A stretch of DNA of 51,547 nucleotides from Phycisphaerae bacterium (GTDB taxonomy: Bacteria > Planctomycetota > Phycisphaerae > UBA1845), in assembly GCA_024102815.1 (NCBI GenBank), contig JAGFJJ010000042.1, positions 1 to 51,547 on the forward strand. Reading direction: 5' to 3'. This document shows, piece after piece, positions 1 to 51,547 of the stretch (position 1 is its first letter; each line of letters opens with the position of its first letter). The position numbers and the translations under genes are program-made. The notes under the pieces were generated by a model that was given only the letters and a program-made list of their open reading frames with translations, was not told the DNA's origin and did not search any database.

Positions 1-564
1 TCAGCAGCTTTTCGCGCCACCGACGGAGATTGTCAGCCCCTTCGATCTCATGCAATGCGGTTGTTGCTGGTCTTCCTCGGTTCGCTTGGCAACTATTTCT
101 TAAACGTGGATCCACACCCGAAAATCAACGCGCCGTGCACCATCGGCCCGGGCGGTGGCGACGCCTCCAGGAAGTGGTTCCACGGCCGCTCCGCCTCTCC
201 CTGCGGATGTGAAGCTGGGTCCTTCACGCGGCACGCCGTTCCAAGCCGGATGCTCACCAACGTGGCCGTAGTGCTGGACGCGGAGCACGATGCAGCCCGC
301 GCCGTCGGTGCCGTCGAGCAGGCGCGCGCAGCGGATCGGCGGTATCGCGGTTGCAATACTGGACTTGGGCTGGGCATGGGTCGGGAAGAGACTTCCCGTG
401 CTGAGGAATATTACGCTGTGTTGAACGCCGAGGATGTAGCTGCAACCGGGACACGGTCAACGAAGTACGCTCGATCCGGCTCCGCAATGCACGCTCCCTT
501 CGAGGCTGCGCCTTGCTCGCGGCAATGCCATGTATAACTTCGCTTCAGCCCGGGTATTCGCAAA
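1..564. other. No convincing gene
   Basis: No reading frame here looks like a protein: the open frames on both strands are rich in Arg, Pro, Ser and Ala, with no recognisable motif and no Shine-Dalgarno at their starts. The stretch lies downstream of the minus-strand response regulator that ends at 565, so it may hold that operon's terminator, but I see no clear stem with a T-run. Confidence 0.5.
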
Positions 565-1161
565 TCAGAATATTGATGGATCGTCTTGCGATAGCATGTC
601 CTTGCTACGTTCAAGCTCGTCCTCGATTTGCTCAAGCAATTCTCGGGTTGTCTTGGGTGGAGACTCTCTTGTCACCACCGCGCTACGCTCGCGGTGAGAC
701 ATCGACTGCATGCGTCGGAGAATCCGGGCCTCTTCGATTAGGGCGGATTGCCGCTTGGCGAGGTCAAGCAGTTTCTGGCTCTTTTCCAAAAGCTCCTTCT
801 GTTCCATTGCTCGACGGATGGCCATGGCCAATTCGACTTCGTTGCAGGGTTTAGTGAAGTATTGGTAGACATTTCCTCGGTTGATCGCGGTGAGCGCTGA
901 TTGGAGCGTCGGCTGGCCTGTCAGAACGATTCCGATGATGCTGGGCATTTTTTCCTGCAAGCGCGCCAGGAATTCTGTGCCAGTTATGCCAGGCATTTGC
1001 TCGTCGGTCACGATCAGATCAACACGATCCGTTTCGACTACGAATCCAGCTTCCGTCGCCGAGGCGGCGGTCACCAACCGGTAGCCTTCTTTGCGGAGGG
1101 CGCGCTTCAGCCCTTCCAGTACATGGGGTTCATCGTCAATCAGAAGGACAGTACGTTGCAT
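565..1161 (-). CDS. Response regulator, REC domain with C-terminal helical tail
   Basis: A single receiver domain fills roughly residues 1-120. The acidic pair and first helix are seen in LLIDDEPH, the phospho-acceptor Asp in LIVTDEQMPG, the conserved Thr in VLTGQ and the Lys in FTKPC. After the domain comes about 75 residues of charged helix with no DNA-binding or enzymatic domain, so it probably acts by protein contact or as a phosphate sink for the kinase encoded at the head of the operon. I chose the ATG at 1161 over an upstream frame start at 1194 because AGGAG lies seven bases before it. It is the last gene of a five-gene minus-strand signalling operon and sits about 50 bp after the preceding stop. 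Confidence 0.85.
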   Translation of the reverse strand: MQRTVLLIDDEPHVLEGLKRALRKEGYRLVTAASATEAGFVVETDRVDLIVTDEQMPGITGTEFLARLQEKMPSIIGIVLTGQPTLQSALTAINRGNVYQYFTKPCNEVELAMAIRRAMEQKELLEKSQKLLDLAKRQSALIEEARILRRMQSMSHRERSAVVTRESPPKTTRELLEQIEDELERSKDMLSQDDPSIF

Positions 1162-1210
1162 TAGTTCACTCCTGAACGCGGCCATTGACAGCACTCAGTG
1201 CGTCCGGCAC

Positions 1211-2317
1211 TCACCGCGGTTTACGAACCAGAACTTGCAGCCGATCGCTAAGCCGTCCGCTTTCCGCGAAGTTCACCAGGCGTTGCTTCATACCCAAAGT
1301 CACCTGTTGCCCGCGGAGCACCAGCAGGAGACCGTCGCTTGTTCTGACGTCTTCTGCCAGAATCATGTGGTTCTGCAGATCGGCCGGCGCCAACACGTGC
1401 CGCTCGAATTGCTCATCCACGCGAAGCGCCGACTGCAAAGCGTTCAGCAGCTCTTGGTCCTGACCGCCTCGCTCTCGCAATCGTAAGATCGCATCAACCT
1501 CGGAGAGCCCTTGCTGTGTGAGTTGATCGAATTCGGCCGCCAGCTTGAGAATGCGTGCGCCTATGGGCGCCTCGGTTTCCGGTCGATTCTGCTCGCGGAC
1601 GAGAGCGGCGACTGGCTCGAGCCTTGGAATGTGGGAGATCAGCGCTGCGCCGAGCACGGGATGCTCGGCGACTGCTTTCTGCTCCGCATCGGATAGGCCG
1701 CCGCCGCGGTACGCTTTGTCGAGAACGTTTGGCGGGAGAGCGATGCAACCGAGTTGCGAGAGCATGGCGGCGATCTCAACCTGCCATGCGTGCTTTACGC
1801 CCAAGACTCGCGCCAGTGCCCGGACAAGGCGATGCAGCCGATCAGCGCGACCGAACGCCATTGGATTGGCAAGGGACAGGACCTCACAGAGTACCTTGAT
1901 CGAACCGCGCAGCGTCTGCTCGAGAAGCACTTTTTCTGCCTGAACCAGCTCGAACTGCCGCAGGCCTTCATTTAGTGCGGCGGCGAGGGTCTCGGGGGGA
2001 CAGGGTTTGGTCAGAAATCGAAAGACGTTGCCTGCGTTGACGGCATCGATCGCCACGGTTAGCTCGGCACAGCCGGTGAGCATCATGCGAACGGTGTCAG
2101 GCGCGCGTTGGCGAATCTCGGTCAGCAGCGCGACACCGTCCATACCTGGCATTCGCATGTCGGATATGATCACGGCGTATGGTTCGCCTCGCTGTAAGCA
2201 CTCGAGCGCCTCGGCGGCGCCTGTGGCAACGTCCAAGTCGAATTGATTGCGCAGATTTCGGCGATAGCCGTCAAGGACGTGCGGCTCATCGTCCACGCAC
2301 AGCACACGACGGTTCAT
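1211..2317 (-). CDS. REC protein with degenerate HD-GYP-like output domain
   Basis: Residues 1-125 form a REC domain (CVDDEPH; phospho-acceptor in IISDMRMPGMDG; MLTG; FLTKPC). The C-terminal half follows the helical layout of an HD-GYP or HDOD domain, but the catalytic signatures are gone: the place of HDxGKIGIP reads LSQLGCIALP, and the later HHE position reads as REQNRP. It is therefore unlikely to hydrolyse cyclic di-GMP, and may bind a ligand or regulate its active neighbour. The ATG at 2317 shares bases with the TGA of the upstream REC-HDOD gene (ATGA), which decides the start and implies translational coupling. A longer frame to 2362 has no such support. Function of the tail is inferred. 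Confidence 0.75.
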   Translation of the reverse strand: MNRRVLCVDDEPHVLDGYRRNLRNQFDLDVATGAAEALECLQRGEPYAVIISDMRMPGMDGVALLTEIRQRAPDTVRMMLTGCAELTVAIDAVNAGNVFRFLTKPCPPETLAAALNEGLRQFELVQAEKVLLEQTLRGSIKVLCEVLSLANPMAFGRADRLHRLVRALARVLGVKHAWQVEIAAMLSQLGCIALPPNVLDKAYRGGGLSDAEQKAVAEHPVLGAALISHIPRLEPVAALVREQNRPETEAPIGARILKLAAEFDQLTQQGLSEVDAILRLRERGGQDQELLNALQSALRVDEQFERHVLAPADLQNHMILAEDVRTSDGLLLVLRGQQVTLGMKQRLVNFAESGRLSDRLQVLVRKPR

Positions 2318-3516
2318 ATTGCTGTCCCCGACCGTACATTCGATTGACATGCCTGCTCCCAATCCGGAAGCCGGTGGTTGAGGTTCAGGCGGACCAAATG
2401 CTCAATATCGACCACCTCCTCGAGTTCATCGTCGTCCTCTCCCCGGTGCTCCAGCGCATTGGCGACGTGGACTGCCGTGAGCGGTGCAAAGTCTGACAGC
2501 GGAGTGGAAGAGGGCGTGTGGTGAAATGCCACAGCTTCCACCAGAGCATCCGGCAGCCCCCAAAGTCCGAGAAGATAGGCTCCCGCCTCCGCGTGCGTCA
2601 CGCCGAAAATCGTCCTCTCCAGTTCAATATCGGGCTTTTCGCCGTGGCGTTGCAAGACCAGTTCGTACTCCCCGGGGTGGCAATTCGCCAAGATGAGCTT
2701 GCCGGCATCGTGCAGCAGGCCGCCCAGAAAAGCATGGCTCATAAGAGTCTTCTCGGCTTCCTCGCTTCGACAGATGGCGCGGGCGAATGTCGCAACACCC
2801 AGCGAGTGCGCCGTGACGCGTTCAATGGCAATGCCGGCCGAACGCGCGCCGTCGAATTGGCGGAATACGTGCATCGTCAAGATCAGCGAGCCGACGATGT
2901 CAAGCCCCAGGAGCTTTACCGCTTCTGCGGCACTTGATACTTCATGACGGAGACCGAAAAAGGCCGAATTGACCAGCTGGAGGACTTTCGACGTCATCCC
3001 CACGTCCTGCTCGATGATCTTGCCCAACCGGCAGATGGATGGCTCTGGGGACGACAACTCTTCTTGGACCTGGACATACTGAGTTGGCAGGCTCGGCAAG
3101 GACTCGATGCCGCCAATCGTGCGTTCCAACTTGTCGTTGTGAACGACAGCCCGTAAAGCGATCGCTCGTTCGACGCACTGGCGAAGCCGGTCAGGATCAC
3201 AGGGCTTGGCCAGGTACTGATGCGCCGGTCCCACAGAACGGAGGATCATCTCATTATCGGAATGTCCCGAGAGTATGATGCGCACGATGTGCGGGTAAGT
3301 CTCCCGAACTTCGTTCAGCAGCAGCGCGCCGTCCATTCCTGGCATACGCATGTCGGAAACGACAACATCAAATGGGTGCATTCGGAGTCGGTCGATCGCC
3401 GCTTCTCCACTTTCTACGAAGTGCATGTCCCAGGTATCGCGCATGCCTCGCAGCATGCGGCGCAGTCCGTCCAGAATGCGCGGCTCGTCATCCACGAACA
3501 GAATGTGCTTTTTCAT
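2314..3516 (-). CDS. REC-HDOD response regulator
   Basis: A REC domain (FVDDEPR; DVVVSDMRMPGMDG; ILSGHSD; LAKPC) occupies residues 1-125, followed by an HDOD domain at about 130-335. Its signatures include the IIEQDVGMTSKVLQLVNSA stretch, the LLGLDIVGSL helix and a retained HD-like GLLHDAGKLIL motif. HDOD proteins of this type act in signalling, often in phosphorelay or cyclic-dinucleotide pathways, and generally have no proven catalysis. The gene overlaps both neighbours by ATGA, so its level is probably tied to that of the upstream HD-GYP phosphodiesterase. Length (400 residues) is normal for REC-HDOD proteins. Confidence 0.85.
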   Translation of the reverse strand: MKKHILFVDDEPRILDGLRRMLRGMRDTWDMHFVESGEAAIDRLRMHPFDVVVSDMRMPGMDGALLLNEVRETYPHIVRIILSGHSDNEMILRSVGPAHQYLAKPCDPDRLRQCVERAIALRAVVHNDKLERTIGGIESLPSLPTQYVQVQEELSSPEPSICRLGKIIEQDVGMTSKVLQLVNSAFFGLRHEVSSAAEAVKLLGLDIVGSLILTMHVFRQFDGARSAGIAIERVTAHSLGVATFARAICRSEEAEKTLMSHAFLGGLLHDAGKLILANCHPGEYELVLQRHGEKPDIELERTIFGVTHAEAGAYLLGLWGLPDALVEAVAFHHTPSSTPLSDFAPLTAVHVANALEHRGEDDDELEEVVDIEHLVRLNLNHRLPDWEQACQSNVRSGTAI

Positions 3517-4649
3517 AACACGCTCACCAATTCGAGCGCCGTGGCGTCGTCGGCGAGCTTCGCCTGCGTCACTCGAATAGCCGGAATGGCAGACTCGAAG
3601 GCACGTACGATCACTGGGTCGAATTGCGCCCCCGCCTCCGCCCGAATGACACTCACCGCATGATCGAACGGCAGCGCCGGCTTGTAGGGCCTCTCGGCGC
3701 AGATCGCGTCGAACGCGTCAGCAACGGCGACAATTCTCGCTTCCCGCGGCGTCTGGTCACCGCGAAGCTCCCGCGGATAGCCACGCCCATCCCAACGCTC
3801 ATGATGGCCCAGGGCAATCCTGGCAGCCATTGCCAGCGCCGGGTAGACCGGATCGGCGCACGCGTTCGGACTCATCCTCTCCAGCATCATGGCCATCGGC
3901 GGCCGCTCTCGGAGGATGGCCTCGCCAATCCGGCAGTGCTCCTGCATCACCGCGCACTCCGCCGCGGTGAGAGGTCCCGGTTTGCGGAGAATGTGATCGG
4001 GAATTCCGATCTTGCCGACATCGTGCAAGGGAGCTGCGATTAGCAACTCTCCGCAGTAATCGTCGTCGAGCCGAAGTGCCTTGGCGACATGAAAGCTGTA
4101 CCATGCCACGCGAAGTACGTGGTGCCCTGTTTGTTCGTCGCGCAGCTCGCCGGCTTTGGCCAGGCGCCAAAGGATCTCGCGGCGTGAGTCTTCCAAGGCG
4201 GCCGTGCGTTCCAGCACCCGCCGGTCGAGCCGGGCATTCTGCTCGTTCAATTCATCCTCGAAAGTCTTGATGCGCAGCGCGTTGCGCAATCGGGCGAGAA
4301 GTTCCTCGAACTGCACCGGCTTGCTGAGCAGGTCTGCGGCGTCAAGGTCGAGCGCCTCGCGCTTGAGTTCCGCTTCCTGGCGACCTGAAAGGAAGATCAC
4401 TGGCACGCGGCGGCCTTCGGGCGTGGCCCGCAACTGCGTTATTAGCGCGAAGCCATCCATCGCGGGCATCGTGCAGTCGGATACGAGTACGTCTACTTCG
4501 CCCGCTACGCATGCCTGAAGCGCTTTGATCGAATCATCCGTGAAGTTCGAAACGAACCGATGCGATTGCGATCGCATCATCCGCCGCAGCCCATCCAGAA
4601 CGGCCGGTTCATCGTCAACGAAGAGAATCCGTGCTGGATGTGCGGGCAT
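3513..4649 (-). CDS. REC-HD-GYP cyclic-di-GMP phosphodiesterase (RpfG-like)
   Basis: The REC domain (FVDDEPA; phospho-acceptor in VLVSDCTMPAMDG; FLSGR; LSKPVQ) is joined by a coiled linker to a complete HD-GYP domain at about residues 160-365. HDVGKIGIPDHIL and the HHERWDGRGYP motif are both intact, as is the later VADAFDAI. The predicted reaction is hydrolysis of cyclic di-GMP, controlled by phosphorylation of the REC domain. The start is taken as the ATG at 4649, which shares its A with the TGA of the upstream kinase gene (TGATG). A TTG three bases earlier is an alternative. Adjacent to and co-transcribed with the kinase, it is the likely main output of this pathway. Confidence 0.9.
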   Translation of the reverse strand: MPAHPARILFVDDEPAVLDGLRRMMRSQSHRFVSNFTDDSIKALQACVAGEVDVLVSDCTMPAMDGFALITQLRATPEGRRVPVIFLSGRQEAELKREALDLDAADLLSKPVQFEELLARLRNALRIKTFEDELNEQNARLDRRVLERTAALEDSRREILWRLAKAGELRDEQTGHHVLRVAWYSFHVAKALRLDDDYCGELLIAAPLHDVGKIGIPDHILRKPGPLTAAECAVMQEHCRIGEAILRERPPMAMMLERMSPNACADPVYPALAMAARIALGHHERWDGRGYPRELRGDQTPREARIVAVADAFDAICAERPYKPALPFDHAVSVIRAEAGAQFDPVIVRAFESAIPAIRVTQAKLADDATALELVSVL

Positions 4650-7600
4650 CAATCGGCGCCTTTCCGAGAAATAGCCAAGGGCAATCGGATCACGAACGTG
4701 GTTCCCACGCCCGGCTCCGACTCGAACTCGATGGACCCGCCGTGCTGTTCGACGATCACCGACCGCGCGACAGCAAGGCCTTGGCCAGTTCCCTTTCCGA
4801 CGGCCTTGGTTGTGAAGAAATGCTCGAAAACCTTCGGGCGATTCTCCGCGGCGATACCTGAGCCAGTGTCGGAAACTCGAATCTCCACAAGCTCACCCAG
4901 GTCTCTGGTCTCTACGGTGATGCATCCTTTGTTGCCGGAATTCCTGCCTATCTTCTCCTCAATTGCATGGGCAGCGTTAACAACTAGATTCAAAATGACC
5001 TGGTTGAACGAGCCGAGGGCGACCGGCACGGAAGGCAAGTCCGGCGCCAGCCGCAAATCAAGGTCGGCAACATATTTCCACTCGTTCCGAGCAATGGTGA
5101 CAGTGCTCTCGATGGCCTTGTTCAGATCGGCCGGCGAGCGTTCGTTCGTCGCTGGATGGGAAAAATCCTTCATCGCCCGCACGATGCGCGTCACACGCTC
5201 AAGTCCTTCCAACGACTGCTCGATGGCTCTCGGAACTTCCTCGGAAATGAAAGCGAAATCGAGTGCCTCCAACGCGCGCTCCAGCGCCTCGGCCCGCTTG
5301 GCAACTTCCGGCGAGTCACCATCCTTGAGCAGATCCCTACACTTCTGGACTGCCTGTACCAGATCGCCAGCACTCTCCCGAAGAAAGCGGGTGTTGTCGC
5401 TGACGAATTGAGTCGGCGTGTTAATCTCATGGGCGATCCCCGCAGCGAGCTGCCCGATAGACTGAAGCTTTTGCGTCTGCAGTCTCTGTGATTCCTCTGC
5501 TTCTTCCGACGTCACGTCCGCCTTGATGGCCACAAAGTGCGTTACGTCATTGCTATGGATCCGCACTGGTGTAATCGTCATCCGTTCTGTATACACCGTG
5601 CCATCCTTGCGGCGATTCTTAAGTTTGCCAGTCCAGACCTGGCCGCTCAGAATCGTTCTCCACATCTCTTCGTAGAACGCCTGCCCGTGACGGCCACTCT
5701 TCAATCTGCGCGGATTCCCGCCAATGGCTTCCTCGCGAGTGTACCCCGTCAACAACTCGAATGCGTCGTTTACCCACTCGATTCGTGCCGACCGGTCCGT
5801 TATAACGATCGCTTCGTTGCTGGCCTGAAGTGCATTCATTAAGAGCTGAATGTGGCGCGTGGACTTTTCCCGGTCCGAGACATCTCGGAAGACGGCCAGT
5901 ACACGGCATGGCAATGTTTCACCTAGCGAAAGCGCAGATACGTCGGCAATTACATGACGACCGTCGTGATGATGGAAGTCAACCATAAACCGCGTATCGC
6001 CTTTCCCCCACAGCAATGACGTGAACTCCAGCTGTAGCCCCGCCAGCGCCGTCTCTTCGAAAAGCCCCAATTGACTAAAGGTCTGGCCCACAAGTTCCTG
6101 GACCGGGAGTCCAAGGATCAGTGAGGCCGCGGGGTTCGTATCCACAATACGGCCTTCGGAATCCAACTGGACGATTCCATCAGGAATATTCCGGACCAGG
6201 TTGGACCAGCGCAGTTCACTGACACGCAGGAGCTCGACACTTCGGGCGCTGCGGAGCGAAATAGTCGCCAACTCGCCAAACGCTTGAGCAAGGTCAGCAT
6301 CTTCCCTCGTGAATCCGCCCGGTTTGTTACGCAGAGCAAGCAGTCCAATAGCTTTGCCATCCAGCACCAGTGGGGCGAATAGGACATTCTCAAGTGGAAT
6401 ATGGCCTTCGGCCGTGAACTTTGCCCAATCAGATGCTGCGCAAGCGTTATCGAATACACAACGGCCCGAACGATGCGCTTCGGCGCGCAGGCCTTGGATA
6501 GGCATGGGTGCATTCGGATCGGCCGAACAAACTTCCCCTCCGGCGTCGTGGAACAGGACTTCGTGCTCCACACCACTTTCTGCGAGAAGCGCAACGTATC
6601 CGGAAGTAGCGCCAACAAGCGTCTTGCAGGCGGAGAAGATATCTCGGGCCGACTCCGCAAACGAATCATGCTCAAGCACGGTTTGGGCCGCCCGTAATAG
6701 TCCCTCCAGTTCGCGCCGCTTCCGCGTCGCGTCCTCGAGGGCATTATTCAGTTGAACCTCGGCCGCCTTGCGCTCGGTAATATCGGCGAAAATGCCGAGA
6801 ATGCCGAAAATCGATCCGTCCGAACCACGAAGCGGCACTTTGCTGGTAAGCAGCGTCGCTTGAGAGCCGTCGGAACGTTGCTGAGTTTCTTCGATGTCTG
6901 TGATCGGGCGGCCTGACTCCATCACCTTCTGGTCGCACGACCGATACCAGCCAGCCTCGGTCGCGCCCCAGGGCATATCAAAGTCCGTCAGTCCTTTGAT
7001 ACTCTCCGGCCCATCCAACCCCGCAATCCGGGCGAAGTTTTCGTTGCAACCGAGATACTTTAACTCACGGTCTTTCCAAAATACGTAGTACGGGATGTGG
7101 GAGACAATTTTCTCGAGGAGTTCTGCGGACTCGACCAACTGCTGTTGCTCGGCGGTCCGGCGGGATATGTCTCTGGCGATTCCGACAGCGTGGAAGCCCT
7201 CACTGGACCTATAAGCGGAGAGAGTCAATTCGATCGGAATCGTCGTTCCATCCTTCCGCAATGCCGTAAGTTCCATTGGTCGGCCGACAGCAGGCCCCTT
7301 CCCGGCGATCGCGAATTGGTTCAACGCCGCACGTTTCTTTTCATGGCATTCGGCAGGAATGATCAGCCCTGTCATATCGCTCCCGATGGCTTCCGCGGCC
7401 GTGAAGCCAAAGATGCGTTCCGCCGAGGCGTTCCAATCCATGATCGTGCCTCTCGCATCGGCAACAACAATGGCGTCGTGCGCTGTGGCGATAATTGCTT
7501 TGTCTCGTGCCTCGGAGATATGCTGGTTGGCCTCGGCGAGCCAGCGGGCCGTGATGTTCTCGTGGGCGATGACCAGATACGCCTCACCGTTTTCGACAAC

Positions 7601-7966
7601 GCGCGTAATTCGGCCCAGAAACCACCGCTGCTCGTTCGGTGAGTGGCATGGGTATTCGCATTCGAAGCACTTGCGCGTGCCCGCAAGGATTTCCCGGCCA
7701 GCACCGGCAAAGGACTGCGCGGTCTCGCGATCCTCTCCGCCCGCCGCCTCGCACGCTTCAAAATAGTTGGCGCCTTCGCATACGCTCCTGGAAGTTGGGC
7801 CGTTAAGTTCGGCAAAATGACGCCAAGCGGCATTGACGGCAATAATGGTGCCTCTTGCGTCGACGACAGCGATGTGCGCATCGAGACTGTCAAGGATTTT
7901 CTCGGCGAATGCACCTTGAAGAAGGCATGACGACATGACCATTTCCCCGCGGAGCGGTGGGCACAT
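4649..7966 (-). CDS. Multi-PAS/GAF sensor histidine kinase
   Basis: A large soluble-looking kinase. By eye it contains PAS domains near residues 20-140, 150-270, 280-400, 585-700 and 705-820, a GAF domain near 425-580, a dimerisation/phospho-acceptor helix with His846 in AAGIAHEINTP, and an HATPase_c domain (N box ILNLVVNAAHAIEE near 991-1004, G1 box DTGSGI near 1033, G2 box GKGTGQGLAVA). The AHEINTP(T/L)Q type of H box is typical of kinases that work with stand-alone REC or HD-GYP partners. No transmembrane segment is evident, so sensing is probably cytoplasmic (redox, gas or small ligand via PAS/GAF). It heads the operon and is translationally coupled to the HD-GYP gene. ATGs at 7942 and 7936 are alternative starts; the latter has GGGGA upstream. 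Confidence 0.88.
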   Translation of the reverse strand: MCPPLRGEMVMSSCLLQGAFAEKILDSLDAHIAVVDARGTIIAVNAAWRHFAELNGPTSRSVCEGANYFEACEAAGGEDRETAQSFAGAGREILAGTRKCFECEYPCHSPNEQRWFLGRITRVVENGEAYLVIAHENITARWLAEANQHISEARDKAIIATAHDAIVVADARGTIMDWNASAERIFGFTAAEAIGSDMTGLIIPAECHEKKRAALNQFAIAGKGPAVGRPMELTALRKDGTTIPIELTLSAYRSSEGFHAVGIARDISRRTAEQQQLVESAELLEKIVSHIPYYVFWKDRELKYLGCNENFARIAGLDGPESIKGLTDFDMPWGATEAGWYRSCDQKVMESGRPITDIEETQQRSDGSQATLLTSKVPLRGSDGSIFGILGIFADITERKAAEVQLNNALEDATRKRRELEGLLRAAQTVLEHDSFAESARDIFSACKTLVGATSGYVALLAESGVEHEVLFHDAGGEVCSADPNAPMPIQGLRAEAHRSGRCVFDNACAASDWAKFTAEGHIPLENVLFAPLVLDGKAIGLLALRNKPGGFTREDADLAQAFGELATISLRSARSVELLRVSELRWSNLVRNIPDGIVQLDSEGRIVDTNPAASLILGLPVQELVGQTFSQLGLFEETALAGLQLEFTSLLWGKGDTRFMVDFHHHDGRHVIADVSALSLGETLPCRVLAVFRDVSDREKSTRHIQLLMNALQASNEAIVITDRSARIEWVNDAFELLTGYTREEAIGGNPRRLKSGRHGQAFYEEMWRTILSGQVWTGKLKNRRKDGTVYTERMTITPVRIHSNDVTHFVAIKADVTSEEAEESQRLQTQKLQSIGQLAAGIAHEINTPTQFVSDNTRFLRESAGDLVQAVQKCRDLLKDGDSPEVAKRAEALERALEALDFAFISEEVPRAIEQSLEGLERVTRIVRAMKDFSHPATNERSPADLNKAIESTVTIARNEWKYVADLDLRLAPDLPSVPVALGSFNQVILNLVVNAAHAIEEKIGRNSGNKGCITVETRDLGELVEIRVSDTGSGIAAENRPKVFEHFFTTKAVGKGTGQGLAVARSVIVEQHGGSIEFESEPGVGTTFVIRLPLAISRKGAD

Positions 7967-8301
7967 TCGAATTGTACAGCCCCCGGATCCGGCAGAACCT
8001 CTGAGTCAAATGAGTCGTAAAGTGAGTGACCGCACCCAATTCATGCTCATCGAATGCCGTCAATGACAATCCCGTGGTTGATATCGGCATCTTCAGACCG
8101 AAGTCCGATCTCTTGTCGTTAGGCCGTAATTCGCCAAAAGTTCCTCACTGCGATTGTAGGGGAAAACCCTCACTGCTCGGCCTGCCCCTAATCCGCTCAG
8201 GAGAAATCCCATTCGCGGAGGCTTGGAACTGAAGAAGCTGTGTCGGGAATGGTCGTGCGCCGGCGCGCGGCACGCAACAATCACCTGTAAATTGCAGCGC
8301 A
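7967..8301. other. Intergenic region; probable left edge of the mobile element
   Basis: No gene is seen. The stretch separates the 5' end of the kinase operon from the 3' end of a large serine recombinase, where such enzymes commonly sit next to their attachment site. Upstream kinase promoter elements should also lie here. I could not identify a direct repeat with the region near 22.2-22.7 kb, so the exact att site is not assigned. Confidence 0.4.
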
Positions 8302-10272
8302 CTATCTTCGACGGCCGCTGGAAGTCGGCGACAGCCTCGCCATGTGACTTATCATGCTGAGGAGGGGAAGGTTTCCACAAGCGAACGAAAGGTCGAAAAA
8401 GTCTCCCTTGCACGCGACGTGTCGTTTTGAGGGCGGTTTCGTTCCCTCTAGTTTACCTCCAGGCGACCGCCGCGTTGCCGACCCGTTCGCCTGTCCCCGC
8501 TTCCGCCCGATTTCGCGAGACTTCTTCGAATCCTGTCCCTCGTCCATCAGACCCCGCAATGCGGAATTGACCCGCATGACCCCAGTCTTGGCCGCAGGGT
8601 AAATCACAATTTCATCCACGTAGCTCGCCAGAACGCACCGAACGTGCTCATTACGTCGGCCAGCCATCGCGTCTGCCAAACCGCCAATTCGACTTCGCGC
8701 CCAGGTTCGTAACGCCTTTTCGTCACACGAGTTGCGGTTTGACTGTGCAAGCCGGTACTCGCCCTCCAACTGCTCCTTCCGCCGACGCAGTTGGGTCAAC
8801 CTGTCATTCAGAAGCGGTAGATTGGCAGGGTCAATCTCGGTGAGGATTCCATTTACCGTCGTTTCGATTTCCCTCAGATCTCGTTCGATTCGCTTCGTAT
8901 CCGGCTCCTGGACGTGCGTCTTGTTCATCAGAGCGACGAACCGGTCGATAGCGTCGTCCACGCCGCGACTATCGGCCAACACAAGCTGCTGCAATCTCTC
9001 CAGTACCCATGTCTCAAGGGGATCGGCCTTTACATGCGTGGACTGGCGGCAACCGTTCTCTCCGTATGCCCATCGGCCGGAGCAGGTATAGTAGTTCGTG
9101 ACGACCTCGGCGCGACCGGGGATACGTCCTTTGCGCTTCCGTTCACCCCAGAACAGGCTTCCACATTCACCGCATCTAAGCACGCCACTGAGGAGCCAGC
9201 GATTCGTTTGCTTGCCTCCTCCTCCCTTGGCTTCGGATCGGCGTCTAACCATCACCTGGGCGCGATCCCATGTAGTACGGTCTACGATCGCGGGAACGGC
9301 ATCCTCGATGATAATCCAGTCGTCCTTGGGCATGGCCTCCGGGCGGCCCGATTCTCTGTGTGCCTTCATCTGGTCCGCCCGACCATTGCGAACGGCGTAG
9401 AATCTCGATTCAGTTCTTCGATTCCAGACAATGTCGCCGCGGTACACCGGATTCTCGAGCAGAGACTTTACGCTCGTGAAGCTCCACAGATGACCGCGAG
9501 GGCTCGCATCACCCCGCCGGTTGAGGTCATCGGCAATACCCTTGAATCCCCGACCGTCTATGCACAATCTGTAGATGTCGCGCACGACCTTTACACGCCG
9601 GCCCTCGCTGAGAACCAGCCGGGCGCGGCATTCCTTGCCAGGCTTCTTGAGAGATTGGCCCTTAACGTAGGTCGCTTGGAGGCGTCCGTCCCGGTCATAG
9701 ACCTGCCGGCTTCCGCCGGGCATGAAACGGATGCGATAGAGCGGGGAGCCGTCCGGGCCAACGATCTCCCGGTCGTAGCCGTAGGGCGTAATCCGCCCTG
9801 GGTCGGACGCTGACAAGACCGAAGATATCTGGCCACGCAGCGTATTCTGCGACAGGCTTATTGAGAATTGGCGGTTTTGAAACTGCTTCACAGTCCGTAA
9901 TACGTCGCCGTCGATCCCCTCGCGAGCGAGGTAGTCTTCGGTCACGGATAAGAGAACGGCCCCCGCCTTGCGAAGCAGGTATCGATAGTACTCGGTCTCT
10001 GTGATATCGCCACGGGAGAAGCGGTCGGAATTCCAGACGATGACCGCATCAAAATTGCCACGCTGAGCGTCAGCGATCATCCGTTGAAACTCCGGGCGCT
10101 TGTCGGCGGAAGTGCCCGAGATGGCGTCGTCGACGTATTCACGAAGAAGCGTGTACCCGTTTTCCTTTGCCCAACGCCGGATCTCCGACCGTTGGTCGGC
10201 CAGACTCTGCTCCTGGCGGTCGGTCGAGCGGCGAAGGTACGCAACGGCGGAGCGCGTTTCGTTCAGAATCAT
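8302..10272 (-). CDS. Large serine recombinase (site-specific integrase)
   Basis: About 656 residues. The N-terminal resolvase domain shows the nucleophile Ser16 in AYLRRSTDRQEQS and the catalytic Arg region in IVWNSDRFSRGD. A recombinase domain follows (GFKGIADDLNRRGDASPRG, then VYRGDIVWNRR). After it come a zinc ribbon (CGECGSLFWG, then a second CxnC pair around YYTCSGRW and NGC) and a coiled-coil segment near residues 430-520. This is the standard plan of integrases of phages and integrative elements. I chose the ATG at 10272 because AGGAGG lies just upstream; a frame start at 10302 lacks this. It most likely integrated the 8-22 kb element. The C-terminus is long and basic and could be partly altered by the insertion junction. 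Confidence 0.92.
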   Translation of the reverse strand: MILNETRSAVAYLRRSTDRQEQSLADQRSEIRRWAKENGYTLLREYVDDAISGTSADKRPEFQRMIADAQRGNFDAVIVWNSDRFSRGDITETEYYRYLLRKAGAVLLSVTEDYLAREGIDGDVLRTVKQFQNRQFSISLSQNTLRGQISSVLSASDPGRITPYGYDREIVGPDGSPLYRIRFMPGGSRQVYDRDGRLQATYVKGQSLKKPGKECRARLVLSEGRRVKVVRDIYRLCIDGRGFKGIADDLNRRGDASPRGHLWSFTSVKSLLENPVYRGDIVWNRRTESRFYAVRNGRADQMKAHRESGRPEAMPKDDWIIIEDAVPAIVDRTTWDRAQVMVRRRSEAKGGGGKQTNRWLLSGVLRCGECGSLFWGERKRKGRIPGRAEVVTNYYTCSGRWAYGENGCRQSTHVKADPLETWVLERLQQLVLADSRGVDDAIDRFVALMNKTHVQEPDTKRIERDLREIETTVNGILTEIDPANLPLLNDRLTQLRRRKEQLEGEYRLAQSNRNSCDEKALRTWARSRIGGLADAMAGRRNEHVRCVLASYVDEIVIYPAAKTGVMRVNSALRGLMDEGQDSKKSREIGRKRGQANGSATRRSPGGKLEGTKPPSKRHVACKGDFFDLSFACGNLPLLSMISHMARLSPTSSGRRR

Positions 10273-10338
10273 GTTTCCTCCTCGCGTTCGAGATCGCCAC
10301 ACCCTTCCCTCAACTCGCCCCGGAAATCAAGGACCGCG

Positions 10339-10534
10339 TTGCGGGGTTTGCGGGTATTGCGGGGTTATTCTGAGCCCGTTCCAGTTTCTCACGCGCGCGC
10401 ATGCGCGCGTGCGCGGGCAATACGAATCAAACCCCGATAACCCCGCAAACGACCATAAGTGCTTGTCATTCAACGTCTCCCGCTGCGGGGTTTCCATTGA
10501 GCTGACCCCGCAATCCTGCGGGGTTAGCGGGGTT
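10339..10534. repeat. Iteron-like GCGGGGTT repeat cluster with palindrome (candidate origin)
   Basis: Copies of a TGCGGGGTT-type core occur on the plus strand at about 10339-10348, 10357-10366, 10483-10492, 10516-10525 and 10526-10534. Inverted copies lie at 10430-10436, 10439-10448 and 10504-10513. Between the two groups is a 16-bp perfect palindrome in alternating GC at 10394-10409 (CGCGCGCATGCGCGCG). The pair at 10505-10512 and 10517-10524 forms an inverted repeat with a 4-base spacer. The cluster lies between the recombinase and primase genes and runs into the primase 3' end, where it encodes Asn-Pro-Ala runs. Repeats plus palindrome next to a primase suggest a replication origin or regulator binding site of the element; this is inference. 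Confidence 0.5.
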
Positions 10535-13018
10535 AAGCTCGACGGAATCGCCTGTGAACAGGGGCTTAAGCGTCCAAGTGCGAACTTTGGAATGTGTGTT
10601 TTCCCCTGCATCGCAAAGCTTGCGGTCGTTGAAGACGCGCCCCGTCATGCGCGATAAATGTCTGCCCAACGAACGCCGTAATGAGCCGGGGCCACCGTCT
10701 TTCGAGACCAGCATGGCATCGGGAAGTTCAACCGGATCGACAGCATTCTCTGCGAACATCGCCGAGAAGAGTCGTGCGACCGTAACTGGTCTATCGCCAA
10801 AACGTGACCACCAGGCATCGAAAAGTGTCGCCCACTGGCGGCTGTCTTCATCTTGCACCGAGCGCGTCTCGTCGAGGTTATCAAGGAAACCCGGCACTTC
10901 AGCGAACGACAACACGCTACCGATGATGCCTGCCCATTCGTCGAAACTCCCGAACGGACGCATCGTTACCCGTGGGCAACCTGCGGAGAACCAGCCGCGA
11001 ACAATCGTCAGCGCGGCCGAAAGAAGCTCACCGCGGTTCTCGCGTGCATGCGCCTCGATGTCGGCAATTCGGAATCCGCTGCGCTCCCAGGGACGTTCTT
11101 TCTGAGCGTCGAGACGGACTGAAATGCATCGGCGCGGCAGGTCGCCGGCCACGCGGAAGTTGTTGCCCGTCGCAACCCAAATAGCTCGTGAGGGCACTCG
11201 TATCGTCAGGCTCTTGCTGAGGATTCGATCTGACCATTCCGCCCCCGTGATCGCGGCGGCCAAGGCAGGAGAATCGAGACACGCATCTTCGGGAACGTTG
11301 TCCAACAGAACGACTGGAGAAGATGCCATCAACAGTGACGTGATCTTCTTCCTCCACTCATCCTCGTTTTGCTTGGATGGCACGGCCTCAACTGAAAGAC
11401 CCCCAACAGCAATCGTGACCAGCACAATTACCAGAAGCGTCTTCCCAGTTCCTTGAGCGGGGGCGTCGAAGATGAACAACGGTATGTGGCCACGGATGGC
11501 AGGCCGAAGCAGGATGGAAAAGAGCAGCGAAAGCGCGTTTGACTTGCTCGCTTGATCCACGAAAGGGAATTCCCCGATGAGATCAAGCAGCGATCGAGTG
11601 CATGACTGGATCTCACCCTTGGTCGGAGAATCTGGAATCCGAAGATGCTCCAGTCCGGAATCAGGCGCATAGAACAACATCGTAGCCGGGTCGTAGCCGG
11701 GCGCAAGACAAATCGTGCCGTCCGGTCGGACGATTGGGGTGCGAACGAGTCCCAGCAAGAGCGGAAACGGCCATTGCCCTTGGGCAAGAATATTCTCCGT
11801 TAGTGCCTTTGGTGGAGCGATCGCTGTTCTGATTTCGGAGTCCCTTAAGCGCCGTACGGAATAGAAATCCGAAACGTCAGCAAGCCGGGCCCGGACGCGG
11901 GTTTCATTGAGCAACTCGATCGTCGCGATTTGCTTTTCATCTCCGACGACTCGAACCAGCGACCCGGACCGCACGAAGAACACGGGCGGGGCATTGGCTT
12001 TTTGGAGCGCGTCGATTGCGCATCTCGTAAGGTCCCTGAGCTGCAAGTCCGTCACAATGATCGCCGGCCGTGATACGCCAATGGAGGAATCGGCGGGATC
12101 GGGTGTGCTTGGCACGGATCGCCGCGGCGAATATTGCCCTCGCACTGTGGCCAGGGCACCTTCAATGGTCATCTGCCCGTAGGTTCGTGCACCATGTTGC
12201 TCGTCCCACTTGGCTCGCATGAGACCGGAACGCCGAAACAGTCGATCAAGCTGTCCCACGCTCTTGGAATAGAACGCTAAGTAGCACACGAGCGCGGAAT
12301 CGGCCTCGCTCTGCGAACCGTAAGTTCCCTCCCACCTGCCCTCCCAAAGGGACCTGAACTTGTCGCCTGATTTCCGACTCTGCGAGGCAATTCGAACTAT
12401 TTCATCATCTTCAAGCAGAACGTGCCCGTTGTTTGAAATGCGAGACTGCTGGGGCGATGAGCCGTTGGGAAACACTAGGGAGTAGAACGCGTCAAGTTCG
12501 GCCTGGCGCTCCTCGATATCGGCAGTTGCGCCCGGAAGTCGTTGGCCGGTGATTGTGAAGAAACGATCGGCGTCATAAATCTCGACGGCGCCGCCTTCGA
12601 TTGCACGCTTGCATCGCGTGCCCGGTTTCCGGGCGATGAGGATGGTTTTGACACCGGCGCCTGAAGGGCTGGTCTCGGCGTAGCTCGCAAGCCGGTCGAG
12701 GTGCTCTTGTGCCCACGGCTCTAGTGTCCCTGTTTGGGGATCGACGCAATGATCGAAGTCGATTCCGGTGTAGGGGTCCTGCTTCGAGAATACAAAGCCG
12801 ACACCGGCCACGCCTCTGGATCGCTGAGCCGCTTCACATGCTTGCTCGAATGTCCCCCACGTCGATGGATCGGTGGAGGAAGCGGCCTCGCCATTCTTTG
12901 GGTCGACGGGCACCTTGGTCGGCTTCCCATTTCGCTGAACGTATTTCCAATTGACCCATTGATGGAGCTCCTTCAAGCGGCGCGGCACGTTGCGGTGAAC
13001 GAGGTCGATGTCGATCAT
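10466..13018 (-). CDS. Primase-helicase of an integrative replicon (NrS-1-like prim-pol plus P-loop ATPase)
   Basis: The N-terminal ~200 residues resemble the primase-polymerase of phage NrS-1 and related phage/plasmid primases. A QWVNWKYVQRNGKPTKVP opening is followed by a metal-binding DxD in TGIDFDHC (Asp87, Asp89), an SPSGAGVKT motif and a following GAVEIYDADRFFTITG strand. The C-terminal half holds a helicase-like P-loop domain with Walker A in FDAPAQGTGKTLL and Walker B in PVVLLDNVPED, plus a sensor-like WVATGNN. Together they suggest priming and unwinding at the element's own origin. The start overlaps the upstream small ORF by ATGA. Its last ~25 codons are made of the GCGGGGTT repeats. 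No separate replication initiator is visible, so this may be the sole replication protein. Confidence 0.8.
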   Translation of the reverse strand: MIDIDLVHRNVPRRLKELHQWVNWKYVQRNGKPTKVPVDPKNGEAASSTDPSTWGTFEQACEAAQRSRGVAGVGFVFSKQDPYTGIDFDHCVDPQTGTLEPWAQEHLDRLASYAETSPSGAGVKTILIARKPGTRCKRAIEGGAVEIYDADRFFTITGQRLPGATADIEERQAELDAFYSLVFPNGSSPQQSRISNNGHVLLEDDEIVRIASQSRKSGDKFRSLWEGRWEGTYGSQSEADSALVCYLAFYSKSVGQLDRLFRRSGLMRAKWDEQHGARTYGQMTIEGALATVRGQYSPRRSVPSTPDPADSSIGVSRPAIIVTDLQLRDLTRCAIDALQKANAPPVFFVRSGSLVRVVGDEKQIATIELLNETRVRARLADVSDFYSVRRLRDSEIRTAIAPPKALTENILAQGQWPFPLLLGLVRTPIVRPDGTICLAPGYDPATMLFYAPDSGLEHLRIPDSPTKGEIQSCTRSLLDLIGEFPFVDQASKSNALSLLFSILLRPAIRGHIPLFIFDAPAQGTGKTLLVIVLVTIAVGGLSVEAVPSKQNEDEWRKKITSLLMASSPVVLLDNVPEDACLDSPALAAAITGAEWSDRILSKSLTIRVPSRAIWVATGNNFRVAGDLPRRCISVRLDAQKERPWERSGFRIADIEAHARENRGELLSAALTIVRGWFSAGCPRVTMRPFGSFDEWAGIIGSVLSFAEVPGFLDNLDETRSVQDEDSRQWATLFDAWWSRFGDRPVTVARLFSAMFAENAVDPVELPDAMLVSKDGGPGSLRRSLGRHLSRMTGRVFNDRKLCDAGENTHSKVRTWTLKPLFTGDSVELNPANPAGLRGQLNGNPAAGDVE

Positions 13019-13206
13019 GATCCGCCTCCCTCGCTATGCCCGCGCAACCATTCATTCACGAGCCAGGCTGCCAACGCATCAGCGCGGTGCGACTCTAAGT
13101 GAGCCTCCTCGTTCCCCATGTCCGCAACAACGATGCACATCTCGTATCCGGCTACACGGTTGGTCACCGCAGACTCAGAGCTCCTTTCGGGAAGTTTGTG
13201 CTTCAC
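13015..13206 (-). CDS. Small protein upstream of primase
   Basis: 63 residues, Glu/His-rich in the centre (GNEEAHLESHRADALAAW), ending in a Gly-Ser tail. I do not recognise the family. It is supported mainly by its position: GTG start at 13206 overlapping the preceding stop as GTGA, and its own TGA overlapping the primase ATG. The (A/L)AAWLVNEWL segment looks like an amphipathic helix. Possibly an accessory factor of replication. Confidence 0.6.
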   Translation of the reverse strand: MKHKLPERSSESAVTNRVAGYEMCIVVADMGNEEAHLESHRADALAAWLVNEWLRGHSEGGGS

Positions 13207-13391
13207 TGCCCGCCTCCCGCCCTGCGGGCGTCGATGGCATTCAGTTCGTGCCGAACGTGCGCAATCGCGGCGTTATTCAAAAGGCGGGCGTTCGCCAGAA
13301 TGGCCGCGAGTTCACGCAGACACTCAATCGGCGGTAACGGAGCGGATTCGTTCCGCTCGGTTGCGGCGATGCTTGGGGCGGACCGTCTCAT
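13203..13391 (-). CDS. Small protein with LPPxECLRELAAILANA motif
   Basis: 62 residues starting at the ATG at 13391, which overlaps the upstream stop (ATGA), and ending in an overlap with the next gene. The core IECLRELAAILANARLL resembles the SPxxRRxExxAILAxG motif of two other small ORFs in this element (near 14.9 and 22.1 kb), so it may be a divergent member of that small-protein family. No known function. Confidence 0.55.
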   Translation of the reverse strand: MRRSAPSIAATERNESAPLPPIECLRELAAILANARLLNNAAIAHVRHELNAIDARRAGGGQ

Positions 13392-13573
13392 CGAGGCGGC
13401 ACCGCTTTCCCGGCGCAATCGCGCTGCCGGAGCGACCTCCGCAAGTGCTGCACCTCGGCCAATGGAAGCAGCGCCCGCAATTCAGCGATGCGCGCCCGCA
13501 AGGAATCGATTTCCCGTCGGATCGTCGACGGTTCAGGCAGGCGTGGTGTTTTGATTCCCATAGCACCGGACAT
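13388..13573 (-). CDS. Small coiled-coil protein
   Basis: Up to 61 residues; an ATG at 13561 is an equally likely start. After a short Pro-rich opening it has one heptad-like helix (REIDSLRARIAELRALLPLA) and a basic end. It is the first of four tightly coupled genes ending with the primase. The charged helix suggests a small DNA-associated or dimerising protein, but no family is recognised. No strong Shine-Dalgarno is seen. Confidence 0.5.
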   Translation of the reverse strand: MSGAMGIKTPRLPEPSTIRREIDSLRARIAELRALLPLAEVQHLRRSLRQRDCAGKAVPPR

Positions 13574-13640
13574 GCTAGCCAGCGCTTGATCAAGAAAAAG
13601 CGCGCGAAGAATGTCCTAGGAATGTCCAAGTTATGGCCGA

Positions 13641-14492
13641 CTACAGCATCGCGTAGCCGACGCCACCCTTCTTGGGACGGTCGATGATGCGTTGCAGTCG
13701 TTTGTCGAGCCGGTTCAGCACTCGGTCGGGCCGTTGACGGATTTCGATTTGTAGAACCCCGGCCTTTACGCGCTCGCCCCTCTTTTCTTGGAGCACGTCA
13801 AGCAAACGGAAGGCTGCTTCTCCGCGGATTCGAATGATCTTCCCATCGAGTTGCGCATGATGGTCACTGCCGTCGGACGACCGGCGCAATTCGAGACGTG
13901 CCCATGCCGGTCCGCGCGGCTTGGAATTCTTTGGGCGATTCTCGCCGCGGTTTCTATTCGAGTCTTCGAGGGCCGTTCGCGCGTCCATCTCATCGAGCAG
14001 CTTGTAGCCATCGGGCAGCAGCTGGAAGGAACAGCCCGCCCTCGTTCCATTCGCCCGCTTCTGTTTTGACGGGCTCTGGGCCTTCTTCGCCCCGGAACCG
14101 GGTGCCCAGGCGTAATGCCGGACGAACTGTTGACCGTCGGGCGCGATTGCGCCGGGGCGTCGAACCTCGATTTGAGTCCAGTTCGAGTCGTGGACAAGCA
14201 CCGACGCCCCGTCTTCGGTCTGATACTCAATCGGTGCTCCAGTGAACTCCCGATACCGGTCATACTTCCTCAGGTATCCACGATTGCACAGATCCTGAAG
14301 AAGTTCCCTGCTCCCACCGCTTGCGCAGAGATGGCCGATTTCCGCCTGCATCACCTGTGAGGGGACGGTCTCAAATCGGATGACGCAACCCAACCCGATC
14401 TCAGATCCTATCTTCGTGGGATGGATTCCCTCTTTGAACCGCTTGGCGGTGCGAAGTGCTTGCAATTGTGCGGGGTGTGGCTGGAATGGCAT
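13641..14492 (-). CDS. Uncharacterised element-borne protein, probable winged-helix tail
   Basis: 283 residues. The N-terminal half is predicted to contain helix-turn-helix-like helices (LQDLCNRGYLRKYDRYREF followed by a beta pair around SNWTQIEVRRPG). The C-terminal 80 residues read DGKIIRIRGEAAFRLLDVL followed by KRGERVKAGVLQIEI and RPDRVLNRL, which fits a transcriptional-regulator-style winged helix. No enzymatic motif is visible. It lies upstream of the small-ORF/primase run on the same strand, about 70 bp away, and may regulate that operon. Recognition is structural guesswork; the frame itself is convincing by length and composition. Confidence 0.65.
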   Translation of the reverse strand: MPFQPHPAQLQALRTAKRFKEGIHPTKIGSEIGLGCVIRFETVPSQVMQAEIGHLCASGGSRELLQDLCNRGYLRKYDRYREFTGAPIEYQTEDGASVLVHDSNWTQIEVRRPGAIAPDGQQFVRHYAWAPGSGAKKAQSPSKQKRANGTRAGCSFQLLPDGYKLLDEMDARTALEDSNRNRGENRPKNSKPRGPAWARLELRRSSDGSDHHAQLDGKIIRIRGEAAFRLLDVLQEKRGERVKAGVLQIEIRQRPDRVLNRLDKRLQRIIDRPKKGGVGYAML

Positions 14493-14807
14493 TGCTCAAG
14501 CTCGATTTCGGCTCGGCCTGTTCGATCGCGGACCTGAGTCGCCCCTTTATGTTGGGGACGAAATCGCGGGCAGTCACTCTCGACTTCCGGTGCGGGCATC
14601 TTATTGCGCGGGCCAGCCGGGTTCGAGTCGCATCCGACCCCCCCAAAAAAACCAACTTCCGCCGGGTGTCAAGCGGCGAGAACCTGCGGATTTGTCAAAC
14701 ATTGAAGGGGGGACCTGACGTAAACTTCGGAACAGCGACGCCGGGGGGTTCGGTTGCGCGCCGCTACCCGCGGTCGAACAGCCACGCCTTGCTTCGTTTC
14801 CAGAGCG
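14493..14807. other. Non-coding gap with homopolymer run
   Basis: No gene is seen. A run of C followed directly by a run of A occurs near 14639-14650. The 283-residue gene's promoter should lie at the left of this stretch. Confidence 0.5.
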
Positions 14808-15122
14808 TCATGCGTCGTGCGCCGCGGCCGACACCAGAGCCAAACAGCGATCAGGAGCCACCGCGTCAGCCGTGCGTAGGCGACTAATTCCGTTGGCAAG
14901 GATGGCCGTCAATTCCCAGCGACGTTCATGGGGCGAGAGGTTGGCCGGGTCGTCGGATGCAGTTCGCGTGGGCGCGGCCTCCCAAGGCCCACGCCGACGC
15001 GCACTCCGCGCCCTTCCGGTCGTCCGCCGATCGTAGCGATACTCACCGCCGACTCGATGCGGCGGCCTATCTGATATGTACGCGAAAGTGGTTCGAAGTG
15101 TCGCCTGGGGGGCCGAACGCAA
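14808..15122 (-). pseudogene. Remnant of a small SPHERRWEL-motif protein
   Basis: The frame carries NLSPHERRWELTAILANGI followed by SRLRTADAVAP near its end, matching a small-protein family often seen in planctomycetes beside recombinases (recognised by its SPxxRRxExAxILAxG core). The ~60 codons before the core are Arg/Ser-rich and look non-coding, there is no good start with a Shine-Dalgarno, and the C-terminus is short. I therefore call it a remnant; a start just before the core on a non-ATG codon is possible. Confidence 0.4.
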
Positions 15123-15160
15123 CCCCTGTAGGACACGGCACCGATGTAGGCCGATTTACC

Positions 15161-15889
15161 TCAATGATAGCGCGGTTTGCCGAGGAGGGTTGAGGTTACA
15201 AGCCCCGCCTGCAGGCCAATAGACTCGGAGGCGCGAATGATCGCATCGCGATCTTCCCGTGAGAGCTGCGGGCCAAGGTGGATACGATCGATCAGCTTCT
15301 CAGGAAGAAATGGCACATCGATACCGTCCGCTGGAACGGGAACGCCGAACTCCTCGGCTTGACGCACAGAGATAACGACTCGAAACTCCCGTTCAAACTC
15401 GAACGCTCTGTGCTTGAAGAAGAACATCTGTTCCATGCTCACGTTGAGCCTTTCCTTATGGAGGTCAACGTAGCGGACCGCTCCCCACTGGGGCTCTTCT
15501 TCGCCGCATTTCGGGGCCAATCGAAACGGCAGAAGTGCTTCTTGAAGTCGTTGAGCCGTCGTCTGAATGGCCACTCCCTTGCGGTCGGCGGCATAAAGCT
15601 TCCACATCGCGTTACATTCGTAATCAGCCCGGTGCCAGCAGCTAATCTTGGTGAGGCGCCGCAACTCCGCAAAAGCTTCGTCAAGAGGGTCGAGGTCGGG
15701 ATAAAGAGGATCGACCGGCCAGTCGTGTGGCAACACGGCCACGGCGCCCTCAAAGGGATCCTCAAACTGCTGTGCAGCCGGAAAATGCAGAGAACCCGAC
15801 CGAAGGGCCGAGATAAGGCGATCGGTTCTGAAGTACCGCCAGAGCGTCTCTTCCGGTCTAATCTCCTCGCCAGGCCAAATCGGACGCAT
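15161..15889 (-). CDS. DUF2971 family protein
   Basis: About 242 residues with the hallmark pattern of DUF2971: WRYFRTDRLISAL near the N-terminus, then FEDPFEG, later ISCWHRADYECNAMWKLYA followed by GVAIQTT, and FKHRAFEFEREFRVVIS. These proteins are common in defence islands and mobile elements, but their biochemical activity is not established. The ATG at 15889 is preferred; a TTG two codons earlier is an alternative. It is carried in the cargo section of the serine-recombinase element, between replication genes and the restriction-modification genes. Confidence 0.85.
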   Translation of the reverse strand: MRPIWPGEEIRPEETLWRYFRTDRLISALRSGSLHFPAAQQFEDPFEGAVAVLPHDWPVDPLYPDLDPLDEAFAELRRLTKISCWHRADYECNAMWKLYAADRKGVAIQTTAQRLQEALLPFRLAPKCGEEEPQWGAVRYVDLHKERLNVSMEQMFFFKHRAFEFEREFRVVISVRQAEEFGVPVPADGIDVPFLPEKLIDRIHLGPQLSREDRDAIIRASESIGLQAGLVTSTLLGKPRYH

Positions 15890-16403
15890 TCGCAATCTCG
15901 CTTCCTACTCATGGCCAGCCGTCTCCACCTCCCCGCGAAGGAGTGGCGCCACCTGTTTTCGCGCGCCTTCTTATGACGAGGCTTTCAGCAGCCAACCGAG
16001 TGCAATTCAGTCTGGTCGTGAACGAGAACCAACGCAAGAAGCCCTGATCCTGCCTCGGTGAGTACAGTCCCGGATGCGAGCGGTTTGTGTGGCATCCGGG
16101 CTGCGAACGTAACCCCGCGTAAACCAATCCGGGGTGTCAGCCGCGAGAGGCCGGCGATTCGAGAGTTTCGGGGGCGAGAGCGGGCCTCGCCGTTGAGGTC
16201 GCGGAATCGATGGGTTCGCGTCGCACGGCCTCCGCACGCCTGCCTTTCTGGCACGGCGCGGACGATGCCCACGACGACCTTCGCTTCGCGACCGGCGCGT
16301 CGTCCGGCGGGTGGAGGCCCAGCGGCCTCCTACATATTACATACGCAGGCGGTTACCTGGATGGTCGCGGAGGACCGCAGAGTCGAGCAACCGTTCGACC
16401 CGC
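15890..16403. other. No convincing gene
   Basis: Open frames here are Arg/Pro/Ser-rich on both strands with no motif or ribosome-binding site. The sequence contains promoter space for the DUF2971 gene but I cannot point to a clear -35/-10 pair. Confidence 0.45.
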
Positions 16404-17843
16404 TTACTGCCGGAAATTGCGACGGCCAGACGGGGTCACGCCAGCGGCTTGCAGTCGCTGAATCAACTTGTCAAACAATTGCGCCGGCAGGCCGCCCGTT
16501 CGGAGGCGGGACTCGTATGTCACAAGCATGAATGCCAGACTAGAGAGTTGTTCGCCGATCCTCCTGGAGGGCACTCTGTCACCCAGGACGTCCATCACCG
16601 TAAGCCCCCAGGCGAGTACCATAGGGGTAAGTGCCTCACGTACTTCGCTCCGCAGCTCGCGAGCCAGATCTATAATCCGCTTGGAATGTCTTGCCACACC
16701 GACGACAATTTTCTCGCCACCGATACTGTGCATTCGTAAAAATTCTGGAGTAATACCTGCAGTTATAAGGGAACTTGCAAACTGAGGCCCGATGCCGGGG
16801 CCGGCAAAGAGTGCCGCACCTCCACCCTCGTTCAAGCATCCCTCCTCCGATGCAACGAACTGCCAAAATTCATCAGCCTCGCCGCAGTAGGCCGAGAGAG
16901 CCGATAGGAACCGGCGGACGAAGGGCCGTTCAGCGTAACTTCTCGCGAGCTGGCGGCGGAGGTTTTTCAATCTCTCAAGCTCGTGAGCCTGTCCTCCGCG
17001 GCATGCCAGCATCGTAAGAAAGAACAGCGTGGGCACTGTCACCAACACCCGCCGACCCGGTGAACCGCTGACCGCAGCGCGCATGACCTCAATATGTGCC
17101 TCTTCAATCCGGTCCCAAGCACGGTCCCACTGAGGGCGTTCAGCCTTGTCTCGCCCCAGCCAAGGCTTCGCAATCTCGTCATACGCACCGAGCACGTCCG
17201 GGGAATATGGGTTGTAAGCAGCGAACTCGGGGGTAAGGATCGCATCGAGGACGTCACTGTCGCTTCGCGCGTCGATAATCAGACCGGCGATTCCTTTTGC
17301 CTTAGCCTTGCGCGCGGCAACCGAATGGGTCTTGTAGGAGGTGACTCGGCCTTTTTGCCTCCGATCCCCTCGCTTTACACGCGACCGAGAATACGAATCC
17401 GCCTGCTCATCCGTTGCTCGCCGCGACACGCTGTCGATCAAGAGATTCTCGAGATTAGAACTCGACGTGCAGACCACCGAATCTGAAGCAACCGGATGAA
17501 TTGCGTCGAAGTTAGTCTCATTCTTCTTTCGCCTCGACCATTTCGCCTGCTTGTTGACCTGCTCCTTGAACAATGCCACCACACTCAGAAGCCGCTCAAG
17601 TTCCTCCGCCGACGTCGCGGCGATAACTTGGCGCTCAACTTCCTTGACCTGCCCCCACTCGCCGGATTCTACCCGCAGGTGATGCATGCTCGCCTTTACC
17701 TGGCGTAGGTCTTTCGCGATGAGCTCTTGTAGCTGCCCGACAGTCATTGCAGTTCCCCGGCATGAGGTGGTGTACGGGTTGTAGCTAACCTCGGTCGCGG
17801 CGTCCAGAAAAAAGAAGCTTACCGGGGGGGTAATCTCGGCCAT
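16404..17843 (-). CDS. Uncharacterised 479-residue protein beside the micropeptide cluster
   Basis: I do not recognise a family. A helical N-terminal part (VGQLQELIAKDLRQVKASM, then VKEVERQVIAATSAEELER) is followed by a basic low-complexity linker near residues 145-180. The C-terminal part is mainly alpha-helical, with hydrophobic stretches (VLVTVPTLFFLTMLA; PMVLAWGLTVMDVLG) that could be buried helices or a weak membrane association. The ATG at 17843 would give a nearly leaderless mRNA because a TATAAT lies only ~11 bases upstream. The ATG at 17747 with GGGGA upstream is a strong alternative. It is divergent from the three small ORFs at 17918-18578 and lies close to the R-M gene, so a defence role is possible but unproven. 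Confidence 0.7.
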   Translation of the reverse strand: MAEITPPVSFFFLDAATEVSYNPYTTSCRGTAMTVGQLQELIAKDLRQVKASMHHLRVESGEWGQVKEVERQVIAATSAEELERLLSVVALFKEQVNKQAKWSRRKKNETNFDAIHPVASDSVVCTSSSNLENLLIDSVSRRATDEQADSYSRSRVKRGDRRQKGRVTSYKTHSVAARKAKAKGIAGLIIDARSDSDVLDAILTPEFAAYNPYSPDVLGAYDEIAKPWLGRDKAERPQWDRAWDRIEEAHIEVMRAAVSGSPGRRVLVTVPTLFFLTMLACRGGQAHELERLKNLRRQLARSYAERPFVRRFLSALSAYCGEADEFWQFVASEEGCLNEGGGAALFAGPGIGPQFASSLITAGITPEFLRMHSIGGEKIVVGVARHSKRIIDLARELRSEVREALTPMVLAWGLTVMDVLGDRVPSRRIGEQLSSLAFMLVTYESRLRTGGLPAQLFDKLIQRLQAAGVTPSGRRNFRQ

Positions 17844-17853
17844 AGCTCAATGC

Positions 17854-17859
17854 ATTATA
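17854..17859 (-). promoter_or_regulatory. Candidate -10 box (TATAAT) for the 479-residue gene
   Basis: A perfect TATAAT reads on the minus strand about 11 bases before the ATG at 17843; no convincing -35 is seen 17 bases upstream. The 74-base region between the divergent genes is the likely shared control region. Confidence 0.4.
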
Positions 17860-17917
17860 GGGTGTCGGGACAGGGCGTTCCTGCCCGCAACAATCGGCTT
17901 ATTGAAAGGAGTTAGAA

Positions 17918-18004
17918 ATGGGGCTTGTCAGCCTGGTGGAGGACATCCTGGAGGCTATCGAGGTCGGGCTTAAGGAGATCGGAGGCCAAGATTCGGATGA
18001 GTAG
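17918..18004 (+). CDS. Micropeptide 1 (28 residues, GG near C-terminus)
   Basis: ATG at 17918 with AAAGGAG seven bases upstream, stop TAG at 18002-18004. The peptide is one amphipathic acidic helix (LVEDILEAIEVGLKEIGG) followed by a polar five-residue tail. A Gly-Gly lies six residues from the end and hydrophobic residues are spaced as in double-glycine leader peptides, although the tail after GG is very short. It is the first of three consecutive small ORFs that each have a strong Shine-Dalgarno. It is too short for most gene finders. Function unknown. Confidence 0.65.
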   Translation: MGLVSLVEDILEAIEVGLKEIGGQDSDE

Positions 18005-18044
18005 TACCCGGCGGGGCCAAACGCACCCCGCGGGCGAACGTGCG

Positions 18045-18067
18045 GTCGAGCTTTGAGGCAGCTCGAC
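18045..18067 (+). other. Perfect 8-bp inverted repeat between micropeptide genes
   Basis: Arms GTCGAGCT (18045-18052) and AGCTCGAC (18060-18067) enclose a 7-base loop, just before the ribosome-binding site of the second micropeptide. The following sequence is A-rich, not T-rich, so an RNA processing or translation-control hairpin is more likely than a terminator on this strand. Confidence 0.5.
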
Positions 18068-18112
18068 AAAAAGTATTTCTTGCCTCGACTACTTAGCAAA
18101 GGAGCAGCCAAA

Positions 18113-18238
18113 ATGGTTTTTTTCGAGTTTCTTGAGAGCTTCGTGGTAGGCGGACCGAACGATTGCGAGACGACGTCGGACGACTACAGCGAGGAGAGCG
18201 GCCCGGATAGCCCGCAGGTTACCTGGGGGCAGTCGTAA
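18113..18238 (+). CDS. Micropeptide 2 (41 residues, GG then acidic Ser/Thr-rich tail)
   Basis: ATG at 18113 with AAAGGAG eight bases upstream. A longer frame from 18053 would run through the inverted repeat and is unlikely. The N-terminus MVFFEFLESFVVGG is hydrophobic and ends in Gly-Gly. The rest is acidic, rich in Ser, Thr, Asp and Glu, has one Cys, and ends in TWGQS. The layout of hydrophobic leader, GG and polar core resembles a secreted or modified peptide precursor, but no modifying enzyme is recognised nearby. It could also be a small membrane-active peptide. Confidence 0.65.
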   Translation: MVFFEFLESFVVGGPNDCETTSDDYSEESGPDSPQVTWGQS

Positions 18239-18249
18239 AGCACCACTGA

Positions 18250-18289
18250 CGGGGGCCGGTCGGGTCTGGAGTGCCCGGCCCGGTCCCCG
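18250..18289 (+). terminator. Long GC-rich hairpin (attenuator-like) before the Cys-rich gene
   Basis: An extended imperfect stem: outer arms CGGGG and CCCCG, middle CCGG/CCGG, inner CGGG/CCCG, loop of about nine bases, then CCTCTTTATT. It sits between micropeptide 2 and the 87-residue gene, so it may terminate part of the transcripts and lower expression of the third gene relative to the peptides. Confidence 0.5.
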
Positions 18290-18314
18290 CCTCTTTATTC
18301 GACAGGAGGTATTC

Positions 18315-18578
18315 GTGTTCGACGCAACGACCTATGGCGGACGTTGTCCGTTCGATCCCACTCTTTCCTGCGAGCTTGGCTCCAGCGGTAACTGTGTCCA
18401 CTCTATGCAATGTCGAGCCGCTATGATGTCGTTTGCCGACAGCAAAGAGGCGTGGCAAACCTACTACGACGCGCAGGCAGCCGATGAGGTGACGGCGATG
18501 GTCAACCGGATGTCGTTCGAGGCGAGACTCGATCTCGTTGCTCGACTATCTGCCGCTAAATTGTTGTCCGACCGTTAA
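18315..18578 (+). CDS. Small Cys-rich protein (87 residues)
   Basis: GTG start at 18315 with AGGAGG five bases upstream. The N-terminal third has four cysteines in C-x7-C-x7-C-x5-C spacing (CPFDPTLSC, then GNCVHSMQC), which fits a small zinc or iron-sulphur site. The C-terminal part is a helical, charged segment (WQTYYDAQAADEVTAMVNR followed by SFEARLDLVARLSAAKL). It is the third gene of the micropeptide run, after a strong hairpin. No family recognised. A role as immunity, antitoxin or maturation factor for the peptides is only one possibility. Confidence 0.65.
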   Translation: MFDATTYGGRCPFDPTLSCELGSSGNCVHSMQCRAAMMSFADSKEAWQTYYDAQAADEVTAMVNRMSFEARLDLVARLSAAKLLSDR

Positions 18579-18936
18579 CTCACTGGATTCCGTTAACAAG
18601 AGAATTCGAGAGCGCGGGGCGGAAAAACGGGCCGGGGCGACCGCTGGGCGTCAACGCCGACCCGAACTGGCGTTCTCGCCTGCCGGCCGGCAGCGGCTCG
18701 GCACTCGTAAACTCTTGAAAATAAACGCGTTAGGAGCGGCTTGGGCGAGTTCTCTCGGGGCGGGTGGTAGCCGTGAACCGGCTGGTCGTGGCGCTCGCGA
18801 CCGGACAAGAACCTCCCCGAAAGTAACCCTGGCAGCAACTCTCGCCGTAAAGAATCGCCGGCGGGCCGTGGTCGGTCGGCTGACTGCCGACGGATCCGGT
18901 GCCTCATCTGGGGACAGGCCGGGTCGCCTCGAAGAG
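18579..18936. other. Convergent intergenic region
   Basis: No gene seen between the 3' ends of the Cys-rich gene and the MmeI-like gene. A 14-bp perfect palindrome CTGCCGGCCGGCAG lies near 18679-18692 and could act as a terminator stem for either strand. Confidence 0.45.
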
Positions 18937-21900
18937 CTATTTCGATCGTTCCAGGTTCATCCGCAACAAGTTCCCAAGGACGAGCTGGTCTATCTCTTTT
19001 CGGCGTACGGCCAAGGCGTGACCCGCGGGAAGGGGTGAGCCGGCGCCGGTCTCGGCCCAGACTTCCGCCCAATCCTCCTGCCAATTGCCGCCGGGATCAG
19101 TTTTCGCGTAGGCGGCGATGACGGCCCGGTCGAGTTTCTCGTGGGCGAGTTTCAGCCACGTCGGCCGTTGGTTGTAGAGGTTGGTCAGCGTGCGCTTCTT
19201 GAGCTTAGGGTCCTTGGCGGCGCGGGCCATGATGGCCGAGTGGCGGATCAGCTCCCGAGCTTGCTCGGGCACGTCGCGGAAATCGTCCTGGGCATCGGCG
19301 CGCGCCGCGATGGGGTCGATCCATTCCGGCGGGTTGAGCCAGCGCTCACGGTGCTCGTCCAGTTCCTTTGCGGCTTCGGCGATTCGGGAATACGCCTCGT
19401 CGTTCTCATGCTCCTTCCCAGGAGGCCAAGGCAAGGGAAAAGTCTCGAAGCAAGTCGTCGGTGTGTATCGAAACCCCGATTCGGCCTCGCGGAGCTGCGT
19501 CCCACGTCGCCGGGCCCATAGTTCGTGAATAGAACTTTGCAGAAGACCGAAGAAGTAATCGTCGGATCGCGCGAACGCGATCAATTGCGCATCAGATAGC
19601 ACGGCAGGACTCAGCCACACGAATAACCTATGCTTGGTCACGCGCGGAGTTGCAACATAACGCAATCTGTCCGCCAGGGCTGCCCGCATTTCCGGTCTTG
19701 GACACCAAAGCTGCCAGAATGGATAAACGGATGAGTGTGCATACTTGGGTTTACCATCTTTCAGTTCATCGCGCATCGTTCGAATGGAACCAGCGGCTTT
19801 CTCGAATGGTGCGTGGAAGGCGGAGGCCTCGGTTTCGCTCCGGCCAACTCCGAAGTCGATTATCCAACGTCCACGATTACGTCGAGTAATATCGGTACCG
19901 TTAACCCAAGGGCGGATGACCTCGTCGTTTCGATGTACCGTTGGGTTGGGATCTCGTAGCATGGACAAAGCGTCGTGATAAGAAACATCGAATTCACCGC
20001 TGTTGATCGTGCCCTGGAAGCTGACACCCTCGTTCTCCGCGAGCCGCCCGGCGACTGTCAGGTCAACACCCGCCGACAGGTCCGCGTTGATGATCGTCAC
20101 CGAAACGCCATCAAGCGTTCGCACTGACTCATTTCCGGAATCGAATCCAATAATGGAGATGTGAACCATCGCCCCATCGAGTGCCCATTCCAGATCGGAC
20201 CAAGCAAGGAAGATTTCCCCACTCTGCTTGATACGATCCAAGACATGTCTGTTCGACCCGCCGCGAATCCCCTGTGTTGCGAGGAGGCCGCAACGCAGAC
20301 CATCCCATTCCTCGACAAACTCGCGCGATTTTTCGAACCAGTAGCAGCACAGGTCCGCGCCCTCTGGCAACTGATCCCGGTAGACCCTTTGAAGCAAATC
20401 CACGTATGAGTCAGTCAATTCCAGGCGAGCCTTGCGACTGCCCAGAAATGGCGGGTTTCCGATGATGAACTCGGCCTCCGGCCAAACGGCGGGTTTGGGG
20501 TTTTCCGCATCGGACCGATCGAGAATCGCGTCGCGGCATTCGATGGATTGCAGCGGTTCCAGGATCGGGTTGCGCGGGACGTTGAAGCCGTTGTCGCGCA
20601 TCCATTGCAGGTATCCGATCCAGATCACTACCTGGGCGAGCTCCGCGGCGTAGGGATTGATCTCGATGCCGTGAAGCTGTGTGGGCCGGACCTGGGGTAG
20701 CAACGAGAGTGCGATGTCCGGTCGGGCGGCGAACGTCGTAACCTCTTTCTCCAGGTCGAGGAGTTGCTGGATGGCCACGTACAGGAAGTTCCCGGACCCG
20801 CAGGCCGGGTCGAGAATACGAATCGTGGCCAGCCGTTGCACGAAGGCATGCAACGCATCGGCAATGGCCTTGTCGGCCCTCCTCTTCGCATCGGCCTTTC
20901 CCTTGCGACGGCGCTTGAGCTGCGCGTTGATTCCTTCCTTGACCGCCTCCCACTCCCGGCGGAGCGGGGCCATGATCACCGGCTCGACGACGAGCATGAT
21001 GTCGTCGCGGCTGGTGTAATGGGCGCCGATCTGTGCCCGCGTGTTCGGATCAAGGGAACGTTCGAACAAAGTACCGAAGATGGCCGGTTCGACGCTGCCC
21101 CAGTCTGATTGGGAGGCAATCAGTAGTTTGGCGATGTCGTGCGAGGTAAGACGCAGGGCGGCCGAGTCGTCGAACAGGCCGCCGTTGAAAAAGTCAATGG
21201 GTTCGGCGCCGAAATCGCCGCCGGTGCGCATGGTGGCGAATAGCTCGGTGAGTCGATCGGTCAGCTTGGCGGGGTCTTTTTGGTACCGACGAATCAGATT
21301 TCCAAACAGATCCTTTGGGAGGAGCTCCACGTCCTCGGCGAAAAGGCAGAACATGCACTTCATCAAGAAGTGGGCGACGGTGTGGGCATCGTGCCCGAAC
21401 TGCCGAAGTGACTTGGCGATCGTCGAGAACTGCGTGGCGATGTCTCGGGTTACGGACTCCGGCGTGACCGTTGGTTTGAATGACGCCGGATCGGTGAAGA
21501 TGCGGCGGAGGAGGTCGAGCGATTCCGGCTTGTCCAGGTCGGCAAGAGCGATCTCGTGGACCTGCTTGACCGTGCCCGTAAAGTTCGTGTGAATCTCGGT
21601 TCGCTCGATGTCCGAGACGATCAATAGGGGCGGATTTTCGAGCGCCTCGCGGTACTGGCAAAGTTGCCGGTAGGCATCCTTCAGGTCCCTGTACTTGCCG
21701 CGGCGCTTGTACTCCCATGCGAACTTGCCGCGCCACCAGACGTCAGCAAAGCCACGTTCCCCGGCCGAACCTCGGGAGGCTCCGCCGGCTGGCGCTACGC
21801 CTTTCTCGAAGGTGTACTCCGCCCCGGTAGCGTCGTGTTCGGCTGGCGTCGGCTGACCCAGAAGGCGGCAAAGGTCGAGGAAGTGTTCCTGGCTTGCGGC

Positions 21901-21966
21901 GCGCTCCGAAAGCTTGATTTCGGACCACTTGGCAACGAACTCGGCCGGCGTTGACGGTTGCGCCAT
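18937..21966 (-). CDS. MmeI-type (type IIL/IIG) restriction-modification enzyme
   Basis: About 1009 residues from the ATG at 21966 (MAQPSTPAEFVAKW); the open frame continues upstream but is not protein-like there. Single-chain nuclease-methyltransferase order is clear. An N-terminal PD-(D/E)xK nuclease is seen in GFADVWWRGKFAWEYKRRGK with Asp75, Glu85 and Lys87, the same D-x9-E-x-K spacing as in MmeI. A helical spacer follows, then a gamma-class N6-adenine methyltransferase with motif I LDPACGSGNFLY near 385 and motif IV IIGNPPF near 501-507. The C-terminal half is the target-recognition region (PWVNGTDITRR, then FWQLWCPRPEMR). It should cut and methylate the same site on one strand, needing no partner. 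All catalytic residues are present, so it is probably active. Confidence 0.93.
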   Translation of the reverse strand: MAQPSTPAEFVAKWSEIKLSERAASQEHFLDLCRLLGQPTPAEHDATGAEYTFEKGVAPAGGASRGSAGERGFADVWWRGKFAWEYKRRGKYRDLKDAYRQLCQYREALENPPLLIVSDIERTEIHTNFTGTVKQVHEIALADLDKPESLDLLRRIFTDPASFKPTVTPESVTRDIATQFSTIAKSLRQFGHDAHTVAHFLMKCMFCLFAEDVELLPKDLFGNLIRRYQKDPAKLTDRLTELFATMRTGGDFGAEPIDFFNGGLFDDSAALRLTSHDIAKLLIASQSDWGSVEPAIFGTLFERSLDPNTRAQIGAHYTSRDDIMLVVEPVIMAPLRREWEAVKEGINAQLKRRRKGKADAKRRADKAIADALHAFVQRLATIRILDPACGSGNFLYVAIQQLLDLEKEVTTFAARPDIALSLLPQVRPTQLHGIEINPYAAELAQVVIWIGYLQWMRDNGFNVPRNPILEPLQSIECRDAILDRSDAENPKPAVWPEAEFIIGNPPFLGSRKARLELTDSYVDLLQRVYRDQLPEGADLCCYWFEKSREFVEEWDGLRCGLLATQGIRGGSNRHVLDRIKQSGEIFLAWSDLEWALDGAMVHISIIGFDSGNESVRTLDGVSVTIINADLSAGVDLTVAGRLAENEGVSFQGTINSGEFDVSYHDALSMLRDPNPTVHRNDEVIRPWVNGTDITRRNRGRWIIDFGVGRSETEASAFHAPFEKAAGSIRTMRDELKDGKPKYAHSSVYPFWQLWCPRPEMRAALADRLRYVATPRVTKHRLFVWLSPAVLSDAQLIAFARSDDYFFGLLQSSIHELWARRRGTQLREAESGFRYTPTTCFETFPLPWPPGKEHENDEAYSRIAEAAKELDEHRERWLNPPEWIDPIAARADAQDDFRDVPEQARELIRHSAIMARAAKDPKLKKRTLTNLYNQRPTWLKLAHEKLDRAVIAAYAKTDPGGNWQEDWAEVWAETGAGSPLPAGHALAVRRKEIDQLVLGNLLRMNLERSK

Positions 21967-22138
21967 GGCGGGAAGATACGATAGCTTCCGAAGGCCGTCT
22001 ATCAGCAGTCGTAGCCTTGCCCGGGAAGGGCCCAAAGCGGGATACGTCGCGCCGGACAACGCCCTTGGCGAAGATCGATGCGACCTCGCGCCGACGATCG
22101 GCGGGAGAAAGAAGTTCGTCCGCGCGCTGCTTTGGCAT
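21743..22138 (-). pseudogene. Remnant of a small SPADRRREV-motif protein
   Basis: From the ATG at 22138 the frame reads MPKQRADELLSPADRRREVA then SIFAKGVVRRD, a good match to the small SPxxRRxExAxIxAxG family also seen near 14.9 kb. After ~35 residues the sequence turns low-complexity and runs over the start of the MmeI-like gene in another frame, so the original C-terminus seems lost, perhaps when the R-M gene was inserted. Its start would suit a genuine gene. Confidence 0.45.
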
Positions 22139-22746
22139 AACGGGCTCCACGCGGTCGGGCATGATCGCAAGAATCGAACGCGTTGCCGCATCCCGGTTAC
22201 CGGGCGCTGGATTCCGAGCACCAGAGCTGCTTGTCTACTTCGCCCGGTCAGCAGAGTGAACCCGGAGACGCAAGAGCGCTACGAGGCCAACCTGCCAACG
22301 GTCAGGCGGCAGATACAGTATTCGGCTGGTGGCGAGGCTGACTGTTCTTCCAAACCGCCGGCGTGGTTGGCCACGATGTCCCGCGCATCAGCCGCATCGA
22401 AGGACACATTCCACACCCAGCGGCAGAGTCCTTTAAGCTCGATGACGGCTCTCGACAACGTCCAGCTCGACGAACATTGGAACCGCCCTCCGGGAACACA
22501 TAACTGATTCCGGCGCCTTAGGTTATGTTGTTGCGGTCAGAAGTCGTGAACTGCGATGCAGTTCGTAGAGGTATTGTCATTTGAAGACCATCGAGAATCG
22601 GCGGAAAGCGCTGCCCGGGTGTATTCGGAATCGCGCTATTGGGGTGATCCTCCCCGCTTGACATCTGGTCAAGTGTCAGTAAACCTTCTGAACATCAGAC
22701 CAGAGTACGGCTCAACTGCCCTCGTCGAGTCGAATGCGAGACACTC
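22139..22746. other. Intergenic region; probable right edge of the mobile element
   Basis: No convincing gene. This separates the minus-strand element from the plus-strand lipoprotein operon and should contain the right attachment site, but no repeat matching 7.97-8.30 kb was found by eye. It also holds the candidate operon promoter at 22657-22673. Confidence 0.4.
22657..22673 (+). promoter_or_regulatory. Candidate promoter/operator of lipoprotein operon
   Basis: CTTGAC and GTCAAG form a perfect 6-bp inverted repeat with a 5-base spacer. The left arm contains a consensus -35 TTGACA (22658-22663). The -10 position about 17 bases on is weak. The overlap of palindrome and -35 would suit a repressor-controlled promoter ~75 bases before the first lipoprotein gene. 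Confidence 0.4.
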
Positions 22747-23424
22747 ATGCCTGACCACCTTCTCCAAAGAAACTTGGCTTTCTTTCCGTGGGGTAGTATT
22801 CGGACGCAAGCCGCGGGTTCGATCGCCATGTACGGGCTACTGGTGATTGGCGCGTGCACATTTCTTGGATGCCACGATCCGACCCCGCCGCCCGCGGTCG
22901 GCCGCGGCATGGGCACCAGCGATGTCTGGGGGCTGCGCCCGGGCGATTTGGAGTCCTGCGCCCAACGGATGGCACGAGACCTAATTACGGATCCCCTTCT
23001 GCGACGTCCTGACCCACCTGTTCGAATTGGGATCGTAAGCATCGAAAATCACACGAACGAGCCTTTCGTTGGCGGAAGCGCTGATATGGTACTCGATCGG
23101 GTGCAGACAATCATATTCCGCAGCCTTAGGGCAAACGCTCAGGAAAGCGGGAGCACAGCCAAGTTCGTCACCATGCGCGAAGGTGTTCGCCGAGCGATTG
23201 ACGAACAGCGGGCGGGAAAAAGGTCCGGCGAATTGTCCAGCCGTGGGCTCAACGACTTGCACGGTGTGGATTATTTCTTGTCTGGCGTCTATCACGCAAA
23301 CGACAAAGCCGCTGCCGGGAAGCGAATGATCGAAATGCTCATGACGTTTGACCTCACGGACGCCGAGTCCGGCGAGAGTTATTGGCGAAACGACTATCTC
23401 GTAAAGACTGTGACGCCGCAGTAG
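22747..23424 (+). CDS. LpoB-like lipoprotein (penicillin-binding protein activator family)
   Basis: 225 residues. A basic, hydrophobic signal segment ends in a lipobox at Cys42 (CTFLGC), so the mature protein is a lipidated envelope protein. The mature part carries the LpoB/COG3417 pattern: CAQRMARDLITDP, then a VRIGIVSIENHTNEPF strand, LRANAQESG, GVDYFLSGVY and a closing ESGESYWRNDYLVK. In E. coli, LpoB activates the peptidoglycan synthase PBP1b; whether this paralogue does so is unknown. It is the first gene of a plus-strand lipoprotein operon and is followed 25 bp later by a second LpoB-like gene. An internal ATG at 22828 would lack the basic n-region, so the upstream start is preferred. 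Confidence 0.78.
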   Translation: MPDHLLQRNLAFFPWGSIRTQAAGSIAMYGLLVIGACTFLGCHDPTPPPAVGRGMGTSDVWGLRPGDLESCAQRMARDLITDPLLRRPDPPVRIGIVSIENHTNEPFVGGSADMVLDRVQTIIFRSLRANAQESGSTAKFVTMREGVRRAIDEQRAGKRSGELSSRGLNDLHGVDYFLSGVYHANDKAAAGKRMIEMLMTFDLTDAESGESYWRNDYLVKTVTPQ

Positions 23425-23449
23425 CGCGTGGCAACCAGGAAGCGAAAAG

Positions 23450-24091
23450 ATGAGGATAGGGCGCGAACGTGCAGGGCAATACATTGGGGCGGTCATCTTG
23501 GTCAGCGCGATGACTGGATGCGCGTCCACGCCCAAGGATTCCGGTCGAAAGGAACTGATAACCGGCTCATTTCTGTCAGACGTAGAGATGTCACGCGTGG
23601 CCGATCTGATGGCCCGCGATCTTGTACGAAACGGCGAAATGCTGCACACCGGCGCCGCTCCTCGCATCGCGTTCGTGAAGGTCGAGAACGACACAAACCA
23701 GTACTTCTTTCAGAAGGGACGATCAGCATACCTGGAGCGAATGCGAACGCAGCTCCAACAAGCGTTGAAAGAACGCGTGAAGTTCGTGGACGAAAAGGTC
23801 GAACAGCGCCTCCGGGAAGAGCTAGCCGGATGGCATCTCGACGAGGAAGGACAAGACTCCCTGGTTAGAGGCAAGGGCGCTGACCAAGACGTTGACTACT
23901 TGCTCGGAGCGACGTTTTCATCCCTGGACAAGGTCGTCCAAGTGGCGGACAAGCGAGGCAGACTCAACAATCGCGATGTTGTTGAACTCCAGATGACTTT
24001 CTACCTCGTTGACGCGAAGAGTGCCGAGATCGCCTGGCAGAATGATGTCGTTTCCGCGGCTTCGTATTCAACCCGGGATTTCCAGAATTAG
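23450..24091 (+). CDS. Second LpoB-like lipoprotein
   Basis: 213 residues with lipobox SAMTGC (Cys24). The body mirrors the preceding protein (SRVADLMARDLVRNGEM, RIAFVKVENDTNQYF, DVDYLLGATFSS, AEIAWQNDVVS), so the two are tandem paralogues of the LpoB/COG3417 family. A fairly strong AGGAAG precedes the ATG. Two LpoB-type proteins in one operon would allow hetero-oligomers or separate targets. It is followed 11 bp later by the COG3014-like gene, a neighbour combination known from other Gram-negative genomes. Confidence 0.82.
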   Translation: MRIGRERAGQYIGAVILVSAMTGCASTPKDSGRKELITGSFLSDVEMSRVADLMARDLVRNGEMLHTGAAPRIAFVKVENDTNQYFFQKGRSAYLERMRTQLQQALKERVKFVDEKVEQRLREELAGWHLDEEGQDSLVRGKGADQDVDYLLGATFSSLDKVVQVADKRGRLNNRDVVELQMTFYLVDAKSAEIAWQNDVVSAASYSTRDFQN

Positions 24092-24102
24092 GAGGACTGC
24101 GC

Positions 24103-25698
24103 GTGAGGGCATTGTGGCACCCGGGCAGATTGCCCTTCAGGCCCAGTGGGATCTTCGCCGCTCTCGCGGCACTGAGCTGCGGATTGGGCTTCGGAGGTTG
24201 TGCATCGACGCCCAAGCAGCCGCCACCTCCCGCGTATTCGTGGGGTAATTGTGCTTATCGACTGGTTGCCGACAATCTCAAGCCCAAGGTACAAGCGGAG
24301 CTGGCCAAGCCGATGCGAAAAAGGGCGAAGGATGCGGGCGTGACGCTGCTCGACTATGCGTCCGCTTGTCTGGCCAGCGGGCGATACGAAGAGGCCCAGC
24401 GATACTTTTACGAGGCGATCCTACTGACCAATGATTTGGCGCTCGACAAGGCGGGGGGCGAGGCCAGCCTCACATTCGCGGAGTCTCTCAAGACTTGGCA
24501 AGGTGAGGCCTACGAGCGAGCAACCATCGAACTCCTGCACGGCATCGCGCTCATGCGATTGGGCGATTTTGATAACGCGCGCGTAGCCTTCGACCGCGCG
24601 ATTTCGACGGACAGGTTTAGCAAAGGGGCCGTTACCGGATACGAAGGAACCTCGACGAAGAATGGTTTGGCGTTTCAGCCCAACGAGCGATATTCACAAC
24701 AAGGTGGCAGCGTCTATCAGCGTGACTTCCTAGCCGCGTATCTTCTTCGCACGCTCTGCTATATTCAGGATGGGCGCTTGTCTCGGGCGCGAAGGAGCTA
24801 CGACGAGTTCAGGCGAGTCTATGCGGAGCTTCGAGAGGCGGCAGAGGCTGCACCGGTCACCGCGGGCACGAGGACCTGGACCGGCAGCGAGGGGCGCTAT
24901 TCCTATCCGAACGTTTTTCTTTCTCCACTTTACCCGTCCGACCCGGGAAAGGCGTTCGCACTTTCGTTCGATGATTTGCGATCCGCCAATCTCCTCGTTG
25001 TGTCCGCGAACGGCTGTCGTCCGCGAAAAGTCAAGACCGGCCCGATGGGCTACAACAAGGCACACTTTGTTCATGACGCGTATCTGCGCCCCAGCGAGCC
25101 CGTTCATAAGGTCGACATGTTTGTCGACGATCGCTACGTCGGTGCGTTGACTTCGGCGCTCAATCTGTTCGGTCAGGCAGCTGGTCGTGGACCGTCGGCG
25201 AAGGACATCGCGCAGGAGAAAAAGGGCGGGGTTGAGACCTTTGGCGAAATCCTGCAGCAGCATGGCTCGTACGGGATCCAGTACATTGGCGTGCTCATCC
25301 AGGCAGTCAACCAGGAAGAAGCCGACGTGCGGCAGTGGGGGCTTCTCCCCAATTCCATCCATCTGTGGATCGGCCATGTACCTTCGGGCACGCACAACCT
25401 CGAGTTGGTCGCGTCGGGAAGAAACATCCCCGTTCGCGAACAGGGTTGGCCGGCGTACTTTCCAGGAGCGATTCAAGGCGACGAACGGGCGTACCTGTCT
25501 GATTGGTCGGGGTGGGAATATGCCCCCGGCGGCAGCCCACTTGCGCCCAGACACACTCTTTCCGAAGACGTTGTCGTGCCCGACGTCGGATTGAACACCG
25601 TCTTTCTTGCTGAGAATTTCAATGGCGACGTTTCCTCTGTTGCGGATTCAGAGACCCGCAGCTACGAGCTCCTTCCCAGGCGGGTCCCAGAGAAATGA
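24103..25698 (+). CDS. COG3014-like TPR lipoprotein
   Basis: 531 residues from a GTG start with AGGAGG seven bases upstream. Signal peptide with lipobox FGGC (Cys33) and then a Pro-rich mature N-terminus. Residues ~75-250 contain TPR-like helices (YASACLASGRYEEAQRYFYE; GIALMRLGDFDNARVAFDRA; RTLCYIQDGRLSRARRSYDE), and the rest is a beta-rich domain near 300-480. This layout matches the COG3014 family, which occurs with LpoB and YcfL genes. Likely location: periplasmic face of the outer membrane, binding cell-wall or envelope partners. No enzymatic site seen. Confidence 0.78.
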   Translation: MRALWHPGRLPFRPSGIFAALAALSCGLGFGGCASTPKQPPPPAYSWGNCAYRLVADNLKPKVQAELAKPMRKRAKDAGVTLLDYASACLASGRYEEAQRYFYEAILLTNDLALDKAGGEASLTFAESLKTWQGEAYERATIELLHGIALMRLGDFDNARVAFDRAISTDRFSKGAVTGYEGTSTKNGLAFQPNERYSQQGGSVYQRDFLAAYLLRTLCYIQDGRLSRARRSYDEFRRVYAELREAAEAAPVTAGTRTWTGSEGRYSYPNVFLSPLYPSDPGKAFALSFDDLRSANLLVVSANGCRPRKVKTGPMGYNKAHFVHDAYLRPSEPVHKVDMFVDDRYVGALTSALNLFGQAAGRGPSAKDIAQEKKGGVETFGEILQQHGSYGIQYIGVLIQAVNQEEADVRQWGLLPNSIHLWIGHVPSGTHNLELVASGRNIPVREQGWPAYFPGAIQGDERAYLSDWSGWEYAPGGSPLAPRHTLSEDVVVPDVGLNTVFLAENFNGDVSSVADSETRSYELLPRRVPEK

Positions 25699-25710
25699 AA
25701 TGAGGGCCTT

Positions 25711-25947
25711 ATGAATCGGAGGAAAGCGGAGATTCGAGCCCGGCGACGGATCGCAGCCTTGATTTGCGCGCTTCAATTTCTGGTCGCGGTGGGCGGGTGT
25801 GCATCTTCGGCCCCCAAGAAGCAGGTGTATATTGACAATCTGAGCGAGCTTCCGCCCTATGTCGTTCGCACCCGGTCGTCTATTGACTCCGAGTCCTCTG
25901 TAGCACCGGAGCCGCAATCAGCGGCGACCAGTCAAGAAGCGCCATGA
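25711..25947 (+). CDS. Small lipoprotein
   Basis: 78 residues: strongly basic n-region (MNRRKAEIRARRR), hydrophobic core and lipobox VGGC (Cys30), then a short Ser/Pro-rich mature part with no recognisable domain. It lies 12 bp after the COG3014-like gene and before the YcfL-like genes, so co-translation is likely. Possibly an outer-membrane anchor or spacer subunit. Confidence 0.7.
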   Translation: MNRRKAEIRARRRIAALICALQFLVAVGGCASSAPKKQVYIDNLSELPPYVVRTRSSIDSESSVAPEPQSAATSQEAP

Positions 25948-25972
25948 GAAACACCGAGCCGGAGAACCGCTG

Positions 25973-26422
25973 ATGGCGAGCAATCGAAGAAGCACATGTC
26001 GAAGTCAAGCGACCTCGTTGGCGGTTGCCGTCGCATCAGCTTCCTTAGTGTTGTTGCACGGTTGCCGAGCCGCCGACAAGTCCCTCGCAGAGAATCAATC
26101 GGTCCGTGTCATGGGCCGCTGGCTTGAGAAGAACGTGAAGGCCGAAGTGACTCGGAATCGTGTTAATCCATCATCCGGGCTTTACGAACTGGACGCCACC
26201 GTTACGGCGAGTGCCTTGGAGCCCGGGAAACTTGATGGTTACAGAGTCGTCGCGCGTACGCTTTTCTACCGAGGCAGCCGCCAGAACTTGGTGGACACAT
26301 CAGCTTGGGCGGAACTGGCCATGACCCCGGGTAAGCCGGTCGAATATTCATGCTCGAGCCTGGAGCCGGCGGACGATTTCGTCATTGAATTGGGATACCC
26401 TGAGGAGGCGGGACTGCGATGA
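25973..26422 (+). CDS. YcfL/DUF1425-like lipoprotein 1
   Basis: 149 residues with lipobox LLHGC (Cys31). The mature domain follows the DUF1425/YcfL fold: GLYELDATVTASALEPGKLD, then RVVARTLFYRG, WAELAMTPGKPVEYSCSSLEPADDFVIELGY-type ending (the ADDF motif near residue 140 is diagnostic). In enterobacteria ycfL is next to lpoB. It overlaps the next gene by ATGA. It forms a tandem pair with 26419-26868. Confidence 0.78.
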   Translation: MASNRRSTCRSQATSLAVAVASASLVLLHGCRAADKSLAENQSVRVMGRWLEKNVKAEVTRNRVNPSSGLYELDATVTASALEPGKLDGYRVVARTLFYRGSRQNLVDTSAWAELAMTPGKPVEYSCSSLEPADDFVIELGYPEEAGLR

Positions 26423-26868
26423 ACTTCTCGTTGTCACGAACAGCCTGCGCATTGGTTCTCTCGATTGGGACTCAGATCCTGGTCGGATGCAGCGCTACGC
26501 GTCAGGCCCACTCGCCGATGGAAGGCACGACCCGGACCGAAGATGTATCCCATGTGATTTACAACTACCCTTGGCTTAAGAAGAATGTTTACCTTCGCGA
26601 TTTTCAAGTCGACCGTGGTGAAGGAAACATCCTCCGGGTTGCGGCTCAATTGCATTCCCTGGACGAGCACACGTCTCGAACAGTTTACATCAAGACCGAT
26701 TTCTATTCCGGGGAATTTGCCGCGGGCGGCAGATTGGTCGATTCCACGGCGTGGGAGCCCTTCGTTCTCGAACCTCGCCGACGCATGACGTATCAGGCCA
26801 ACAGCTTGGTTCCAGCGGATGATTTTCGAGTGTACGTCAACTACCCACAGGACATCGGCAAGCCATGA
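26419..26868 (+). CDS. YcfL/DUF1425-like lipoprotein 2
   Basis: 149 residues, lipobox ILVGC (Cys24), and the same beta-sandwich pattern as its neighbour (ILRVAAQLHSLDEHTSRTVY; WEPFVLEPRRRMTY; LVPADDFRVYVNYP). The ATG overlaps the TGA of the preceding gene, and its own stop overlaps the next ATG. The tandem arrangement and equal length suggest gene duplication within the operon. Confidence 0.78.
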   Translation: MNFSLSRTACALVLSIGTQILVGCSATRQAHSPMEGTTRTEDVSHVIYNYPWLKKNVYLRDFQVDRGEGNILRVAAQLHSLDEHTSRTVYIKTDFYSGEFAAGGRLVDSTAWEPFVLEPRRRMTYQANSLVPADDFRVYVNYPQDIGKP

Positions 26869-28130
26869 TACCCCCAACGACACGTTACGTTCGACAAGCC
26901 GTCGTCACGACATTTCTCCTAGGTACTGTCGGCCTCTTGGGGTGTAACCGTCCCGAGTATGAGGATCCGATAGTTCACGTGCCGCCGCGCCAACCGGAAT
27001 CTCCTCCGATTCCTGAACGCGAACCCGTGTACCGGCGGGAACTAACCCCGTGTGAAACAGACACGTTGGCGGCCCGAGATTGCTTTGATCTCGCCTACCG
27101 GAGCGCCGGATCTCCGCGGTTGACGTTTGTCGCCAACACCGCCGCCAGTATTGTGGCTGATACGCGGGCACCCTCGGTCGGCAGCGGTCCGGCGGCGGGT
27201 CCGGACGATGTCGCTCCGAAGGTCGAGGTGAAGGACTCTCCCAATGCCGTTGTCGTAGCTACTGGGCAGGGCGCTGCGAGACAGGACCCAGCTGGCGAGG
27301 GCTTGACCGCCACATCTGATGCAGTGGGGCTTCCCTCGGCCGAGCGAATGGCGGTTCCGGTTGATCGCGCCGCGGTGGAAGACCATTTCATGGACGCCTT
27401 CGCAGCAATCTCCCCCGCTGTTCGGATCATCAATCTGGGCGTAGCGCGCGAACAACTTGAACGGGAGGCGCGCACGGTCGGAAGCGGCGGCGATGAGTCG
27501 TTCCTTCAAGCCCTCCGCGACAGGAACTTGGCGGACATTGCCGTGTTGTTCGATGTACGCGTTCTGCGGCACGGAACACCTTCGAGGAACGACGTTTCTT
27601 TGCGAACTGAGGTTGCTGTCCAGGGGCGAACCGCTACATCATCGGCCGAAGGATCGGCGAGCACCTCTTCCATCATCACCATCGCGCTGACAGGGCGCGC
27701 GGTGCGAATCAATGACGGCAGCGTGATTGCCACAGTCACGCCGCCTCGAAGTGAAGTCGTTGGCGAAGTCGCCCTCGGACAAGCACTGCGCGACGCTTGC
27801 GAGTGCGGAGCCGCCGCCCTGGCGTCCAAGATGTGTCTCCGACTGGGCGATGCTGCCGGGCGAATCACAATCGCGACCGTTCGAGTGTTACAGGCTCCCA
27901 ACAACGAGTGCATTCTCGAGTTGATGCACTGGATTGAGACGGAGTTTCCGGGTTCCCGGACGGTGTTCCGGAGCTTCAGTACCGGTCAAGGAGAATTCAC
28001 GGTCGAGTTGCAAGGCGGGATGGGTGATTTGATCTTGCGGGCTACTCGGCAAACGCAGCTACCGAACCTCAAGCTGGACGCTGGACGATCGAGCGAGAAT
28101 ACGTTGACCTTCGTGGCCCGCAAGAGCTGA
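26865..28130 (+). CDS. Lipoprotein with CsgG/LpoB-like central region
   Basis: 421 residues, lipobox VGLLGC (Cys27). A Pro-rich linker and a variable region to about residue 165 precede a domain that may be CsgG/LpoB-like (RIINLGVAREQLERE, then DIAVLFDVRVL, ITIALTGRAVRINDGSVIAT and VGEVALGQALRDACECGAAA). The C-terminus has a short alpha/beta repeat (FPGSRTVFRSFSTGQGEFTVEL). ATGA overlap with the second YcfL-like gene. The domain call is tentative; the lipoprotein call is firm. Possibly part of a multi-lipoprotein complex. Confidence 0.6.
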   Translation: MIPPTTRYVRQAVVTTFLLGTVGLLGCNRPEYEDPIVHVPPRQPESPPIPEREPVYRRELTPCETDTLAARDCFDLAYRSAGSPRLTFVANTAASIVADTRAPSVGSGPAAGPDDVAPKVEVKDSPNAVVVATGQGAARQDPAGEGLTATSDAVGLPSAERMAVPVDRAAVEDHFMDAFAAISPAVRIINLGVAREQLEREARTVGSGGDESFLQALRDRNLADIAVLFDVRVLRHGTPSRNDVSLRTEVAVQGRTATSSAEGSASTSSIITIALTGRAVRINDGSVIATVTPPRSEVVGEVALGQALRDACECGAAALASKMCLRLGDAAGRITIATVRVLQAPNNECILELMHWIETEFPGSRTVFRSFSTGQGEFTVELQGGMGDLILRATRQTQLPNLKLDAGRSSENTLTFVARKS

Positions 28131-28140
28131 GGGAATCATT

Positions 28141-28821
28141 GTGAACAAACGAGTACGCTATCGTGGCACGCGGCCGTCGTCTCCAAGCGGACGACGCGAA
28201 GTGGCCGTATTGGCAACTTCGATATTTGCAGCGGCGATCGGCCTGCAATGCAGCAGACCCAAGACCTTGGCATGCTATTCACGAACACCCACGGACATCA
28301 AGGCCGTCAGGAATCTACCGCATGACCGGCCGCTGCGCGTGGGGGTTGCCGTTGACCTACCCGCTCCAGTCCGACCCGCCCAAAAGCATGATCGGGATTT
28401 TGACCCGATGCTCGCAGAACAATCGGCTTACCGTGCAGCCCGCGACACCGCGGAAGCATTCATCAGCCAGGCCAAGGATTCGGGAAGGTTCGAGTCGATT
28501 GGTTGGGTGCGGCCTGAAACAATGCAGGCGCTCGACTGTCAATTGGAGTTGAGCGTTAGCCTCGAATCGAGCAGCCAAAAGGGTGTTCGATATTGCCTCG
28601 GCCGAATCGTGGCCAACATCTATGATAATGAACATTCACGGTTGTTGGATCGCGTCGTTCTTTTCCACGAAGTCATGTACACACCCAGGAATAGCAAACA
28701 GCCCTACGTGGCCTACGACGGAAGTAGCGTTCACAAGATTGTGCGAACGGGGCTGTTCGATCAATTGATGTGCTATCTGGCGGACATCCCTTATTCAGAC
28801 AAGAACTCTTGCTCAGAATGA
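28141..28821 (+). CDS. Exported protein, probable lipoprotein
   Basis: 226 residues from a GTG start 10 bp after the preceding stop. The N-terminus is basic with one hydrophobic segment ending in GLQC (Cys37). The Gln before Cys is unusual for a lipobox, so the signal may instead be cleaved by another route or the Cys may not be lipidated. The mature part has a CsgG-like strand start (RPLRVGVAVDLPAPVRP) and a later LSVSLESSSQKGVRYCLG. It is the last gene of the lipoprotein operon. Family not recognised. Confidence 0.6.
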   Translation: MNKRVRYRGTRPSSPSGRREVAVLATSIFAAAIGLQCSRPKTLACYSRTPTDIKAVRNLPHDRPLRVGVAVDLPAPVRPAQKHDRDFDPMLAEQSAYRAARDTAEAFISQAKDSGRFESIGWVRPETMQALDCQLELSVSLESSSQKGVRYCLGRIVANIYDNEHSRLLDRVVLFHEVMYTPRNSKQPYVAYDGSSVHKIVRTGLFDQLMCYLADIPYSDKNSCSE

Positions 28822-29263
28822 AAACGGTGCACCATTCGGTCGAGCCTAATTGCAACAACACCGCCCCCTTTTACTCAGCCACCCTTCACATCCAGCATCC
28901 CTTGGCTGCTCATCGCCCGCGACTATTCGCAGCTGGTGGCATCTCGGCTCGACGCCCAAGCGGCTGCCTTTTAGGGATGAACTCAATGTCTATTTATTCT
29001 ATCCAAAATTCCCGTTTTCACTCCCATGGGCCCACGGGGCCGACCCGAAGTCCGTTGCTTCAGCGTTTTCTCCGCTTTATCATCGTGTTGTGAGTCGCGG
29101 GTCTGAATGGTGCCCAAGTTTAACTGGGTCTCCACAGCCCGTAATCTGCGCTGGGCGCACCTCGGTTGGCTCGGGGCAACGACGATATGATGTCGACCTG
29201 GGGCTTGGAAACGGGGCTCTCGCTCGTGACCCGGGCGCCCGTACGGGTTGGAGGTGCCGTTGC
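28822..29263. other. Intergenic region between lipoprotein operon and Ubl cassette
   Basis: No gene. An upstream in-frame extension of the next ORF exists through this stretch (from 28850) but its composition is not protein-like. The promoter of the Ubl cassette is expected here; no clear -35/-10 pair with normal spacing was found by eye. Confidence 0.5.
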
Positions 29264-30238
29264 ATGGCCGTGCCGCGAGAGAAACAATCTGGCGTGCCGG
29301 ACCCGCCGGGTCCAGGCGACCCAAGGCACTGCGCATTCTGCAAAGAACTACTGACCGCGAAGACCGCCAAGCAATTCCGAAACGAGCTAATCTGCAACGA
29401 ATGCGTCGCTGTTGTTGCGGCAGCCCAGCGGACACCGAAGCCAGCGACAAGCATCGCAGACCGGGCGGCCGCGATCGACACCGCCGCCATCGCGATGAAC
29501 CGGCTGGCAATGGGCGTTGTTCTCAGCCTCCTTTCCGTTGGAGGGGTGGTCATCGGCGCCATCCTCGTTGGGCATGCCACAGAGGATACATGGGAGCTGG
29601 ACAACGCTGCGAAGATTCACACGCTCGCTGCCGAGGCTAATCGACTTGACACAACAGACCAAAGGGCAGCGCTGTCAAAGTACGAGGAACTCAATCGCCT
29701 AGTTGGAAAACGTCAGGTCCACGACCCGGAACTCAAGCAAGTCGTCGAAACAGCCAAGAACCGATGCGGCGAGCTTGAGTCGAAGTTGGCCGCCGAACTC
29801 GCCCGTGAGCGAGAGGAAGCCCGCCAGCGTGAGCAGTCAAAGCGCGACAAACGACGACGGGATGAACTGGAGCAGCAGCAGAAAGAGGAAGCCAGACAGC
29901 GGGAACTGGCGCAGTGGCAGGAACAGGAGCGGCGGGAGAAGGAGGCGAGGGACAAACCGATCGACATCAGCGACATCGGCGTTAAGCTCGTTGACACAAC
30001 CCCGTCACTCGATTTGTGTACCTACTCCTGGAAGGCGACGGTTACGAATCGGACAGCCTCGCCGGTGTCACTCTCCGTCATCCTTACGCTCTATGACGAG
30101 GAGGGGTACGAGCTGGAATCCGATTACAAATTTGGAGTGATAATTGGTGGGCAAAAGAATGAGGTCGTCACGGGCCAAGGCATGACGAAACTATCGACTT
30201 TCAACCGGGCGGCGAAATACGGAGTCAGCGTTCGGTGA
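29264..30238 (+). CDS. Zinc-ribbon, membrane-spanning coiled-coil protein
   Basis: 324 residues from the ATG at 29264 (GGAGGT eight bases upstream). Order: two-CxxC zinc ribbon (HCAFCKELL at 23-26 and LICNECV at 44-47), a single transmembrane helix (GVVLSLLSVGGVVIGAILV, ~85-105), a long charged coiled coil rich in Arg, Glu and Gln near 165-235, and a C-terminal beta domain (about 240-324). It is the first gene of the ubiquitin-like cassette, about 50 bp before the Ubl gene. The zinc ribbon faces one side and the coiled coil the other. It could be a scaffold or substrate receptor for conjugation; no enzyme motif is present. Confidence 0.7.
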   Translation: MAVPREKQSGVPDPPGPGDPRHCAFCKELLTAKTAKQFRNELICNECVAVVAAAQRTPKPATSIADRAAAIDTAAIAMNRLAMGVVLSLLSVGGVVIGAILVGHATEDTWELDNAAKIHTLAAEANRLDTTDQRAALSKYEELNRLVGKRQVHDPELKQVVETAKNRCGELESKLAAELAREREEARQREQSKRDKRRRDELEQQQKEEARQRELAQWQEQERREKEARDKPIDISDIGVKLVDTTPSLDLCTYSWKATVTNRTASPVSLSVILTLYDEEGYELESDYKFGVIIGGQKNEVVTGQGMTKLSTFNRAAKYGVSVR

Positions 30239-30289
30239 AATCTCTGCCAAAGTGGTAGGGCCTGAGAATGACAAAACGGTGAAACGAAC

Positions 30290-30571
30290 ATGGGCATGGT
30301 TAATGTCGAGATTTGGGGCAGCACGGGAAACAAGCGACAGAATGCCGAGCTTCCCGACGACGCGCCGGTGGACAAGATTATGGCCGTGCTCGTCGAACGG
30401 ATGAATCTACCCCGAAACGGGCCGGATGGAGCGCCAATGTCGTACAAGTTCCACCACAAGGCGTCAGGGAAACAGCTTCAGGATGAGGACACGCTCGCCG
30501 GGGCGTCCGTGGCGAACGGAGACATCTTGCGGCTTGTGCCTGAGATCACAGCGGGACAGGTCGTCTGTTAA
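30290..30571 (+). CDS. Ubiquitin-like modifier (YukD/EsaB-like beta-grasp)
   Basis: 93 residues that follow the beta-grasp pattern: VNVEIWGSTGNKRQNAELP strands, a helix APVDKIMAVLVERMNLP, YKFHHKASGKQLQDEDTLAG in the position of ubiquitin's Lys48 loop, and a last strand GDILRLVPEITAG. It ends ITAG followed by QVVC, with no terminal Gly-Gly. A C-terminal Cys or cleavage to expose the Gly after ITA may be used for transfer; the cassette also encodes a JAMM protease that could trim it. The gene precedes ExbB/ExbD, E1, JAMM, FHA, RING and E2 genes in one direction, which is the main argument that it is a conjugated modifier and not a plain YukD. Confidence 0.85.
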   Translation: MGMVNVEIWGSTGNKRQNAELPDDAPVDKIMAVLVERMNLPRNGPDGAPMSYKFHHKASGKQLQDEDTLAGASVANGDILRLVPEITAGQVVC

Positions 30572-30626
30572 ACGCGTCGCCAGCACCGCGTCGATATTCG
30601 GCGCCTTAATGTGCGAGGTAATCGGA

Positions 30627-31310
30627 ATGGTGGACACGCTCTATTGGCTAACGCGAGGCGGCGTGTTGATGGTGCCGATCGCGGCCTGCGGAGTAGCGGC
30701 CGCTATTCTCATCATCGAACGCGCAGTCGCATACCGGCGAATGCTCTCCGATCCCTCAGAAGTGGTGTCGGCGATAACGCAACATCTGCGGCGGCTCGAT
30801 GTTTCTGCGGCACTGCGGGAGTGCCAAGGGTCAACCGACATCAGCGCGAGCGTCGTCGCCCCGGCCCTCGTGCATGAGGTGGAATCCACTGGAAGGACGC
30901 GGTCCGATTTGACGGTCGTGCAGGCGATCGTCGAAGAGGAGATGCAGGTTTCAGCGCTCCCCCGAATGTATCGAAGGTTGAGCCTTCTGGCGACTGTCGG
31001 ACGCGTGGCACCGTTGCTTGGTCTGCTGGGGACCATCCAGGGGATGATTCAGATGTTTCTTGTCGTAAGAGGCGCGGGCATGGGAATGTCGTCGGCACTT
31101 GCCGGCGGGATGGCCGTTGCCTTGTCTACGACGTTCGCCGGGCTTTGCGTGGCAATCCCGGTCCAAATCGCTGAGGGCGTATTTGAAGAGAAGATCGATG
31201 CGGCGATTCCACGCCTTCGGCGCGACGTCTCCGCATTCCTTTCAGCACTGCGGGAATTGAGATTCCAAGAGCGGGTGATACGCATCGAGCACGCGGATCT
31301 GGCGGTATGA
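30627..31310 (+). CDS. ExbB/TolQ/MotA-family proton channel subunit
   Basis: 227 residues; start at the ATG at 30627, which has GAGGT seven bases upstream (an ORF start at 30426 overlaps the Ubl in another frame). Three membrane segments: near residues 10-35, 125-150 (LLATVGRVAPLLGLLGTIQG, the family signature) and 165-190. Family role: forms the pentameric proton channel with ExbD, turning proton-motive force into mechanical work. It overlaps the next gene by ATGA. Its presence inside a ubiquitin-like cassette is unusual and suggests energy coupling of the conjugation machinery or of its export. Confidence 0.9.
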   Translation: MVDTLYWLTRGGVLMVPIAACGVAAAILIIERAVAYRRMLSDPSEVVSAITQHLRRLDVSAALRECQGSTDISASVVAPALVHEVESTGRTRSDLTVVQAIVEEEMQVSALPRMYRRLSLLATVGRVAPLLGLLGTIQGMIQMFLVVRGAGMGMSSALAGGMAVALSTTFAGLCVAIPVQIAEGVFEEKIDAAIPRLRRDVSAFLSALRELRFQERVIRIEHADLAV

Positions 31311-31981
31311 CCTGGATTCTGAGAAAGCACGGCGACGGCCGGACGTTCGGCCCCCTTGATGCTGAGATCCTTCGGCGCTGGGCCTGGGACGGAATGATTG
31401 ATCCGGACGACGAGGTGTCGAATGATGATGGCTTGACCTGGATTCGTGCAAGCAATGATTCCGCGCTCGACTCGTTCCTCCGGGAACAGCTGCCGCCGCC
31501 GTCGCTCGTTGGAGCTGCGACGATTCTGGGGACCACGCGATCCCGCAGGCGCAAGAGAAGCCTGTTGGATATGACCCCGCTCGTCGACTGCGTCTTCCTG
31601 CTGCTCATCTTCTTCTTCGTTGCAACGACGTTCAATGCCGGGGCGCCGTCGGCCGCAGGATCAAACGCCGGCTCCGACGTGGTGCCCTTGGATGTTTCGA
31701 TTCCGAAGATTGACGACAGGCCGGAGTACGCAATTCCCGAGCCGCGGCACATTCGCGTGGTGGTCTCCGAAAGCGGGGCAATCAGCGTGAATGGCCAGGA
31801 GGTACCACTAGCCTCGTTGGTGAATTCTATTCGTTCGCTCAGAGACCAACACGAAGGGGTCACGGCAATCGTCCTGGCCGACGCGCAGGTCAAGTACGGA
31901 CAGATTGCCCGCGTTGTGGCAGCGATCGAGGCTGGAGGAGTTGAACGAGTCCTAATCGGTGCAGCAGGATCGGACAAGTGA
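31307..31981 (+). CDS. GYF-like domain fused to ExbD
   Basis: 224 residues. Residues 1-60 match a GYF_2-type peptide-binding domain (MTWILRKHGDGRTFGPLDAE, then GMIDPDDEVSNDDGLTWIRA). One transmembrane helix follows, with the ExbD signature MTPLVDCVFLLLIFFFV, where Asp94 is the conserved proton-carrying residue. The rest is an ExbD-like periplasmic domain (RVVVSESGAISVNGQ and VTAIVLADAQVKYGQI). GYF domains bind Pro-rich segments, so the fusion could recruit a partner of the cassette to the proton channel. The stop overlaps the E1 frame. Confidence 0.9.
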   Translation: MTWILRKHGDGRTFGPLDAEILRRWAWDGMIDPDDEVSNDDGLTWIRASNDSALDSFLREQLPPPSLVGAATILGTTRSRRRKRSLLDMTPLVDCVFLLLIFFFVATTFNAGAPSAAGSNAGSDVVPLDVSIPKIDDRPEYAIPEPRHIRVVVSESGAISVNGQEVPLASLVNSIRSLRDQHEGVTAIVLADAQVKYGQIARVVAAIEAGGVERVLIGAAGSDK

Positions 31982-32001
31982 CCGGATCGGGAGGAAAACA
32001 G

Positions 32002-33201
32002 ATGAAGGAGGGCGTCCTGCGTATCGAGAATCTCGACGATGTAAGGAATGACCGATTTCATCGGTTCAAGCTCATCGGCTGGTGGGATCAGGAGCGCCTA
32101 CACAACGCCAAGATTCTCGTCGTTGGCGCAGGTGCCCTAGGCAACGAGATCGTCAAGGATCTCGCTCTCCTTGGCGTGGGCCAAGTGTTTGTCATCGACC
32201 TCGACACTGTCGAGCATTCCAACCTTTCGCGTTCGGTCATGTTTCGCGCCGGCGACGAAGGGCGGTCCAAGGCAGAGGCGGTCGCGGAGTCCGCACGGAA
32301 CATCTACCCAGAAATCAGAATCCAACCACTCCGCGGCAACGCCGTTTATGATCTCGGTCTGGGTGTGTTCCGGTGGTCTGATCTTGTGATTGGTGGGCTG
32401 GACAACCGCGAGGCCCGCCTTGCCATCAACCGCAGCGCTTTCAAAGTCAACCGCCCATGGATCGATGGGGCCATCGAGAAGCTCGACGGCGTTGCTCGCG
32501 TTTTTGCCCCCGGCGGGCCCTGCTACGAGTGCACTATGTCCAAGGAGGATTGGCGACTACTTGAACACCGTCGTTCGTGCGCCCTGCTCACTCGCAAACA
32601 GATGTCCGAAGGCAAGGTGCCGACGACGCCAACGTCGGCGTCCATCATTGCCGCGATTCAGGTTCAAGAAGCGGTCAAGCTCCTGCATGGCCTGCCGACA
32701 CTCGCCGGGAAAGGATATCACTTCTTCGGTCTGACGCACGATTCGTACGTCGTCGAGTACTCACGCAAGGAAGAATGCTACAGCCACGATGCGTTCGGCA
32801 AGATATCCTCAATCAACAAGTCCACCGCGGAGACTGCCCTGCATGAGCTCCTTTCAGCCGTAAAGGAGAAGCTTGGCCCCGATACTGTCATCGAGCTGAA
32901 CACCGATGTGCTGATTAGGCTCAATTGTACGCGATGCGGCACATCTGAGCCCGTGTTCAGGTCCCTCGGCCGTGTGACCGAGGGCGAAGGACGTTGTCCG
33001 CATTGCAAGGAGATGCGAGAGGTCAAGACCATCTCAACCTTGTACGGAGATGAGGACTTTCTGGAATTGAGCTTCCGCGAACTCGGCGTTCCCCTGTTCG
33101 ACATTATCACCGCACGTAATGGGGATCGCCGACTGCACATCGAGTTTGGAGGAGACCGATCGACGGTGCTCGGAGCGCTGACTGAGGAGGGTTCCCAATG
33201 A
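32002..33201 (+). CDS. E1-like activating enzyme (ThiF/MoeB/UBA family)
   Basis: 399 residues from the ATG at 32002 (GGAGG seven bases upstream; a GTG at 31978 is less likely). Rossmann-type adenylation domain: VVGAGALGNE (Gly42, 44, 47), DLDTVEHSNLSRS, then the GLDNREARL helix. A zinc-site half CYEC (174/177) is followed by Cys193, a candidate thioester Cys, and a crossover segment GKVPTTPTSASIIAAIQ like that of UBA-type E1s. A C-terminal zinc ribbon (Cys309, 312, 332, 335) follows, then ~60 residues of alpha/beta. Predicted to adenylate the Ubl C-terminus and pass it to the E2. Its stop overlaps the JAMM gene (ATGA). Confidence 0.9.
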   Translation: MKEGVLRIENLDDVRNDRFHRFKLIGWWDQERLHNAKILVVGAGALGNEIVKDLALLGVGQVFVIDLDTVEHSNLSRSVMFRAGDEGRSKAEAVAESARNIYPEIRIQPLRGNAVYDLGLGVFRWSDLVIGGLDNREARLAINRSAFKVNRPWIDGAIEKLDGVARVFAPGGPCYECTMSKEDWRLLEHRRSCALLTRKQMSEGKVPTTPTSASIIAAIQVQEAVKLLHGLPTLAGKGYHFFGLTHDSYVVEYSRKEECYSHDAFGKISSINKSTAETALHELLSAVKEKLGPDTVIELNTDVLIRLNCTRCGTSEPVFRSLGRVTEGEGRCPHCKEMREVKTISTLYGDEDFLELSFRELGVPLFDIITARNGDRRLHIEFGGDRSTVLGALTEEGSQ

Positions 33202-34004
33202 CGGTGGAATCTAGCTCCGCGCCGGACACCGCCCGAATAGCGCTCGGCGAGCTTCGCATTGCTCCCTTTCCGGTAGATTGTGACTGGGATCCCCTTCGCG
33301 TCCATATTGCACAAGAGCCCTATGATGCGATCATGGCTCATTCCAAGGAGAGCGACCGCATCGAGCTGTGCGGCGTTCTCGTCGGCGAGATTCTCAAGGA
33401 CGAGCTCGGCCCCTTTCTCAGAGTGACACATACGATTCGTGGCGAACATGCGAAGAACGAAGCGGTGCAGGTAACCCTCACGCAAGAGACTTGGGCGCAC
33501 ATTCACCGCGTAATGGATTCGGAGCATGATGGGCGCGCGATCGTCGGGTGGTATCACACGCATCCGGGATTCGGAATCTTCCTCTCTCAGATGGACGTGT
33601 TCATCCACCGTCATTTCTTCGATTTGCCTTGGCAGATCGCATTCGTCGTCGACCCGCAAAGCGGAGATGAAGGTGTCTTCACCTGGCGAGACGGCGCGCC
33701 CACCCGGACACGGCGATATTGGGTCGGGCAGGTGGAACGTATGTTGATAACCGGCGCTGGAACCAAGGGTGTTGATCTCGCAACTGTACTTGCTGCGCTA
33801 CGCACCGACGTAGATGCCGCCAAGAGCGAGCTGACTTGGTCACGCAAACGCCTTCGCCGACTACGCCTCGGTTACTGGGTCTTGTTCATTCTGATAATAG
33901 CGCTGGCTGCGTGGATTGCGGGCGGGATTGTCTGGCCGGCCGAGTGCAGGGAACTGATGAACCGGGCGACGGACTGGGCACGCAAGCTTGTCGAAACTCG
34001 ATGA
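33198..34004 (+). CDS. Membrane-anchored JAMM/MPN isopeptidase
   Basis: 268 residues. JAMM zinc-protease motif is complete: Glu56 in ELCGVLVGE, His120 and His122 in GWYHTHPGFG, Ser130 and Asp133 in FLSQMD. A coiled basic segment precedes a transmembrane helix near 224-246 (LGYWVLFILIIALAAWIAGG). The predicted activity is release or processing of the Ubl at the inner-membrane surface; it may create the active C-terminus of the Ubl. Coupled to the E1 gene by ATGA, with GGAGG upstream. This is the analogue of the deubiquitinase step. Confidence 0.92.
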   Translation: MTVESSSAPDTARIALGELRIAPFPVDCDWDPLRVHIAQEPYDAIMAHSKESDRIELCGVLVGEILKDELGPFLRVTHTIRGEHAKNEAVQVTLTQETWAHIHRVMDSEHDGRAIVGWYHTHPGFGIFLSQMDVFIHRHFFDLPWQIAFVVDPQSGDEGVFTWRDGAPTRTRRYWVGQVERMLITGAGTKGVDLATVLAALRTDVDAAKSELTWSRKRLRRLRLGYWVLFILIIALAAWIAGGIVWPAECRELMNRATDWARKLVETR

Positions 34005-34016
34005 GGTAACTGTTTC

Positions 34017-35264
34017 ATGGGCGATGGTGACAAGATCAGAATCGACTGGGACGACATCAATCGCCCGGAGATCGCCGAGAAAGTCGAGCGAGATCGCCGC
34101 TTCCGGCAGGCAGCAGCCCATTATGAGCAAGCGACGCAGGCCGGAACTGGGGCCGGCAGCGGCACTGAGCACAGGGTTTACGGGACGGTCGCTGGAGTGT
34201 CTCCCACAGCTGCCTCAAGAGGTGGCATGACGCGGCTGATGTATCACCCCGCCTTCAGCGCGGGGCTTGCGGCCTTGGTGGCGGCATTCCTCGCGTGGGC
34301 AGTCACCGAGCCTATTCCCTATTTCCAACAACGACTCGACATCGAAGCGGAACTGAGCCAGTACCTTGAGTCGAAGGGCTACACTCTCCTTTCGTTGATG
34401 CAGGAATCCGCTGCAACCCAGGAGTGGGTGCTGGAGGAGTTCAAGACAAAGACACGGATCAACATCTACGTCGAGACCATGATCTGGTTCGGTCTCATCG
34501 GCGCGGCAGTCGGCGCAGCCCTGTCTTCGGTCGAGTACGTCGTCGGTCGAGCCTACAGCGCCGCAAAATCTGCGGGCTTGATCGGCCTCGGTGTCGGCTT
34601 CATCGGCGGCGCTCTTGCCGGTGGGGTCGCGCAGTTCCTTTATTCGTCGCTTACATCGTTGAACGACGAGGGCAGTCAGACTATTCAGATTCTGGCACGC
34701 AGTGCAGGCTGGGGGCTTGCCGGCATGGTGCTTGGCGCAGGCCAGGGTATTGCCATGCGTTCGGGCAAGAAGGTTCGAAACGGCCTGATCGGTGGCCTTC
34801 TTGGAGGGCTGATTGGTGGGGCGCTCTTCGACCCAATTGCCAATTCGCTGCAATCCGGCTGGGCAAGTCGGATGCTCGCGCTATGCGTCATTGGCGCGGC
34901 GACGGGCGTGCTGATCGGAATCGTGGAAAGTGTGCTCAAGGATGCGTGGCTACTCGTGACAGGTGGCCCGCTGACCGGCAAGCAGTTTGTGATCTATAAA
35001 AACCCGACGGTATTCGGAAGCGCTCCCAAGGCGGACATCTACCTCTTCAAGGACGCGTCCGTGGAACCTCGTCATGCGGCATTGCACACGCAGACGCGAG
35101 GGTACGAAATTGAAGATCTCGGAACTCCCGCTGGTACGATGGTCAACGGGCAACGGATTGGTCGGCACCGCCTGAAGAGCGGTGATTCGATCCAGATTGG
35201 ACAATACGCCTTCTCCTACACAGAAAAGTCGCGGGCAAAGCCGGGGACTGCTGGCGGCCATTGA
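34017..35264 (+). CDS. Polytopic membrane protein with C-terminal FHA domain
   Basis: 415 residues. A soluble charged N-terminus (residues 1-70) is followed by several Gly-rich hydrophobic segments between about 73 and 315 (FSAGLAALVAAFLAWAV; GLIGLGVGFIGGALAGG; GLIGGLLGGLIGGALF), consistent with a compact helical membrane domain. The C-terminal ~90 residues are an FHA domain (VIYKNPTVFGSAPKADIYLF, VEPRHAAL, GTMVNGQRI, HRLKSGDSIQIG). FHA domains read phosphothreonine, so kinase signalling may control the cassette. No kinase gene is seen within this stretch. It follows the JAMM gene by 12 bp. Confidence 0.85.
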   Translation: MGDGDKIRIDWDDINRPEIAEKVERDRRFRQAAAHYEQATQAGTGAGSGTEHRVYGTVAGVSPTAASRGGMTRLMYHPAFSAGLAALVAAFLAWAVTEPIPYFQQRLDIEAELSQYLESKGYTLLSLMQESAATQEWVLEEFKTKTRINIYVETMIWFGLIGAAVGAALSSVEYVVGRAYSAAKSAGLIGLGVGFIGGALAGGVAQFLYSSLTSLNDEGSQTIQILARSAGWGLAGMVLGAGQGIAMRSGKKVRNGLIGGLLGGLIGGALFDPIANSLQSGWASRMLALCVIGAATGVLIGIVESVLKDAWLLVTGGPLTGKQFVIYKNPTVFGSAPKADIYLFKDASVEPRHAALHTQTRGYEIEDLGTPAGTMVNGQRIGRHRLKSGDSIQIGQYAFSYTEKSRAKPGTAGGH

Positions 35265-35303
35265 GTATGGCGCTGTTCGCGCCGATGTCGATGCGGAAAC
35301 GAA

Positions 35304-36344
35304 ATGGACAAGATCGTCTTTACATGCGAATGCGGGAAGAGCGTAACGGTTGATCGTAAGTTCGCCGGACGACGCGGCCGATGCCCCCGCTGTAATGCTG
35401 TCGTCCAGATTCCGGCGGACGGCCCGGCAGTCGGCCACGCAGCGGCTCCGGGGCCATCACCAGTCGAGACGACGCGCAGCATGGTGCCCGACGCCAGGAG
35501 CAGGTCACTGCCCGAGGTGCTCCCGGCCCGGATGCGCGCCAATCGCCTCATAGCCGGCAAACTCTGCTCAATCTGCCAGACAGCGCTCGCCGTGGGAGAT
35601 GAAGTGCGTAACTGTGAGCACTGTCGCTCATCCTTCCACGCAAGCTGCTGGCAGGAAGCGGAAGGATGCGGCACGTACGGTTGCCAGAATTCACCCGCGG
35701 CGGCACGAGCGAATACAAAGCAGCAGCCCGCGACCCTAAAGAGTGAACCGGTCGGCGGTGCGCCGATCGAAGGGTTTGCGGTAGCGACTCGCGCCGCTCT
35801 CTCTGAGACAAGCCCGCCGAGAATCTGGCGGTCACGCACAATACGCAGCGTTCTTATCGTTGCAGGCATCGTCGTGCTCGGCGCGGTCGGGTTCGTGGCA
35901 TTGCGCAACAATGAACTGAGGACCAAGCTCGCCAAGTGCTCGTCACGCTCTGGTATTATGGTCCGCGTTTACTACGGCAGCTATTTGTCCACGAACGATG
36001 TCGTATTCGACTTGCGGGGAGTCGAGGGTAGTTCCGTTCGCAGGATTGATCCTGTTCATCTCCTTCTCCAATTCGGCCAGTTGCTCGACAAGCAAGCAAC
36101 GAGGCGCTTGATCTTGGCCCGCGATGGTCGACTACTCATGTACCTTCGTTCGTCTGACCTAAGCGAACTTGCTAACGAGTACACGCATGGCAATCCCATG
36201 TGGTCGTTCAACCACTTACCGGAACGGCTGAAGACGATGTCGGGAAACAACGCCTATCCAACGTGGGAGGGTGGCTGGCTTGGTGTTCTGAAGGGACAAT
36301 CAGAGGATCTCAATCAATTCATTACCGACTGGACTGGTTGCTGA
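35304..36344 (+). CDS. RING-type zinc protein with membrane helix (candidate E3)
   Basis: 346 residues. Residues 8-30 form a first zinc ribbon (CECGKS... then RGRCPRC). Residues 88-127 form a RING-like treble-clef of the prokaryotic type: CSICQTALAVGDEVRNCEHC, then Cys115 after SSFHASC and Cys122/Cys127 in GCGTYGC. A transmembrane helix is near 180-200 (SVLIVAGIVVLGAVGFVAL). The remaining ~140 residues are an unknown alpha/beta domain ending TDWTGC. It is the best E3-ligase candidate in the cassette and could link the E2 to substrates at the membrane. Activity is inferred. Confidence 0.8.
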   Translation: MDKIVFTCECGKSVTVDRKFAGRRGRCPRCNAVVQIPADGPAVGHAAAPGPSPVETTRSMVPDARSRSLPEVLPARMRANRLIAGKLCSICQTALAVGDEVRNCEHCRSSFHASCWQEAEGCGTYGCQNSPAAARANTKQQPATLKSEPVGGAPIEGFAVATRAALSETSPPRIWRSRTIRSVLIVAGIVVLGAVGFVALRNNELRTKLAKCSSRSGIMVRVYYGSYLSTNDVVFDLRGVEGSSVRRIDPVHLLLQFGQLLDKQATRRLILARDGRLLMYLRSSDLSELANEYTHGNPMWSFNHLPERLKTMSGNNAYPTWEGGWLGVLKGQSEDLNQFITDWTGC

Positions 36345-36407
36345 CGAGTCTGGCAATGCAACCTATACCGCCACTGCGAAGTGTGCTGGGCAAGCGAGGT
36401 TGATTCG

Positions 36408-37763
36408 ATGTCAATGCGACTACGACGGCTGCAAGCGGACTTCGAGCGTCTCCGGGCGCGATGCGACCGCAGTCCCTTCCTGATGATCCGAAGCACGAAG
36501 GGCGATCCCCCCGAACGTTACGAGATCGCCTTTGCGGTCAAGGGCCTGCGTGTCGATTCCGAGAGCCGCATCGTCGAAGTCACAGATCACGTCGCCGAGG
36601 TCGTTCTCACGAGCGCATATCCCCGTCAGGCGCCCCAGTGCAGGATGCTGACGCCCATCTTCCATCCGAACATCGACGCGGCATCGATCTGCATCGGGGA
36701 CCACTGGGCGGCTTCCGAGTCGCTCGACGACTTGGTTGTCCGCATTGCGGAAATCATTACTTTTCAGAGTTACAACACCAAGAGCCCTTTGAATGGAGAA
36801 GCGGCTCGATGGGCCGATCACAACGAATCATTGCTCCCGGTAGATTCCGTTGATCTGTGGCCGGCTGAGGAGAAATCCGTCAGAGCAGCGGCCGCCGTGC
36901 CGACGGCGCGCGCGGACGGCAACGAGGCCCGGTGCGTGAATTGTGGAACCACTGGCGGACATGCCCTGTTGACGGCGGACGCTCAGGGGCGCTGGATATG
37001 TCGCGACTGCGCCGGTGCATGTCAAGTGTGCAAGGGGCAAGTGGTGGTGGGCGAACTACTCTGTCGGCCATGTCAGGCAAAGGCAAGTGGTCGGATTGAG
37101 CATGCGCGACAAGCGTTGGCGCAGGGAAATGCGAATGAAGCGTGCGCAATCCTCGACCAGGCCCTCAGTGACTTTCCTGGCTTTCAGCCCCTCAGGGACG
37201 AAAAGCTGGCGGTGGTCGAGGCAATGGGGCAAGCACAGACGATTGTGGTACAACTCAAGGCGACGCTCAAGGCGCATCGTTATGAACACGCTGGGCGACT
37301 CTTGGCAAGAGTCAGAGAATTGCCGGTGCGTCTAGCTAATCTCGATAGCGCCACAGAGTTGTGTGCATCTCGCTGCACAAAGGCAGGTGCGTTGCTTGAT
37401 CGCGCGCAACTCGAGATGGCTAGTGGAGGGGACCTGGGTGAGGCACTGCTGCGTAGAGCAAAGCAGGTATGTGATGACCACGCGGGTGTCAACGCGGCGA
37501 TCGAACGCCTTGAGACGCAGAAGTGCCGGATCCCAGAAGTCGAGGGTCGGCTCTTGGCTGCATTGGAAAATGGAGATCCCTTTCATGCTCGCAGTGCGCT
37601 CTCTGAGTTGCAAAGGAACGGCGTCCTTCCCAAGGAGGCTGCCGTCCAGTTGGAAGCCCAAGTGGCTGTCCTTGAGAACTCTCGACGAACTGTCAGGCGA
37701 TGTGCAGTGGGGGCTGTGATTTTGTCAATCGTTGTCGCGGCTGTCACAATGGCGTCGAGGTGA
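36408..37763 (+). CDS. E2-like (UBC-fold) enzyme with zinc module and C-terminal anchor
   Basis: 451 residues from the ATG at 36408 (GAGGT upstream). Residues 1-140 follow the UBC fold: LRRLQADFERLRAR, VRLT-type strands, PRQAPQCRMLTPIFHPNI, then ASICIGDHW with the presumed catalytic Cys95 placed just after the HPN motif as in eukaryotic E2s. Residues 176-222 hold four CxxC pairs (CVNC, CRDC, CQVC, CRPC), a RING/treble-clef-like zinc module. Helical repeats follow to about 420 and a hydrophobic C-terminal helix (AVGAVILSIVVAAVTMASR). The single chain could therefore act as a tail-anchored E2-E3-type enzyme. Last gene of the cassette. Confidence 0.88.
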   Translation: MSMRLRRLQADFERLRARCDRSPFLMIRSTKGDPPERYEIAFAVKGLRVDSESRIVEVTDHVAEVVLTSAYPRQAPQCRMLTPIFHPNIDAASICIGDHWAASESLDDLVVRIAEIITFQSYNTKSPLNGEAARWADHNESLLPVDSVDLWPAEEKSVRAAAAVPTARADGNEARCVNCGTTGGHALLTADAQGRWICRDCAGACQVCKGQVVVGELLCRPCQAKASGRIEHARQALAQGNANEACAILDQALSDFPGFQPLRDEKLAVVEAMGQAQTIVVQLKATLKAHRYEHAGRLLARVRELPVRLANLDSATELCASRCTKAGALLDRAQLEMASGGDLGEALLRRAKQVCDDHAGVNAAIERLETQKCRIPEVEGRLLAALENGDPFHARSALSELQRNGVLPKEAAVQLEAQVAVLENSRRTVRRCAVGAVILSIVVAAVTMASR

Positions 37764-38180
37764 CTGCGAGGCACCATAATGCACGCCGACGGAGCCTTGC
37801 TCGCCGTGGCGCAGCCACCCCGAGGCAACCAGTTTCTCGAGCTCCTTGGTCGGTGAGGTCATGTCCTGGAAGCCTTGGCCGAACTGCACGACCTCGAAAT
37901 GATCGTCGTCGAGTTGCGTGGCCAACTGCGTGGCGTTCCAGGGGTCGATGGCCACTTCACGAATTTTGAACAGCTTGTCCAATTCGTTGAGCCGCTGGCA
38001 GATGACGCCGTAGTCGACGACATTGCCCGGGGTCATCTCGATCAGTCCCTGCCGCGCCCAAGTCACGTAAGGCGCACGATGGCGCTTCTCGGGCTTGGGT
38101 TGCGTTGCCTCGTGATCGAAGGGTAATCTGGTATCGGCGTGGGCGAAGGCGGCCGAGTCTTCAACGGTGTCGCAAGTCAC
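37725..38180 (-). pseudogene. Fragment of a phage terminase large subunit
   Basis: The minus frame encodes a terminase large-subunit nuclease-domain fragment (APYVTWARQGLIEMTPGNVV, then VAIDPWNATQLATQLDDDHF and VVQFGQGFQDMTSPTKELEK). Upstream and downstream parts of the gene are missing, and the frame ends inside the E2 gene on the opposite strand (overlap of about 39 bp). It is a decayed relic marking former phage insertion near the 3' end of the Ubl cassette. It is a different type from the GpA-like terminase at 39.7-42.0 kb. Confidence 0.75.
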
Positions 38181-38227
38181 CCTCGCGAGTCACCCATAGA
38201 GTTGTCCCTTGTGTGGAAGCTGTCCCG

Positions 38228-39328
38228 ATGGCTACAAGAGATGGCCCGAAAGAGCCTTCGCGTCCCACCGTGAAGCGGCTGTTTGCCGTATCGGGGAACC
38301 GCTGCGCCTTCCCCAAGTGCTCCACGCCTTTGATTGATCCCGAGTCTGGGTCAGTCGTTGGAGAGATTTGCCACATCAAGGGTGAGAAATCTGGGGCGGC
38401 GCGATACGACGTTGCTCAGTCCAATGTAGATCGTCACGGGTTCGACAATCTCATACTGTTCTGCAACGTGCATCACAAAATCGTGGACGATGATGAAATC
38501 GCGTATACGGTCGACCGGTTGATGGGAATGAAACGGGAACACGAATCTCGACACTTCGGTTCGTTACCCGTAGAAGAAGCGACCGCCGAACGATTCGTCA
38601 AATTGACCATCAACAATTTTGTGTCCCAAGCGACGGTCATCACGAACCAAGGCCAAACGGGAGGGCAGACGGCGCACACGATACACAACTATTTCGGCGC
38701 CCCCGGCACGGTAGAGGCAGTGCGACTTGAGGCGAAGCTGGAATTGGCCGGGGATCTCCAACTCATGAAGGCCATCGGCTGTCCAGGGATGCGCCTGACG
38801 GTGGTTTGTCGAAGTTCGCGTCCGGCAAGAATCCGTTCAGCTCATTTTCTCATCGATGGCGTCAATGTGATGGAAGGGTTGCAGCAGGGATTCGGCGCTG
38901 ATTTCGGGTACACGCCGGTGGAAGGGTCAACGCAGACGTTGGATGTCACCCTCATCCCGCTCACTCGACCGAACTCGCCGGAGGGCTATGTTTTGAATCT
39001 AGACGATGCGGCTCGTTTTCTGTACCCATTGCCGTTGCAGTCAACCGCGTTGGCGCTACGTGTCAAGTCGGAGAGTCTGTCAATCGCTGTCAAGTTCCTT
39101 GATGACACCAATCAGGTCGTTCTCGCAGGCGAACCGATAGTGGATACCCTCCGGGGCGTCCACCACCTGTTCCAGAAAACTCCCGGGCATCTGAAGGTGC
39201 CCGTCAATATTTCCGTTAGAGTCAGTTCGACCACGCCTCCGGGTCCTGAGGCGGCCGACCTCATAGGCAAAACCAATCAAAATCATGTAATCCTTACCGA
39301 GCCGGAGGACGGAACGACAGAGTCGTAG
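38228..39328 (+). CDS. HNH endonuclease-domain protein
   Basis: 366 residues from the ATG at 38228. The N-terminal 90 residues are an HNH domain: VSGNRCAFPKCSTPLIDPES, then GEICHIKGEKSGA, NLILFCNVHHKIVDDDE with the catalytic His pairs. A helical linker and a long beta-rich C-terminal region (about 150-366) of unknown fold follow. It stands alone, between phage debris, and could be a stand-alone defence nuclease or a homing-type element. No partner gene is obvious on the same strand. Confidence 0.78.
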   Translation: MATRDGPKEPSRPTVKRLFAVSGNRCAFPKCSTPLIDPESGSVVGEICHIKGEKSGAARYDVAQSNVDRHGFDNLILFCNVHHKIVDDDEIAYTVDRLMGMKREHESRHFGSLPVEEATAERFVKLTINNFVSQATVITNQGQTGGQTAHTIHNYFGAPGTVEAVRLEAKLELAGDLQLMKAIGCPGMRLTVVCRSSRPARIRSAHFLIDGVNVMEGLQQGFGADFGYTPVEGSTQTLDVTLIPLTRPNSPEGYVLNLDDAARFLYPLPLQSTALALRVKSESLSIAVKFLDDTNQVVLAGEPIVDTLRGVHHLFQKTPGHLKVPVNISVRVSSTTPPGPEAADLIGKTNQNHVILTEPEDGTTES

Positions 39329-39735
39329 CGTGGCTGGATCTGGAGGGTTCGGACGCCTGCCTTGCAGCGACGAACCAGCGGGGGCGCCCCGAAGACGGCG
39401 CCTTACTACGGAGTCCAGGTTCTCCAATTCATGGCTTCGATATCCTCCGCCGACGCGAGGTGGGCAGCGCAGCGACCGGCGGAAAGGGCCACCATCATGG
39501 CCCGCTCGGCGTCTACGCGTCGGTCGCGGCCGCGCCTGCGGCTTCTTCGCTTCTTGGTTTCCACACAGCGCCTATTGCCTCGCTGTGGGGCTCATCGCCC
39601 AGGGTCCTTCCAATCTCTCGTTCCGCAACATCGAGGGCTTCGTAGAGCACCTCGGCCGCGGAAGGAAACATCCGCAATCGGGACAGACAATCCCTTGAGG
39701 ATTCACGGGAGTCGGCCAGCGTCTGCGCCCGACCG
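39329..39735. other. Downstream flank of terminase, with decayed small frames
   Basis: Minus-strand frames after the terminase stop include a start of a small zinc-type protein (PQGIVCPDCGC, near 39680) that breaks off, suggesting a frameshifted phage gene, and a short candidate ORF at 39406-39564 listed separately. No other gene supported. Confidence 0.4.
39406..39564 (-). CDS. Candidate small phage protein
   Basis: 52 residues from a GTG at 39564: basic N-terminus (METKKRRSRRRGRDRR) followed by AMMVALSAGRCAAHLASAED and an end NWRTWTP. Position after the GpA-like terminase suits a small phage protein. The ribosome-binding site is poor (GAGG 11 bases upstream), so this is tentative. Confidence 0.35.
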   Translation of the reverse strand: METKKRRSRRRGRDRRVDAERAMMVALSAGRCAAHLASAEDIEAMNWRTWTP

Positions 39736-42012
39736 TCATGCCCAACGCCGGCGGAGATCCTCTTGCGTATAGTGCTTGCGCTGCGGCCTGGCGTCATTTT
39801 CCCCAAAAGCCTGTACGCCGAGCATGGACGCAGCCACGGCGCTTCCGACCAAACAGTCCAGCCAGTGATTGTCGGGGCCCTCGGCGCGCAGTTTCCATTC
39901 GTCTACCGTGCGGCCACGGCCCGCGGTCTTCACGCGGTACTCGGCGGTCAGGTGCTCGGCCAGCAGGCGATGCTGCTCGAGCTTGCGCCCGAAGAGGGAC
40001 AGCGAGCCGGCGTCGCCCATCGACACGGCAAGCCGCGCGTGGACGAACGACTTCCAGTAGTTGGTGTCGAAAACAACATGGCGGACGGCGCGTTTGCCGG
40101 TGACAACCGGAATCAGCCAATGGTGTCCCACGCGCTCACCGGGCTTGCGCCGGTATTCTGTGAATGGGATACTCGATGCGCCGACGTAGCGGCCATGCGA
40201 CGGCATGACGATGTTCGCATACTGGCTCTGCCGACAGAATTGATAAACCACGTCGGTACTCTGGCCCCAGTTGGCATCGATGAGGCAACGATCAATCCGC
40301 ACCATCGCGCCATCATCCCGGCGCCACTCACGCTCCAAAGTCGCCTTGGTCAGTCGTTCCAGGCCGGCGTAGATCGCGCCTTCGAGTCCGGCACGCGGCG
40401 CCGCCATCGCCAAGGTGCGGCGAATATCACGCAGCGTGAAGTACTCGGCCTTCTGGTCCGGTTCGGTGCCGTAGTCAACAACATAGCCGGTGAAGTCATC
40501 CCCCCACGCCGCTACCAGGTAGAAGAGCGCCTTGCCCTGCACGTCGATGAACATGGTGAGATGCGTACAGCCGATGGGCACCTCGCCGCGCTTGTGCCCG
40601 TTGACCTTGGCCGCGATCTGCTCGGCGGTGAGCAGATCCTCGTCGGCGTGCTCCTCGGGAAGTGGCTCGTTCTGATATTCGGCCCAGAACGCCGCCTCGC
40701 CGCGATCGAGCTTCAGGTTCATCGCGTGTTGAATGGCGGACAGTTCATCCGGGTGATGGCGCTCCGGCCACGCGACCTCCGCGCCCTCGTCCATTGCCTC
40801 GCGGTTGGCACGGTAGAACTCGGTTGCGTCGGTGATTCCGCGATCAGCGCGCATGCCTTCGCGCCACAGTTCCGCATACCGCGTCCACATCGCCTCGTTG
40901 GTCGGGAACGAGTAGACCATCTTCGTGCGTTCGCCTTGCCACTGTGGATGCTTGTCGCGGTCGAGAATGCGGTCGGCCAGATCATCGGGCCGCACGACGG
41001 TCAGGGTCATCAACCCGGCGATCTTGCGCCCGGGCCCGGCCAGGCCGAGGATCGCTCCGGCGAGGATGCGCTCGCGCGTCACGCACTGCGACGGCGACCG
41101 CGCCGACTCGTCGGTCTGCGGATCATCGATGAGCACGAGCGCCGGACGGATCGAGGACCCGTCCACCCGTTTGTGTTTCATGCCCCGGATGCGACCGGTG
41201 ATGCCGGCCACGCGGATGATGGCGCCCGAGGCCTGCGAGTCGGGGATCGTCGGCAGGACGATCTCCCGCGCCGTCCAACCCATGTGCGTCTGCTTGCCCC
41301 GGTGAAGCTGCCCGCCGGCGCGCTGGTGGATGCCCTCCAGCGATCGGATGGGGAAGACAACCTCGGGGAAGTCCTCCAGCAGCGCGTCGCTGTTCTCCAG
41401 TTCGGCCTTGATCGATTCCAGCATGTTCGACGCGTGCTCTTCATCGCTGCCGATTAGCGCGACGAACTCGCGATGGCCATACAGCAGCGCCCACAGGCAG
41501 GCCGTCTCGCACATCGACGTCTTGCCGCTTCCTCGCGGCATGGCCATCGCGAAGAGGCCGCCCTCCAGCACGGCCAGTTCGATCTTGGCGACGACCTTCA
41601 GATGGTCCGGCGACCACGGCAGGTGGAACGTGGCGGGGAAGTACTGCTCGCAGAAGAACCGGAAGTCCCGCTCGGCCCGGCGCTTTCGATCGGCGTTGAC
41701 CACGACGGGCATCTCGCCGATGTCGCGCCCGCTCAGCGACAGCTCGCGGTTGCGCTGCGCGGCGCGTTCGCGATGCGCGTCGTAGCCGGTCAGGCCGTCG
41801 GGCTCCGGCTGGGGGCGATGGCGCTCAATCACCAGCCACGCGACGTAGCGCAGCAGATCGATGGTGCGCGGGTCGGCCGACGATGTGATCCGCAGACCCG
41901 CGCGCGTGCGATGCCGGTACAACTGCCGCTCGCTGATTACTTCGCCGATCGGCGTGCTGTTGAGCAGTTGTACGAGCTGCGTCGGTCGCAGGCGGCGCGG
42001 ATCAATCGCCAC
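39736..42012 (-). CDS. Phage terminase large subunit (GpA type)
   Basis: About 758 residues from a GTG at 42012 (GTGGCGATTGATCCG); the longer frame to 42087 overlaps the small upstream gene. Walker A is MPRGSGKTSM near 158-165 and Walker B ALVLIDDPQTDES, then a nuclease domain with LTMFIDVQGKALFYLVAAW, IDANWGQSTDVV, and a C-terminal DNHWLDCLVGSAVAA of GpA type. The role is ATP-driven DNA packaging into a prohead. It overlaps the preceding small gene by ~10 bases, so they are coupled. No portal or capsid genes are visible, so the prophage is truncated or continues outside the window. Confidence 0.9.
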   Translation of the reverse strand: MAIDPRRLRPTQLVQLLNSTPIGEVISERQLYRHRTRAGLRITSSADPRTIDLLRYVAWLVIERHRPQPEPDGLTGYDAHRERAAQRNRELSLSGRDIGEMPVVVNADRKRRAERDFRFFCEQYFPATFHLPWSPDHLKVVAKIELAVLEGGLFAMAMPRGSGKTSMCETACLWALLYGHREFVALIGSDEEHASNMLESIKAELENSDALLEDFPEVVFPIRSLEGIHQRAGGQLHRGKQTHMGWTAREIVLPTIPDSQASGAIIRVAGITGRIRGMKHKRVDGSSIRPALVLIDDPQTDESARSPSQCVTRERILAGAILGLAGPGRKIAGLMTLTVVRPDDLADRILDRDKHPQWQGERTKMVYSFPTNEAMWTRYAELWREGMRADRGITDATEFYRANREAMDEGAEVAWPERHHPDELSAIQHAMNLKLDRGEAAFWAEYQNEPLPEEHADEDLLTAEQIAAKVNGHKRGEVPIGCTHLTMFIDVQGKALFYLVAAWGDDFTGYVVDYGTEPDQKAEYFTLRDIRRTLAMAAPRAGLEGAIYAGLERLTKATLEREWRRDDGAMVRIDRCLIDANWGQSTDVVYQFCRQSQYANIVMPSHGRYVGASSIPFTEYRRKPGERVGHHWLIPVVTGKRAVRHVVFDTNYWKSFVHARLAVSMGDAGSLSLFGRKLEQHRLLAEHLTAEYRVKTAGRGRTVDEWKLRAEGPDNHWLDCLVGSAVAASMLGVQAFGENDARPQRKHYTQEDLRRRWA

Positions 42013-42229
42013 GGTTCGACATCTCCCGAATGAGCCAGGCTGCGTAGTGGATGATGTTGATCGTGCCGTCGCCGTTGGTCGGCGCACCGGCGTCGATGTC
42101 GGCCAGCAACTGCTCAGTCGTCACCGCCTGCTTGCCTGCGGCGCTGAGCAATCGCGCGGCGTCGGTCACGGGCAGCGCGGCCGGGTTCAGCGTCGGCTTG
42201 GCTTCAATGGCCGCGTCACCGCCGGACAT
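42002..42229 (-). CDS. Small phage protein upstream of terminase
   Basis: 75 residues from the ATG at 42229 (GGAGG upstream). It has NPAALPVTDAARLLSAAG, then TTEQLLADIDAGAPTNGDG and an end NIIHYAAWLIREM, a pattern typical of small proteins coupled to GpA-like terminases in planctomycete prophages (recognition by memory, not tested). Probably a terminase small-subunit or accessory; no HTH clearly seen. Confidence 0.7.
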   Translation of the reverse strand: MSGGDAAIEAKPTLNPAALPVTDAARLLSAAGKQAVTTEQLLADIDAGAPTNGDGTINIIHYAAWLIREMSNRGD

Positions 42230-42420
42230 CACGCCGCCCTCCACGCGGTGCGGCCACCCACAGGCAGTTCGTGTGCCTGGCGCGGCCGAATGCCGCATGC
42301 GCTGGCCACGAAGATTCTGCCGGAAGCCCCCGGAATTCCCGGGGAATTAGCTTGATTCCGTTCGCGACAGTTGCCCTCATGTGGGTGTACGCATGGGGCG
42401 TACCGAACGCGGAGAAAAAC

Positions 42421-42765
42421 ATGATGACGGACAACCTGCCAGAGACGACCAGCGACGAGCCGACGGACCTGCTGGACACGCTGAAGATCACCAAGTTGCA
42501 ACAGCGGGACGCCGGTGGCTCGTGGGTGATGGGCAACATCGGTGGCCACCGCTTCGACGCGCTCGTGTTCCCCGAGCATGCCGTCTGTCCTGACTACGAG
42601 TTGGACGCGAGTCGCATTTCGAAGCTCTGGGTCCAGCGCATCGCCGACCGCGCGGTGGTGGTCAATTTCGACCGCGGCTGGGACGTTCGGCCGACGACAC
42701 CGGTCGCCGAGGAGATCGTCGACCTGTTGGTCGCGGGTCTGGCCGACACCGTTTTCGCCGATTGA
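42421..42765 (+). CDS. Uncharacterised phage-region protein (DUF-type, 114 residues)
   Basis: ATG at 42421 (a second ATG follows at once), with GGAG six bases upstream. It contains DTLKITKLQQRDAGGSWVMG, GGHRFDALVFPEHA, and a final helix AEEIVDLLVAGLADTVF. It begins a plus-strand run of three small genes divergent from the terminase. Function unknown; the fold is beta-rich with a closing helix. Frames on the other strand over this region are shadows. Confidence 0.7.
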   Translation: MMTDNLPETTSDEPTDLLDTLKITKLQQRDAGGSWVMGNIGGHRFDALVFPEHAVCPDYELDASRISKLWVQRIADRAVVVNFDRGWDVRPTTPVAEEIVDLLVAGLADTVFAD

Positions 42766-42846
42766 GCGGGTCGCGAATGCACGAGATTCAAGACCATTTG
42801 GCCGCGTCGCGTCGGCATGGCAGGCACCAAACGAAGGAGATGAACA

Positions 42847-43077
42847 TTGGCAACGAGAACGATTGAAGTTCGCGGGATCGAGTTCAAGACCGGTTGGGAA
42901 GCGCTGCAATGGTGCGAGGCCGACGGCGGACGGGCGGTACGCTTGGCTGGCCGCAACATGGTTATCGCCGAGAGCGAGGTTGAACGCCTGGAAGCGGCGG
43001 GCGTCGAGTTCGCCATTCTTGGCGACATCGTGATGCCCGACGGTCAGCACCGCATGGTCACGATCCCGATCAATTAG
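42847..43077 (+). CDS. Small uncharacterised protein (TTG start)
   Basis: 76 residues from a TTG with AAGGAG seven bases upstream; no better start is available. Mixed alpha/beta pattern (TIEVRGIEFKTGWEALQW and AVRLAGRNMVIAESEVER, then FAILGDIVMPDGQHRMVTIP). No known motif. Second of three plus-strand small genes. Confidence 0.65.
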   Translation: MATRTIEVRGIEFKTGWEALQWCEADGGRAVRLAGRNMVIAESEVERLEAAGVEFAILGDIVMPDGQHRMVTIPIN

Positions 43078-43131
43078 TTCACAACGCCGCGCCGGGTTGG
43101 CGCGACCAGTTCCTTGTACAGGAGAACATCG

Positions 43132-43503
43132 ATGGCAACGACGAAGAAGACCGGATCGAAGAAGACGAAGGGTGGCGCCAAGGCGAAGAAGGGGGCGGCG
43201 AAGTCCACGGCGAAGAACGCCAGCGCGAAGGACACCAAGGCCGAGAGGCCCGCCAAGCCCAAGCGTACCAGCGCGTTGGACGCCGCCGCGACGGTCTTGA
43301 AGAGCGCCGGCAAGCCGATGCGAGCCCAGGAACTGATCGCCACGATGGCCGAGAAGGGTCTGTGGTCCAGCCCCAACGGCAAGACGCCGCACGCGACGTT
43401 GTACGCCGCGATGCAACGCGAGGAGCGCGACAAGGGCGAGGCGTCGCGGTTCCACAAGATCGATCGCGGCCTGTTCGAGTACCACACCCCCAAGTCCGCC
43501 TGA
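43132..43503 (+). CDS. HARE-HTH domain protein with Lys/Ala-rich tail
   Basis: 123 residues from the ATG at 43132 (AGGAG upstream). Residues 1-50 are a Lys/Ala-rich, histone-like disordered tail. The rest is a HARE-HTH winged-helix domain (SALDAAATVLKSAGKPMRAQ, then ELIATMAEKGLWSSPNGKTP, HATLYAAMQRE, FHKIDRGLFEY). HARE-HTH domains are associated with DNA modification systems and chromatin-like proteins. It is probably a DNA-binding protein of the prophage, and the next phage-type gene across the inserted operon is an adenine/cytosine methyltransferase. It ends just before a terminator. Confidence 0.85.
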   Translation: MATTKKTGSKKTKGGAKAKKGAAKSTAKNASAKDTKAERPAKPKRTSALDAAATVLKSAGKPMRAQELIATMAEKGLWSSPNGKTPHATLYAAMQREERDKGEASRFHKIDRGLFEYHTPKSA

Positions 43504-43524
43504 GCACATCATCCCGCCTCCGTC

Positions 43525-43551
43525 AACGCCTCGCATGTTTGCGGGGCGTTT
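43525..43551 (+). terminator. Stem-loop terminator after HARE-HTH gene
   Basis: Arms AACGCCTCGCA (43525-43535) and TGCGGGGCGTT (43540-43550) pair over 11 bp with one G-U, 4-base loop, followed by a short T run broken by GC. Confidence 0.6.
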
Positions 43552-43613
43552 GCACGGCACGCCATTCACGCTTTCCTACCAGATCGGACCTGCCCCACAT
43601 AGCAAGACGCACT

Positions 43614-45041
43614 TCAAGCGTTTCTCGGCGGTACCGGCCTCGTGAATTGCACGCCCTTGGCTGGATTCTCCACGGCCTCCCTTGACGACGGGTACTGTTC
43701 CGATCTGACCTGGCCGCTCCAACGATGTTGTTCATGCTTCGACAATTTGGTCTTCGCGAGTGGTCGTCGAACGGATTCCGGATCAATACCTGCTCGCATC
43801 GCCGCAATTACCCCGACCGCCTCCCAGTAATTGCTCACCTGACAAAACTGGCCCGGCGCCCAAGGAAGCGCAGTGAGATCATTCTTCATGAGATTGCGAT
43901 TCTCGCGCACGGCGATCACTGTCATTCCCTGTTCAAGGGCGGCAAGCGTCGGGAGCCCCAGGCACCCGTCTGGAATCACCAGACACGCAATATCTGCAGC
44001 CGTGAAAACTTCTGGCCGATTCATCGCTTCTGAATCGGTGACGATTCGAGGACTGCGTTGCAGGCCCTTCAGCGTACATTGCAGAAATGTCGCGGAGACC
44101 GCCTCCGCTGCCATCCGAGGATCGACAATGCCTGGGTCCATGTTGGCGATTTCTTCCGATTCAAACATGGGCGAGTGGGCCGTGGGTACGTTGTACATGC
44201 TCGACAGAGCGTGCGTCAGCATGGCCTCGACACCGCCCCACGGATTCACCATTGCGCCACCAGCGTCGAAATACCCCTGGTGGAACTCGTGCGGCACGTC
44301 AATGACCGACGAGATCGCCACGGCATCGTATTGATCCCTACGCTCTTCAAGGAGCGAACAGAGACCCTCCATCTGCTCGACGCGTCCAGACGCCCGGCCG
44401 GAGCCCGAAAAGCGTGCCCTGAGTTTCACGGGGGGGTCAAGGCATACGACTTCCGCGCACGAAAGGCCATAGGCCGCACGTGCTCCGCTGACCGAATTAA
44501 CAGCCGCGTTGACGAAGTACTCATCACGATGAGCGTCGATCACCACCAGCACCCGGTTTGAGCGGACTGGCTGAAGCCCCACAGTTCCCATGAGGAGCCT
44601 AGTCAAAATGCTTCCTTCGACGTACAGCGCGTTGGGAGGCATTTCGTTAAGGTCGGAGGCATTGACCACGTTCGGGTGCAGGACCAGCGTGTCCGACACT
44701 TCCGCAAGCATCCGTGCCACCGGTCCGGCGTCACCTGCGTGCCCGCCGATTTCCGCACCGATACCCGTCGGAACCACGAGAGCGAGGTTGAATCGCTGCG
44801 TATTTACCGTCAGCCGCCGCCGAAACTCAAGCACTGGCGGGGGTGGTACACGGCCCGCTTCTGCCAAACCACAAACCGCACCGAACTCTCCCCGGTAGCC
44901 TGAAGCAGACGATTCCGTCAGGACAACCCTGACTGGGACAAGACCGTCGGCTATCCTCGCCTCCCGAAGGTGTGCGAGCAGCCCTCGGTGAGCCTCGACA
45001 GCCGGAATCCCGAACTCCTGTTCAATCAAAAGAAGCGCCAT
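43614..45041 (-). CDS. DUF3326 family protein
   Basis: 475 residues from the ATG at 45041 (GGAG upstream; the longer frame upstream is Arg/Gly-rich and unlikely). It follows the DUF3326 pattern: LALVVPTGIGAEIGGHAGDA, then LVLHPNVVNASDLNEMPPNA with LYVEGSIL, later RVLVVIDAHRDEY and IDVPHEFHQGYFDAGGAMVN, and a late LVIPDGCLGLPTLAALEQGM. Catalytic function of the family is not established; the Rossmann-like pattern and conserved Gly/Asp suggest binding of a nucleotide or sugar phosphate. Last gene of the MfnB-AAA-HNH-SpeD operon, 31 bp after the SpeD-like stop. Confidence 0.85.
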   Translation of the reverse strand: MALLLIEQEFGIPAVEAHRGLLAHLREARIADGLVPVRVVLTESSASGYRGEFGAVCGLAEAGRVPPPPVLEFRRRLTVNTQRFNLALVVPTGIGAEIGGHAGDAGPVARMLAEVSDTLVLHPNVVNASDLNEMPPNALYVEGSILTRLLMGTVGLQPVRSNRVLVVIDAHRDEYFVNAAVNSVSGARAAYGLSCAEVVCLDPPVKLRARFSGSGRASGRVEQMEGLCSLLEERRDQYDAVAISSVIDVPHEFHQGYFDAGGAMVNPWGGVEAMLTHALSSMYNVPTAHSPMFESEEIANMDPGIVDPRMAAEAVSATFLQCTLKGLQRSPRIVTDSEAMNRPEVFTAADIACLVIPDGCLGLPTLAALEQGMTVIAVRENRNLMKNDLTALPWAPGQFCQVSNYWEAVGVIAAMRAGIDPESVRRPLAKTKLSKHEQHRWSGQVRSEQYPSSREAVENPAKGVQFTRPVPPRNA

Positions 45042-45072
45042 AAACTCTCCGTCTCTTGTTCGTCGACGGCCA

Positions 45073-45498
45073 TTAGCGCCGCACCACAACGTTCGCGGTC
45101 CAGTCCTTCGAGTCAAACCACTTGGCCGTAAACCGCGCGGCCTCGTCCGTGTCAAACTCCTTGCACGAGAAGATGTTCACATACGCCGCCTTCATCAAAT
45201 CGAGTGTATGGATCACGATTGTGCTCGTGAGAATAAACTGTACGGCGCTGGTTCCCTTTGTTTTGGGATGCGTCTGCTGCTCCTCCTCGGGCACGCCGAC
45301 ATCGTCCCAAAAGTGCAGGTCGCAGCGCTCCATGTCGATCAGATCGCAAAGCTCAGTGCAAAACGCTTCGATGCTGGCCCGCGTGAAAACACTCGTGTTG
45401 CAGCCATGCAGATCAAGAATGAGTTCCTTGCCGTAGGCGGCCATTGAGACATCGAATGGAGTTCCTTTGGCGTCCATGGGTCTATTCGCATGTTTCAT
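45073..45498 (-). CDS. SpeD-family (AdoMet decarboxylase-like) protein
   Basis: 141 residues with the AdoMet-decarboxylase pattern: ELILDLHGC near the N-terminus and KGTSAVQFILTSTIVIHTLD then AAYVNIFSCKEFD. By comparison with class-1 SpeD ([20 protein letters not shown]...FTCG), the Ser that becomes the pyruvoyl cofactor (Ser in LTST), the processing Ser in GTS, the His of IHT and the Cys of FSCK are all kept, while the Glu and His flanking the pyruvoyl Ser are both Thr. It should self-process, but its substrate may not be AdoMet; SpeD homologues that act on other amino acids are known. It is joined to the HNH gene by ATGA. Confidence 0.75.
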   Translation of the reverse strand: MKHANRPMDAKGTPFDVSMAAYGKELILDLHGCNTSVFTRASIEAFCTELCDLIDMERCDLHFWDDVGVPEEEQQTHPKTKGTSAVQFILTSTIVIHTLDLMKAAYVNIFSCKEFDTDEAARFTAKWFDSKDWTANVVVRR

Positions 45499-46205
45499 GG
45501 GATTGTCAATCCGAATCGCTCGCCCAACTTCTTCATCCGGGCGAACTCCCTTGCCATTCCGGCAAACTTCTCCTTCGAGCTAACAAACCGCTCGAACGGC
45601 TGAAGCGCAGCAGCAAGACAATCATTGTCACCGCTTTTCTTCGCCGCCAGCAATTCAAGGTACCGATTCTGTAGCACATCGTTAAGGCGCTCGAATCTCT
45701 CTCTCCAGAATACCGCATCATCTATACCCGTAACCTCGATCGTTACGCGCCCGCGCTGGCTTCCGTTCCTTGGCGTCACCTGACCATACAACGGATCCAT
45801 GTCATCGAGAATATAGGTCAAATGGTCTTCAGGATTCTCACCTGAAGACGGATCAATTATGGCGGCCTTGGGTTCGGATGATGCCCTGATGTAGACGACT
45901 TTCGCCGCACCTTCATTGTCTGTCAGCATTTCTGGGAATTGATCACGCTTCCTTCCATTACATTGCGGACAGACTAAGAGAAGGTTAGGCCAATCGTTGC
46001 GCGCCCACTTGAAGTGGGCCTTGGGTCGGAAGTGCTCGACGGCCTTACCATGCCCCTCCTCGGGAATTAGTATCTCGCTGTAACAGCACTTGCCATGCTG
46101 CATTCTCCAAAGCGCATTGACGACTTCCTTTTTTCGGTACAGTTCCCCTTCCGTGGTACTGGCCGCCAGGCATGCGGGGCATGCGGTCCGGTGTATTCGG
46201 ATCAT
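45495..46205 (-). CDS. HNH nuclease (PtuB-like)
   Basis: 236 residues. The N-terminal HNH domain is seen in GKCCYSEILIPEEGHGKAVE, HFRPKAHFKWARNDWPNLLL and VCPQCNGRKRDQFP, with the HFRPK and NxLLVCPxCN signatures of the Septu PtuB/retron-associated HNH proteins. The C-terminus is helical and basic. Overlap with the ATPase (ATGA upstream) and with the SpeD-like gene (ATGA downstream) makes it part of a coupled series. It is the predicted nuclease effector of the AAA-HNH pair. Confidence 0.85.
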   Translation of the reverse strand: MIRIHRTACPACLAASTTEGELYRKKEVVNALWRMQHGKCCYSEILIPEEGHGKAVEHFRPKAHFKWARNDWPNLLLVCPQCNGRKRDQFPEMLTDNEGAAKVVYIRASSEPKAAIIDPSSGENPEDHLTYILDDMDPLYGQVTPRNGSQRGRVTIEVTGIDDAVFWRERFERLNDVLQNRYLELLAAKKSGDNDCLAAALQPFERFVSSKEKFAGMAREFARMKKLGERFGLTIP

Positions 46206-47470
46206 GCTTGTGACTCATCTTGACCAAACAAATCATGCTCCAAGCTGCGAATCTCACGACGTCGTTTCTGCCTCATTTCGAGCTCAACATCCCGTTCCAC
46301 GGGACTATTTGAGGTAAACAACGAGTCCTCAATGCGGTCCCTAATCCGCTTCAGTTGGCGCCTTTCAGCTTGGGTTAGAGTCTTCTTTGCAAGTAACTCG
46401 GACGCACGTCGAAGTCCGTTTCGGAACTGGGGGTCGGCGTGAATCTGGTAGCGGAAAGCCCGGGAAGCCAATACCTGATCCATCCGCCAGCCATTCATGT
46501 GCGGGTGGTCGAACGCGGTTACTCGATTGCATTCCTGCAGCTCAAGAGCAAACAACTTGTCCAAGTTGGCCTCCTCTTTTATGAGTCCGACACTTGAGGC
46601 AATGAGTGGTGAGTGTGTTGTGACGAGAAACTGGACGCCTGGAAGTATATGGCGCAAATCGTCGATAACGGTGCGCTGCCATCGCGCATGCATGTGTTCT
46701 TCCAATTCGTCTATGAGAACGATGCCGCGGAGTTGTGCAAGGTCGTGCAACTTGGGATTGAAGGCGACAGCCCAGCCAAGCAAATCAGTTAGCCACAGAA
46801 TCGCGCCGCGGTATCCGTCGGCAAGATCGCGCAAGGGCATGTCATTGCCCCAAGGCCCGTCGACCAGTACGCCGGATTTCTTCCGATGGACTTTTTTCGT
46901 ACGAGTGAACTCTGTCAAGGCCTTTTCAATCTGGGCGCCGTTACTGTGGCGCCGCAGCATAAGCTCCGGGTTTTGGAGGCCTTCGGTATAATTAAAGAGG
47001 TTATAGACGGCGTTGATAGGTGTATAATCAGCGACGTCACCAGTGCCAGCCACCCCGCGGCCTGCGCCGTATGCCGCCAAAAAGAGAGCATGCCAGGGGA
47101 ACGCGCCCTTGGCAGGGTTAGTAGATTGTCGTACCCGGTCAACGGCGATGCGGCCGGGCTTGATCCGCTCGATTGTCGTACGGATCTGCAAGGGCTCCTT
47201 TCGCCGAGTTGGGCTGAACAGGTCGAGCGTAATTGTTGCCCGTTGGCAGCCCCGGCGAATGTATCCCTCGTCAGACTCTTTCATTAGCCCCGCTGCGCTT
47301 GATTCGTCGCACAAGCCGAGCGCAATGCTACGCATCAATGCCGTTTTCCCAGTGGCGTTATCGCCCACAACGACGGCAAGGCGTGTCGGTTGGGCGGACG
47401 CTCCGAGCCGAAGGTCAAGGGATTCAAAGCATCGAACATTCTTGAGTCGTATGCGTGTCAAATACATCAT
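46202..47470 (-). CDS. AAA/SMC-like ATPase (PtuA-like, Septu family)
   Basis: 422 residues. Walker A VVVGDNATGKTALMRSIA (residues 33-50), a central helical insertion with LADGYRGAILWLTDLLGWAV, Walker B GIVLIDELEEHMHARWQ and a terminal LVTTHSPLIASS D-loop/H-loop region: the old-family ABC/SMC architecture of PtuA-type anti-phage ATPases. In Septu, PtuA and PtuB make a complex in which ATP controls the HNH nuclease. It overlaps the MfnB-like gene (ATGA) and the HNH gene (ATGA). Function as a defence ATPase is by family resemblance. Confidence 0.87.
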   Translation of the reverse strand: MMYLTRIRLKNVRCFESLDLRLGASAQPTRLAVVVGDNATGKTALMRSIALGLCDESSAAGLMKESDEGYIRRGCQRATITLDLFSPTRRKEPLQIRTTIERIKPGRIAVDRVRQSTNPAKGAFPWHALFLAAYGAGRGVAGTGDVADYTPINAVYNLFNYTEGLQNPELMLRRHSNGAQIEKALTEFTRTKKVHRKKSGVLVDGPWGNDMPLRDLADGYRGAILWLTDLLGWAVAFNPKLHDLAQLRGIVLIDELEEHMHARWQRTVIDDLRHILPGVQFLVTTHSPLIASSVGLIKEEANLDKLFALELQECNRVTAFDHPHMNGWRMDQVLASRAFRYQIHADPQFRNGLRRASELLAKKTLTQAERRQLKRIRDRIEDSLFTSNSPVERDVELEMRQKRRREIRSLEHDLFGQDESQA

Positions 47471-48207
47471 TCGGCCACCTGGGACAGCGTCGCGACGAGC
47501 TCCCCGACAATCGAGTCCTTAACCGAACCGAAGCGCATTGCTCCTCCTCCGGCTTCGCAGGCAGCACCCCGGACGCAGATGACATCGACACTGATAGCCC
47601 ACAACCCAGGCAAGTCGCTTCCGGAAAGACTCCCTGCGAGCCAAGCTTCCTTGCCAAGGGCGTGCAGATCATTAACAAACGCGCGAAGCCGATCGATCGT
47701 GAAGTAATCGAGAAGGCCTTTGCCGATGTCCTTCCGAAACGTGTCGATCAGCAGTCCGTCGCAGCCGATCTCCTCAACGAGCTTCGGACCGTCGGTCAGC
47801 GGGTCGAATGAAACCGCGAACTCCTCCTCCGGGAATACCGCCGGATACACTTTGCACTCCGGGCACCACTCTTTGACGGTGCGGACGAGGTTCCGGCCAA
47901 GGTAGGCGGCGGCCTTAGGGTCAAGGCCCGCGAGGCCGCACTTCACGTAGTTCGCTCCCGCTACGGCAACGCCGAGAGCGGCCTGGCACGCCGAGCTTCG
48001 TACTCGCTGCTCCTCGCCGATATTGGTGGAGATCGGCAGATCTCCGAAACCGTCCGCATCCAAGGCCTCGCGGACGGCCTTGATGTTGAGGGGATAGGGC
48101 GTCCCAAGGGCTGAACCAGGGTGCTCAACGTCGGCAATGTGTGCCCCCCCTCGCGCGGCCGCCAAGGCCTCGACAGGTCCCCTCACGCTTACCAAAAGAC
48201 GTCCCAT
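47467..48207 (-). CDS. MfnB-like protein (4-HFC-P synthase family), catalytic Lys replaced
   Basis: 246 residues from the ATG at 48207 (GGGAG five bases upstream). It matches the MfnB/DUF556 family (LVSVRGPVEALAAARGGAHI near the start, then ADVEHPGSALGTPYP, NYVKCGLAGLDPKAAAYLG, GLLIDTFRKDIGKGLLDYF and ICVRGAACEAGG). In methanogen MfnB the motif is DVKNP, where Lys27 forms the Schiff base with substrate; here it reads DVEHP, so Glu28 stands in that place, while Lys89 (YVKCG), an Asp and a nearby Lys in the IDTFRKDIGK region are retained. The furan-forming reaction is thus doubtful and altered chemistry or a ligand-binding role is likely. First gene of the operon. Confidence 0.82.
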   Translation of the reverse strand: MGRLLVSVRGPVEALAAARGGAHIADVEHPGSALGTPYPLNIKAVREALDADGFGDLPISTNIGEEQRVRSSACQAALGVAVAGANYVKCGLAGLDPKAAAYLGRNLVRTVKEWCPECKVYPAVFPEEEFAVSFDPLTDGPKLVEEIGCDGLLIDTFRKDIGKGLLDYFTIDRLRAFVNDLHALGKEAWLAGSLSGSDLPGLWAISVDVICVRGAACEAGGGAMRFGSVKDSIVGELVATLSQVAE

Positions 48208-48372
48208 CGCAACTCCCTTCAGATCACACCGCTCGGTATTCTGCCTTCCATGAACACGATAACGCCTGAACTGGCGGTATACCAGCATTGAACCCAAACG
48301 GGCGGAGCTACGCCCTGGTCAAGGGCCCGCCGCCCTTCGGAATCGCTTCCATCAGAGGTGCGATCATTGAGT

Positions 48373-49848
48373 TCACTTCAGCTGACCTGCCTTCGGAGGC
48401 TTGACGACGACCGGCGCTACCTGTCCGGTCGGCGCGTCTCGCCCGTGGGCGCTGACGCACTCCGCCTTCCTTCCGCTGAACTTCTCCCATCTGGCGACGA
48501 TCACATCGCAATAGAGCCGGTCCAACTCCATTAGATACGCTCGCCTTCCCGTCTGCTCCGCCGCGATAAGCGTCGAACCACTCCCGCCAAACAGATCAAG
48601 CACGGCCTCGCCGACGCGCGACGAGTATTGAATCGCCCGCACGGCCAGTTCGACGGGCTTCTCGGTCAAATGGATCATCGATTGCGGGTTGACCTTCTTC
48701 ACCGACCACACGTCGGGCACGTTGTTCGGACCAAGAAAAACATGCGCCGCGCCTTCTCTCCATGTATAGAAGCACCACTCATGGTTACCCATGAAGTCTT
48801 TCCGCGTCAGAACGGGGTGTTCCTTGACCCAGATGATGGCCTGGGAGAAGTAAAGCCCGCAGGCCTTCAGCACCGGCGGGTAGTTGGCGCAGTTGGCGTA
48901 CCCACCCCAGATGTACGCCGCGCGTCCTGGGGTGAGCACGCGGGCAATGTTGCCAAACCAAGCACGCAACATCTGATCGAACGCCTCATCGCTTACGAAG
49001 TCATTCGCCAACGGCCGATCCTTGGCACGGAGTTTCTGGTGCGTGGCGTGCTTCACACCCTGCCTGGCTACGTCGAATGCCTGGTGGTGATGCAGCCCCT
49101 TGTTGCCACGCGCCGCGTCGACCGCTTGGGTCAGTTTCTGACTCTTTGGCATAGGAAAGGAACTGTTCCCCGCCGCGATCGCATTGTTGCTGCGCGGCTC
49201 GACGCGGACATTGTACGGAGGGTCACAATTGCAGAGATGGATTGGCAACAGCGCGGGTACGACGTCGGAACCCGCCGGCAGATCAGCCGCCTTCACTGGA
49301 TCGACCGCGATCAGCAGGTTCACGTCCGCGGCCGATGAGCTGTCGCCGCAGAGGAGACGGTGATCGCCGAGCAACCACAGGTCGCCCGGCTTGGTGACGG
49401 CCTCGTCGGGGGGCGCGGGGACCTCATCGGGGTCCGTGAGACCCTGTTTGACGCCGGGGTCGAACAGGTGGGCCAGTTCGTCCTGGTCGAAGCCGAGCAA
49501 CGACCAGTCGATGCCTGCGTCTTTCAGTTCGCCGAGTTCGATCGGCAACAGTTCGAGGTTCCACGACGCGAGTTCGTTCGTCTTGTTGTCGGCGATGCGG
49601 TACGCGCGAATCTGCTCCGGCGTCAGATCGGTGGCCACGTGGACCGGCGCTTCGGTCAACCCGAGCTTCTGCGCCGCTTTCCACCGCGTGTGCCCGCAAA
49701 CGATGACGCCGTCGGCATCGATCACGATGGGTTGGCGGAACCCGAACCGCCGGATGGACTCGGCGACCGCGTCGACGGCAGCATCGTTGTCACGCGGGTT
49801 CTTCTCGTATGGCTTAATCCCGGCCAGCGGCAGCAGCTCGACATTCAT
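48373..49848 (-). CDS. ParB-domain DNA methyltransferase (phage type)
   Basis: 491 residues. An N-terminal ParB/Srx-like domain (residues 1-90: LAGIKPYEKNPRDNDAAVDA, then VIVCGHTRWKAAQKLGL, YRIADNKTNE) is fused to a beta-class DNA methyltransferase with catalytic CDPPYN (Asp209-Tyr212), HLTEKPVELAVRAI and the AdoMet site LDLFGGSGSTLIAAE near 430. These stand-alone fusions are common in phages and prophages and protect DNA. ATG at 49848 has GGAGG seven bases upstream. It belongs to the same prophage block as the terminase. No matching nuclease is visible. Confidence 0.92.
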   Translation of the reverse strand: MNVELLPLAGIKPYEKNPRDNDAAVDAVAESIRRFGFRQPIVIDADGVIVCGHTRWKAAQKLGLTEAPVHVATDLTPEQIRAYRIADNKTNELASWNLELLPIELGELKDAGIDWSLLGFDQDELAHLFDPGVKQGLTDPDEVPAPPDEAVTKPGDLWLLGDHRLLCGDSSSAADVNLLIAVDPVKAADLPAGSDVVPALLPIHLCNCDPPYNVRVEPRSNNAIAAGNSSFPMPKSQKLTQAVDAARGNKGLHHHQAFDVARQGVKHATHQKLRAKDRPLANDFVSDEAFDQMLRAWFGNIARVLTPGRAAYIWGGYANCANYPPVLKACGLYFSQAIIWVKEHPVLTRKDFMGNHEWCFYTWREGAAHVFLGPNNVPDVWSVKKVNPQSMIHLTEKPVELAVRAIQYSSRVGEAVLDLFGGSGSTLIAAEQTGRRAYLMELDRLYCDVIVARWEKFSGRKAECVSAHGRDAPTGQVAPVVVKPPKAGQLK

Positions 49849-50240
49849 CTGTTAGCCTCCATCTTGGGCGCGAACACCGGTGTCGCGCCGCGTCCTCGCG
49901 CCGCGCCACCGGCGTGGCTGTCCTCGACCTTCGGGGTTGGCCCCAAAACGCGCCCCGACGCCCCCCGTGGCCACCGGGCCACCGAGGCGTACGCCGGTAC
50001 CACCCGCCGCCCTCTTTCGACTACGGCCCAACGGGCCGCGTCCCGTGGCCTCCTCGAAAACCGGACCGGACCGGACAACCGAAACAAACTCTGTTTCCTT
50101 TGGGGGCAGGTTCGTTGGGCCTCACCGGCCAGCCTCGCCAGGAAGTACCTATTGCCGCAGCAGCCCGCGCTATCACGTGCGTACACACGCCCATAGTCAC
50201 CCGCGCGGGGTGGGCCCCTAACGCCGCCTCGTGGCCACAC
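49845..50240 (-). CDS. Doubtful ORF overlapping the methyltransferase start
   Basis: 131 residues, Arg/Gly/Ala-rich, with its stop overlapping the methyltransferase start (ATGA), but no motif, no clear Shine-Dalgarno and composition like non-coding GC-rich DNA. The overlap may be chance because the GGAGG for the methyltransferase lies in this frame. Rest of 50241-50500 holds nothing recognisable. Confidence 0.25.
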   Translation of the reverse strand: MWPRGGVRGPPRAGDYGRVYARDSAGCCGNRYFLARLAGEAQRTCPQRKQSLFRLSGPVRFSRRPRDAARWAVVERGRRVVPAYASVARWPRGASGRVLGPTPKVEDSHAGGAARGRGATPVFAPKMEANR

Positions 50241-50507
50241 GGGCTACCGTGTGGCGAGATCGCGGGCCGGATGGCCGTTGGGTACGCAATAGCGATGACG
50301 GTGCGCCAAGGGCCGGAGGGGCGCGTTGAGTGACGCTGACTGACGCTATGCGACATCCTGGACCCCTTGCGGACCCCAGGTGAATGGAAACTCAATTGGG
50401 CTTGTATGAGACGGATCGAGCTGCGGCGGTCGCGAGTTGCTGGAACTCCGTGCCCCCGCTAGTTGGCGGTCGAAAGCGAAATCCGCCGACCCAGGGGTTA
50501 AGAAACG

Positions 50508-50541
50508 ACGCCGGCGCGGAGACGCGCCGGCGTTTTCGTTT
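50508..50541. terminator. Strong bidirectional rho-independent terminator
   Basis: Perfect 11-bp stem ACGCCGGCGCG (50508-50518) and CGCGCCGGCGT (50523-50533), loop GAGA, followed by TTTCGTTTC. The upstream AGAAACG mirrors the downstream CGTTTCT, so it can work on both strands. Confidence 0.85.
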
Positions 50542-50564
50542 CTATCGCCGGTTCTGGTAAGGGT

Positions 50565-50993
50565 TTACCAACCGCCTCGCACCATGCGTCGGGTCGAGAG
50601 ACGCCGTCGCGCGACCTCGCGGAGGTCACTTTGCCGGACACGTAGCTCGTGTTTCGCCGAGAGTCCCGGAGTCTCCTCGGCCAAGCAATGGGTCATCACG
50701 ATCGATAGAGTTTGCCCGTCGACCGGCACCTTCCTCAGATGCCGGAAGTCTCCAGCAATAGCCCTTTCGTCGTGAGTCTCCGGGCGACTCGCGCGTGAAC
50801 GGTATTCGTAACGGGTGCGGTCGGATTCCCATCGTACCTTCGCGCTCGACCGCATGGAGCCTGATGGACCGAGACACCAGGCGGGGCAAAGGCTCCATCC
50901 CGCCGCGATTCGGCGCGGGGTCGTACCGAATTCCGCAAGGGCCGTCGTCCGGGTCACCGCCCCGAGGCCAACCAGGGACGTTGCGACAGCCAC
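50565..50993 (-). CDS. Doubtful ORF of unknown type
   Basis: 142 residues from a GTG, no recognised motif; starts with a short hydrophobic segment and becomes Arg-rich. Lacks a good ribosome-binding site. Included because it is the longest minus-strand frame in the otherwise empty 50.5-51.0 kb. Confidence 0.2.
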   Translation of the reverse strand: MAVATSLVGLGAVTRTTALAEFGTTPRRIAAGWSLCPAWCLGPSGSMRSSAKVRWESDRTRYEYRSRASRPETHDERAIAGDFRHLRKVPVDGQTLSIVMTHCLAEETPGLSAKHELRVRQSDLREVARRRLSTRRMVRGGW

Positions 50994-51166
50994 ACCTTTA
51001 AACTCAACCTGTGTCAGCGCCTGGCCGTGGGATTACGTCTGCCGCCGATCGGTCCACCGGTCATCCGGGAGAATCAGGCTCTGACGACCACCGATACAGG
51101 CGATACTCGACATCGTGCTCTGCATCCGCCCGAGCCCTAGCCGCCATATTTCATGATGCGGGTCAG

Positions 51167-51514
51167 ATGGAAGAAGCCGAGAAGGCGAAGGCCGAAGCAG
51201 AGAAGCTCCGTGCCGAGTACGAGGCGCAGTTGGCCGAGGCTCAGGCAGAGCGGACGCGGATCATCGACGCGGCCCGCGGCGAAGCCGACACCGTGAAGGC
51301 GGACCTCGTCGCCAAGGCGGAGGCTCAAGCAGCGGAGATCCTCGACAAGGCACGCGCCGACGCCGCGGCCGAGAAGGCCCGGGTCATGGCCGACGCTCAG
51401 CGTGAGGTCGCGAACCTGACCGTGGACCTCGCCGAGAAGGTGGTCGGAACCAACCTCGACCGTCAGACCCAGCTCGGGCTCGTCGAGCAGTACATCGCAG
51501 AACTGGAGCGGTAG
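51167..51514 (+). CDS. atpF: ATP synthase F0 subunit b, C-terminal fragment
   Basis: The last ~115 residues of an AtpF stator stalk: EEAEKAKAEAEKLRAEYEAQ followed by a long Ala/Glu/Lys-rich helix (AQAERTRIIDAARGEADTVK) and the dimerisation end VVGTNLDRQTQLGLVEQYIA. The N-terminal membrane helix is absent: sequence before ~51165 is unrelated and out of frame with any AtpF-like start. The style resembles actinobacterial (Acidimicrobiia-type) AtpF. The next gene starts directly after the stop. Likely a true gene fragment joined to foreign sequence. Confidence 0.85.
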   Translation: MEEAEKAKAEAEKLRAEYEAQLAEAQAERTRIIDAARGEADTVKADLVAKAEAQAAEILDKARADAAAEKARVMADAQREVANLTVDLAEKVVGTNLDRQTQLGLVEQYIAELER

Positions 51515-51547
51515 GTGAGCGAGCGGATCGCAGGTTACGCATCAGCT
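51515..51547 (+). CDS. atpH: ATP synthase F1 delta subunit, start only
   Basis: GTG start directly after the atpF stop, then MSERIAGYASA, the standard beginning of AtpH; the gene runs out of the window. The atpF-atpH order is the usual one in the F0F1 operon. Confidence 0.75.
   Translation, partial: MSERIAGYASA

What the first reader, a model, noticed from the sequence alone, without database searches (positions are those of the whole stretch)
29264..37763. Complete membrane-linked ubiquitin-like conjugation cassette with Ubl, E1, E2, RING, JAMM and a proton channel
Nine consecutive plus-strand genes encode every step of ubiquitin-like transfer: a YukD-like Ubl, a ThiF-type E1, a UBC-fold E2 with an HPN...C active site, a RING-type zinc protein and a JAMM isopeptidase. 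An ExbB/GYF-ExbD pair, an FHA-domain membrane protein and a zinc-ribbon membrane protein are interleaved. The zinc-ribbon, JAMM, FHA, RING and E2 proteins all have predicted membrane segments, so conjugation should take place at the membrane. Bacterial Ubl systems with E1/E2/JAMM are known from comparative and anti-phage work (for example the Bil system), but I know of no characterised one that includes a proton-motive-force channel, FHA and RING together.
Basis: partly seen in the sequence, partly recalled or inferred. Interest (0 to 1): 0.95.

Follow-up and report, generated by a model that had tools for sequence, protein, structure and literature searches.

The report
Membrane ubiquitin-like tagging operon in bacteria
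This bacterium carries, in one tight row of genes, a ubiquitin-like tag together with tag-activating, tag-carrying, RING-type and tag-removing enzymes and a proton-channel pair, which are predicted to attach and remove the tag at the cell membrane and would make a eukaryote-like control route testable in bacteria.

Summary
The cassette is real. Pfam places YukD-Ubl, MotA/ExbB, ExbD, ThiF-E1, JAB, FHA, Prok-RING_1 and UBC in order on the + strand. The core order Ubl-E1-JAMM-FHA-RING-E2 recurs exactly in 26 of 59 loci, from nine family labels, with active-site residues nearly invariant. Strongest new evidence for conjugation: all 53 recognised Ubls reach an invariant Ala-Gly (PEITAG in this type) and stop exactly there (18) or carry a variable tail; the window's is PEITAG|QVVC. 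That is the signature of a trimmed ubiquitin precursor. JAMM, FHA and RING are membrane-anchored across the family, so membrane-based conjugation is well supported. ExbB/ExbD, however, are in none of the 58 other loci, nearest relative included: a lineage-specific addition of unproven role. In seven loci a RING is instead joined through membrane helices to an HtrA-like protease; in others RING is fused to FHA. The basic kind (bacterial E1/E2/RING/JAMM/YukD) was, as I recall, predicted in 2011; I found no characterised member in papers I could search. No biochemistry was done.

The parts
29264..30238 (+). protein with CxxC pairs (zinc-ribbon-like by eye), one membrane segment, charged coiled-coil-like stretch; profile match only in the nearest relative L032
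   Evidence: (no Pfam)
30290..30571 (+). YukD-type ubiquitin-like protein, 93 aa, the only YukD match in the genome
   Evidence: (YukD 1.5e-11)
30539..30556 (+). codons 84-89 of the Ubl, PEITAG: invariant end of the predicted mature Ubl; QVVC (30557-30568) is the predicted removable tail
30609..31310 (+). ExbB/TolQ-type channel subunit; found only in this locus
31307..31981 (+). ExbD/TolR-type subunit with N-terminal GYF-like domain; Asp of the membrane helix aligns with that of ExbD in 6tyi
32002..33201 (+). E1-like enzyme: ThiF/MoeB adenylation domain, conserved Cys193, two further CxxC pairs, C-terminal part superposing on E1 ubiquitin-fold-domain region (alternative start GTG 31978)
33198..34004 (+). 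JAMM/JAB metallopeptidase (E56, H120-T-H122, S130, D133) with one C-terminal membrane segment
34017..35264 (+). multi-pass membrane protein with C-terminal FHA domain
35304..36344 (+). zinc ribbon, RING (C4HC3), one membrane segment, C-terminal part without a Pfam match
35565..35684 (+). stretch with the RING zinc ligands C88, C91, C104, C107, H112, C115, C122, C127
36408..37763 (+). E2-like UBC domain (HPN at 36663-36671, active-site Cys at 36690-36692), cysteine pairs (by eye), C-terminal membrane segment

Best explanation
The operon encodes a YukD-type ubiquitin-like protein (Ubl), an E1, an E2, a RING protein and a JAMM peptidase with their family-conserved active-site or zinc residues, and likely works as a tagging cycle at the inner membrane in which the JAMM peptidase, predicted to be membrane-anchored, would trim the Ubl to its invariant ...ITAG end, the E1 and E2 would pass it on, and the RING protein, also predicted to be membrane-anchored, would place it on substrates that the FHA membrane protein likely recruits by phosphothreonine. 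The same JAMM peptidase would take the tag off again. Shown by sequence: gene set, order, active-site residues, invariant Ala-Gly end with variable tail, hydrophobic anchors of JAMM, FHA and RING throughout the family. Inferred: trimming, thioester transfer, ligation to protein substrates, phospho-gating, and that the substrates are membrane or envelope proteins (suggested by RING-membrane-HtrA-protease proteins in relatives). [quoted passage not shown]
Confidence: 0.65

Rival explanations
1. Same chemistry, but the role is anti-phage defence (Bil- or Bub-like), carried here as cargo of a mobile island.
For: Window context: serine integrase 8305-10272 (phrog_95), phage-type primase, MmeI-type restriction enzyme, terminase fragment at 37728-38180 and terminase gene at 39739-42012, HNH-like protein at 38225-39325 resembling CBASS/PDC effectors. 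Sporadic in the own family: 3 of 51 genomes, own included. E1 matches PADLOC E1-E2 models (best 3.2e-17) and BilD (3.7e-7), JAMM matches JAB models (best 2.2e-5).
Against: In another family of the class 18 of 26 genomes have it, and 15 of 41 loci looked at carry the same Wzc-like gene within 9.5 kb on the opposite strand, which looks like a resident function. Ubl, E2, RING and FHA match no PADLOC model at 0.01. No relative found in IMG/VR.
Confidence: 0.2
2. ExbB/ExbD are passengers: an unrelated channel pair inserted by chance (or by a mis-assembly), and the rest is an ordinary membrane Ubl cassette without use of proton motive force.
For: Absent from 58 of 58 other loci even at permissive settings; E1's closest relative L032 lacks it; GYF-ExbD has no counterpart at 1e-12 in the 393 other class genomes searched.
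Against: Gaps of 37 bp (Ubl-ExbB), -4 bp (ExbB-ExbD) and 20 bp with a ribosome site (ExbD-E1) fit co-transcription; 13 database relatives of GYF-ExbD exist, nine over its full length at 54-72% identity, so the protein is a maintained family, though the neighbours of those genes could not be read.
Confidence: 0.5
3. The Ubl/E1 pair is a sulfur-carrier or T7SS-type module and proteins are not tagged.
For: E1 core is ThiF/MoeB-like; YukD of B. subtilis is reported as not conjugated and T7SS-linked (PMC1779556, passages).
Against: No WXG100 match in the genome, while the B. subtilis control rings; this is its only YukD match; E2 and JAMM with conserved active sites and a RING in the same operon; precursor-like Ubl ends.
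Confidence: 0.06
4. Membrane-protein quality control: tagged inner-membrane proteins are handed to a protease, an ERAD-like route.
For: Seven loci encode RING + membrane helices + HtrA/trypsin-like protease with GNSGG and an NRHV/NKHV motif in one open frame.
Against: The window has no such protein; no tag reader or unfoldase was recognised in the operon; the only proteasome-family match in the genome is one 229-residue frame, not further identified.
Confidence: 0.3

Closest known systems
Bacterial YukD-Ubl/E1/E2/RING/JAB operons predicted by Burroughs, Iyer and Aravind (Mol BioSyst 2011; recalled, paper not held)
   Same: as recalled: the same protein set, YukD-like Ubls proposed to be conjugated, RING E3s next to E1, E2 and JAB genes, E1 with C-terminal UFD
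   Different: ExbB/ExbD between Ubl and E1, the AG-plus-variable-tail signature, RING-HtrA proteins and E2 tail anchor: I cannot tell whether that paper noted any of these
Caldiarchaeum subterraneum ubiquitylation operon (PMC5654768, passages)
   Same: Ub, E1, E2, small RING and nearby Rpn11/JAMM; pro-ubiquitin trimmed by JAMM; shown in vitro
   Different: GG end, archaeal; no FHA, ExbB/D or membrane anchors mentioned in the passages read
Bil and Bub systems (Bub passages in PMC13373217; gene content of both recalled)
   Same: bacterial Ubl, E1, E2 and JAB-type peptidase as one operon (recalled)
   Different: here RING and FHA, membrane anchors, Rpn11-like JAMM; only a weak BilD match; regulators such as CapK/CapS were not searched for
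ExbB-ExbD / TolQ-TolR energizers
   Same: Pfam families over cut-off, Asp in the ExbD helix
   Different: GYF-like domain on ExbD; no TonB/TolA match among the cassette proteins
Eukaryotic FHA-RING ligases RNF8, CHFR and membrane RING ligases of ERAD (recalled)
   Same: FHA with RING (fused in relatives), membrane-anchored RING
   Different: bacterial, own Ubl and JAMM in the same operon; no common descent tested

Membership tests
Ubl-conjugation operon (E1/E2/RING/JAMM) | Ubl with a free or exposable C-terminal Gly | tested here: met
   53 of 53 recognised loci Ubls and 119 of 120 listed database hits have the AG end; exposure by cleavage in the window is inferred
Ubl-conjugation operon (E1/E2/RING/JAMM) | E1 adenylation domain with an invariant Cys after the CxxC | tested here: met
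   ThiF 4.5e-48; Cys193 33 of 33; that Cys193 is the catalytic one is inferred from its place
Ubl-conjugation operon (E1/E2/RING/JAMM) | UBC-fold E2 with HPN and Cys | tested here: met
   (by sequence)
Ubl-conjugation operon (E1/E2/RING/JAMM) | RING cross-brace domain | tested here: met
Ubl-conjugation operon (E1/E2/RING/JAMM) | JAMM motif E...HxH...S..D | tested here: met
Ubl-conjugation operon (E1/E2/RING/JAMM) | covalent Ubl-substrate adducts | not testable with these tools
   needs expression and mass spectrometry
Bil (BilABCD) | Bil protein set | tested here: inconclusive
   PADLOC: only a weak BilD match to E1 (3.7e-7), none for Ubl, E2, RING; whether BilA-C models are in the library was not checked
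Bub | Bub protein set | not tested
   defining papers not held
YukD/EsaB of type VII secretion | YukD domain | tested here: met
YukD/EsaB of type VII secretion | WXG100 proteins in the genome | tested here: not met
   0 matches; B. subtilis control rings; genome 95% complete
ExbB/ExbD proton channel | family domains and helix Asp | tested here: met
ExbB/ExbD as part of the Ubl system | conserved gene linkage | tested here: not met
   0 of 58 other loci
ThiS/MoaD sulfur-carrier operon | no E2 or RING in the operon | tested here: not met
   E2 and RING in the operon

The most novel reading that the evidence does not exclude
A proton-driven, membrane-embedded ubiquitin-like machine: FHA-gated RING/E2 tagging on the cytoplasmic side is mechanically coupled through ExbB/ExbD to the periplasm, doing with proton motive force the cross-membrane job that RING-membrane-HtrA proteases do in relatives: tagging, extracting or remodelling envelope proteins. 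To my knowledge it would be the first ubiquitin-like system energised by an ion gradient.
Probability: 0.2. Interest if true: 0.93.

Novelty: new variant of a known kind. Interest (0 to 1): 0.75.

Why it matters
Bacterial ubiquitin-like conjugation is, as I recall, studied chiefly in phage defence. This family is a fuller set, with RING and FHA, is anchored in the membrane and is common in one family of the class (18 of 26 genomes). It would be a resident, regulatory ubiquitin-like system in bacteria. The Ubl end and the JAMM give one-step tests: does JAMM cut after ITAG, and do lysines then carry LVPEITAG? Parts resembling RPN11, UBE2 and FHA-RING ligases in one operon bear on how the eukaryotic system was assembled.

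Tried and rejected
Looked for ExbB/ExbD in relatives by phmmer, iterated profiles and phmmer --max: only self matches, the best others E 1.5 (ExbB) and 0.76 (ExbD). Viral contigs with the Ubl alignment: none. Direct repeats of 15 bp or more between the integrase flank (6501-10700) and 36001-51547: none, so the island's ends were not found. Promoter and terminator scans were near chance. tRNA-His at 49398 noted, not tied to integration. T7SS reading rejected. The idea that RING is PHD-like (Foldseek list) was weakened by the second alignment, where PHD rows rank lower. The E1 profile ranks UBA7 above ThiF, but UBA7 scores with two domains; its best single domain (105.6 bits) is on a par with ThiF (109), so no claim of closeness to eukaryotic E1s is made. 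Role in exopolysaccharide control was considered: the neighbouring Wzc-like gene is shared by 15 of 41 loci, which as far as their origin is known lie in one family (one locus, L037, has no family label), and none was recognised in the window, so not adopted.

Near-identical pairs (L042/L098, L044/L045) were kept and counted. The 59 loci come from hits of one E1 query; loci cut by contig ends were kept in the denominators.
Full report
Observation. The window is contig C42 of a 5.09 Mb, 79-contig genome. ORFs, start sites and gene spacing confirm nine + strand genes from 29264 to 37763. Pfam gives, in order: no match for the first protein (zinc-ribbon-like CxxC pairs by eye), YukD, MotA_ExbB, ExbD with a weak GYF_2, ThiF, JAB, FHA, Prok-RING_1, UQ_con. 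It is the only UBC match, the only YukD match and the only E1 of this kind (E <= 1e-30) in the genome, which has three further ExbD and three further ExbB matches elsewhere. No NCBIfam model names the Ubl, RING, E2 or first protein (no match at 0.001), and no match of the other five reaches its model's cut-off.

Relatives. The E1 was sought in 392 genomes of the phylum (29 with a match at 1e-30, own included), 397 of the class (26 at 1e-60, own included), 51 of the own family (3 at 1e-40, own included) and 26 of the family of G428 (18 at 1e-60). Fifty-nine loci (58 plus the window) were annotated with profiles iterated from the window proteins. In 33 of 59 an FHA and a RING gene lie within 7 kb on the E1 strand, and 27 of those have all six of Ubl, E1, JAMM, FHA, RING and E2; 26 have exactly the order Ubl-E1-JAMM-FHA-RING-E2, runs of neighbouring RING genes counted once, and the 27th has one more RING gene after the E2. 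The 33 carry 11 of the family labels of the search, the 26 nine of them, and on the E1 tree the 33 form one side of one branch (100/95) against 15 loci of a second type, mostly E1-Ubl-E2-JAMM, most of which lack RING and FHA. Named E1 relatives at 51% identity or more come from Phycisphaerae. The window's sister is L032 (Phycisphaerae PL23b_bin.28; E1 73%; support 100/99), probably the same contig as the hit in G752 of the own family.

The Ubl end. A Ubl was recognised in 53 of 59 loci (not in L038, L060, L099, L103, L105, L118). All 53 run to an invariant Ala-Gly: PEITAG in 38, including all 30 found in the FHA/RING type, and IVAG, VVAG, MVAG, FVAG or LVAG in the other type. Eighteen stop exactly there; the rest carry tails, 1 to 51 residues long in the PEITAG set, that do not align. 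Of the 120 listed among 490 database homologues 119 have [PA]EI[TS]AG and 45 stop there. A conserved end that is the natural terminus in many members and is followed by arbitrary tails in others is what ubiquitin, SUMO and NEDD8 precursors look like, and in the archaeon C. subterraneum a JAMM enzyme was shown to cut such a pro-ubiquitin (PMC5654768, passages read). Hence the prediction that the window's JAMM removes QVVC. The alignment to ubiquitin puts the last Gly on G76 without a gap, but is not significant per domain.

Membrane. Hydropathy (19 residues, mean 1.6 or more) finds a segment in 31 of 33 JAMM, 32 of 32 separate FHA (multi-pass), 43 of 45 RING proteins, 3 of 30 E2s, 0 of 33 E1s. 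So the anchors of JAMM, FHA and RING are family traits; the E2 anchor belongs to the window's subgroup (13 database E2s at 47-78% identity also end in a hydrophobic stretch).

ExbB/ExbD. The pair sits between Ubl and E1 with tight spacing, but no other locus has it; in L032 the Ubl and E1 frames meet. GYF-ExbD has 13 database relatives (nine full-length at 54-72% identity) but none at 1e-12 in 393 other class genomes. The helix Asp aligns with that of ExbD in 6tyi. The protein is therefore a maintained but rare family that entered this operon in the window's lineage, or was lost in L032; whether it works with the Ubl machinery is open, and a mis-assembly is not excluded.

Hints at the role. 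In seven loci (L039, L040, L041, L044, L045, L047, L111) a RING frame continues through membrane helices into an HtrA/trypsin-like domain with GNSGG and an NRHV or NKHV motif (in L041 the RING lies upstream of the start my caller chose, in the same open frame; Pfam Trypsin_2 on L039, and on 4 of 38 RING rows). In 16 of 38 RING rows an FHA domain is found in the RING protein, recalling RNF8 and CHFR. The genome has 36 Ser/Thr kinase matches. In 15 of 41 loci a Wzc-like gene lies on the opposite strand within 9.5 kb, with sugar-transferase, WecG-type and MatE-like genes beyond it in several (clusters; Pfam on one or two members each, MatE below its cut-off): an exopolysaccharide locus. Together these point to phosphorylation-gated tagging of membrane or envelope proteins.

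Context. The window also holds a serine integrase, a phage-type primase, an MmeI-type enzyme, a terminase gene and a terminase fragment, and HNH genes, so the cassette here may be cargo of a mobile island. This keeps defence alive as a role, but presence in 18 of 26 genomes of another family speaks against it as the general one.

Novelty. From recall, Burroughs, Iyer and Aravind predicted bacterial YukD/E1/E2/RING/JAB operons in 2011; the paper is not held. A 2014 survey found no complete ubiquitin toolkit in the bacterial genomes it analysed (PMC4327156, passages). Ten full-text searches showed, in the rows listed, no characterised operon of this type and none with ExbB/ExbD; most subscription papers are outside them. 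I rate it a new variant of a known kind.

Noticed in passing
L039 4088-5383, L040 14958-16241, L041 3926-5236, L044 4106-5410, L045 3906-5213, L047 13598-14887, L111 13196-14530: RING + membrane helices + HtrA/trypsin-like protease in one frame inside the Ubl operon.
   Followed up: partly
L112 12678-13574, L118 3026-4009 and others: FHA domain in the RING protein, as in RNF8/CHFR; 16 of 38 RING rows.
   Followed up: partly
L112 4908-8615, L109 10812-17520; Wzc-like gene in 13 more loci: Exopolysaccharide genes (Wzc-like, sugar transferase, WecG, MatE-like) on the opposite strand near the Ubl operon.
   Followed up: partly
L050, L052, L053, L057-L059, L061, L062, L064-L068: Second operon type, mostly E1-Ubl-E2-JAMM without RING, whose Ubl ends in ..VAG with or without a tail.
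   Followed up: partly
window 8302-13018, 18937-22221, 37725-38180, 39736-42087: Serine integrase, phage primase/polymerase, MmeI-type restriction-modification, terminase fragment and gene: mobile island around the cassette.
   Followed up: partly
window 38225-39328: Protein with a stretch like CBASS/PDC endonuclease effectors just downstream of the E2; no Pfam match.
   Followed up: no
window 22747-28821: Two LpoB-like proteins, a TPR protein and four further proteins without a Pfam match over cut-off on the same strand upstream.
   Followed up: no
L117 3660-5207: Aspartyl protease with TPRs downstream of the E2 gene on the same strand.
   Followed up: no
P0207, P0213: Myxococcus proteins 69% and 66% identical to the Ubl with PEITAG plus a four-residue tail: a possible culturable carrier.
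   Followed up: no
window 565-7966: Response regulators with HD/HDOD domains and a large PAS histidine kinase.
   Followed up: no
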